From Clostridia bacterium (GTDB taxonomy: Bacteria; Bacillota; Clostridia; Oscillospirales; CAG-272), in NCBI GenBank assembly GCA_017522795.1, contig JAFWXZ010000035.1:1-34028 (forward strand): a DNA stretch of 34,028 nt, read 5' to 3'. Under the pieces are notes generated by a model that saw nothing but the letters and a program-made list of their open reading frames with translations, searched no databases and was not told the DNA's origin. A program made the translations under genes and the position numbers. Numbering within the stretch: position 1 is the stretch's first letter; each line of letters opens with the position of its first letter. This document shows, piece by piece, positions 1 through 34,028 of the stretch.

Positions 1-369
1 GTTGCGGCTCTCGGACACACCGAGGTCGTTGACGCGGCGGTAGCAGCAACCTGTACCGAGGCTGGTAAGACAGAGGGCAAGCATTGCTCCGTATGTAATA
101 CCGTTCTCGTAGCACAGGAAACCGTTGCGGCTCTCGGACACACCGAGGTCGTTGACGCGGCAGTAGCGGCAACCTGTACCGATGCTGGTAAGACAGAGGG
201 CAAGCATTGCTCCGTATGTAATACCGTTCTCGTAGCGCAGGAAACCGTTGCGGCTCTCGGACACACCGAGGTTGTTGATGCGGCAGTAGTAGCAACCTGT
301 ACCGAGGCTGGTAAGACAGAGGGCAAGCACTGCTCCGTATGTAACGAGGTGCTCGTAGCTCAGGAGGAG
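1..369 (+). repeat. Three tandem 123-bp coding repeats
   Basis: Units at 1-123, 124-246 and 247-369 each encode 41 residues and differ at only a few bases, for example the GAG/GAT codon after the first Cys and the GTC/GTT codons after the GHTE motif. The first unit may not be the first of the array because the window starts inside the gene. There is no spacer, so this is an in-frame protein repeat and not a CRISPR array. Confidence 0.95.
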
Positions 370-600
370 ATCAAGGCAAAGGGACACAGCTTCGCAGAGG
401 GCAAGTGCTCTGTATGCGGCGCAGCAGATCCCGATTACGTTGAGCCCAAGCCCGACGATCAGCAGAAGCCCGATAACCAGGAGCCCGAGCAGCCCGAGGA
501 GGAGCTTGGCTTCTTCGAGGCAATCTGGAAGGCTATCGTAGACTTCTTCAAGTCTATCGGCGACTTCTTCGCAGGCCTCTTTGGCGGAAATAAAAAATAA
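1..600 (+). CDS. C-terminal part of a secreted Cys/His-repeat protein (5' partial)
   Basis: This frame is open from the left edge to the stop at 598-600, so the start codon and any signal peptide lie outside the window. The visible 199 residues begin with three 41-residue repeats, each with a GHTEV segment and a C-x10-C-x2-C pattern (CTEAGKTEGKHCSVC). A shorter Cys motif follows (GKCSVCGAADPDY), then a Pro/Asp/Gln/Glu linker, then a C-terminal amphipathic segment with paired Phe (LGFF, DFF, DFF, LFGG) ending in NKK. The Cys/His repeats resemble those common in secreted proteins of gut Clostridia; metal binding is an inference. The last about 50 residues are nearly identical to those of the protein at 4190-5956, so it belongs with the next three genes. 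The internal GTG at 349 is not a credible start because the repeats run through it. No catalytic function can be assigned. Confidence 0.85.
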   Translation, partial: VAALGHTEVVDAAVAATCTEAGKTEGKHCSVCNTVLVAQETVAALGHTEVVDAAVAATCTDAGKTEGKHCSVCNTVLVAQETVAALGHTEVVDAAVVATCTEAGKTEGKHCSVCNEVLVAQEEIKAKGHSFAEGKCSVCGAADPDYVEPKPDDQQKPDNQEPEQPEEELGFFEAIWKAIVDFFKSIGDFFAGLFGGNKK

Positions 601-625
601 TAACAAAGTTTAAATAAAGCTTTTT

Positions 626-656
626 GAGGGGCGCACATCGCGCCCCTCATTTTTTT
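626..656 (+). terminator. Intrinsic terminator
   Basis: A perfect 9-bp GC-rich stem (GAGGGGCGC at 626-634 with GCGCCCCTC at 640-648), a 5-nt loop and a T-run end the transcript of the first gene. Confidence 0.93.
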
Positions 657-720
657 AACATATCAAAAAAATGAACATTATTCAGGTTCCACATCAAAAA
701 AACAAAGATTTTTAAAATCT

Positions 721-782
721 TTTTTGTCAAAATATATGAAACTATTTGTAAAAATTTGACAAAAAAGAGATTTTGACAAAAA
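721..782. repeat. 13-bp inverted repeat in the AT-rich upstream region
   Basis: TTTTTGTCAAAAT at 721-733 is the exact reverse complement of ATTTTGACAAAAA-type sequence at 770-782, and a further TTTGACAAAAA copy lies between them near 755-765. The repeats sit just upstream of the promoter of the 861-4007 gene. They could be an operator, or simply AT-rich sequence with duplicated TTGACA-like hexamers. Confidence 0.5.
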
Positions 783-787
783 TTATA

Positions 788-816
788 TTGTAAACAATTA
801 ACAAATATGATATAAT
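788..816 (+). promoter_or_regulatory. Promoter of the 1048-residue secreted protein gene
   Basis: TTGTAA (788-793), a 17-nt spacer and an extended -10 TGA-TATAAT (808-816). The layout matches the promoters at 4117 and 6061 upstream of the two following paralogues. A TTGACA at 773-778 is too far away (32 nt) to pair with this -10. Confidence 0.72.
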
Positions 817-860
817 TACATTAGCGTAGCTTAAAATTTTAATAAAGAAAGGAATTTATT

Positions 861-3800
861 ATGAAGCACACACGCAAAATTCTTATTGCTCTCCTTTTGG
901 TTATGACTCTTATGGTGAGCATGGCAACAATCTTTGCGAGCGCAGCTGAAACACCTGAAAAGCTTTACCTTACTCCCAATGCAAATTGGAAGAAGGATGG
1001 CGCTCGTTTCGCTGCTCGTTTTTGGACTAACACTCCTTCGTTTAGCGAACAGTGGGTTGATATGAAAGACCCCGATGGTGATGGCATCTATGAGTGCCAG
1101 ATCCCCGAAGGAATGGAATTTGTTATCATTTGTAGAATGAATCCTGGTAATGCAGCTAACGGCTGGGATAATAAGTGGAATCAGACATCTGACCTTACTC
1201 TTCCTACCAATGGTACTAATCATTACATAGTTAAGGAAGATACTTGGGATAACGGTGGCGGAAACTGGGCTACATATGGTTCTACTTGCCTTCACACTAA
1301 TCTTGGTGATGCTGCAACCTGTACCACTCCTCAGATCTGCCTTGATTGTAAGGACCCCGTAGTTTCTGCTCTTGGTCATGCCTTTAATGAGGCTCACCTT
1401 TGCACCAGATGTAACGTACAGGCATCCTTCACCGTAGCAGGCTCTGGCGCGCATTTGGGTACCGAGTGGGATACTGGCAATACTGCAAACGATATGACCT
1501 ATGCTGATGGCGTTTATACTAAGGTATATGAGAACGTTGCAGCAGGCTCTTACGCATTCAAGGTTGTTCGTGATCACAGTTGGGGTACTGCATACCCCTC
1601 TGCCGACAAGGAATTTACCGTTGAGACCGCTGGTAGCACCGTAACTATCACACTCAAGGGTACCGAGGTAGAAATCGCTATTGAGGCTCCTCAGCCCGAG
1701 GCACCCGCTCACGTTAACACTCTTGCAGTTGGCGACACCAACAAGATCGTTATCGGCGACAGTGCGGTAGATAACGGTTATGGATTCCTTGTAGAGTCTG
1801 TTGTATTCGTAGCAACCGAGAAGGCTCACTATGAGTTCGCAGGCGAGGGTCTTACAATTCTCGTTTATGATTCCAGCATGAATAATCTTTGCGGTTTCAC
1901 TGGCAAGGCAGATCTCGAGGCAGGTACATATATTATCTGCATCGCAGCTAATACTCAGAACACCAAGGGCGAGTTTAACGTTGCGGTTACCAAGTCCGAG
2001 ATTAAGGAACCCGAGGCACCCGCTCCCGTAAAGCCTATTGTTAACATCTCTGATCTTACCATTGAAACTACAACCGACGCAGAGCTCGTTGAGGGCACTG
2101 GCATTTCTGCATCTGCAGGTCTTACCGTTGACGGAAACAAGAAGTCCATTGATGGCTTCGAGTTTACTAAGAGACTTAAGCTCGGCGGTACTATGAAGCT
2201 TGATGGCGAAGTAGTTAAGGCTGGTGTTAAGATCGTAGTTGACGGTCCTTCCAAGGTTATTGTTTACGGTATGGCTAGCAGCAGCAGCGCTACCGGTAGA
2301 ACCCTTCACCTTGCTACCATCGTTGATGGCAAGCTTGTTTCCGTTGAGGGCAGTGACTCTGGAGAAGTAGGCGGTGCAGCGATTGCAAAGTATGAATTCG
2401 CAATCAGCGAAGCAGGTACATACTATCTTGGTAGTACCGATAGCGGTATCAACCTTTACTACATCGCAGTAGAAGAGGTTGAAGCACCCGCTCATGTTAA
2501 CACCCTCGTAGTTGGCGACACCAACAAGATCGTTATCGGCGACACCGCAGTAGATAACGGTTACGGCTACCTTGTAGAGTCCGTTCTCTTCACAGCAACC
2601 GAGAGCGCTCACTATGAGTTCGTAGGCGAAGGTCTTACTATTCTCGTTTATGACGCTAAGATGAATAACCTTTGCGGCTTCACCGGTAAGGCAAATCTCG
2701 AGGCAGGTACATACATTATCTGCATCGCAGCTAATACCCAGAACACTAAGGGCGAGTTCAACGTTGCAGTTAAGAAGGCGGCTTGGAATAACACTCTCGC
2801 TATAGGCGATAATAAGGTTCTTATCACCGCAATTGATAACGGCGCTGGCTATTACATCGCATGGGCACCCTTCGAGGTTACCGAGAAGGCTAACTATACC
2901 TTCACTGGCGATGGCATCCTTGCTCTTGTTTACGACTCCGCAAATCAGCTTGTTTCCGGCACAGAGCTTGATGTTGGAACATACAATATTTGCGTAGCAT
3001 TCCTTACTCCCGCAACCACAGGTATTGCACCCGTTAAGGTTGAAAAGACACCTCTCGCAGATACTCCCGTAGTAGAGGAGCCCACTCTTGCACTCGGTGA
3101 CAACACCGTTACTATCGACGGCTCTGAGACCAACCTTGCAGGCACAGCAGTTGCTTGGCACACCTTCACTCCCGCTGAGGATGGTACTTACAAGTTCTCT
3201 TGCGATGAGCTCACCGTATACATTCTTTCTTCTAAGAATATGGCAGACGGAACTGCATACATCGGTGCTGACGGTGTAGCTGAACTTAAGGCTGACACCA
3301 AGTACTACGTGCTTGTTGGTAAGGATGGCGTTAAGGGCGAGTTCACCGTTAAGGTTGAAAGCGGCGCAGCTCCCGTTCATGTTAATACCATTGTAGTTGG
3401 TGACAATAAGTACATCATCTCTGACGCTCTTCTTAAGACTGAGTATGAGTTCCTTCTCATTGAGATCACTGAGGCTGGTATTTACAAGTTCACCGGCGGT
3501 GCTCCCATGACTCTCTTCGTATTCCATGATGCATACGTAGGTGAGGCTCTTGATAAAACCGCTCCTTATACCGACAACGTTGACGACATCACTTACGAGT
3601 ACGTTGATCACTTCTACGTAAATCTCGCAGCTCCCGGCTACTACTGGGTAGGCTTCAGATATGACTACGTAGGCGAGCTCAGAGAGTTCGACATCAACGT
3701 AGCTCTCCACAGCGAGCACACCTTCGCAGAGGGTAAGTGCACCGAGTGTGGCGCAGCAGATCCCAACTACGTACCTCCTCATGAGCATAAGTTCGTAGAG

Positions 3801-4007
3801 GGCAAGTGCGAGTGCGGCGAAACCGATCCTAACTACGTTGCTCCCGAGCAGCCCAAGCCCGAAGATCCTAAGCCCGAGGAGCTTGGCTTCTTCCAGATGA
3901 TCCTGAAGGCAATTACCGACTTCTTCGCTAAGGTTGGCAACTTCTTCAGCGGCATCTTCGGCAAGATCGGCGGCTTCTTCTCCGGTCTTTTCGGTGGCAA
4001 TAAGTAA
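861..4007 (+). CDS. Secreted multi-module starch-binding-like protein, non-catalytic (1048 aa)
   Basis: A signal peptide (residues 1-29, cleavage near FASA-A) is followed by a CBM26-like module with the WNQT-type signature (about 34-147), a Cys/His segment (148-187), an X25-like pullulanase-associated domain (about 189-274), a PPC-like beta-sandwich repeat (about 281-378), a different beta-sandwich module like those attached to clostridial pectate lyases (about 394-540), and four more PPC-like repeats (about 542-950). The first two PPC-like repeats are near-identical. Then come two short Cys motifs, a Pro/Glu/Lys linker and a long Phe-rich C-terminal tail (about 1010-1048) in which the FF...LFG motif occurs twice. 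No hydrolase domain, LPXTG motif, SLH domain, dockerin or basic-tailed membrane anchor is visible. The ATG at 861 has an AAGAAAGGAA ribosome site. The domain names come from recognition of pattern, not a search. I infer extracellular starch or glucan binding. Confidence 0.85.
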   Translation: MKHTRKILIALLLVMTLMVSMATIFASAAETPEKLYLTPNANWKKDGARFAARFWTNTPSFSEQWVDMKDPDGDGIYECQIPEGMEFVIICRMNPGNAANGWDNKWNQTSDLTLPTNGTNHYIVKEDTWDNGGGNWATYGSTCLHTNLGDAATCTTPQICLDCKDPVVSALGHAFNEAHLCTRCNVQASFTVAGSGAHLGTEWDTGNTANDMTYADGVYTKVYENVAAGSYAFKVVRDHSWGTAYPSADKEFTVETAGSTVTITLKGTEVEIAIEAPQPEAPAHVNTLAVGDTNKIVIGDSAVDNGYGFLVESVVFVATEKAHYEFAGEGLTILVYDSSMNNLCGFTGKADLEAGTYIICIAANTQNTKGEFNVAVTKSEIKEPEAPAPVKPIVNISDLTIETTTDAELVEGTGISASAGLTVDGNKKSIDGFEFTKRLKLGGTMKLDGEVVKAGVKIVVDGPSKVIVYGMASSSSATGRTLHLATIVDGKLVSVEGSDSGEVGGAAIAKYEFAISEAGTYYLGSTDSGINLYYIAVEEVEAPAHVNTLVVGDTNKIVIGDTAVDNGYGYLVESVLFTATESAHYEFVGEGLTILVYDAKMNNLCGFTGKANLEAGTYIICIAANTQNTKGEFNVAVKKAAWNNTLAIGDNKVLITAIDNGAGYYIAWAPFEVTEKANYTFTGDGILALVYDSANQLVSGTELDVGTYNICVAFLTPATTGIAPVKVEKTPLADTPVVEEPTLALGDNTVTIDGSETNLAGTAVAWHTFTPAEDGTYKFSCDELTVYILSSKNMADGTAYIGADGVAELKADTKYYVLVGKDGVKGEFTVKVESGAAPVHVNTIVVGDNKYIISDALLKTEYEFLLIEITEAGIYKFTGGAPMTLFVFHDAYVGEALDKTAPYTDNVDDITYEYVDHFYVNLAAPGYYWVGFRYDYVGELREFDINVALHSEHTFAEGKCTECGAADPNYVPPHEHKFVEGKCECGETDPNYVAPEQPKPEDPKPEELGFFQMILKAITDFFAKVGNFFSGIFGKIGGFFSGLFGGNK
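1701..1994 (+). repeat. Copy 1 of a 294-bp intragenic duplication
   Basis: This stretch encodes the first PPC-like module and matches 2484-2777 at the same length with scattered, mostly third-position differences. Both copies begin with GCACCCGCTCA and end inside the AVTK/AVKK codons. Confidence 0.88.
2484..2777 (+). repeat. Copy 2 of a 294-bp intragenic duplication
   Basis: Second copy of the module at 1701-1994. The two are separated by a different beta-sandwich domain, so the duplication is dispersed and not tandem. Confidence 0.88.
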
Positions 4008-4025
4008 TTGCTGATTTAACTTTAT

Positions 4026-4056
4026 AGAGAGGCGCATTTTGCGCCTCTCTTTTTTT
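4026..4056 (+). terminator. Intrinsic terminator
   Basis: A perfect 10-bp stem (AGAGAGGCGC at 4026-4035 with GCGCCTCTCT at 4041-4050), a 5-nt loop and a T-run follow the 861-4007 gene. Confidence 0.93.
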
Positions 4057-4116
4057 CATTATTAATAATATGCTTTGTTTATTTTGCACAAAAAACAGAT
4101 AACTTCAAAAACAGTA

Positions 4117-4145
4117 TTGTATTCTTTTCACCTCTGTGTTATAAT
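4117..4145 (+). promoter_or_regulatory. Promoter of the 588-residue secreted protein gene
   Basis: TTGTAT (4117-4122), a 17-nt spacer and an extended -10 TGT-TATAAT (4137-4145). It is almost superimposable on the promoter at 6061-6089, including the shared TATTGTATT at the -35 and TGTTATAAT at the -10. Confidence 0.78.
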
Positions 4146-4189
4146 AAATTAGTTAGTCAATAACTAAATTAATAAGGAAGGATAATTCT

Positions 4190-5956
4190 ATGAAAAACAC
4201 ACGCAAAATCCTGGTTTCTCTTATCCTCGTTCTTGCGATGATAATGAGCCTTGCTACTGTCACCGCCTTTGCGGCAGACGAGGCAGAACAGACCAGAACC
4301 ATCTATTTCACCAATAATCAGGGCTGGACCAAGGTGAATGCATATTATTGGAGCTCCGGCAGCAATCCTGTGGCTTGGCCCGGCGCTGCTATGGAAAAGG
4401 ATAGCACCAATGACTACGGTCAGGATATCTATGCTATCAGCATCCCTGCATCCACCGAAAACATTATCTTCAATAACGGCTCCGAACAGACCGTTGACAT
4501 CAAGCTTAACACTGCTGTAAACGGATACTATCTCACGGAAAAGAATGCTTCGGGTAAGTGGGGCGTTGGTACCTGGAACAATAATCCCGACGGCTGCAAT
4601 CACTCTCCCGAGGGCGAGGCTATCGAGTCTGTTGCAGCAACCTGCACAGAGGACGGCTCCAATACCTATAAGTGCTCCAAGTGCGGCGAGAACTATACCG
4701 AGGTCGTAATGGCGGCAGGCCATAAGTATGAGAATGGCAAGTGTACCGTTTGTAAGGCTGTTCCTACCTTCACCGTCGCAGGTGTTAAGGAGCTTTGCGG
4801 CACCGCTTGGGATACCGGCAATACCGCAAACGATATGACCTACGACGAGACTACAGGTACATATTCCAAGACCTACGAGAATCTTCCCGCAGGCACCTAT
4901 TCCTTTAAGTGCGTACAGGATCACGATTGGAATCCCAGCTACGGCGGAGTAGGCGAGACCGCTGATAAGGATGGCAATTTCGTTGTCACCCTCACCGGAG
5001 AGACTAACACTCTCACCATTACCCTTACAGGCACCACCGTTTCTGTTAAGGTTGGTGATGTGACTACCGACGATCCTACCGACGATCCTACCGACGATCC
5101 TACCGATGATCCTACAGATGATCCCACTGACACTCCCGTAGCCACCGATTATTATCTTGTCGGTTATATCAACGGCGCTAACTACGGCTGCGACGACGAT
5201 TACCAGAATCTCGGTGATTACAAGTTCGTAGACGGCAAGGTCACCGCTACCTTTAACGAGGGAAGCTATGTATTCGTTAAGACAGGCGATAACGCTAAGT
5301 GGTATATGACTGAGGGGTGGCTTGGCACCGAGGTTACCGAGGCTATTCTTTATGATAGCTCTATTGGTCTCACCGAGGCTAACAAGCTTCATGTTCCCGG
5401 CGGTGTTGAGGTCGAGTTTACCCTCACCGTAAACGAGGACGGCACCCTTACTCTCAGCTATGAGGTAAAGGGCGGCACAACTCCTGATCCCAAGCCCGAG
5501 ACTCCTCCCACATTCACCGTTGCTGGTACAGGCGCTCATCTCGGTACCGAGTGGGATACCACTAACACCGCAAACGATATGACCTATGCTGACGGCGTAT
5601 ACACTAAGGTGTATACAAACGTTAAGGCAGGCGATTACGCCTTCAAGTGCGCTAAGGATCATGCATGGGACGTTGCATATCCCGCTGAGGATTATAAGTA
5701 CACCGTTGATGCGGACGGCAGCACCGTAACCATTACCTTTGATGGCGAGAACGTTGAGGTCGACGTTACTGCTCCCGCTGCACCCAAGCCCGACGATCAG
5801 CAGAAGCCCGACGATCAGCAGAAGCCCGATAACCAGGAGCCCGAGCAACCCGAGGAGGAGCTTGGCTTCTTCGAGGCAATCTGGCAGGCAATTCTCGACT
5901 TCTTCAAGTCCATTGGCGACTTCTTCGCAGGTCTTTTTGGCGGCTCTGAAGAATAA
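4190..5956 (+). CDS. Secreted starch-binding-like protein with CBM26 and two X25-like domains (588 aa)
   Basis: A signal peptide (1-28, cleavage near AFA-A) precedes a good CBM26-type starch-binding module (about 35-127) with the aromatic pattern expected of that family: YFTNNQGW, YYWSS, AWPG and IIFNNG...QT. A Cys/His segment follows (134-190), then an X25-like domain (191-290), a TDDP-repeat linker (about 292-316), and a YYLVGYINGANYG-type module of the sort seen in clostridial amylolytic proteins (318-428). A second X25-like domain (441-530), close in sequence to the one in the 861-4007 product, leads to a Pro/Asp/Gln linker and the Phe-rich tail (LGFF, DFF, DFF, LFGG). There is no catalytic domain. 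The ATG at 4190 follows AAGGAAGGA. The role as an extracellular starch-binding protein is inferred from the modules. How it stays on the cell, if it does, is unknown; the tail is the obvious candidate. Confidence 0.87.
   Translation: MKNTRKILVSLILVLAMIMSLATVTAFAADEAEQTRTIYFTNNQGWTKVNAYYWSSGSNPVAWPGAAMEKDSTNDYGQDIYAISIPASTENIIFNNGSEQTVDIKLNTAVNGYYLTEKNASGKWGVGTWNNNPDGCNHSPEGEAIESVAATCTEDGSNTYKCSKCGENYTEVVMAAGHKYENGKCTVCKAVPTFTVAGVKELCGTAWDTGNTANDMTYDETTGTYSKTYENLPAGTYSFKCVQDHDWNPSYGGVGETADKDGNFVVTLTGETNTLTITLTGTTVSVKVGDVTTDDPTDDPTDDPTDDPTDDPTDTPVATDYYLVGYINGANYGCDDDYQNLGDYKFVDGKVTATFNEGSYVFVKTGDNAKWYMTEGWLGTEVTEAILYDSSIGLTEANKLHVPGGVEVEFTLTVNEDGTLTLSYEVKGGTTPDPKPETPPTFTVAGTGAHLGTEWDTTNTANDMTYADGVYTKVYTNVKAGDYAFKCAKDHAWDVAYPAEDYKYTVDADGSTVTITFDGENVEVDVTAPAAPKPDDQQKPDDQQKPDNQEPEQPEEELGFFEAIWQAILDFFKSIGDFFAGLFGGSEE
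5066..5137 (+). repeat. Six 12-bp tandem repeats encoding a TDDP linker
   Basis: Three exact ACCGACGATCCT units (5066-5101) are followed by three diverged ones up to 5137. They encode Thr-Asp-Asp-Pro, a flexible acidic linker, and are a likely site of slipped-strand length change. Confidence 0.93.
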
Positions 5957-5968
5957 AATAAAACTGTA

Positions 5969-5996
5969 CCCCGCGCCACGTCGGCGCGGGGTTTTT
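5969..5996 (+). terminator. Intrinsic terminator
   Basis: A perfect 9-bp GC stem (CCCCGCGCC at 5969-5977 with GGCGCGGGG at 5983-5991) and five T residues follow the 4190-5956 gene. Confidence 0.93.
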
Positions 5997-6060
5997 ACTA
6001 AAACTTTAACAAAAGCATTTGTATAAATTTAACAAAAAAATAAATTTCTTTGATAGCATA

Positions 6061-6089
6061 TTGTATTATTTCCCAACTCATGTTATAAT
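6061..6089 (+). promoter_or_regulatory. Promoter of the 405-residue secreted protein gene
   Basis: TTGTAT (6061-6066), a 17-nt spacer and an extended -10 TGT-TATAAT (6081-6089). Third member of the shared promoter set. Confidence 0.78.
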
Positions 6090-6134
6090 GTATAAGAGTT
6101 ATTATAAATATTTAAAAGGAAAGGAATACATATT

Positions 6135-7352
6135 ATGAAGAAAACTTCTAATAAGATTATTCTTGCTATCATTCTTACCTTTACTATGCTTATTGGTCTG
6201 GTATCGGTTACTGCCTTTGCTGCAGACGGAACCACCGTATATCTTGAGCCCGGTGCTGAATGGCTTTCCGACGGTGCTACCTTTGCGGTGTACTATTGGA
6301 CAGGCGATACCGATAACGGTTGGGTTAAGATGACTGATGAGGGTGACGGTATTTATAAGGCTGTCGTTCCTGCAGGCTATTCAAACATTATTTTCGTAAG
6401 ACTTGATCCCTCTGCATCCGAGCCTAGTTGGGAGGCAAAGTGGAATCAGACTATCGATCTTACCATTACCGAGGATTCGGACACCTTTACTATTACCGAT
6501 GCCTGGGGCGGAACAGGTACCTGGGCAAGCGGCGCTGAGATCGGCGGTGGTAGCACCGGCGGTGACGGCGAGGGCGGCGATGTCGTAATCGACAGCACCG
6601 ATGGTGTTAGCAGCTATACCGTAGCCGGTGTTGCAGCTCTTTGCGGCTCTGACTGGGCTCCCGCAGATACTGCCAACGATATGGTTTACAATACTACCAC
6701 CAAGCTTTATGAGAAGACCTTTACAGGTATTCCCGCAGGCACCTATCAGTTCAAGGTTGCTGCAGATCACGGTTGGGACCGTTCCTGGGGTGATCCCGTA
6801 AACGGCGTTGGTCAGTTCGGTACAGACTATCAGATCATTCTTGAGGAAGAGCAGAACGTTACCATTACCTTCGATCCCGCTACCGCAACCGTAGGCTACA
6901 AGCTTTCCGCATCCACGGGCCCCTCCGAGAATCTCCCCGCAGCAGGCCTTGAGGCAGATACCGTTGTTTACCTTGACAACGCGGCAGGCTGGGATACTCC
7001 CTACATCTACTGCTGGGGCGGAGATTACAACGCAATGACCTGGCCCGGTGAGATGATGGACTATGATGAGGAGCTCGGTCTCTACTACGCTACCGTTTCC
7101 GAGGGTACTACAGGCGTTATCTTCAACGATGGCAATGGCACTCAGACCAAGGATATCGTTGTTATGCCCACACCCCAGAACAGCCTTTACGTAAACGACG
7201 ATCTTCAGAGCGACTTCGTTGTTAATCCCCACTACGCAGATCCTACTCCCGAGGAGCCCGCAGGTATGACCTGGCTCCAGGAGATCGCATATGGCATCCT
7301 TCTCTTCTTGAGAAGCATCGAGGACTTCTTTAAGGGACTCTTCGGCGGCTAA
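6135..7352 (+). CDS. Secreted protein with two CBM26-like and one X25-like domain (405 aa)
   Basis: A signal peptide (1-30, cleavage near AFA-A) is followed by a CBM26-like module of the WNQT type (about 33-135), similar to the first module of the 861-4007 product. A Gly/Asp-rich linker leads to an X25-like domain (about 157-258), then a second CBM26-like module (about 275-358) with YCWGG, TWPGEMM and GVIFNDGNGTQT. The C-terminus (about 378-405) is a divergent version of the shared tail: the LGFF start is replaced by MTWLQEI and the middle is more hydrophobic, but IEDFFKGLFGG is kept. No hydrolase domain is present. The ATG at 6135 has an AAAGGAAAGGAA ribosome site. It is a paralogue of its upstream neighbours with its own promoter and terminator. 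Starch binding is inferred from the module pattern. Confidence 0.86.
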   Translation: MKKTSNKIILAIILTFTMLIGLVSVTAFAADGTTVYLEPGAEWLSDGATFAVYYWTGDTDNGWVKMTDEGDGIYKAVVPAGYSNIIFVRLDPSASEPSWEAKWNQTIDLTITEDSDTFTITDAWGGTGTWASGAEIGGGSTGGDGEGGDVVIDSTDGVSSYTVAGVAALCGSDWAPADTANDMVYNTTTKLYEKTFTGIPAGTYQFKVAADHGWDRSWGDPVNGVGQFGTDYQIILEEEQNVTITFDPATATVGYKLSASTGPSENLPAAGLEADTVVYLDNAAGWDTPYIYCWGGDYNAMTWPGEMMDYDEELGLYYATVSEGTTGVIFNDGNGTQTKDIVVMPTPQNSLYVNDDLQSDFVVNPHYADPTPEEPAGMTWLQEIAYGILLFLRSIEDFFKGLFGG

Positions 7353-7365
7353 TATTTTAACCGAA

Positions 7366-7403
7366 TAAAAAAAGCAGAGACGCTATGGGCGCCTCTGCTT
7401 TTT
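7366..7403. terminator. Bidirectional terminator between convergent genes
   Basis: An 11-bp stem with one mismatch (AGCAGAGACGC at 7373-7383 with GCGCCTCTGCT at 7389-7399) is flanked by A residues on the left and T residues on the right. It can serve both the + strand gene ending at 7352 and the - strand gene ending at 7427. Confidence 0.88.
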
Positions 7404-7426
7404 AATATAAACTTGGAAAAGCTCGC

Positions 7427-7897
7427 TTATTTAACGTAAACCTTCTTCATTCTCATAGCGATCTTAGGTCTGTCGCTGTAGTCAGTGGGAATAGAAGCGA
7501 TCTCGTCAACCACATCCATACCGCTTACAACCTTGCCAAATGCCGCGTAGTGACCGTCAAGGTGGGGTGCATTCGCGTGCATAATAAAGAACTGTGATGA
7601 TGCGGAGTTTGGCGCGCTTGCTCTTGCCATTGAAATAACACCTCGGGTGTGCTTTACGGGATTGTCAAATCCATTTGCCTTAAATTCGCCGAAGATATTT
7701 TCCTTTGAGCCGCCCATGCCGTTGCCGAGGGGATCGCCGCCCTGGATCATAAAGCCGGGGATCACTCTGTGGAAGATAAGTCCGTCGTAGAAGCCCTCTC
7801 CCACAAGTTTCAAGAAGTTTGCCACAGTCTTGGGCGCGGTCTCAGGGTATAGCTCAAGCTCGATCTCGCCGCCGTTTTCCATTTCAATTACTACCAT
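7427..7897 (-). CDS. Cyclophilin-type peptidyl-prolyl cis-trans isomerase
   Basis: At 156 residues this is a single minimal cyclophilin domain that isomerises Xaa-Pro bonds during protein folding. The active-site signature FHRVIPGFMIQGGDP (42-56) contains the catalytic Arg44 and Gln52, and SSQFFI (100-105) supplies the hydrophobic pocket. The position of the human cyclophilin A Trp appears to be Leu in PHLDG, as in many bacterial members. There is no signal peptide, so it should be cytoplasmic. The ATG at 7897 is preceded by AAGGAGAAA, which fixes the start. The gene stands alone, divergent from the YtvI-like gene and convergent with the secreted-protein cluster. A general folding role is likely and no specific client is indicated. 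Confidence 0.95.
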   Translation of the reverse strand: MVVIEMENGGEIELELYPETAPKTVANFLKLVGEGFYDGLIFHRVIPGFMIQGGDPLGNGMGGSKENIFGEFKANGFDNPVKHTRGVISMARASAPNSASSQFFIMHANAPHLDGHYAAFGKVVSGMDVVDEIASIPTDYSDRPKIAMRMKKVYVK

Positions 7898-7977
7898 TTT
7901 TCGTTTCTCCTTATGTTTTCGTAATTTTTTTTTTAATTTGGTTTATAATTAAATATATACACTTTTTGGGAGGACGG

Positions 7978-9024
7978 ATGAAAGAAAATTTGCGTTACCT
8001 GGCACTTCTGTCAGTCGGAACACTTTCTGCAGGTATATTACTTATCTGCTTTGTTAAATACCTTTTTCCTGTGCTTACACCCTTTCTTATCGCCTGGCTC
8101 GTGGCTTCGGTCACCGTCACACCTGCAAAAAGACTTGCCGAAGGGATAAAAGCGCCCGAGCGTATCATTCGCCTTGTAAGCTCACTGCTCATAGCCTTGA
8201 TTTTCGTCGCCTCTGCCGTTTTTATATTTTGGCGCACGACAACAGCCCTGTGGAGCTTTCTTGTCGATATAAGCGAGCAAAACAGGCTCTACGACCTTCT
8301 TACAACCCTGCTGTCCAAGGATATTCCGTTCCTTGGCGGAATTCTGCCCGAGGAGCTTGCCTCCCGAGTCAGCGAGGCATTCGATTCGGTTATCTCAAGT
8401 GTCCTATCTACCGTTGCAGGTTGGGTGACCACTCTTGCGGGAGGCGTACCGCAGCTATTTTTCTTTCTGCTTGTCACTCTTATTTCCCTTGTATATTTTG
8501 CCCTTGATTATGATAAAATCACCGATTTTGTAAAGTCTGCTTTACCCGAAAAAGCCGTAAGTCTGCTTTCCAAATGCCGCACAGGCGTCATAACCGTTCT
8601 CAAAAAATACGTTCTCTCCTACTCGCTTATAATGCTTATAACCTATATCACCTTGCTTACAGGCTTTCTCATCCTCGGCATCTCTCACGCGGCGGTTGTG
8701 GCACTTTTTATAGCAATTCTGGATATTCTTCCGGTGCTGGGAGTGGGAACGGTTTTAGTTCCGTGGAGCATTTACGAGCTTGCTGTGGGAAATGGCGCTC
8801 TTGGCATCGGTCTGATTGTTCTTTTCGTGGTGAATTCTGTTATCCGTCAGCTCTCCGAGCCTAAGATAGTGGGCAAAAGCCTGGATATCCACCCACTCCT
8901 CACGTTAATAATGCTTTACGTGGGCTATTCGCTTTTCGGCATTTTCGGTATGCTGCTTCTGCCTGTTGCGGCAGTTGGCATCAGCTCGGTATTAAAGGGC
9001 AATAAAGCCGCCGACGTCGCGTAG
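7978..9024 (+). CDS. AI-2E/YtvI-family membrane permease (348 aa)
   Basis: This polytopic membrane protein of the AI-2E transporter superfamily most resembles the YtvI sporulation-associated branch. About seven to eight hydrophobic segments are visible: two at the N-terminus (residues about 8-45), one near 65-85, one near 150-180, and a cluster from about 220 to the end. The family features SEPKIVGKSLDIHPLLTL and the Gly/Pro-rich VALFIAILDILPVLGVG loop are present. I chose ATG 7978 because GGGAGGA lies 4 nt upstream; the in-frame extension back to 7819 would overlap the divergent cyclophilin gene. The substrate is unknown and autoinducer transport should not be assumed. The 3' end overlaps the convergent DUF6873 gene by 33 nt. 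Confidence 0.88.
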   Translation: MKENLRYLALLSVGTLSAGILLICFVKYLFPVLTPFLIAWLVASVTVTPAKRLAEGIKAPERIIRLVSSLLIALIFVASAVFIFWRTTTALWSFLVDISEQNRLYDLLTTLLSKDIPFLGGILPEELASRVSEAFDSVISSVLSTVAGWVTTLAGGVPQLFFFLLVTLISLVYFALDYDKITDFVKSALPEKAVSLLSKCRTGVITVLKKYVLSYSLIMLITYITLLTGFLILGISHAAVVALFIAILDILPVLGVGTVLVPWSIYELAVGNGALGIGLIVLFVVNSVIRQLSEPKIVGKSLDIHPLLTLIMLYVGYSLFGIFGMLLLPVAAVGISSVLKGNKAADVA

Positions 9025-9702
9025 CTCACCGCTTGAGAGAGAGCAGGGAATATACCCCTCGCTACGAATAGCCTGACAAATTTTCTCGCTGTCGGGGTGG
9101 CTTGTAATATCGCCGAAGAAATATACCTTATTATTAATTACACCCGATGCGCCGCCGATAAAACCGTATTCGTACGGGGGCAGGGAGATGCTTCCCGCGC
9201 CAATAAGCGTCACTCTGACACCATTCTGCATCATCACCTCGGCAAGACCTCTGTCGGCGGTTATAGCGCTTTCCCCAAAGGTAAGCACCGAGCAGGCGGG
9301 GTAGCCTTGATTTGTGTGTATAAGCCTGTATCCTCTGCGAGTGGCAAAATCCTTTATAGCGTCTGACACCGTATCGGTCTTGCAGAATATTCTGTCACCG
9401 ATAATCAGCGCGTTCATAATGCAGTCGCGAGGGTATATGTCACCGCGCGCGTCGGCGGTAAAGCTTATCTTCACCTCAGGGCGAAGCTCTCTTATATCGC
9501 TGAAAACATATGCTGCCGCGTCACAGTAATCCGCCGTGGTAATAATCTCTCCGTCGGAATAAAACAGAACTGTGTCGGGGTGGGATGCCACCGCTTCGTT
9601 AAGGCTTGGATCGGCAGGCAGCTTTATAAGGGAAAATCCCTCCTTGCATAAGGCTTTCTCGCACTCCATCGGTATTTTGTAATCTACAATTAAAATCTTC
9701 AT
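8992..9702 (-). CDS. DUF6873 family protein, probable GME fold (236 aa)
   Basis: I recognise this as a DUF6873-type protein, a family thought to adopt the pentein (guanidino-group modifying enzyme, GME) fold. The supporting stretches are ADARGDIYPRDC (103-114), HTNQGYPACSV (about 149-159), GFIGGASGVI (about 180-190) and the C-terminal CSLSSGELRDVGG. These Asp, His, Asn and Cys residues are placed as in an amidinotransferase- or deiminase-like active site, but no activity is established. There is no signal peptide or membrane segment. It lies just downstream of rpmB on the same strand, separated by a terminator hairpin, and its 3' end overlaps the convergent permease gene. A clear ribosome-binding site is not seen before the ATG at 9702, so the translation start is less certain than the frame. 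Confidence 0.75.
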   Translation of the reverse strand: MKILIVDYKIPMECEKALCKEGFSLIKLPADPSLNEAVASHPDTVLFYSDGEIITTADYCDAAAYVFSDIRELRPEVKISFTADARGDIYPRDCIMNALIIGDRIFCKTDTVSDAIKDFATRRGYRLIHTNQGYPACSVLTFGESAITADRGLAEVMMQNGVRVTLIGAGSISLPPYEYGFIGGASGVINNKVYFFGDITSHPDSEKICQAIRSEGYIPCSLSSGELRDVGGFIAL

Positions 9703-9715
9703 ATTTAATAAAATT

Positions 9716-9746
9716 AAAAAACTCTGCCGTTTAAGCAGAGTTTTTT
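9716..9746. terminator. Terminator of rpmB
   Basis: A perfect 12-bp inverted repeat (AAAAAACTCTGC ending at 9727 with GCAGAGTTTTTT starting at 9735) has a 7-nt loop. It reads as an intrinsic terminator on the - strand downstream of rpmB and is symmetrical enough to work on the + strand too. Confidence 0.9.
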
Positions 9747-9753
9747 AAAACCT

Positions 9754-9939
9754 TTAGGCACGCTCAACCTTACCGGAGCGAAGGCAACGGGAGCAAACGG
9801 AAACAGTAGTGTTAGTTCCGTTAACTACAGCCTTAACCTTACGGATGTTGGGCTTCCAGGTTCTGTTGGTCTTACGGTTAGAGTGAGATACGTTGTGTCC
9901 GAAAACAACGCCCTTACCGCAGATACTGCACTTAGCCAT
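9754..9939 (-). CDS. rpmB: 50S ribosomal protein L28
   Basis: The 61-residue protein is a typical L28 that binds the large ribosomal subunit. It begins MAKCSICGKG and carries the conserved HNVSHSNRKTNRTWKPN core (about 15-31). Cys4 and Cys7 together with Cys49 and Cys52 form two CxxC pairs, making it the zinc-binding (C+) form. Some bacteria carry a zinc-free paralogue repressed by Zur; none is visible here. The start is supported by GGAGGTG 4 nt before the ATG. A promoter at 10018-10046 and the terminator at 9716-9746 suggest a single-gene transcript. The gene is divergent from the SpoVB-like flippase gene. Confidence 0.97.
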   Translation of the reverse strand: MAKCSICGKGVVFGHNVSHSNRKTNRTWKPNIRKVKAVVNGTNTTVSVCSRCLRSGKVERA

Positions 9940-10017
9940 TTTGACACCTCCAAAAATCCCGCCCTTGCGAGCGTAATTTTATATAAATTTATTTGTTAGC
10001 ATAAATCAGCGAGGATA

Positions 10018-10046
10018 ATTATATCACATAACTCAAAAAAAAGCAA
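10018..10046 (-). promoter_or_regulatory. rpmB promoter
   Basis: On the - strand, TTGCTT, a 17-nt spacer and an extended -10 TGA-TATAAT lie about 80 nt upstream of the rpmB start. Between the promoter and rpmB no structured leader is obvious. Confidence 0.68.
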
Positions 10047-10169
10047 GTGTTTTTTGAAATTTTTTTAATATTTTTATTTATTTCTCTACATATAATTAAT
10101 GTGTAGAAAAAAACACCCGATATATAAGGCAAAAAGGACGATTACAAATGCGAGGGGAGGAATACGGGC

Positions 10170-11690
10170 GTGTCAAAAGGCTTTTTTAGAAGTGGAATAA
10201 TGCTGACGTTAGTCGGCATCGCTATGCGCACGGTGGCAATGTTCTTCAGCGCGTTTATCTCTCGTACCGTGGGTGCCGAGGGGACGGGACTGTATACCTT
10301 GATTATGACCGTCTATTCCTTTGCGCTTACGCTTGCCACCTCGGGAATTAGTCTGACAGTCACCAGACTTGTTGCCTCTGCTATCGGTGAGGGCAGACCG
10401 GAGCAGGTGGGCAGGGTACTTCGCGGCGCGTTTCTGTATTCTCTTGCCTTTGGACTTCTCGCAACCATTGGACTATTCTTCGGGGCAGATCTGCTGGGCG
10501 CTCGGGTGCTTTCGGATGAAAGAACGATAACCTCGCTTAGAGTCCTCGCCTTCTCGCTGATTCCTGCCGCGCTTTCCTCGGCGTTGTCGGGATATTTCGT
10601 CGGTGTAAAGCGTGTTGCCTTTAACGCCGCCGTTTCGGTGTTCTCTCAGGCGGTCAGAATTATCCTCACCGTTGTCCTCGTAATCTACCTTGCTCCCTAT
10701 GGAATTGTCAGCGCGGTGATAGGGCTCTGCATCGGCATAACGCTCACAGAAATCCTCGGTTTTTGGCTGATTTTCTTTGAATTCTTATATGATTGGCGCA
10801 AAAACGGTAAAAAAGGAAGCGACAAATCTCCTGCAATTTCTGACGTGGGAGCAACCGCATTGCCCCTCGGTTTTTCGGCTTACGTCCGCTCTTTGCTTCT
10901 CAACGTGGAGCATATTCTGATACCGAAAAAGCTGCGTGAGAGTGGCGAGAGTCAGTCGGAGGCGTACTCGCACTACGGCACCCTGCACGGTATGGCTCTG
11001 CCTCTCGTCACCTATCCGATGTCGCCTTTGTCCTCTTTTGCTGGGTTGCTGGTTCCCGAGTTTGCCGAGGATATGTCGGCGGGCAGACGGGAGAGGATGA
11101 GCCGCATAGCCTCCCGCGCCACTAACGCAACCCTCACTTACGCCATCATCTCAGCGGTTTTTCTATATGTCTTTGCCGAGGAGCTTGGCTATGTTGTCTA
11201 CGACTCCTACGATGCGGGCTATTACATATCCACCCTCGCCTTCGTCGTCCCCATAATGTACCTTGATCACGTCACCGACTCAATGCTGAAGGGCATAGGC
11301 GAGCAGGTGTTCTCTATGTGGGTGAATATTTCCGACTCGCTCCTCTCAGTCATACTCGTCTGGCTTCTCATACCACGAATGGGCATAATGGGCTACGCGG
11401 TGGTTATAGTCATAATGGAGAGCTATAATTTTTTCCTCTCATTTATGCGCCTGAAAAGGAAGATCAGATTTGATATATCCCCTGTAAGATGCATCATTTT
11501 ACCTCTCGTCTGCGCTATGGCGGCAGCATACATATCCCGCTTGATATTCAACTACGGAGGCAGCTCGGTAAGCGCAGTCTGGCTTGTAGTAAAAATGATT
11601 TTTGCTCTCTGTATTACCGTAATTCCTCTTGCTATTATCAACGCAAGCAGGGAATATAAGGTTGAAAAAATCCTTGCAGAGCAAAACTAA
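10170..11690 (+). CDS. SpoVB/MurJ-like polysaccharide flippase (506 aa)
   Basis: A polytopic membrane protein of the MOP superfamily, closest in pattern to the SpoVB/Wzx-like oligosaccharide exporters of Firmicutes. About 14 hydrophobic segments span the length, and the N-terminus shows the family pattern ISRTVGAEGTGLYTLIM (about 30-46). The mid region ALPLVTYPMSPLSSFAGLLVPEFAE (split here by description: residues about 270-294) is typical of SpoVB proteins. Members flip lipid-linked cell-wall or spore-cortex precursors; which one applies here is not known. The start is GTG at 10170, with GGGGAGG about 9 nt upstream. A 13-codon open frame starting at ATG 10148 overlaps this start in another frame. 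The gene is monocistronic by context, and nothing suggests transfer. Confidence 0.88.
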   Translation: MSKGFFRSGIMLTLVGIAMRTVAMFFSAFISRTVGAEGTGLYTLIMTVYSFALTLATSGISLTVTRLVASAIGEGRPEQVGRVLRGAFLYSLAFGLLATIGLFFGADLLGARVLSDERTITSLRVLAFSLIPAALSSALSGYFVGVKRVAFNAAVSVFSQAVRIILTVVLVIYLAPYGIVSAVIGLCIGITLTEILGFWLIFFEFLYDWRKNGKKGSDKSPAISDVGATALPLGFSAYVRSLLLNVEHILIPKKLRESGESQSEAYSHYGTLHGMALPLVTYPMSPLSSFAGLLVPEFAEDMSAGRRERMSRIASRATNATLTYAIISAVFLYVFAEELGYVVYDSYDAGYYISTLAFVVPIMYLDHVTDSMLKGIGEQVFSMWVNISDSLLSVILVWLLIPRMGIMGYAVVIVIMESYNFFLSFMRLKRKIRFDISPVRCIILPLVCAMAAAYISRLIFNYGGSSVSAVWLVVKMIFALCITVIPLAIINASREYKVEKILAEQN

Positions 11691-11716
11691 AACGGCAGTC
11701 ATAACGACTGCCGTTT
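11690..11716. terminator. Hairpin terminator after the flippase gene
   Basis: A perfect 11-bp stem (AAACGGCAGTC at 11690-11700 with GACTGCCGTTT at 11706-11716). The + strand T-tract is short. On the - strand the hairpin is followed by TAGTTTT, so it may also end the transcript from 11808. Confidence 0.78.
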
Positions 11717-11807
11717 CCTGTTGCTCTGTAAACTATAATTGTCAAACGCGGGCAAAATCATTATTTTTTGCCTTTTTTCAAGCTATAGATGGAGTAAATA
11801 AGTTGAA

Positions 11808-13097
11808 TCAATCCTCGTCCTTTTCCTCGTTGCGCTCGTCCTCACGGTCGTCATCGCTCTCGTCCTCGCGCTTGTCGAATACGTGAACGCTCTCAACGCG
11901 TCGACCGTCCATTTCAGTGACCTCAACGGCGATTCCGTATTCTTCAAAGCTGTCGCCAACCTCGGGGATCTTGCCGAGAACCTCCATAGCCCAGCCACCC
12001 ACGGTGACCGACTCGATCTCCTCGTCAATATCAAGCTCGGAGAAGAAGTTTTCGATATTTGCTCGGCCGGAAACAACGTATTCCTTGTCACCGACCTCCT
12101 TGATATCCTGTACGATCTCGTCATGCTCGTCCCAGATCTCGCCAACGATCTCCTCAAGAATATCCTCAAGCGTGACGATTCCTGCAGTAGATCCGAATTC
12201 ATCCGTGACGACCGCCATATGAAGCTGCTTTTCCTGAAGCTCCTTCATAAGCTCGTTTACGGGCTGTGTGATAGCGACGTAGATAACCGGCTTGATTATC
12301 TCGTGTAGCGGGATGCTTGCCTTATACGCATGGGTGTAAAAGTCTTTGTAATAAATGATACCGACGATGTTGTCGATGCTCTCGTCATAGACGGGAAGTC
12401 TTGAGTATCCAGACTCGGTAAATACCTTTGCCACCATTTCCTTGGTTGCAGAGGAGGGAAGCGCGGTAATGTCGATTCTGGGGGTGAAGATGTCGCCGAC
12501 CTCAAGGTCGCCAAACTCGATGGCACTCTTGATGAGGTCGCTCTCCTCCTTGTCAATATCACCATCCTCCTCGGCCTCCTCAATAATGGAAATGAGCTCC
12601 TCTTCGGTCATGCCCTGATCGTCGGATGCCTTAAAGATCTTGGCAAGCAGTCTTTGCCAGCCGTTGAAGATGAAGTTGAAGGGGGAAAGAATTATTCTCA
12701 TAACGTTAATTATCGGCGCGGAGAACATAACGAATTTTTCGGGAGAATTCTTCGCCATGGTCTTGGGCGAGATCTCGCCAAAAACAAGCACCACGATAGT
12801 CAGCACCGCGGTGGAAACCGCCGCCGCCAGATCCTGATTGTCAACTATGATCTTTGCGAACAGCAGCGTACCCATTGCAGACGCCAGAATGTTAACGATG
12901 TTGTTTCCTATAAGTATTGTAGAAATGAGTGAATCGTAGTTGTCCGACAGCTTAAGCGCCAGAGCCGCCTTTTTGTTGCCCTTTTCCGCCATATTCTTTA
13001 CTCTTATGCGGTTGTAGGTGGAGAATGCGGTCTCCGTAGCCGAGAAGTAAGCCGATAAAATTACACAAACAACTATGATTATTATGTGAATTTCCAT
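11808..13097 (-). CDS. CNNM/CorC-type (DUF21-CBS-CBS) membrane protein, hemolysin family (429 aa)
   Basis: Domains in order are a DUF21/CNNM membrane region (1 to about 190) with the YFSATETAFS and GEISPKTMAKNSPEK signatures, a pair of CBS domains (about 205-330; TPRIDITALP, GYSRLPVYDE, VVTDEFGSTAGIVTLEDILEEIVGEI), and a CorC/HlyC domain (about 345-425). The C-terminus is a highly charged Asp/Glu/Arg/Lys tail. Relatives such as B. subtilis YhdP and S. aureus MpfA export Mg2+ or protect against excess Mg2+; the historical name hemolysin is misleading. The ATG at 13097 starts the conserved membrane segment, but a strong ribosome site is not obvious (GAAAGG lies far upstream). A promoter, a 16-codon acidic reading frame and an intrinsic terminator precede it, so expression is probably set by attenuation. 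Confidence 0.93.
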   Translation of the reverse strand: MEIHIIIIVVCVILSAYFSATETAFSTYNRIRVKNMAEKGNKKAALALKLSDNYDSLISTILIGNNIVNILASAMGTLLFAKIIVDNQDLAAAVSTAVLTIVVLVFGEISPKTMAKNSPEKFVMFSAPIINVMRIILSPFNFIFNGWQRLLAKIFKASDDQGMTEEELISIIEEAEEDGDIDKEESDLIKSAIEFGDLEVGDIFTPRIDITALPSSATKEMVAKVFTESGYSRLPVYDESIDNIVGIIYYKDFYTHAYKASIPLHEIIKPVIYVAITQPVNELMKELQEKQLHMAVVTDEFGSTAGIVTLEDILEEIVGEIWDEHDEIVQDIKEVGDKEYVVSGRANIENFFSELDIDEEIESVTVGGWAMEVLGKIPEVGDSFEEYGIAVEVTEMDGRRVESVHVFDKREDESDDDREDERNEEKDED

Positions 13098-13167
13098 GAT
13101 AAGTTTTCTTTTAAACTCTACCTTTCAAAAATGATTTTTTTAATTGATTGTTTTTGGAAAAAACAGC

Positions 13168-13209
13168 AAAAAAAGGCATAACCGTACTCCCAAAAAGCGC
13201 GGCTAAGCC
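13168..13209 (-). terminator. Leader terminator (candidate attenuator) upstream of the CNNM gene
   Basis: On the - strand, GGCTTAGCCGCGC (13209 to 13197) can pair with GTACGGTTATGCC (13187 to 13175) with mismatches and G-U pairs, followed by seven T residues. It lies after the 16-codon frame and about 70 nt before the CNNM start, where a terminator would have to be bypassed for the gene to be expressed. Confidence 0.68.
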
Positions 13210-13216
13210 TGAGTTA

Positions 13217-13267
13217 TCAATATTTTACGGAACTTTCCTGGCAAGTGTTCCCGTCGCCGTCGTCCAT
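13217..13267 (-). CDS. Candidate leader peptide (16 aa)
   Basis: The frame reads MDDGDGNTCQESSVKY and stops with TGA. A GGAGG ribosome-binding site lies 4 nt before the ATG, better than that of the CNNM gene itself. It begins about 37 nt after the predicted transcription start. Its stop codon is only 7 nt before the left arm of the terminator at 13168-13209, so a ribosome finishing the frame would sit over that arm. The acidic start (Asp-Asp-Gly-Asp) recalls sequences known to destabilise ribosomes at low Mg2+, as in the enterobacterial MgtL leader; that link is an inference. It could also be an untranslated structured leader. Confidence 0.5.
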   Translation of the reverse strand: MDDGDGNTCQESSVKY

Positions 13268-13311
13268 GTTTCCTCCAAAATTAAATTGCCCTTGGGCATT
13301 ATACGAAGGAT

Positions 13312-13340
13312 ATCATAGCATATTTTTATGGAAAAGTCAA
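13312..13340 (-). promoter_or_regulatory. Promoter of the leader and CNNM gene
   Basis: On the - strand, TTGACT, a 17-nt spacer and an extended -10 TGC-TATGAT give a good sigma-A promoter. It implies a leader of about 200 nt. Together with the leader frame, the terminator and the divergent promoter at 13389, it accounts for most of the gene-free 13098-13448 interval. Confidence 0.75.
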
Positions 13341-13388
13341 GTCTTTTGGACAAATTGTTTATTTTCTACCGCTTTTGTGCCTGATTTA

Positions 13389-13417
13389 TTGACTTTTCGC
13401 CTCCTCTGTGATAGAAT
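13389..13417 (+). promoter_or_regulatory. Promoter of the SLOG-family gene
   Basis: TTGACT, a 17-nt spacer and an extended -10 TGA-TAGAAT, about 30 nt upstream of the ATG at 13449. It is divergent from the promoter at 13312-13340. Confidence 0.75.
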
Positions 13418-13448
13418 AACTATATCATTTTTGAAAGGGGAGATAGTT

Positions 13449-13931
13449 ATGACCTGCGCCTTTACGGGACACAGAAATATAAAGCCTGAGCATAGGGCGC
13501 GGATAGCCGATCTCCTTTATCGCGCTGTAAATTACGCCTACGGCAAGGGCTGCCGTACCTTTGTTGCGGGCGGTGCGTTGGGCTTTGATACCGAGGCGGC
13601 GCGGCAGGTGATTCGCTACCGAATAGAGCATCTCGATGTAAGGCTCGTGCTGTTCTTACCCTGTCTTGACCAGGATGCCGCCTGGAGCGCAGGACAGCGT
13701 GACTCCTACGACTATATTCTTTCCTCGGCAAACGAGGTGCGCTACGTTTCGGAGAGCTACGACAAGACCTGTATGCGCAGACGTAATCAGGCTATGGCAG
13801 CGGAGTGCGATATTATGATCGCGTATGTGGGGCGTGACCGAAGCGGCGCGTCGCAAACGCTCCGTATGGCTCGCGAGGCGGGCAAGGAAACGTACAACCT
13901 ATATCCCGAACTTGAGAAAGGCTCTTATTGA
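13449..13931 (+). CDS. SLOG-family (DUF1273/YpsA-like) protein (160 aa)
   Basis: The 160-residue protein starts MTCAFTGHRN, followed by the Rossmann-like nucleotide-binding pattern FVAGGALGFDTEAA (about 38-51). Later motifs are FLPCLDQDAAWS (about 71-82), YVSESYDKTCMRRRNQAM and a terminal IAYVGRDRSGASQT segment. This is the SLOG superfamily arrangement of DUF1273/YpsA proteins, which bind nucleotides or nucleotide-derived ligands; the cellular role is poorly defined. I chose the ATG at 13449, preceded by AAAGGGGAGA, over an upstream in-frame start whose extension covers the promoter. The stop codon lies inside the stem of the terminator. It is a single-gene transcript. Confidence 0.87.
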   Translation: MTCAFTGHRNIKPEHRARIADLLYRAVNYAYGKGCRTFVAGGALGFDTEAARQVIRYRIEHLDVRLVLFLPCLDQDAAWSAGQRDSYDYILSSANEVRYVSESYDKTCMRRRNQAMAAECDIMIAYVGRDRSGASQTLRMAREAGKETYNLYPELEKGSY

Positions 13932-13940
13932 GCCTTTTTT
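13917..13940 (+). terminator. Intrinsic terminator overlapping the SLOG stop codon
   Basis: AAAGGCTC (13917-13924) pairs with GAGCCTTT (13930-13937) across a 5-nt loop, followed by more T. The TGA stop (13929-13931) lies at the loop-stem junction. Confidence 0.88.
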
Positions 13941-14001
13941 AATTTTTTGTAAATGATTGTCCGCTTTTGTTTAAATATCGTTGTAAAAGTAGTAATTTAT
14001 A

Positions 14002-14030
14002 TTGACAATTAAAAGATTTTATAGTAAAAT
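14002..14030 (+). promoter_or_regulatory. Promoter of the transketolase-to-polC operon
   Basis: TTGACA, a 17-nt spacer and TAAAAT, about 30 nt before the transketolase ATG. No other comparably strong promoter is seen before polC, so it may drive the whole ten-gene run. Confidence 0.78.
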
Positions 14031-14059
14031 ATTGGATAGCAAGAATAAAGGAGTGTTTT

Positions 14060-14899
14060 ATGGAACAATCAAAGCTGCTCAGCCTCTCGCGTGTTGCGAA
14101 TCAGATACGTATCAACATCATAGAGGCGGTCTACAATGCTAAATGCGGTCATCCCGGTGGATCTCTTTCCATAGCCGAGATAATGACCTACCTCTATTTT
14201 GAGGAAATGAATATAGATCCCAAAAATCCAAAGGATCCCCTCCGCGACAGATTCGTGCTGTCAAAGGGACATACTGCTCCTGCTCTTTACGCCACCCTGG
14301 CAGAGCGTGGATATTTTCCCAGAGAGGATCTCAAGACCTTGAGAAAGACCTCGTCCTATCTTCAGGGACACCCCGATATGAAGAGCGTTCCGGGCGTTGA
14401 TATGAGCACTGGCTCTCTCGGTCAGGGCATATCCGCAGCCTGCGGTATGGCTCTTTCATCCAAGCTTGACGGTAATCCTTACCGCGTTTACACCGTTCTT
14501 GGCGACGGTGAGAGCGAGGAGGGACAGGTTTGGGAGGCAGCTATGTTTGCCGCCCACTATAAGCTTGACAATCTCGTGGCTATCCTCGATCTTAACGGTC
14601 TGCAGATCGACGGTCCTATTACCGAGGTTATGAACCCCACTCCCCACGATGAAAAGTTCCGCGCCTTTGGCTGGAACGTTATTACCATAGACGCTCATAA
14701 TTTTGATGAGATCGAGGCGGCACTGAAAAATGCCAGAGCCACCGAGGGTAGACCTACCGCTATTATCGCAAGATCGGTAAAGGGCAAGGGTGTTTCCTAT
14801 ATGGAAAACGCTTGTGAGTGGCACGGTCAGGCTCCCAAGGAGGATCTCTATAAGGTTGCTATCAGCGATCTTGAAAAAATAGCAGAAACACTTAAGTAA
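14060..14899 (+). CDS. Transketolase, N-terminal (TPP-binding) subunit
   Basis: At 279 residues this is the first half of a split transketolase. It binds thiamine diphosphate and, with the next gene's product, moves two-carbon ketol units in the non-oxidative pentose phosphate pathway. Visible family features are KCGHPGGSLSIAE (about 29-41), LSKGHTAPALYA, the GSLGQGISAACG loop and the TPP/Mg motif GDGESEEGQ...N (about 152-180). The ATG at 14060 has AAGGAG 7 nt upstream. The partner starts 16 nt after the stop. The split form is common in Clostridia and archaea. Its place at the head of a pyrH-frr operon, where rpsB-tsf would be expected, is unusual. Confidence 0.95.
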   Translation: MEQSKLLSLSRVANQIRINIIEAVYNAKCGHPGGSLSIAEIMTYLYFEEMNIDPKNPKDPLRDRFVLSKGHTAPALYATLAERGYFPREDLKTLRKTSSYLQGHPDMKSVPGVDMSTGSLGQGISAACGMALSSKLDGNPYRVYTVLGDGESEEGQVWEAAMFAAHYKLDNLVAILDLNGLQIDGPITEVMNPTPHDEKFRAFGWNVITIDAHNFDEIEAALKNARATEGRPTAIIARSVKGKGVSYMENACEWHGQAPKEDLYKVAISDLEKIAETLK

Positions 14900-14914
14900 G
14901 GATTGGTGAAGCAA

Positions 14915-15868
14915 ATGGCAGAAAGAAAGGCAACCAGAGATGGTTTTGGCGCGGCTCTTGCCGAGCTTGGCGAAAAGTATGATTTTCTTGTTCTTGACGC
15001 GGACCTTGCGGCCGCAACCAAGACGGGTATGTTTAAAAAGAAATTTCCCGACAGATTTTTCGACTGCGGTATCGCGGAGGGAAATATGATGGGCGTTGCG
15101 GCAGGACTTGCAGCCACTGGAAAAAAGGTGTTTGCGGCAAGCTTTGCAATGTTCTCGGCAGGCAGATCCTACGAGCAGATCAGAAATTCCATCGGATATC
15201 CCCATCTTAACGTTAATATAGTAGGCACCCACGCCAGCATCACCGTAGGTGAGGACGGCGCTACACACCAGTGCAACGAGGACCTTGCGCTTATGCGTAA
15301 TATCCCCGGTATGACGGTTATCTGTCCTGCCGATGCTACCGAGGCGTTTGCTGCGGTAGAGGCTGTCCTTAATCACGACGGTCCCTGTTATCTGAGATTC
15401 GGCAGATATCCCGTTCCCAACCTCACCCCCGAGCTTTTACCCGACTACAAGTTTGAGATAGGTAAGGGCATAGTTTATCGAGAGGGAAGCGACGTCACCA
15501 TCGTTGCCAACGGCTATATGGTGCATCTTGCGCTTGAGGCAGCAGATATTCTTAAGTCTGAGGGCATCTCGGCTGAGGTTATAAATATCCACACCTTCAA
15601 GCCCTTTGATGCTGAGCTTGTCGTAGCATCTGCAAAGAAAACAGGTGCTATCGTCACCGCCGAGGAGCATAGCATTAAGGGCGGTCTCGGTTCTGCGGCT
15701 TGTGAGGCTGTCTGCGAGAAATATCCCGTTCCCGTTCTCCGCGTCGGCGTGGAGGATAAATTCGGCAGAAGCGGTCAGGTGCCCGAGCTTCTCGAGCTTT
15801 ACGGACTTACCGCCGAGAATATTGCGGCTAAGGCAAGGTTTGCAATCTCAATGAAGTCGTCTAAATAA
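14915..15868 (+). CDS. Transketolase, C-terminal subunit
   Basis: The 317-residue protein carries the pyrimidine-binding and C-terminal domains of transketolase. DADLAAATKTGMF and FDCGIAEGNMMGVAAGLA (about 49-66) include the Glu expected to activate the TPP aminopyrimidine ring. GEDGATHQCNEDLALMRNIP and PCYLRFGR are also typical. I place the start at ATG 14915, which has GGTGA 5 nt upstream; an in-frame TTG at 14903 would add four residues and is weaker. The protein acts in the cytoplasm as a complex with the upstream gene product. A related dihydroxyacetone- or DXP-synthase-like activity cannot be excluded from sequence, but the split layout favours transketolase. Confidence 0.94.
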   Translation: MAERKATRDGFGAALAELGEKYDFLVLDADLAAATKTGMFKKKFPDRFFDCGIAEGNMMGVAAGLAATGKKVFAASFAMFSAGRSYEQIRNSIGYPHLNVNIVGTHASITVGEDGATHQCNEDLALMRNIPGMTVICPADATEAFAAVEAVLNHDGPCYLRFGRYPVPNLTPELLPDYKFEIGKGIVYREGSDVTIVANGYMVHLALEAADILKSEGISAEVINIHTFKPFDAELVVASAKKTGAIVTAEEHSIKGGLGSAACEAVCEKYPVPVLRVGVEDKFGRSGQVPELLELYGLTAENIAAKARFAISMKSSK

Positions 15869-15915
15869 CGGAATATCCGACTAAAATACAGTTGCAGAAA
15901 AGAGAGGATATAAAA

Positions 15916-16614
15916 ATGAAGCGTATTTTACTTAAGCTGTCCGGTGAGGCTCTTGCCGGCGCGAATAAAGAAATATATGATATGACCTTCGTTGATAAGG
16001 TTGCCGCGGCGATCAAGGAGTGTGCCGATAAGGGACACGAGCTTGCGGTCGTTGTTGGCGCAGGTAACATATGGCGCGGCAGAGCGGGCGGTGATATGGA
16101 TCGCACCGATGCTGACCGTATGGGTATGCTTGCCACCGTTATCAACGCCATCTGCCTAAAGGATGCGCTCACACGCGTGGGTGCCGAGGCTGTGGTTATG
16201 ACCGCGATTCCCATGCACCCCTTTGCCGAGAGCTATTCATCCCAGGCGGCGAAGGAGGCTCTCTCTGCAGGTAAGGTTGTCGTTTTCGGCGCAGGCCTCG
16301 GCATTCCCTTCCTGTCTACCGATACTGCGGGCGCTGTCAGAGCGGCTGAGATCGAGGCTGACGCTATCCTTATGGCGAAAAACGTCGATTACATCTACGA
16401 TGACGATCCCAGAAAGAATTCTAAGGCCAAGCCTATCAAGCAGATCAAGGCATCCGAGGTTCTTGCGAGAAATCTTCAGGCTATGGACGCTACCGCTACC
16501 GCCTTCTGTCTGTCTGCGGGTATGCCCGTAAAGCTCTTTGGACTTAAAGCTGCTGAGGATATCGTGAGTGCGGTCACCGAGGGTAAGTGCGGTACCGTTA
16601 TCAGCGCGGAATAA
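15916..16614 (+). CDS. pyrH: Uridylate kinase (UMP kinase)
   Basis: UMP kinase phosphorylates UMP to UDP with ATP, feeding pyrimidine nucleotide and UDP-sugar synthesis. The 232-residue protein has the amino-acid-kinase start KRILLKLSGEAL (2-13), the VVVGAGNIWRG loop (about 45-55), the UMP-binding region DADRMGMLATVINA (about 64-77) and the late LMAKNVDYIYDDDPRKN segment. I chose ATG 15916, which begins the conserved domain and is preceded by AGAGAGGA; upstream ATG codons in frame would add eight residues. It lies 47 nt after the transketolase subunit with no terminator between, and directly before frr as in most Firmicutes. The upstream tsf gene usual in this neighbourhood is missing. Confidence 0.97.
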   Translation: MKRILLKLSGEALAGANKEIYDMTFVDKVAAAIKECADKGHELAVVVGAGNIWRGRAGGDMDRTDADRMGMLATVINAICLKDALTRVGAEAVVMTAIPMHPFAESYSSQAAKEALSAGKVVVFGAGLGIPFLSTDTAGAVRAAEIEADAILMAKNVDYIYDDDPRKNSKAKPIKQIKASEVLARNLQAMDATATAFCLSAGMPVKLFGLKAAEDIVSAVTEGKCGTVISAE

Positions 16615-16665
16615 TTATGTACATAAAATTAATATAATAAATATAACTGAAAGGTGTATAATGAT

Positions 16666-17220
16666 ATGAAGCTTGACACTAAATTCTATGAAGAAAAAAT
16701 GAAGAAGACGATCCACTCCTACTCGGAGAATCTTTCTACCATCAGAGCAGGAAGAGCAAATCCTGACGTACTTAAGAAGATCGCTGTTGATTACTACGGC
16801 TCTCCCACACCCATCTCCTCTATCGCGGAGATCAAGGTGACCGATGCTCGTACTCTTACCATCACCGCTTGGGATAAGTCCATTATGAAGGGCATTGAGA
16901 AGGCTATTCTCACCTCCGATCTTGGCATTAATCCTCAGAACGACGGTAGCTGCATCCGCCTTTCCTTCCCCCCTATGACCGAGGAGCGCAGAAAGGATCT
17001 CTCCAAGCAGATCTCCAAGATGGGCGAGGATGCGAAGGTTGCAGTTCGTAACATCCGCCGCGACGCTAACGATAAGATCAAGGCTGATAAGAAGAACTCC
17101 GTAATGACCGAGGATGAGGCAAAGCAGTCTGATAAGCTTGTTCAGGACCTTACCGATAAGTTCATCAAGGAGATTGATGGCATTACAGCAACTAAGACTA
17201 AGGAAATAATGGAGATTTAA
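16666..17220 (+). CDS. frr: Ribosome recycling factor
   Basis: RRF splits post-termination ribosomes together with EF-G. At 184 residues it has the family's normal length and its hallmarks: the helix with LSTIRAGRANPDVL (about 27-40), YYGSPTPISSIAEI, the NDGSCIRLSFPPMTEERRKDL segment given here only as a landmark around residues 90-110, and a C-terminal helix running to the end. The ATG at 16666 has GAAAGGTG 9 nt upstream; the GTG at 16654 lies within that ribosome site and is rejected as a start. It sits 51 nt after pyrH and 24 nt before uppS. Confidence 0.97.
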   Translation: MKLDTKFYEEKMKKTIHSYSENLSTIRAGRANPDVLKKIAVDYYGSPTPISSIAEIKVTDARTLTITAWDKSIMKGIEKAILTSDLGINPQNDGSCIRLSFPPMTEERRKDLSKQISKMGEDAKVAVRNIRRDANDKIKADKKNSVMTEDEAKQSDKLVQDLTDKFIKEIDGITATKTKEIMEI

Positions 17221-17244
17221 GATCTCACGAAAGAGGGTTACTCG

Positions 17245-17976
17245 TTGAGTAAGTTAAAGGATACCTCTGTTGAGGGGAATAATAAAATAAACTCCGTTGC
17301 CATAATTATGGACGGCAACGGCAGATGGGCAAAGAAAAGAGGACTTTCGCGCACCGAGGGGCATCGGGCGGGGGCAAAGGTTATTTCAACCGTTATTAAG
17401 CTATTTCGTGAATACGGCGTTCATCATCTGACTCTCTACGCCTTTTCTACTGAGAATTGGAAAAGACCGAGGGAGGAGGTAGATGCAATAATGGAGCTTA
17501 TCTATTTCTATATTGACGAGCACGTGATCCCCGCAATAAAGGAGCAGGGAGATCTATGCGTTAAATTTATAGGTGACAAGTCTGCTCTCCCCAAAAGCCT
17601 GCGTGAAAAGTGTATAGAAGCGGAGGAGCTTGCAAAGGATAGACCCTTCGTATGCAACGTTGCGCTGAATTACGGCGGCAGGGATGAGATAATCCACGCC
17701 GCAAACCGCGCTATAGCCGATGGACATACCTTGCTTTCCGAGGAGCTTTTATCTCGCTATATGTACACTTATCCATCTCCCGATCCCGATATGATAATCA
17801 GGACGGGGGGCGACCTGCGTATATCCAATTTTCTCCTGTGGCAGAGCGCGTATTCAGAGCTTATAGTCATTGATACCCTATGGCCCGACTTTAGTAGATC
17901 AGACGTTGACAGATGCGTGACTGAATATTTTTCAAGGCACCGCAGATTCGGCGGTCTTGATCCCGAGGACCAGTAA
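17245..17976 (+). CDS. uppS: Undecaprenyl diphosphate synthase (cis-prenyltransferase)
   Basis: UppS extends farnesyl diphosphate with isopentenyl diphosphate to undecaprenyl diphosphate, the lipid carrier for peptidoglycan and other surface polymers. The 243-residue protein shows AIIMDGNGRWAKKRG (about 19-33; catalytic Asp23), GHRAGAKV, TLYAFSTENWKRP (about 63-75), NYGGRDEI and the terminal IRTGGDLRISNFLLWQSAY segment (about 184-202). The start is a TTG at 17245 with GAGGG about 8 nt upstream; there is no ATG before the catalytic motif other than the one inside it. The gene belongs to the isoprenoid and envelope part of the operon, and dxr and ispG downstream supply its precursors. Confidence 0.97.
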   Translation: MSKLKDTSVEGNNKINSVAIIMDGNGRWAKKRGLSRTEGHRAGAKVISTVIKLFREYGVHHLTLYAFSTENWKRPREEVDAIMELIYFYIDEHVIPAIKEQGDLCVKFIGDKSALPKSLREKCIEAEELAKDRPFVCNVALNYGGRDEIIHAANRAIADGHTLLSEELLSRYMYTYPSPDPDMIIRTGGDLRISNFLLWQSAYSELIVIDTLWPDFSRSDVDRCVTEYFSRHRRFGGLDPEDQ

Positions 17977-17998
17977 AGTGAGGCAATAACAAGTTAAA

Positions 17999-18844
17999 AT
18001 GAAAAACAGATTATTAACGTCAGCAGGAATTATATTTTTCGGTCTGCTGTTGGTTATCTTTTCAGAGCATATCGTATTCCCGATTGCTCTTGCGGCGCTT
18101 ACCGTTATCGCGTTGTTTGAAATACTTAGAGTTATGGGGACGCATAAGAAATGGGCGCTGTCTATCCCCGCCTATATTCTTGGCGCAGCATTCCCATCTC
18201 TTGCTTATTTTGTAAGGGGAGAGAATACTTTGGTATTTCTTCTCGCTTTGGCGGCAGCTATGTTCGTATATATGATGTGGCTTATGGCAGTCAGCGTGTT
18301 CTCAAAGGGAAATATTCCGTTTTCGCGTATATCCGAGGCATTCGTTGCGGTACTTTACGTCACCGTTTCCTTTACCTCGCTCTCTCTGATCAGATATCTT
18401 GACCGAAGCATTGGAGTATATTTCGTGGTTCTCCCCTTCGTGATCTCCTGGATCTGCGATGTTTTTGCATATTTCACGGGATCTCTTATCGGCAAGCATA
18501 AGCTGATACCGGAGGTCAGTCCGAAAAAGACCGTTGAGGGCGCGATCGGCGGCGTGGTATTTGCTGCTATTGCCTGCGCGGTATACGGCCTTGGTCTTGA
18601 TCTTTTCATCGCAGATATGAAGGTGAACTACTTGACCCTCGTTCTTTTCGGCTTGATTCTCTCGGTCGTATCCCAGCTTGGCGACCTTACTGCCTCGCTT
18701 ATTAAGCGCGAGTACGGTGTGAAGGATTACGGCAGAATTTTTCCCGGTCACGGCGGAATTATGGACAGATTTGACTCGGTCCTTGCGGTGTCCACCGTTC
18801 TACTTATACTTACGCTTATTTTTCCACCCTTTACACTCGCATGA
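17999..18844 (+). CDS. cdsA: Phosphatidate cytidylyltransferase (CDP-diglyceride synthase)
   Basis: CdsA makes CDP-diacylglycerol from phosphatidic acid and CTP, the branch point of phospholipid synthesis. The 281-residue protein has about eight hydrophobic segments and the family signature near the C-terminus: SPKKTVEGAIGGV (about 173-185), SQLGDLTASLIKRE and the RIFPGHGGIMDRFDS motif (about 245-259) with its metal-binding Asp. The ATG at 17999 lies 22 nt after the uppS stop. Its ribosome site is weak (GTGAGG, well spaced away), so translation may be coupled to uppS. A terminator-like hairpin follows directly, before dxr. Confidence 0.95.
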   Translation: MKNRLLTSAGIIFFGLLLVIFSEHIVFPIALAALTVIALFEILRVMGTHKKWALSIPAYILGAAFPSLAYFVRGENTLVFLLALAAAMFVYMMWLMAVSVFSKGNIPFSRISEAFVAVLYVTVSFTSLSLIRYLDRSIGVYFVVLPFVISWICDVFAYFTGSLIGKHKLIPEVSPKKTVEGAIGGVVFAAIACAVYGLGLDLFIADMKVNYLTLVLFGLILSVVSQLGDLTASLIKREYGVKDYGRIFPGHGGIMDRFDSVLAVSTVLLILTLIFPPFTLA

Positions 18845-18853
18845 CAATAAAGC

Positions 18854-18891
18854 GCCGCTCTTGCTTATACCATTAGGCAAGCGCGGCTTTT
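18854..18891 (+). terminator. Terminator-like hairpin between cdsA and dxr
   Basis: GCCGCTCTTGC (18854-18864) pairs with GCAAGCGCGGC (18877-18887) with one mismatch and a 12-nt loop, followed by four T. It lies only 15 nt before dxr, whose ribosome site (CGGAG) follows it. It may be a partial terminator or an RNA-processing site that tunes the downstream genes. Confidence 0.7.
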
Positions 18892-18906
18892 AATCCCGGA
18901 GCTTTT

Positions 18907-20055
18907 ATGACGAAAACAATTGCCGTTCTTGGCGCAACCGGCTCCGTCGGTATGCAATCTATCGACGTTGCCCGCCAAAGAGGATATAAAATAGACTTTT
19001 TCAGCGCGGGCAGAAACTCAGCCCTCGCCGAGCGACTTGCCCGTGAGATACGTCCCGCGGCGGTTGCTATGGCAGATATGCGCGCCGCCGCCGAGCTTAA
19101 ATACCGCCTGCGCGACACCTCTGTTAAGGTGCTTGCAGGTGAGGCAGGCATATGCGACGGAATAGCAGGTAGCTCTGCCGATACAGTGGTCAATGCCATA
19201 CTTGGTAAGGCGGGACTTGCCCCCACCCTCGCAACTATCGAGGCGGGGAAGCGGCTCGCCCTTGCAAACAAGGAATCGCTTGTTATCGCAGGTAACATCG
19301 TAATGAGTCACGCTCGTAAAATGGGCGTCAAGATCATTCCCGTTGACAGCGAGCATTCAGCCATATTCCAGTCGCTTCACGCAGGTCATCCTTCGGAGAT
19401 AAGGCGACTGATACTTACCGCATCGGGCGGACCGTTCTATGGAAAGAGCAGGGTAGAGCTTGAAAATATCACCCTTGCCGACACCCTTGCTCACCCCACC
19501 TGGAAAATGGGGAAAAAGATCACCGTAGATTCCGCCACCCTTATGAATAAGGGCTTTGAGATCATTGAGGCAGCCCATCTTTTTGGCGTCTCACCCGATA
19601 AGATAGAGGTGGTCATCCACCGCGAGAGCATACTGCACTCTGCCGTGGAATATATTGACAACAGTATTATAGGCGAGTTCTCTCTGCCCGATATGCGTAT
19701 GTGCGTTCAGTACGCCGTCGATTACCCCGAGAGATGTGAGAGTGCGGCTGCACCCCTTGATCTGTTTGCCCTTGGTAAAATGACCTTTGCAAAGCCGGAT
19801 ACATCGGCGTTTCCCCTGCTTGATATGGCGCGCCGCGCCTACTTCGCGGGTGGGGCCTGCCCCGCAGTGCTGAATGCCGCCGACGAGGTAGCCGTAGCCG
19901 CATTCCTTGAGGAGAAAATCCGCTTTGCCGACATACCCCGCGTCGTAATGAACACCTACGATATGATGGGTGGCGCAAGATATGCCACCTCGCTTTCGGA
20001 TATCCTCGCCGCCGACAAGGAGGCAAGAAGGATAGCCGAGGGTTATATAAAATAA
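18907..20055 (+). CDS. dxr: 1-deoxy-D-xylulose 5-phosphate reductoisomerase
   Basis: Dxr converts DXP to MEP with NADPH, the first committed step of the MEP isoprenoid pathway. The 382-residue protein starts with the NADPH-binding motif AVLGATGSVGMQSID (about 5-19) and has LANKESLVIAG (about 119-129), the PVDSEHSAIFQ metal-binding region (about 147-157), the flexible-loop SGGPFYG segment, HPTWKMGKKITVDSATLMNK (about 198-217) and HRESILHSAVEY. All expected catalytic regions are visible. The ATG at 18907 has CGGAG 5 nt upstream. A hairpin lies between it and cdsA. The pathway partner ispG lies two genes downstream. Confidence 0.97.
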   Translation: MTKTIAVLGATGSVGMQSIDVARQRGYKIDFFSAGRNSALAERLAREIRPAAVAMADMRAAAELKYRLRDTSVKVLAGEAGICDGIAGSSADTVVNAILGKAGLAPTLATIEAGKRLALANKESLVIAGNIVMSHARKMGVKIIPVDSEHSAIFQSLHAGHPSEIRRLILTASGGPFYGKSRVELENITLADTLAHPTWKMGKKITVDSATLMNKGFEIIEAAHLFGVSPDKIEVVIHRESILHSAVEYIDNSIIGEFSLPDMRMCVQYAVDYPERCESAAAPLDLFALGKMTFAKPDTSAFPLLDMARRAYFAGGACPAVLNAADEVAVAAFLEEKIRFADIPRVVMNTYDMMGGARYATSLSDILAADKEARRIAEGYIK

Positions 20056-20073
20056 ATTTCAGGAGAAAAACAG

Positions 20074-21114
20074 TTGAATTTAGTACAAACCGTAATAATA
20101 GCTATCTTTGTTTTCGGCTTTTTGATATTCATCCACGAATTTGGTCACTACATTTTTGCAAGAATCTTTAAGGTCACTATCACCGAGTTTTCTATCGGTA
20201 TGGGACCGAAGCTCGTTTGGTACGATTCCAAGAAGACGGGCATCAAGTACGCTCTTTCCGCCATTCCATTCGGTGGCTATGTTGCCATGGTTGGCGAGGA
20301 CAGCGAAAGCGACGATCCCAACGCATTTAATAAAAAGCCCGCCTGGCAGAGACTTATTATCACCGTAGCAGGTGCCACTGTTAATATTATCGCTGGAATT
20401 ATCGCTATAATCATTCTCGCCTCTATGGTAGATTTCGGTGGCACCACCGTTGCCGCATTTCCTGAGACCGAGTATATCATCTCCTCTGCCGACTCGGGAC
20501 TTGAGGTTGGTGATAAGATTATTAAGGTAAACGGCAACAGGGTCACAATCCTTGACGAGCTTTCCTACGAGATTATGCGAAACGGACATAAGCCGGTTGA
20601 CCTTACCGTTATTCGTGACGGAAGGGAAATTACTCTTGAGGACGTTAAATTCCCCACCGATACAGAGCAGGAGCAGCTCTTCGGTATTATGGACTTCCAG
20701 GTCTATGCCGAAAAAAAGACAGTTGGTAGCGTCCTCGGCTATTCCGCATCGAAGGCGGTTCTTATCGTAAGAATGTGCTGGGAGTCTATCTTTGATCTTA
20801 TCACGGGCAGATATACCGTTGCCGCGGTGTCAGGCCCTATCGGAATCGGCGAGGTTATCGGGGAGGCAGCAAGCCAGGGAGCAGCGCCTCTGCTCAGCAT
20901 TGCCGCGCTTATCAGCATTAACCTCGGTGTAATGAACCTTCTTCCCATTCCCGCCCTCGACGGTGGCAAATGCCTTCTTATTCTCGTTGAGATGATCACG
21001 AGAAAGAAGCTTCCCGCTGATATTGAGGCAAAGATAAATGCCGTCAGCCTTGCGATTTTGCTCGGCCTCTCGGCGATAATTATGGTAAAGGACGTTATCG
21101 GACTCTTTAACTGA
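20074..21114 (+). CDS. rseP: RseP/RasP-type site-2 membrane metalloprotease
   Basis: An M50 intramembrane zinc protease that cuts membrane-anchored anti-sigma factors and signal peptide remnants. The 346-residue protein has HEFGH in its first membrane helix (residues 21-25; zinc ligands His21 and His25, catalytic Glu22). A central PDZ domain (about 120-205) contains GLEVGDKIIKVNGN, and the C-terminal membrane region carries the third zinc ligand in LPIPALDGGK (about 290-299). The start is TTG at 20074 with AGGAG 8 nt upstream. The gene sits between dxr and ispG as in most Firmicutes. No anti-sigma factor substrate is encoded in the window. Confidence 0.96.
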   Translation: MNLVQTVIIAIFVFGFLIFIHEFGHYIFARIFKVTITEFSIGMGPKLVWYDSKKTGIKYALSAIPFGGYVAMVGEDSESDDPNAFNKKPAWQRLIITVAGATVNIIAGIIAIIILASMVDFGGTTVAAFPETEYIISSADSGLEVGDKIIKVNGNRVTILDELSYEIMRNGHKPVDLTVIRDGREITLEDVKFPTDTEQEQLFGIMDFQVYAEKKTVGSVLGYSASKAVLIVRMCWESIFDLITGRYTVAAVSGPIGIGEVIGEAASQGAAPLLSIAALISINLGVMNLLPIPALDGGKCLLILVEMITRKKLPADIEAKINAVSLAILLGLSAIIMVKDVIGLFN

Positions 21115-21118
21115 AAAT

Positions 21119-22195
21119 ATGAAATATAACGATTACAGAAGACAGAGCAGGGCGGTGCAGGTTGGCAGCCTTACTATTGGTGGCAGCTCCCCGATCTCTG
21201 TTCAGTCTATGACAAATACCGACACACACGATGCCTTGGCAACCTATAACCAGGTGCTTCGTCTTGCCGAGGCGGGCTGTGACGTGGTTCGCATCACCGC
21301 TCCCGACGTCGAGTCGGTAAATACCTTCCGTCTGCTCCGCGAGAGAGGGATAACTATTCCCCTCGTGGCAGATATTCACTTTGATTATAAAATAGCTATC
21401 GCCGCAGCAGAGGCTGGGGTTGATAAGATACGCATAAATCCCGGCAACATCGGCTCGCGCGATAAGATCCGCGAGGTCGTAAGGGCGTGCCGCGAGTATT
21501 CCGTACCCATCAGGATCGGTGTGAATTCGGGCTCGCTTGAGGAGAGCATTTTAAAGAAATACGGATCTCCCACAGCCGATGCTCTTGCCGAGTCGGCGCT
21601 CTATCACGCGTCTCTTCTTCGTGAATTTGACTTTGAGGATATTATCATATCGGTAAAGTCCTCGGAAGTCCAGACGATGATAGGCGCGAACCGTATTTTA
21701 GCCGAGAGGTGCGACTATCCCCTCCACCTTGGTGTCACCGAGGCAGGAGCACGCGAGCGCGCGCTTATTAAAAGCAGCATCGGTGTCGGCACTCTTCTTG
21801 CCGAGGGCATTGGCGATACTATCCGCATATCCCTGACCGACGATCCCGTAGAGGAGATCCGCGCCGCAAGAGCTATTCTCGACGCGCTTTCTCTGTCGGA
21901 TAAACGCGGTATGGACATCATTTCCTGCCCCACCTGCGGCAGGACGAAGATCGATCTTATATCGCTTCTTTCGGAGTTTGAGAGCAGGGTAAAGCAGGAA
22001 GGGCTTGAAAATAAAAGCATAAAGGTTGCCCTGATGGGCTGCGCGGTAAACGGTCCCGGCGAGGCGCGTGAGGCTGATATTGGTATCGCGGGCGGCAAGG
22101 GCGAGGCTCTCCTCTTTAAACGAGGCGAGATCATTAAAAAAATAAAGGAAGACAGTCTTATTGATACTCTTATCGAGGAGATAAAGAGGATGTAA
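21119..22195 (+). CDS. ispG: 4-hydroxy-3-methylbut-2-enyl diphosphate synthase (IspG/GcpE)
   Basis: IspG reduces MEcPP to HMBPP using a 4Fe-4S cluster, the penultimate step of the MEP pathway. The 358-residue protein has PISVQSMTNTDTHD (about 25-38) in the TIM barrel and cluster-binding Cys residues in SCPTCGRTKIDL (about 263-274) and GCAVNGPGEA (about 305-314). Its ATG is 4 nt after the rseP stop and lacks a good ribosome site, which points to translational coupling. The Fe-S cluster requirement links it to the nifS/nifU pair at 31575-33219. Confidence 0.97.
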   Translation: MKYNDYRRQSRAVQVGSLTIGGSSPISVQSMTNTDTHDALATYNQVLRLAEAGCDVVRITAPDVESVNTFRLLRERGITIPLVADIHFDYKIAIAAAEAGVDKIRINPGNIGSRDKIREVVRACREYSVPIRIGVNSGSLEESILKKYGSPTADALAESALYHASLLREFDFEDIIISVKSSEVQTMIGANRILAERCDYPLHLGVTEAGARERALIKSSIGVGTLLAEGIGDTIRISLTDDPVEEIRAARAILDALSLSDKRGMDIISCPTCGRTKIDLISLLSEFESRVKQEGLENKSIKVALMGCAVNGPGEAREADIGIAGGKGEALLFKRGEIIKKIKEDSLIDTLIEEIKRM

Positions 22196-22220
22196 TAAGC
22201 AGGTAAAACAGGAGTAGAAA

Positions 22221-25200
22221 ATGCAGGGAGAAAAGAAATTCTTTGACGTTTTTTCAAGATATAAGCCCTCCGAGGAGAAGCGTGAGCTTCTCACGCGGGG
22301 GCATTCGATGCGCCTTAAGGTGACAAAGGATCGAAAGCGCGCGGAGATCGACCTCTCCTTCAACAGCCACGAGGATGCCGAGCTTATCTATGAGATAGAG
22401 GATGAATGCCGCGAGCTTTATTCTATGGAATCCTTTAAGATCCTGCCCCATTTTCCTCCCGAGAGCTTTGATATAACTAATTTTGATGAGATTGCCTTTG
22501 AGGCGGCGATGTGCGGTGCTGTCACAAACGGATTTTTCAGCGGCGCAAGATATTCCGATGACGGTGAGACGGTCACCGTAGCCATTCCTTTTTGTGACGC
22601 GGGCGTTGATTTCGTTAGAAATTCGGATACCGAGTCTATTCTTTCTGCCATTCTTCGCAGTCGCTACGGTGTCAACCGATCAGTATCGGTAGTTTGCGGC
22701 AGTGGAGCAGAGGAGCGCAGCCGCCGTCTTGAACTGGTCCGTGAGCAGAAGCTCGCTGATGCCGAGAGGGAGAGCCGTGAGCGCTTTATTGCCGACCGCG
22801 AGAGAATGGCGAGAGAGCAGCAGGAGCGCGCACGCGCCGAGGATCCTACATACGATTTCGAGGCAAAAGCGGGCATATCCGCCGCCACGGGAACTGCCGA
22901 GGCTATCGGTGATAGCGTGTACAGAATGGGCGCTACTACCTATGATTTTTCGGGTGGCGAGGTTGTTTTTGGCGAGGACTTTATGGTAAGCTCACCAACA
23001 CCCCTTTCCGATGCGCCAAAGTCCAAGGGACGTGCTATATTCCTTGGCACAGTCTTCGACGTTGCGATGAAGGAAACACGTGCTGGTGATAAAAACAACT
23101 GTACCATAGGCATTTCCGATGGCGCTTCGGCTATATATGTAAAGAAAACTTTACCAAATGAGGAGCTCGATTGGATAAAAGGGCTAAAAGCAGGCACCCA
23201 CGTTGCCGTGCTTGGCAGAGTCCAGACCGATAAATTTGACAATGAGCCTTACCTCTCACCCGTATCTATAAAGAAAATTTCCACCGTTTTGCGTACCGAT
23301 AGCGCGCGTGAAAAGCGCGTGGAGCTTCACCTGCATTCCAATATGTCACAGATGGACGCTATCATTACTCCAAAGGAGCTTGTTGACACAGCGCTTCGCT
23401 GGGGACATAAGGCAATTGCGGTCACCGACCACGGAAACGTTCAGGCGTTTCCCGAGGTTATGCTTGCGCTCGAGAAGTCAAAGTCCGACCTTAAGATCCT
23501 TTACGGTACCGAGGCGTACTTTGTAAACGATACGGCAAAGTGTATTTTCGGCAAGAATTATCCTGCCTTCAACGACGAGATGGTCTGCTTTGATATCGAG
23601 ACCACGGGACTTTCCAACCGCACCTGCAAGATAATTGAGATCGGTGCAGTCAAGATCAAGGCGGGCGAGGTCATTGACAAATTCAATATTTTTGTCGATC
23701 CCGAAACACCTATTCCCGAGGAAATTACTAAACTGACCTCCATCACCGATGAGGACGTTAAGGGCGCGCCCAAGGAGCGCGAGGCGCTGGAGCAGTTCCT
23801 TGCTTTCGCAGGGGACGAGCTGCTTATAGCTCATAACGCGGGCTTCGATATTGGCTTTATCCGCGTGGCAGCCGAGAGACAGGGGCTTCCCTTTAACAAC
23901 TCCTATCTTGACACCGTCGGCCTTTCAAGATACGTAAACCCCGAGCTTAAAAACCATAAGCTTGATACCATAGTAGAACATTACAAGATCGGTGATTTCC
24001 ATCACCACAGAGCCTCGGATGATGCCGAGGTGCTCGGCCGCATCTTTATCGAGATGCTTTCAAGACTTGAGAAGGAGGGTATTCGCGACTTCGACAGCGT
24101 TCTCAGTGCAATGAGTGAGTCTGTCGATCCCGTAAAGCTCAAGGCGCATCATATGATAATTCTGGCGAAAAACGCCGAGGGACTGAAGAATCTTTATAAG
24201 CTGATCTCATACAGCTATCTTAACTATTACGGCGGCTTCGGCAGACAGAAGAAGGTGCCGAGAATTCCCAAGACCGTGCTTGAGCAGCACAGGGAAGGAC
24301 TTATTATCGGCTCTGCCTGCGTGTCGGGCGAGCTTTACGACGCTATTTTAGAGGGCAAAAAGGCAGAGGAGATCGAGGAGATAGCCGAGTTCTACGATTA
24401 TCTTGAGATCCAGCCCCTCTGCAACAATCGCTTCCTTATTGACGAGGGTAAGGTTGCCGACGATGAGGCTCTGCGTGATATCAACCGCCGCATACTTGCC
24501 CTTGGACGAAAGCTTGGCAAGCCCGTCTGCGCCACCTGTGACGCCCACTTCCTTAATAAAGAGGACGAGATATACCGCCGCATACTCCTTGCGGGTATGA
24601 AGTTTAAGGACGCGGACAGGGAAGAGCCTATTTACCTTCGCACCACCGACGAGATGCTGGAGGAATTCTCCTATCTCGGTGAGGAGGACGCTTATGACGT
24701 GGTTATTTCCGCGCCTAACAAAATTGCAGATCTCTGCGAGAAGATCCGTCCCATTCCCGAGGGCAGATATGAGCCCGACCTCCCCGGCGCAAAGGAGGAG
24801 CTGGTAAACTCCTGCTGGCAGCGCGCTCACGATTGGTACGGCGACGATCTTCCCGATATAGTTAAAAACCGCCTTGACAGAGAGCTTACCTCTATTATTA
24901 ACAACGGCTTTGCGGTGCTTTATATGATCGCCGTTAAGCTGGTTGCATATTCCGAGAGCCTTGGCTATCAGGTCGGCTCACGCGGCTCGGTAGGCTCTTC
25001 CTTCGTTGCCACGATGTCGGGTATTTCGGAGGTTAACCCTCTCCCACCCCATTACAGATGCCCTAAGTGCCGTTATTCAGAGTTCTTTACCGACGGCTCG
25101 GTCGGTTCGGGCTTTGACCTGCCCGATAAGGTCTGCCCCGTCTGCGGCGAGATGCTCTATCAGGACGGCCACGATATCCCCTTTGAAACCTTCCTTGGCT

Positions 25201-26642
25201 TCTACGGCGACAAGTCACCCGATATAGACCTTAATTTCTCGGGCGACGTGCAGGGCAGAGTACATAAGTACACCGAGGAGCTTTTCGGCCACTGTCACGT
25301 TTTCCGTGCGGGAACTATTACGGGCCTTGCCGATAAGACAGCCTGGGGCTATATTGCAAAATACCTTGAGGACAAGCGTATCAAGATTCCAAAGGCTCAG
25401 ATCGGCTATATGGCGACGAGAATTATGGGTATCAAGAAGACTACGGGACAGCACCCGGGTGGCATTATCGTTGTTCCTAATGAGTACGATATCTACGACT
25501 TTACTCCCGTTCAGCACCCCGCCGATGATCCAAATGCCGACACGGTGACAACCCACTTCCAGTTCTCATATCTTCACGATACCATTCTGAAGCTTGACGA
25601 GCTTGGACACGATATTCCCACCAAGTACAAGATGCTTGAGAAGTATACGAACACCAGTGTCCTTGACGTTAAGATGAACGATAAGACCATATACGAGCTG
25701 TTCTCATCAACCAAGCCTCTTGGCATAACCCCAGCGGATATCGGCGGCAGCCAGCTTGCCACCTTTGGTATTCCCGAGTTCGGTACACGATTCTTACAGC
25801 AGGTACTCCTGGAGGCAAAGCCGAAGAACTTTGCCGACCTCGTGCAGATATCGGGACTTACCCACGGTACTGACGTATGGCTCGGCAACGCCCAGGAGCT
25901 TATCAAAAACGGCACCTGCGATATTTCGGAGGTTGTCGGTACGCGCGACAGTATTATGCTTTATCTTATCGCCCACGGTCTTGAGAGCAAGCTCTCATTC
26001 GATATAATGGAGTCGGTAAGAAAGGGTAAGGGACTGAAGCCCGAGTGGGAGGCCGCTATGCTTGAGAAGGGTGTACCCGAGTGGTACATCTGGTCCTGCA
26101 AAAAGATCAAGTACATGTTCCCGAAGGCGCACGCAGCCGCATACGTTATGTCGGCTATCCGTCTTGCCTGGTATAAAATATATTATCCTATGGAATTCTA
26201 CGCCGCATTCCTCACCGTCGCACCCGGTGGCTTTGACGCCGAGATCGTCGGCAGAGGCTACGAGGGAGTAAACGCGGTCATCAAGGAGCTGGAGGATAAG
26301 GGAAATGATGCAACGCAGAAGGAGCATCAGACCTGTCAGACGCTTTATCTTGTAAGGGAAGCGCTCGCCAGAGGCGTAAAGTTCCTGAACGTTGATCTAA
26401 AGAAGTCGGACGGCACCGCCTTCCTGCCCGAAAACGGCAAGATACGAATGCCATTCAACTCACTCCCGGGCCTTGGTGAGACCGCCGCGGAGAAGATAAT
26501 CGAGGCAAGAGCCAAGTACGATATTTACTCTATCGAGGATCTGCGCGAGCATACGGGCATATCCAAGACGGTTATCGAGCTTCTCAGACGAAACCACGTC
26601 CTTGATGGACTTTCCGAGACAAACCAGTTCTCACTGTTCTGA
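22221..26642 (+). CDS. polC: DNA polymerase III alpha subunit, Gram-positive PolC type
   Basis: PolC is the main replicative polymerase of low-GC Gram-positive bacteria. In the 1473-residue protein the order is an N-terminal domain (1 to about 170), a highly charged helix (about 172-205), an OB fold (about 265-360), the PHP domain starting VELHLHSNMSQMD (367; His370, His372), and a 3'-5' exonuclease inserted in it (FDIETTG, Asp458 and Glu460). Then come the rest of PHP, a zinc ribbon (Cys947, Cys950, Cys972, Cys975) and the polymerase core. PDIDLNFSG carries the catalytic Asp1001 and Asp1003, and FPKAHAAAYV and a helix-hairpin segment lie near the end. Full length and all sites are intact. 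The ATG at 22221 has AGGAG 7 nt upstream. It ends the operon; the rimP-nusA genes that often follow are absent. Confidence 0.98.
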   Translation: MQGEKKFFDVFSRYKPSEEKRELLTRGHSMRLKVTKDRKRAEIDLSFNSHEDAELIYEIEDECRELYSMESFKILPHFPPESFDITNFDEIAFEAAMCGAVTNGFFSGARYSDDGETVTVAIPFCDAGVDFVRNSDTESILSAILRSRYGVNRSVSVVCGSGAEERSRRLELVREQKLADAERESRERFIADRERMAREQQERARAEDPTYDFEAKAGISAATGTAEAIGDSVYRMGATTYDFSGGEVVFGEDFMVSSPTPLSDAPKSKGRAIFLGTVFDVAMKETRAGDKNNCTIGISDGASAIYVKKTLPNEELDWIKGLKAGTHVAVLGRVQTDKFDNEPYLSPVSIKKISTVLRTDSAREKRVELHLHSNMSQMDAIITPKELVDTALRWGHKAIAVTDHGNVQAFPEVMLALEKSKSDLKILYGTEAYFVNDTAKCIFGKNYPAFNDEMVCFDIETTGLSNRTCKIIEIGAVKIKAGEVIDKFNIFVDPETPIPEEITKLTSITDEDVKGAPKEREALEQFLAFAGDELLIAHNAGFDIGFIRVAAERQGLPFNNSYLDTVGLSRYVNPELKNHKLDTIVEHYKIGDFHHHRASDDAEVLGRIFIEMLSRLEKEGIRDFDSVLSAMSESVDPVKLKAHHMIILAKNAEGLKNLYKLISYSYLNYYGGFGRQKKVPRIPKTVLEQHREGLIIGSACVSGELYDAILEGKKAEEIEEIAEFYDYLEIQPLCNNRFLIDEGKVADDEALRDINRRILALGRKLGKPVCATCDAHFLNKEDEIYRRILLAGMKFKDADREEPIYLRTTDEMLEEFSYLGEEDAYDVVISAPNKIADLCEKIRPIPEGRYEPDLPGAKEELVNSCWQRAHDWYGDDLPDIVKNRLDRELTSIINNGFAVLYMIAVKLVAYSESLGYQVGSRGSVGSSFVATMSGISEVNPLPPHYRCPKCRYSEFFTDGSVGSGFDLPDKVCPVCGEMLYQDGHDIPFETFLGFYGDKSPDIDLNFSGDVQGRVHKYTEELFGHCHVFRAGTITGLADKTAWGYIAKYLEDKRIKIPKAQIGYMATRIMGIKKTTGQHPGGIIVVPNEYDIYDFTPVQHPADDPNADTVTTHFQFSYLHDTILKLDELGHDIPTKYKMLEKYTNTSVLDVKMNDKTIYELFSSTKPLGITPADIGGSQLATFGIPEFGTRFLQQVLLEAKPKNFADLVQISGLTHGTDVWLGNAQELIKNGTCDISEVVGTRDSIMLYLIAHGLESKLSFDIMESVRKGKGLKPEWEAAMLEKGVPEWYIWSCKKIKYMFPKAHAAAYVMSAIRLAWYKIYYPMEFYAAFLTVAPGGFDAEIVGRGYEGVNAVIKELEDKGNDATQKEHQTCQTLYLVREALARGVKFLNVDLKKSDGTAFLPENGKIRMPFNSLPGLGETAAEKIIEARAKYDIYSIEDLREHTGISKTVIELLRRNHVLDGLSETNQFSLF

Positions 26643-26650
26643 CAATAAAA

Positions 26651-26684
26651 CAAAATCGGGTGATAAAACACCCGATTTTGTAAA
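26651..26684. terminator. Bidirectional terminator after polC
   Basis: A perfect 12-bp stem (CAAAATCGGGTG at 26651-26662 with CACCCGATTTTG at 26669-26680). It has A and T flanks on both arms and separates polC from the convergent small-gene cluster. Confidence 0.88.
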
Positions 26685-26698
26685 CTATAGAGTACAAA

Positions 26699-27070
26699 TT
26701 AGTTGATTAGCAGCAGTAATAGCAGAATTATCGCGCTCTCCTTATCTCCATCCTTGGAGAAAAACAGAAATGCCGCCGTTGCGAGAATCAGTATCTCCTC
26801 TGTGCCAATTTTCGGCATTTTCAGATTAAGCCCGCCGAGCAGCCCACCATCACCGAATATTCCCGATAAAAAGGGCATTTTCCCGAGGCTTGTAAGTACG
26901 CTTTCCTCGTCTCTCGGCTTTGCGGGCTTCTCCTCCTCGTGCTCTACAAAGGACACTTCTGTCGCATCGCTTGGCGGCGGTAGAGCCTTTTCGGTAAAGG
27001 CAGTTCCGTCGTAATTATCGGGTGGCGTCACCTTAACGCTCCCGTCGGGGTAATAGCTTCGTGAATACAT
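26699..27070 (-). CDS. Small protein with hydrophobic C-terminus, unknown function (123 aa)
   Basis: I do not recognise a named family. The first half is polar and rich in Pro, Asp, Glu and Lys (to about residue 60). A Gly-rich segment follows (GIFGDGGLLGGLNL), and the last about 34 residues contain two hydrophobic stretches: ILILATAAFLFF, then after a charged DGDKE turn, SAIILLLLLLIN. The second could be a short membrane hairpin arm. Very Leu-rich C-terminal ends of this kind occur in small proteins of many Clostridia. The ATG at 27070 is 4 nt downstream of the previous stop and has GAGGTGAGGG before it. It is the third gene of a tight three-gene cluster, with which it is probably co-translated. 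Confidence 0.75.
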   Translation of the reverse strand: MYSRSYYPDGSVKVTPPDNYDGTAFTEKALPPPSDATEVSFVEHEEEKPAKPRDEESVLTSLGKMPFLSGIFGDGGLLGGLNLKMPKIGTEEILILATAAFLFFSKDGDKESAIILLLLLLIN

Positions 27071-27074
27071 ACCC

Positions 27075-27401
27075 TCACCTCGTCCGCATCATATCGAGAA
27101 TGTCGGCTATAGAGATCATCGAATCTATTGCCTTTGCACGCTCGCTTGAAACGTAGGGCTTCAGCGCACCCAGCAGATGAGCGCGATTCGATCTTTCACT
27201 TCTTTGCGAGTATGTAGGCTGGCTCACCGTCGGTGCCACCTCAACATCTGCCAGGGTTTCGGTCTTTTCCTCTTCTACCTGCGGGGCCTCGGATGCTGCG
27301 CCGCTTCCTTTAGCAAGATTAGCTATCTGCTCTATCAGCTGCGGATTCTCCATTATCAGCCCGATAACCTTGCCTACGTCAATATTTTCCTGATCACTCA
27401 T
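27075..27401 (-). CDS. Small conserved-looking protein, unknown function (108 aa)
   Basis: No family name is assigned. The N-terminal helix IGLIMENPQLIEQIANLA (about 13-30) is followed by a low-complexity acidic and polar linker (about 31-70). A C-terminal helical region (about 71-108) reads like HLLGALKPYVSSERAKAID, then SMISIADILDMMRTR. The end segments look like protein-interaction helices. I start it at ATG 27401, whose GAGGTG ribosome site overlaps the stop codon of the upstream gene; a GTG two codons earlier lies in that site. It is the middle gene of the cluster and cytoplasmic by sequence. Confidence 0.78.
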   Translation of the reverse strand: MSDQENIDVGKVIGLIMENPQLIEQIANLAKGSGAASEAPQVEEEKTETLADVEVAPTVSQPTYSQRSERSNRAHLLGALKPYVSSERAKAIDSMISIADILDMMRTR

Positions 27402-27408
27402 AGGCACC

Positions 27409-27624
27409 TCATTTGTTCTTATACTGATTTACCACGCGCAGAGCCTCGGATACGTTTATCCTGTCGCTCTTTACCGCGTCACGCATTTTCTGAAGCTCGC
27501 TGTGGGGCGGCGTCTGCCTTGGTAATGAATAGCCGAAGCTGTCTGCTATTTTCAGCACCTCCGCCCATAGCTTGTCGTCTGGCAAGGCGGCAAGCGCCTC
27601 AAGTCTTGCTCTGTCAAATCTCAT
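27409..27624 (-). CDS. Small helical protein, unknown function (71 aa)
   Basis: The first gene of the three-gene cluster has a clear AAGGAGG ribosome site 6 nt before the ATG. The protein is all-helical in appearance, with MRFDRARLEALAALPDDKLW at the N-terminus and a basic C-terminus (NQYKNK). There is no membrane segment or Cys motif. A possible -10 (TATAAT on the - strand, 27647 to 27642) lies just upstream, without a convincing -35. The overlap of its stop with the next ribosome site suggests the three products act together. No function can be assigned. Confidence 0.78.
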   Translation of the reverse strand: MRFDRARLEALAALPDDKLWAEVLKIADSFGYSLPRQTPPHSELQKMRDAVKSDRINVSEALRVVNQYKNK

Positions 27625-27762
27625 ATATTTCCTCCTTTTGTATTATATTACAAAAAACTCTTTGCGGTCATATGCACAATTCGTCTTTTCAAAACGAGCT
27701 TGCATTACCATCTTGTTTGTTCATTAGAAATTATATGAAAAATGCACTGAAAGGTGATTTTT

Positions 27763-28260
27763 ATGAAATGTCTTGTATTCTCCGACTCTCACGGCAGTGT
27801 CAACGGCATCCGCCGCGCTCTGAATATGCATCCCGATGCCGAGGTAGTGTTCTATCTTGGCGACGGGCTTCGTGATCTTGAGAGCTTTATTTACGATAAA
27901 AGCAAAATGTGGATCGCCGTCCGCGGAAACTGTGATTTTTCAGCCCTCCTCGGAGACGGAATGGTAAAAAAGACCGACAGCATAACACTCCTTGGCACCC
28001 GAATATTCCTTACTCACGGCGATCTTTACGGCGTGAAGTACGGCTTAGACGGAGTCATGAGGCTCGCTGTCGATCATAATGCTGATATTGTTTTGTTCGG
28101 GCACACCCATATGCCCCTTGAGAAGTATGTTTCCACCGAAAACGGCGGATATTACCTCTTTAATCCGGGTAGCATCGGCGGCGGTCTTGGCAGCCGCGCA
28201 AGCTACGGTGTGCTTAATATTACGGAGCAGGGAATACTCCTATCTCACGGATCTCTTTAA
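27763..28260 (+). CDS. YfcE/MJ0936-type metallophosphoesterase (165 aa)
   Basis: A small calcineurin-like phosphodiesterase with all five metal-site motifs: FSDSHG (6-11), YLGDGL (about 31-36), VRGNCD (about 51-56), THGDLYG (about 86-92) and FGHTHMP (about 109-115), plus NPGS near the end. Family members hydrolyse phosphodiesters with Mn2+ or other divalent metals; the natural substrate is usually unknown. I chose the ATG at 27763, which is preceded by AAAGGTGA, over a GTG three codons earlier that is part of that ribosome site. The 3' end overlaps the convergent glmM gene by 21 nt. Confidence 0.93.
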   Translation: MKCLVFSDSHGSVNGIRRALNMHPDAEVVFYLGDGLRDLESFIYDKSKMWIAVRGNCDFSALLGDGMVKKTDSITLLGTRIFLTHGDLYGVKYGLDGVMRLAVDHNADIVLFGHTHMPLEKYVSTENGGYYLFNPGSIGGGLGSRASYGVLNITEQGILLSHGSL

Positions 28261-29604
28261 TTCGTGAAGGCGCGCCTCAATATCGGATGCAAGCTTCTTG
28301 CATACCTCCTCGGCAAGCCTGTTGTCCTCTCCCTCGGTCATAATTCTGATAAGCGGCTCTGTACCTGAGGGGCGGATAAGTATTCTTCCGCTATCTCCCA
28401 TAGCGCGCTCACCTTCGGAAATATGCTTCATTATCACCTCGTCGGTTTTCAGAAGCTTCTTTTCTTCGGCATCCGCGCCCACGTTTATAGTATATTGCGG
28501 ATATTTTTTCATAATTGCGGCAAGGGCTGAGAGGCTTTTGCCGCTTTCCTTTAGGCAGGAGAGCAGCATTATAGCGGTAAGCTGTCCGTCACCCGTGGTG
28601 CAGAGTCGGCGCATAATAATATGTCCCGATTGCTCGCCTCCGAGAGCATAACCATTTTCGTTCATCAGTTCAAGGACGTATCTGTCACCCACCTTCGTGG
28701 TGGCAAAGTCTATACCGCTTGCCTCACAGAACTTTTTAAGACCGAGATTGCTGGCAACCGTGCCGACTACGGTATTTCCGTCAAGCACCCCCGCCTCCTT
28801 CATTCTTTTCGCTAAAATAGCGAGAATAAAGTCGCCGTCAACGTCACGTCCCATCTCGTCGATAGCAAGGCATCTGTCCGCATCACCGTCAAAAGCAACT
28901 CCCGCGTCAAGCCCCTTTTCACGAACCAACGTGCGAAGTCCCTCAATGTGAGTAGATCCGCAGTTCTCGTTGATGTTCATTCCATCGGGCTTATCGTCGA
29001 GCATATGGCACTCTGCGCCAAGAGAGGTAAAGATCCTTTCAGCCGTTTCGGCAGCCGAGCCGTTGGCGCAGTCTATACCGATGCGCAGCCCCGAGAGCGA
29101 AACCGCGCAGGAAGATATCAGATGCTCCACGTAGCCGTTTACCATATCGAAATCATACTGCAGAGTACCCATCCGATCCGCTCGCAGAGCCTCTGTGTCA
29201 CCGTCGAGGATCATCTCCTCGATCCTCTCCTCCAGCACGTCTGAAAGCTTAAAGCCGTCCGAGCCAAATATCTTTATTCCATTATAATCCCACGGGTTGT
29301 GTGATACCGAAATCATAACACCCGCATCAAAATTATCTTTGGTCACCAGATACGCGACAGCAGGGGTAGAGCATACGCCGATAATGACCGCATCTCCGCC
29401 CGCATCGCAAACTCCCTGCATAAGCGAGTCTGCAAGGGTATCCGAGGACAGCCTCGTGTCCATACCGATAAGTACGCGGGATTTTCCGTCCTCACCCTTT
29501 GGCAGAGCGTGGACGAGCGCCCGTCCTACGTATCTCGCCAGAGCAAAGGTAAGCTTATCTCCAACGATACCGCGGATTCCGTCAGTTCCAAATAGTCTTC
29601 CCAT
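28240..29604 (-). CDS. glmM: Phosphoglucosamine mutase
   Basis: GlmM interconverts glucosamine-6-phosphate and glucosamine-1-phosphate on the way to UDP-GlcNAc for the cell wall. The 454-residue protein starts MGRLFGTDGIRG, with the phosphoserine loop ISVSHNPWDYNG (Ser101), the metal site DGDADRC (Asp239, Asp241, Asp243), the sugar-binding GGEQSGH motif and the C-terminal phosphate-binding RPSGTEPLIRIM. I chose ATG 29604, which gives the family's usual N-terminus. The in-frame start at 29652 would overlap the upstream gene. It follows the beta-helix acyltransferase gene by 16 nt, so the two are probably one operon with linked roles. Confidence 0.96.
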   Translation of the reverse strand: MGRLFGTDGIRGIVGDKLTFALARYVGRALVHALPKGEDGKSRVLIGMDTRLSSDTLADSLMQGVCDAGGDAVIIGVCSTPAVAYLVTKDNFDAGVMISVSHNPWDYNGIKIFGSDGFKLSDVLEERIEEMILDGDTEALRADRMGTLQYDFDMVNGYVEHLISSCAVSLSGLRIGIDCANGSAAETAERIFTSLGAECHMLDDKPDGMNINENCGSTHIEGLRTLVREKGLDAGVAFDGDADRCLAIDEMGRDVDGDFILAILAKRMKEAGVLDGNTVVGTVASNLGLKKFCEASGIDFATTKVGDRYVLELMNENGYALGGEQSGHIIMRRLCTTGDGQLTAIMLLSCLKESGKSLSALAAIMKKYPQYTINVGADAEEKKLLKTDEVIMKHISEGERAMGDSGRILIRPSGTEPLIRIMTEGEDNRLAEEVCKKLASDIEARLHELKRSVR

Positions 29605-29620
29605 TTTCGTCACCCGTGGA

Positions 29621-30277
29621 TCAGAGTCTCTCCTTGAGAGTGCTTCCGTCAAAAATCGTCCTCTCCGGTATAGTTCCTCTCACTCTGCTGAGCGGGTAGA
29701 TCATAGCCTCTTTGCCTACAATGCTTCCGGGACATAGCACGCTGCCGCAGCCAACCTCGGCACTGTCACCGAGAAATACGCCGATCTTGTTAAGACCGCT
29801 TTCGATCTCCTCCTCGCCGTCGCGAAGAATAATTTCCTTTTTGTCAAGACGGAAGTTGGAGGCAATAGCCCCCGCGCCCATATGCGCGCGATATCCGATA
29901 ATGCTGTCGCCAACGTAGTTGTAGTGCGGAAGCTGCGCTCCGTCAAAAACGATAGCATTCTTTATCTCGGTGGAGTTTCCTATCACAGCGCCGTCACCGA
30001 TTATAGCGTTTCCACGGATAAACGCGCCCGGGCGCACCTCCGCGCCGTGTCCTATGATAGCAGGACCTACGATGGTCGCGCCATCCCATATTTTCGCATC
30101 CTCAGCCACAAACACACCATCGCAGATCTCCCTGTAGGAGCTATCGAGCAGGGTAGAGCGCTCCTTGATATAGCCCGAGATCTTAGGCAGAGCCTCGTGG
30201 GGATACTCGCACCCTTCAAGAAGATCTGACGCGATAGTGTGACGTATGTCAAAAAGCTCCTGAGTCTTTAAAATCAT
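29621..30277 (-). CDS. Left-handed beta-helix acyltransferase, GlmU C-terminal-like (218 aa)
   Basis: The protein is dominated by hexapeptide repeats (about 60-210; for example IWDGATIVGPAIIGHGAEVR, GNAIIGDGAVIGN, FLGDSAEVGCGSVLCPGSIVG) that form a left-handed parallel beta helix. An N-terminal helical cap lies before them. It resembles the acetyltransferase half of GlmU but has no nucleotidyltransferase domain, so it may acetylate glucosamine-1-phosphate or be a sugar-nucleotide-related acyltransferase; sequence alone does not decide. Its place directly before glmM supports an amino-sugar role. The ATG at 30277 has AAGAAAGGAAA upstream. A promoter covered by a perfect inverted repeat lies at 30302-30339. 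Confidence 0.87.
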   Translation of the reverse strand: MILKTQELFDIRHTIASDLLEGCEYPHEALPKISGYIKERSTLLDSSYREICDGVFVAEDAKIWDGATIVGPAIIGHGAEVRPGAFIRGNAIIGDGAVIGNSTEIKNAIVFDGAQLPHYNYVGDSIIGYRAHMGAGAIASNFRLDKKEIILRDGEEEIESGLNKIGVFLGDSAEVGCGSVLCPGSIVGKEAMIYPLSRVRGTIPERTIFDGSTLKERL

Positions 30278-30301
30278 AAAGCAGTTTTCCTTTCTTAATT
30301 G

Positions 30302-30339
30302 ATTGACACAATTACAGCGCCTGCCGTAATTGTGTCAAT
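30302..30339 (-). promoter_or_regulatory. Promoter overlapped by a perfect 14-bp inverted repeat
   Basis: ATTGACACAATTAC (30302-30315) and GTAATTGTGTCAAT (30326-30339) are exact reverse complements around a 10-nt centre. Read on the - strand, one arm contains a perfect TTGACA (30338 to 30333), and 16 nt on the other arm supplies TGTAAT (30316 to 30311), giving a promoter for the acyltransferase-glmM pair. The stem is AT-rich and has no T-tract, so an operator fits better than a terminator, though the hairpin could also sit at the end of the glk transcript. Confidence 0.65.
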
Positions 30340-30378
30340 GCTTCTGTGATAATATTCTATTCCGAAAAGCGGGAGAGG

Positions 30379-31341
30379 TTATCTGCCGAGTCCTGCGGCA
30401 CCAACGATACCCGCATCGTTGCCAAGGGTGGCAACCTTGATTTGGGTTTTCTTGTTATTGGCTCTGGTGTACTGCTCGGATGCAACAATGATGGAAAGGG
30501 GCTCAATAAGCTTTTCCTTTTCACCCGATACGCCGCCGCCAATACAGATAATCTCGGGCTGGAAGGTATTAACAAGATTTGTAATGCCAACCGCCAGATT
30601 GTTTATGTACTCGTTTACGATCGCCTCGCCGTGAGCATCTCCGCGATACTTCGCGTTGAATGCCGTTCTCGCGCTTACCTTTCCCTCGCGGTCAGCGCAG
30701 TCAAAGAGCAGGGAAGGAATACCCTTTATTTTAAGCTCCTTCATCTTTGCTTTTGTAATGTCGGTGAGAGCGGATGCAGAGGAATATGCCTCCCAGCAGC
30801 CACGTCTGCCGCAGGAGCACTGTCTGCCGCCTGCCATAATTACCGTGTGACCAAGCTCCGCGCCCGCGTCGTTAAGTCCGCCTGAGAAAATCTTGCCGTC
30901 GAGGATAATTCCACCTCCAACACCTGTGCCGAGAGTGACCATTATAGAGCTTTTGCTGCCTCTTGCCGCGCCTACCAGCGCCTCGCCGAGAGCCGCCGCG
31001 TTTGCGTCGTTGGCAATATATATTTTAGAAATGGGCATATGCTTCTTGAATATCTCTGCCATCGGGAAGTTTTTAAAGGGCAGATTGTTGGAATATTCAA
31101 CTATACCGAGTCTTGAGTTAGCAATACCGGGTGTAGCGATGCCGACGTATTCAATGTCGGCGAGAGTGAGGTTGTTTCTTACAACCAGCTTTAACGCCAG
31201 CTCGGCCATATCCGCCACGATCTCCTCACCGCTTCTGTGGGCGAGGGTAAGGGTAGACTCCTTGTCGATAATATTGAGATTTGCGTCACAAAGACCTGCC
31301 TTGATATTTGTTCCGCCAAGGTCGATTCCTATAGTATACAT
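30379..31341 (-). CDS. ROK-family sugar kinase, probable glucokinase (320 aa)
   Basis: The N-terminal phosphate-binding motif GIDLGGTNIKAGL (5-17), the catalytic region IANDANAAALGE (109-120; Asp112), GTGVGGGII (138-146) and the zinc site His165-x9-Cys175-x-Cys177-x4-Cys182 (CSCGRRGCWEA) define a ROK kinase. Its pattern matches the clostridial and bacillar glucokinases (GlcK/GlkA), which phosphorylate glucose, but some ROK enzymes use N-acetyl sugars, and its neighbour glmM makes that worth keeping open. I chose ATG 31341, with GGAGGAAAG directly upstream. A 26-residue extension to 31416 would run through the promoter. Glucose released from starch would be a natural substrate given the starch-binding proteins at the left of the window. 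Confidence 0.93.
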   Translation of the reverse strand: MYTIGIDLGGTNIKAGLCDANLNIIDKESTLTLAHRSGEEIVADMAELALKLVVRNNLTLADIEYVGIATPGIANSRLGIVEYSNNLPFKNFPMAEIFKKHMPISKIYIANDANAAALGEALVGAARGSKSSIMVTLGTGVGGGIILDGKIFSGGLNDAGAELGHTVIMAGGRQCSCGRRGCWEAYSSASALTDITKAKMKELKIKGIPSLLFDCADREGKVSARTAFNAKYRGDAHGEAIVNEYINNLAVGITNLVNTFQPEIICIGGGVSGEKEKLIEPLSIIVASEQYTRANNKKTQIKVATLGNDAGIVGAAGLGR

Positions 31342-31387
31342 ACTTTCCTCCGAGGATTTTATTTTGTTTTTAATATATACCACATAA

Positions 31388-31416
31388 ATTATATATATTT
31401 TTCTCCCCGATGTCAA
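31388..31416 (-). promoter_or_regulatory. Consensus promoter of the ROK kinase gene
   Basis: On the - strand, a perfect TTGACA, a 17-nt spacer and a perfect TATAAT, with a short leader of about 40 nt before the ATG at 31341. It is the strongest sigma-A match in the window. Confidence 0.85.
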
Positions 31417-31431
31417 GGGATTATTTCAAAA

Positions 31432-31513
31432 TTCACAAACTAAGCTGTCAAAGGACTCTGTTCACAAAAAATTAACAATTATACCGAAGCAAAGCTATTG
31501 AAATATTCACAAA
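31432..31513. repeat. Three TTCACAAA direct repeats
   Basis: TTCACAAA occurs at 31432-31439, 31461-31468 and 31506-31513 in the divergent intergenic region. The last copy lies in the spacer of the nifS promoter. Spacing (29 and 45 nt) is irregular, so operator function is only a possibility. Confidence 0.45.
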
Positions 31514-31526
31514 AATAGTATACAAT
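31498..31526 (+). promoter_or_regulatory. Promoter of the cysteine desulfurase gene
   Basis: TTGAAA (31498-31503), a 17-nt spacer and TACAAT (31521-31526), about 48 nt before the TTG start at 31575. No IscR gene is nearby, so control by IscR cannot be inferred. Confidence 0.7.
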
Positions 31527-31574
31527 AACTACGTTAAATATTTAAGTATATTTTGAAAGGAATTATAAAGCATT

Positions 31575-32762
31575 TTGGCAAGATTTGTATATGCAGATAA
31601 CGCGGCGACAACCCCCGTCAGCCGTGAGGTAATAGAAGCTATGATGCCCTGCTTCGAGAGCGAATGGGGAAATCCCTCCAGCCCTCACTCTATGGGTATC
31701 TCGGCGAAGGATATGCTTGACGACGCGCGAGAGAGAATCGCTGCCGTCCTCGGCTGCACCGCTGGTGAGATCTACTTCACCTCCTGTGGCACCGAGTCGG
31801 ATAACTGGGCTATACGCGGCGCCGCTATGAGAATGAAGGCGAAGGGTAGAACCCACATCGTCACCAGCAAGATCGAGCATCACGCGGTTCTCCATACTTG
31901 CAAGGCTCTTGAGAAGGAGGGCTTTGAGGTCAGCTACGTGGGAGTTGACGAGTACGGTGTCGTAGATCTTGATGAGCTTCGCTCTCTCGTCACCGAGAAG
32001 ACCGCTCTTGTGGCAATTATGTTTGCCAACAACGAGATCGGCACTATCGAGCCTATTGAGGAGATCGTTGAGATCGCCCACGCAAAGGGCGCTTTGATGT
32101 TTACAGACGCCGTTCAGGCGGTCGGAAATGTTGATATCGATCTCTCAAAGCTCCGCGTAGATATGCTTGCTCTCTCAGGACATAAGCTCCACGCCCCCAA
32201 GGGCATCGGACTTCTCTTTATCAGAAAGGGAATCGTTATCAATAATCTTATCGAGGGCGGCGGTCAGGAGAAGCGTAAGAGAGGCGGTACCGAAAACCTG
32301 CCTTATATCGTCGGACTCGCAAGGGCGCTTGAGCTTGCAAAGGAGAATATGAAGTATCTCCCCGAGGTGGCAAGAAAGCGCGACAGACTTATCTCCGCTC
32401 TTACCAAGATCCCATATTCCAGCCTGAACGGACATCCTACCAAGCGTCTGCCGGGACTTGTGAATATCGGCTTTGAATTTATCGAGGGCGAGAGTATGCT
32501 TCTCTGGCTTGATATGAAGGGCATCTGCGCCTCCACGGGTTCAGCTTGCTCCTCCGCATCTCTCGATGCATCTCACGTCCTACTCGCCATCGGCGTTCCT
32601 CACGAGAAGGCTCACGGATCTCTCCGCCTGTCCATCTCCAAGGATACCACCGACGAGGATATCGATTACATTATTGAAAACGTCGCTCCCATTGTAGAAA
32701 AACTACGCAATATGAGTCCTCTTTGGGAAGATGTCGTAAAAAAGGAAACTGCTAATAAATAA
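31575..32762 (+). CDS. Cysteine desulfurase, NifS/IscS type (395 aa)
   Basis: A PLP enzyme that takes sulfur from cysteine for Fe-S cluster and thio-tRNA synthesis. YADNAATTPVS (6-16), CGTESDNWA, EHHAVLHTC (with the PLP-stacking His), the PLP lysine in SGHKLHAPKG (Lys204), RGGTEN and the active-site Cys325 in STGSACSSAS are all present. The short active-site loop with a single Cys fits the group I (NifS/IscS) class. The only plausible start is the TTG at 31575; AAAGGA lies about 14 nt upstream, which is long. The nifU-type scaffold gene follows after 16 nt and mnmA after that, so its sulfur probably serves both Fe-S assembly and tRNA 2-thiolation. Confidence 0.95.
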   Translation: MARFVYADNAATTPVSREVIEAMMPCFESEWGNPSSPHSMGISAKDMLDDARERIAAVLGCTAGEIYFTSCGTESDNWAIRGAAMRMKAKGRTHIVTSKIEHHAVLHTCKALEKEGFEVSYVGVDEYGVVDLDELRSLVTEKTALVAIMFANNEIGTIEPIEEIVEIAHAKGALMFTDAVQAVGNVDIDLSKLRVDMLALSGHKLHAPKGIGLLFIRKGIVINNLIEGGGQEKRKRGGTENLPYIVGLARALELAKENMKYLPEVARKRDRLISALTKIPYSSLNGHPTKRLPGLVNIGFEFIEGESMLLWLDMKGICASTGSACSSASLDASHVLLAIGVPHEKAHGSLRLSISKDTTDEDIDYIIENVAPIVEKLRNMSPLWEDVVKKETANK

Positions 32763-32778
32763 AAAGAGGAAAAAACAA

Positions 32779-33219
32779 ATGAAATACAGTGAAAAGGTAA
32801 TGGATCACTTCACCAATCCGAGAAATGTTGGTGAGATTGAAAATGCCGACGGCGTAGGCGTTGTTGGAAACGCAAAGTGCGGCGATATTATGAAGATGTA
32901 TCTTAAAATTGACGAGAACGACGTGATCACCGATTGCAAGTTCAAGACCTTTGGTTGCGGTGCGGCTATCGCCACCTCTTCTATGGCTACCGAGCTTGTA
33001 AAGGGACATACCGTGTCCGAGGCTCTCAGCCTTACCAATAGCGCGGTGGTTGAGGCTCTTGACGGACTTCCCGCGATCAAGGTGCATTGCTCGGTTCTCG
33101 CCGAGGAGGCTATTAAGTCTGCGGTTGCCGATTACTATAACAAGATCGGCAGACCTATTGATTTTGACTACGATCCCGATCACGATGACGACCACGATCA
33201 CCACGTAGACGAGGATTAA
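32779..33219 (+). CDS. NifU/IscU-type Fe-S cluster scaffold with Asp/His-rich tail (146 aa)
   Basis: The first 125 residues are an IscU-like scaffold that receives sulfur from the cysteine desulfurase upstream. Ligands are Cys34 with Asp36 (NAKCGD), Cys60 (TFGCGAAIA) and Cys104 (VHCSVLAEEA), at the spacing normal for the family. An extra Cys53 is also seen. Residues about 128-146 form an unusual tail of Asp and His (DYDPDHDDDHDHHVDED) that may bind metal; this tail is not part of the standard domain. The ATG at 32779 has GAGGA upstream. It is co-transcribed with the desulfurase gene and followed by a terminator. Confidence 0.95.
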   Translation: MKYSEKVMDHFTNPRNVGEIENADGVGVVGNAKCGDIMKMYLKIDENDVITDCKFKTFGCGAAIATSSMATELVKGHTVSEALSLTNSAVVEALDGLPAIKVHCSVLAEEAIKSAVADYYNKIGRPIDFDYDPDHDDDHDHHVDED

Positions 33220-33247
33220 TCAATATATTTGACAATAATTGTTTTGC

Positions 33248-33275
33248 AAAAATCCGCGCATCAGAGCGGATTTTT
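33248..33275 (+). terminator. Terminator between nifU and mnmA
   Basis: AAAAATCCGC (33248-33257) pairs with GCGGATTTTT (33266-33275) around an 8-nt loop. The mnmA ribosome site begins just 17 nt later, so mnmA needs read-through or a promoter not obvious here. Confidence 0.85.
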
Positions 33276-33297
33276 GACTTTCCACGGAGAAATTAAG

Positions 33298-34028
33298 ATG
33301 AAAATTCTTGTTGGAATAAGCGGCGGAGTTGACAGTGCCTATGCCGCAAAGAAGCTTTTGCTCGACGGTCATACGGTCGAGGGCGCGGTGCTCATAATGC
33401 ACGAACACACCGAGCTTTCTGCCGCCCGCGAGGCTGCCGCATCGGTGGGCATTGTTCTCCACGAGATAGACTGCCGCGGTGATTTCGAGGCAATAAAGCA
33501 GAATTTTGTTTCGGAATATGTAAGCGGAAGAACTCCGAACCCCTGCATCATCTGCAACGAGCGGGTGAAGTTCAGAACACTCTATGACTATGCTATGCAG
33601 CATGGCTTTGACGCCATTGCTACAGGCCATTACGCAAGGCTTACCGAGCTTGACGGAAGATTTGCCCTCGCTATGCCCGAGGACAGTCGAAAGGAGCAGA
33701 CATATATGCTCTACCGTCTGCCCCAGGAAATACTGTCAAAGCTTGTTCTTCCGCTTTGCGAGGGCAGAAAAAACGACATTCGCCTCATAGCCGAAGGTCA
33801 GGGTATCTCTGCCGCAAGCCGTGAGGACAGTCAGGAGATATGCTTCCTTCCGAACGGCGGTCACACCGATTATATCGAGTCGGTTGCGGGCAAATCCCCC
33901 GAAGGAGATTTTATTGATGAAAGCGGCAAGGTACTTGGCAGACACAAGGGAATAATTCACTATACCGTAGGACAGCGTAAGGGACTTGGCATCTCTCTTG
34001 GAGAGCGTGCCTTCGTTACCGAGATAGA
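33298..34028 (+). CDS. mnmA: tRNA-specific 2-thiouridylase MnmA (3' partial)
   Basis: The 243 visible residues are the N-terminal two-thirds or so of MnmA, which activates U34 of Lys, Glu and Gln tRNAs with ATP and adds sulfur from the desulfurase. The PP-loop motif SGGVDSAYAA (8-17), the first catalytic Cys83 in TPNPCIICN (79-87), ATGHYARL (108-115) and the second catalytic Cys182 in SQEICFLPN (178-186) are all present, as is TVGQRKGLG. The segment between the PP-loop and Cys83 is short compared with the E. coli type, so this looks like a compact form. The ATG at 33298 has CGGAGAAA upstream. The frame runs off the right edge, so the C-terminal domain and stop are not seen. Confidence 0.93.
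   Translation, partial: MKILVGISGGVDSAYAAKKLLLDGHTVEGAVLIMHEHTELSAAREAAASVGIVLHEIDCRGDFEAIKQNFVSEYVSGRTPNPCIICNERVKFRTLYDYAMQHGFDAIATGHYARLTELDGRFALAMPEDSRKEQTYMLYRLPQEILSKLVLPLCEGRKNDIRLIAEGQGISAASREDSQEICFLPNGGHTDYIESVAGKSPEGDFIDESGKVLGRHKGIIHYTVGQRKGLGISLGERAFVTEI

Follow-up and report, generated by a model that had tools for sequence, protein, structure and literature searches.

A phenylalanine-rich amphipathic C-terminal tail of secreted glycan-active proteins in Clostridia: a candidate in-plane membrane anchor

Four adjacent genes from a Clostridia bacterium of the order Oscillospirales (CAG-272) encode proteins with a shared Phe-rich amphipathic tail, and related tails end unrelated secreted proteins elsewhere in the genus. 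Because this C-terminal helix on unrelated fibre-degraders resembles known membrane-binding tails, it likely tethers its proteins to the cell. Judging from sequence and analogy, we consider it probable that this helix anchors proteins in the plane of the membrane (a monotopic C-terminal anchor) and serves as a general means of displaying glycan-active exoproteins. Following Sec export and signal-peptide cleavage, a Phe-rich amphipathic helix of 20-30 residues would emerge last and settle on the outside of the cytoplasmic membrane, its wide non-polar face sinking into the outer leaflet. The linker of Pro, Asp and Glu residues would keep starch-, pectin- or other glycan-active modules off the membrane, and these modules would thereby remain cell-associated. 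The tail would thus act like the C-terminal anchor of D-Ala-D-Ala carboxypeptidases, placed on exoenzymes and glycan-binding proteins; for this organism we infer membrane binding, topology and biological role. How gut Clostridia that possess neither sortase nor dockerins retain their fibre-degrading enzymes is not obvious.

The tail in four adjacent genes

The window, by which we mean the whole stretch of 34,028 nucleotides that was analysed (JAFWXZ010000035.1, assembly GCA_017522795.1), begins at base 1 of its contig (C39). All four tail genes lie on its forward strand. ORF1 (1..600) is 5'-truncated at the contig edge and consists of Cys-rich CxxC repeats (GHTEVVDAAVAATCTEAGKTEGKHCSVC), a linker and the tail (499..597); a Pfam scan gave only Cys-repeat, zinc-finger- or EGF-like matches. 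ORF2 (861..4007) encodes a secreted protein of 1048 aa, with a Sec-type signal according to a crude test, a single X25 module (E = 1.1e-12; approximately 1461-1658) and a tail at 3876..4004. ORF3 (4190..5956; 588 aa, secreted, with a signal by the same test) combines CBM26 (E = 2.7e-14; approximately 4301-4504) with X25 modules in two stretches (E = 3.8e-21; best approximately 5546-5752), a Pro/Asp linker and a tail at 5852..5953. ORF4 (6135..7352; 405 aa, secreted) carries X25 (E = 3.3e-15; approximately 6642-6890), CBM26 in two stretches (E = 4.1e-18; best approximately 6966-7157) and the most divergent of the four tails (7251..7349). Outside the tail module, a cyclophilin-type peptidyl-prolyl isomerase is encoded on the reverse strand (7427..7897; PF00160, E = 7.7e-53), and by-eye synteny places the same gene to the right of the cluster in L042, L043 and L044. 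Tail genes follow one another in tandem here as well as in L042 and L044. Those for starch-binding proteins are tandem paralogues that occupy a fixed site, where one to four tail genes are found.

The shared tail is real. Profiles built from three of the tails recovered the fourth at E = 2.4e-19, 2.3e-9, 3.5e-17 and, for ORF4, 3e-4 among all 877 six-frame segments of at least 20 aa in the window, where the best unrelated segment reached 0.065. The first-pass annotation had ascribed the pattern DFF-x4/5-FF-x2-LFGG to all four C-termini. The full pattern, as DFF-x5-FF-x2-LFGG, is present in tails 1 and 3, while tail 2 has NFFSGIFG plus an additional 11-residue repeat (KIGGFFSGLFG), and tail 4 starts with MTWL and has the second DFF only. 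The Phe pairs do not recur every seven residues, as had been proposed, but at spacings of 11 and 7 in tails 1-3; the helix face is approximately the same with both spacings. Three of the four proteins have the acidic Pro-rich linker, as described, and ORF4 has just a short one. A pattern check for LPXTG-like motifs and lipoboxes, together with the Pfam matches for dockerin and SLH, found none in the four proteins, in keeping with the earlier description. Their binding modules differ less than was claimed, since ORFs 2-4 all carry starch-related CBM26/X25; carrier diversity is found elsewhere in the genus.

Carriers, distribution and other anchoring routes

The A2 profile, constructed without the weaker A1 matches that were not C-terminal tails (e.g. 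G121:C138, G015, G005), gave 37 matches in the genus at E<=1e-4, of which 35 are C-terminal and two internal (G048, G001). Since A2 was itself built from 28 of the 37, these match by construction; seven of the nine remaining matches are C-terminal. In the window and 18 fetched stretches (E<=5), the tail lies 0-14 aa before the stop in 27 of 29 ORFs, the other two being noise. A match at E<=0.01 was seen in 21 of 70 genus members, about 12 of them convincing, and a single genome holds up to about ten tail proteins. Beyond the genus, tails occur in three further genera of the family.

An informative Pfam family could be assigned to 31 of 36 tail proteins of the genus and family, a scan that left out L045:2097-3203, L055:5055-5780 and the frame-broken L040 gene. 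These carriers are unrelated to one another: CBM26/X25 (10), Pectate_lyase_4 with CBM77 (6), Pel9A-like or beta-helix proteins (4) and GHL10 (5), to which rhamnosidase, GH95, Cthe_2159, CotH, Metallophos and Endonuclease_1 add a single protein each. Peptidase_S11, PBP5_C and DUF1002 had no match in the 36 proteins. A crude home-made test found a signal-like start in 23 of the 24 tail proteins whose N-terminus could be read, compared to 28 of 115 ORFs without the tail (Fisher p 3e-11); one of the 24 also has a lipobox-like motif. The linker has a median length of 23.5 residues (range 0-92, a crude measure). Carriers elsewhere in the genus rule out that the tail is confined to the four paralogues, which the first-pass annotation had named as one of the findings that would count against it. 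Support goes instead to the idea that these proteins share a targeting or attachment module, since the tail closes unrelated secreted proteins throughout the genus and in three further family genera.

A3, a profile of the genus tails alone, matched six of 394 genomes of the order at E<=1e-3, including our own; the remainder are a clear tail protein (G153), a low-molecular-mass penicillin-binding protein (LMW-PBP; G121), two internal matches and one 38-aa frame. In a first class-level search with A4, 17 of 19 non-own genomes matched on S11 or DUF1002 proteins, a result that is partly circular because A4 held five LMW-PBP/DUF1002 rows. Therefore, the search was repeated with A3, which matched 11 non-own genomes among 390 at E<=1e-3, eight of them on S11 (five) or DUF1002 (three) proteins; 19 more at E 1e-3 to 1e-2, some S11/DUF1002 and others no tails, were left uncounted. 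When named genomes were scanned with A3, 331 stretches matched the DNA pattern and 16 of them were confirmed as loci; all 16 are C-terminal, and five of the 16 are one Holzapfeliella DacA and four DUF1002 proteins.

Sortase was detected at E<=1e-4 in none of 37 same-genus genomes and in 21 of 23 genomes from other families of the order (20 above the curated cut-off); three further genus genomes were likewise negative, and the 78% completeness of the window's genome bears on the negative there. This lack of detected sortase is genus-wide and therefore does not track the presence of the tail. Neither dockerin nor SLH was detected in the window's genome, although dockerins are present in nine of the 37 same-genus genomes and one or two weak SLH matches in nine of the 37. 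Anchoring by LPXTG, dockerin or SLH in the window's genome was rejected, as sortase, dockerin and SLH were not detected there, nor LPXTG-like motifs in the four proteins.

An amphipathic helix and what it may bind

The hydrophobic moment exceeds that of shuffled sequences in all 28 tails (28 at p<0.05, 23 at p<0.01), and the mean moment is highest at 100 degrees per residue. A moment of at least 0.6 together with a hydrophobicity of at least 0.4 characterizes 28/28 tails and 1/116 control C-termini; the same thresholds are reached by 12/12 LMW-PBP and 11/11 DUF1002 C-termini, which were themselves chosen by tail searches. On average, the polar-free arc spans 252 degrees; in the four window proteins, bulky hydrophobic residues occupy 13-14 of the last 31 positions. 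Across the tail alignments, it is the hydrophobic positions that are conserved. Since the 19-residue Kyte-Doolittle mean does not exceed 1.44 in any of the 28 tails, an ordinary transmembrane helix is ruled out. When modelled, the 33-residue ORF1 tail forms one helix (residues 2-29, mean pLDDT 87); the full-length ORF4 model is poor (mean pLDDT 54), with a low-confidence C-terminal helix at 380-403. Repeats lengthen the helix in ORF2 and L041. A search of A4 against the PDB for a solved structure of the tail gave two chance-level matches, the better being an antimicrobial peptide at E 1.6.

Of the three functions offered by the first-pass annotation (membrane binding, assembly, or a mark for export or attachment), membrane binding is best supported, by the helix periodicity, the wide non-polar face and the close likeness to LMW-PBP anchors of other families. 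Points counted against the anchor are the short linkers, as a protein of 316-400 residues would have to reach starch through a thick wall, the lack of a full tail in the genus's own LMW-PBPs, the absence of a clear tail from most genus members, the few A3 matches in the order, the failure of sortase absence to track the tail, the one lipobox-like motif and the low confidence of the full-length model.

Assembly is the strongest competitor, although we regard it as unlikely. Here, tails would pack together or on a partner helix, building an amylosome- or cellulosome-like surface complex of starch- and pectin-active proteins without dockerins. The a/d-like hydrophobic spacing throughout the tail, the tandem tail genes and the repeat-lengthened helices would suit such packing; however, the polar-free arc is wider than in a usual coiled coil, and LMW-PBPs and DUF1002 proteins from other families bear the same type of tail. 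It is more doubtful still that the tail binds another envelope ligand (lipoteichoic acid, teichoic acid or a wall-linked lipid) instead of the bilayer. There is precedent, as with Staphylococcus Sbi, for a surface protein without known anchor motifs being held by lipoteichoic acid (in what PMC3378709 describes), but the tail has no conserved basic patch, with a net charge from -7 to +5 over the 28 tails, and conservation falls on the hydrophobic positions.

Some C-terminal tails, such as PEP-CTERM and GlyGly-CTERM, are processed sorting signals. That our tail is likewise a signal for a dedicated export or anchoring enzyme appears highly improbable. Its near-strict C-terminal position on many unrelated proteins is what such a signal would show; against this, the tail has no transmembrane-grade stretch, no conserved motif resembling a cleavage site separates linker from helix in the alignments, and for the four window proteins no NCBIfam model, including curated sorting signals, matched over the tail at E<=1. 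Furthermore, the tail is found on LMW-PBPs, whose E. coli homologue retains the helix as its anchor (PMC2909392). Descent by tandem duplication without selected function, which the tandem starch-binding paralogues might have suggested, is largely refuted and merits almost no weight, given the tail on unrelated families, mean identities among five pectate-lyase orthologues of 70% for the tail against 49% for the linker and 55% for CBM77 (lyase domain 89%), and the 98 of 164 pairwise tail-core base differences (all ten pairs) that fall at third positions.

Returning to the membrane anchor, a further and more tentative reading is that it is portable and non-covalent and has spread over unrelated glycan-active genes. 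The outer surface of the cytoplasmic membrane could then become a common platform on which starch, pectin, rhamnoside and fucoside are degraded, with reversible binding freeing or exchanging enzymes. This reading concerns a group of Clostridia from the ruminant gut that showed no sortase. If true, it would mean a third means of display, next to anchoring by sortase and assembly through dockerin-cohesin pairs. An anchor of 20-30 residues that can be recognised from sequence would allow cell-bound exoenzymes to be predicted in uncultured ruminant-gut bacteria, and would supply a compact display tag for use in harmless laboratory strains.

Comparison with known systems

The C-terminal anchor of E. 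coli LMW-PBPs is an established membrane-binding helix, and PBP5 becomes soluble and for the most part mislocalised when the last 18 residues are removed (PMC2909392). Like our tail, the LMW-PBP anchor (DacA/PBP5, with Peptidase_S11 and PBP5_C) is an amphipathic helix with paired aromatics that forms the very C-terminus of a protein that is exported. LMW-PBPs of other families have very similar ends, for example AGFFEIIWRAIITFFRSLFQ (L147) and LGFFENLWQRITSFFSNLFK (L198), with similar moment and hydrophobicity. In contrast to LMW-PBPs, the tail carriers bind or degrade polysaccharides and have neither S11 nor PBP5_C, and the helix is usually preceded by an acidic Pro-rich linker and is often longer by an extra 7- or 11-mer.

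That the tail was simply copied from the LMW-PBP anchors of the genus itself was rejected, as no full tail was found in any copy examined (the best-scoring copy from each of 15 genus genomes, a further 20 second copies and the two copies of the window's genome). The amphipathic thresholds are reached by 1/15 best-scoring and 1/20 second copies. In the window's genome, the copy on C14 reaches them and that on C63 ends in a short stub, GFFEKILSIFD; a related-looking stub, GLFNKILSIFD, ends the LMW-PBP of G022. Several second copies have no amphipathic end whatever. Four of the 20 end early, about 244-249 aa from the match start, and another is cut off by the end of its contig.

DUF1002 (PF06207) proteins of Firmicutes also have an FFxxIxxAIxxFFxxLF-type core at or near the C-terminus, which suggests that they use the same device as LMW-PBPs; unlike in our tail, 20-60 residues follow the helix in L152, L163 and L164. 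Pfam gives no function for DUF1002.

To call the tail an undescribed system, as the first-pass annotation did, is too strong, because a C-terminal amphipathic in-plane anchor is a known physical device. The tail shares its physical class, an amphipathic helix parallel to the interface, with the in-plane membrane anchors of monotopic proteins (PMC1564421). The AmphipaSeeK set of 21 experimentally characterised proteins in that paper may include exoenzymes. Among the literature matches listed we found no such anchor on exoenzymes, which is no proof of absence. What looks new is that the device serves polysaccharide-active proteins as a general display module. Finally, the Ruminococcus bromii amylosome (Sas20, Sca5) likewise displays secreted X25-bearing starch-binding proteins on the surface of a gut Firmicute; unlike the tail proteins, it relies on dockerin-cohesin pairs and on the scaffoldin Sca5 with its sortase sequence (PMC9112005).

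Predicted helical character of the shared C-terminus

The genes ORF1 to ORF4 lie on the plus strand, ending at positions 600, 4007, 5956 and 7352 of the window, which covers bases 1-34028 of contig C39 in an assembly of 1.65 Mb (81 contigs, 78% complete). Their products align over the last 30-43 residues, and a profile built on any three tails finds the fourth among 877 six-frame window segments, with E-values from 3e-4 to 2.4e-19. Tails 1 and 3 match exactly the pattern of spaced Phe pairs described in the first-pass annotation; tail 2 contains an inserted 11-residue repeat, and the first Phe pairs are missing from tail 4. Pfam detects an X25 module in ORF2 and CBM26 together with X25 in both ORF3 and ORF4, while ORF1 is truncated by the contig edge and shows Cys-rich repeats as its sole Pfam-visible feature. 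Strings of such repeats (~40 amino acids, CTEAG...CxxC) lie upstream of the linker and tail at 1-420 of the window and at L046:7402-10437, another tail-bearing stretch, and related repeats, varying in number, precede the tail of the pectate-lyase orthologues. Window positions 14060-26642 hold ordinary housekeeping genes: a split transketolase (14060-14899 and 14903-15868), DXP reductoisomerase (18907-20055) and a PolC-type DNA polymerase III (22221-26642).

For the 28 genus tails that make up profile A2, the hydrophobic moment exceeds that of most of the tail's own shuffles in every case (28 of 28 at p<0.05, 23 of 28 at p<0.01), the mean moment peaks near 100 degrees per residue, and none reaches transmembrane-level hydrophobicity. 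Fixed thresholds (moment ≥0.6, hydrophobicity ≥0.4) are passed by all 28 tails versus 1 of 116 other C-termini, a control set that includes four without a scorable window. The model of a 33-residue tail is a single helix spanning residues 2-29 (pLDDT 87), and that of full ORF4 places a helix at 380-403 with low confidence. Across five pectate-lyase orthologues, mean identity is 70% in the tail, 55% in CBM77, 49% in the linker and 89% in the lyase domain, and of the 164 nucleotide differences in the tail core, summed across the ten pairwise comparisons, 98 fall at third codon positions.

Distribution and carriers of the tail

The possibility, raised in the first-pass annotation, that the tail is confined to these four paralogues does not hold, as it occurs elsewhere in the source genome and genus. 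Further tails in the source genome are located on contigs C47, C74, C10 and C17 (two), and C7 carries a variant with a CxC pair after the helix. Four stretches (L116, L118, L120 and L214) display a variant with a short Cys-x-Cys-Gly segment between helix and stop codon, for example LFGMAEKCVCGDELE. On the C10 stretch (L040), the tail at ~5,566-5,640 lies in a 54-residue frame overlapping the end of a 938-residue frame that has a signal-like start and whose PDPTPDPD repeat linker goes out of frame; this break within the linker repeat is either real or an assembly error.

Within the genus, A2 has hits in 21 of 70 genomes at a cut-off of E≤0.01, and approximately 12 of these are convincing. At E≤1e-4 there are 37 matches, of which 35 finish close to a stop codon or directly at it and two lie inside large proteins (genomes G048 and G001). 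Because 28 of the 37 are themselves rows of A2, the fair test is the other nine, seven of which are C-terminal. A crude signal test finds a signal-like start in 23 of the 24 tail proteins, versus 28 of 115 other ORFs taken from these stretches; the start of the sole exception, L041:9108-12272, may be misassigned. A lipobox-like motif is present in one of the 24.

Beyond the genus the tail is rare. With A2 at E≤1e-3, matches come from three further genera of the family (4 of 146 genomes, counting the source genome); four of the five matches are clear C-terminal tails, and the fifth (G251, contig C19) is not one. Profile A3, built from genus tails only, matches 6 of 394 genomes of the order at E≤1e-3, own included; the others comprise a tail protein (G153), a low-molecular-weight penicillin-binding protein (LMW-PBP; G121) and three matches lying internally or within a very small frame. 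At G121:C138:40224-40784, in another family of the order, five tandem tail-like matches fall within a single 1072-residue frame. The tail also occurs in a goat-rumen MAG (L091), which may or may not belong to the genus.

A Pfam scan covering 36 tail proteins from the genus or family returned an informative family in 31, Cys-repeat-type matches alone in two (ORF1 and one on L046) and no family in three. Starch modules (CBM26 and/or X25) are present on 10, Pectate_lyase_4 with CBM77 on six, GHL10 on five, and Pel9A-like or another right-handed beta-helix on four; alpha-L-rhamnosidase, GH95, Cthe_2159, CotH, Metallophos and Endonuclease_1 occur on one each. Given that the carriers span many unrelated families, the tail is independent of substrate. 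Synteny read by eye places the starch-binding tail genes at a fixed site adjoining a cyclophilin gene, with four in L042, one in L043 and at least two in L044, and a HAD-phosphatase-like gene on the opposite flank in L042 and L043. The cluster grows and shrinks, with tails kept.

Proposed surface attachment and known membrane anchors

Sortase is found in none of 37 same-genus genomes at E≤1e-4, versus 21 of 23 genomes from the order's other families (20 of these above the curated cut-off; Fisher p 3e-14). Across the family, 83 of 146 genomes have one, with none in the four same-genus genomes shown in that search. This absence is permissive evidence only, because the whole genus sample is without sortase, tail-bearing or not. 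Neither dockerin nor SLH is found in the source genome; among the same-genus genomes, dockerin is found in 9 of 37, and one or two weak SLH matches in 9 of 37.

We consider it likely that the tail is an in-plane membrane anchor at the C-terminus, serving glycan-active exoproteins as a portable display module; it would bind the membrane in the source organism. The weakest point of this anchor reading is reach through the wall, given the short linkers. Among the papers that our literature searches listed, none describes such an anchor on exoenzymes.

Against named species genomes, 16 of 331 A3 pattern matches were confirmed, all 16 ending an open frame. Of these, five clearly fall outside the lineage that has the tail. 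One is a Holzapfeliella D-Ala-D-Ala carboxypeptidase; the other four are DUF1002 proteins, from Staphylococcus, Lentilactobacillus, Streptococcus and a Clostridiaceae MAG. In a set of 391 class genomes, A3 has hits at E≤1e-3 in 11 besides the source genome. Peptidase_S11 proteins account for five of these and DUF1002 proteins for three, one of the latter (L152) continuing some 25 residues beyond the helix; the remaining three (G290, G624 and G538) are in frames of 57-60 residues and probably reflect chance. With A4, which adds five LMW-PBP or DUF1002 rows to the tails, 17 of 19 class matches are on Peptidase_S11 or DUF1002, a partly circular result. A similar amphipathic core ends DUF1002 proteins of several Firmicutes (for example L146, L150 and L154), and this likeness suggests, as a candidate reading, that they are likewise membrane-bound.

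No full tail is present on the genus's own LMW-PBPs, among the best-scoring and second S11 copies examined. The thresholds are passed by 1 of 15 best-scoring same-genus C-termini, 2 of 15 from other families and 1 of 20 second copies of the genus, several of which are without any amphipathic end. Across species the C-terminus of the second copy (L218-L237) is highly variable, with short FF-type stubs or no amphipathic end; in the source genome, the C14 copy passes and the C63 copy ends in a short GFFEKILSIFD stub. The close match to other-family LMW-PBPs may therefore represent convergence on one physical device.

The last 18 residues of Escherichia coli PBP5 form an amphipathic helix that retains the protein at the inner membrane's outer face, and without them it is soluble and largely mislocalised (PMC2909392). 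We propose the same mode of action for the tail; the tail proteins themselves are not LMW-PBPs.
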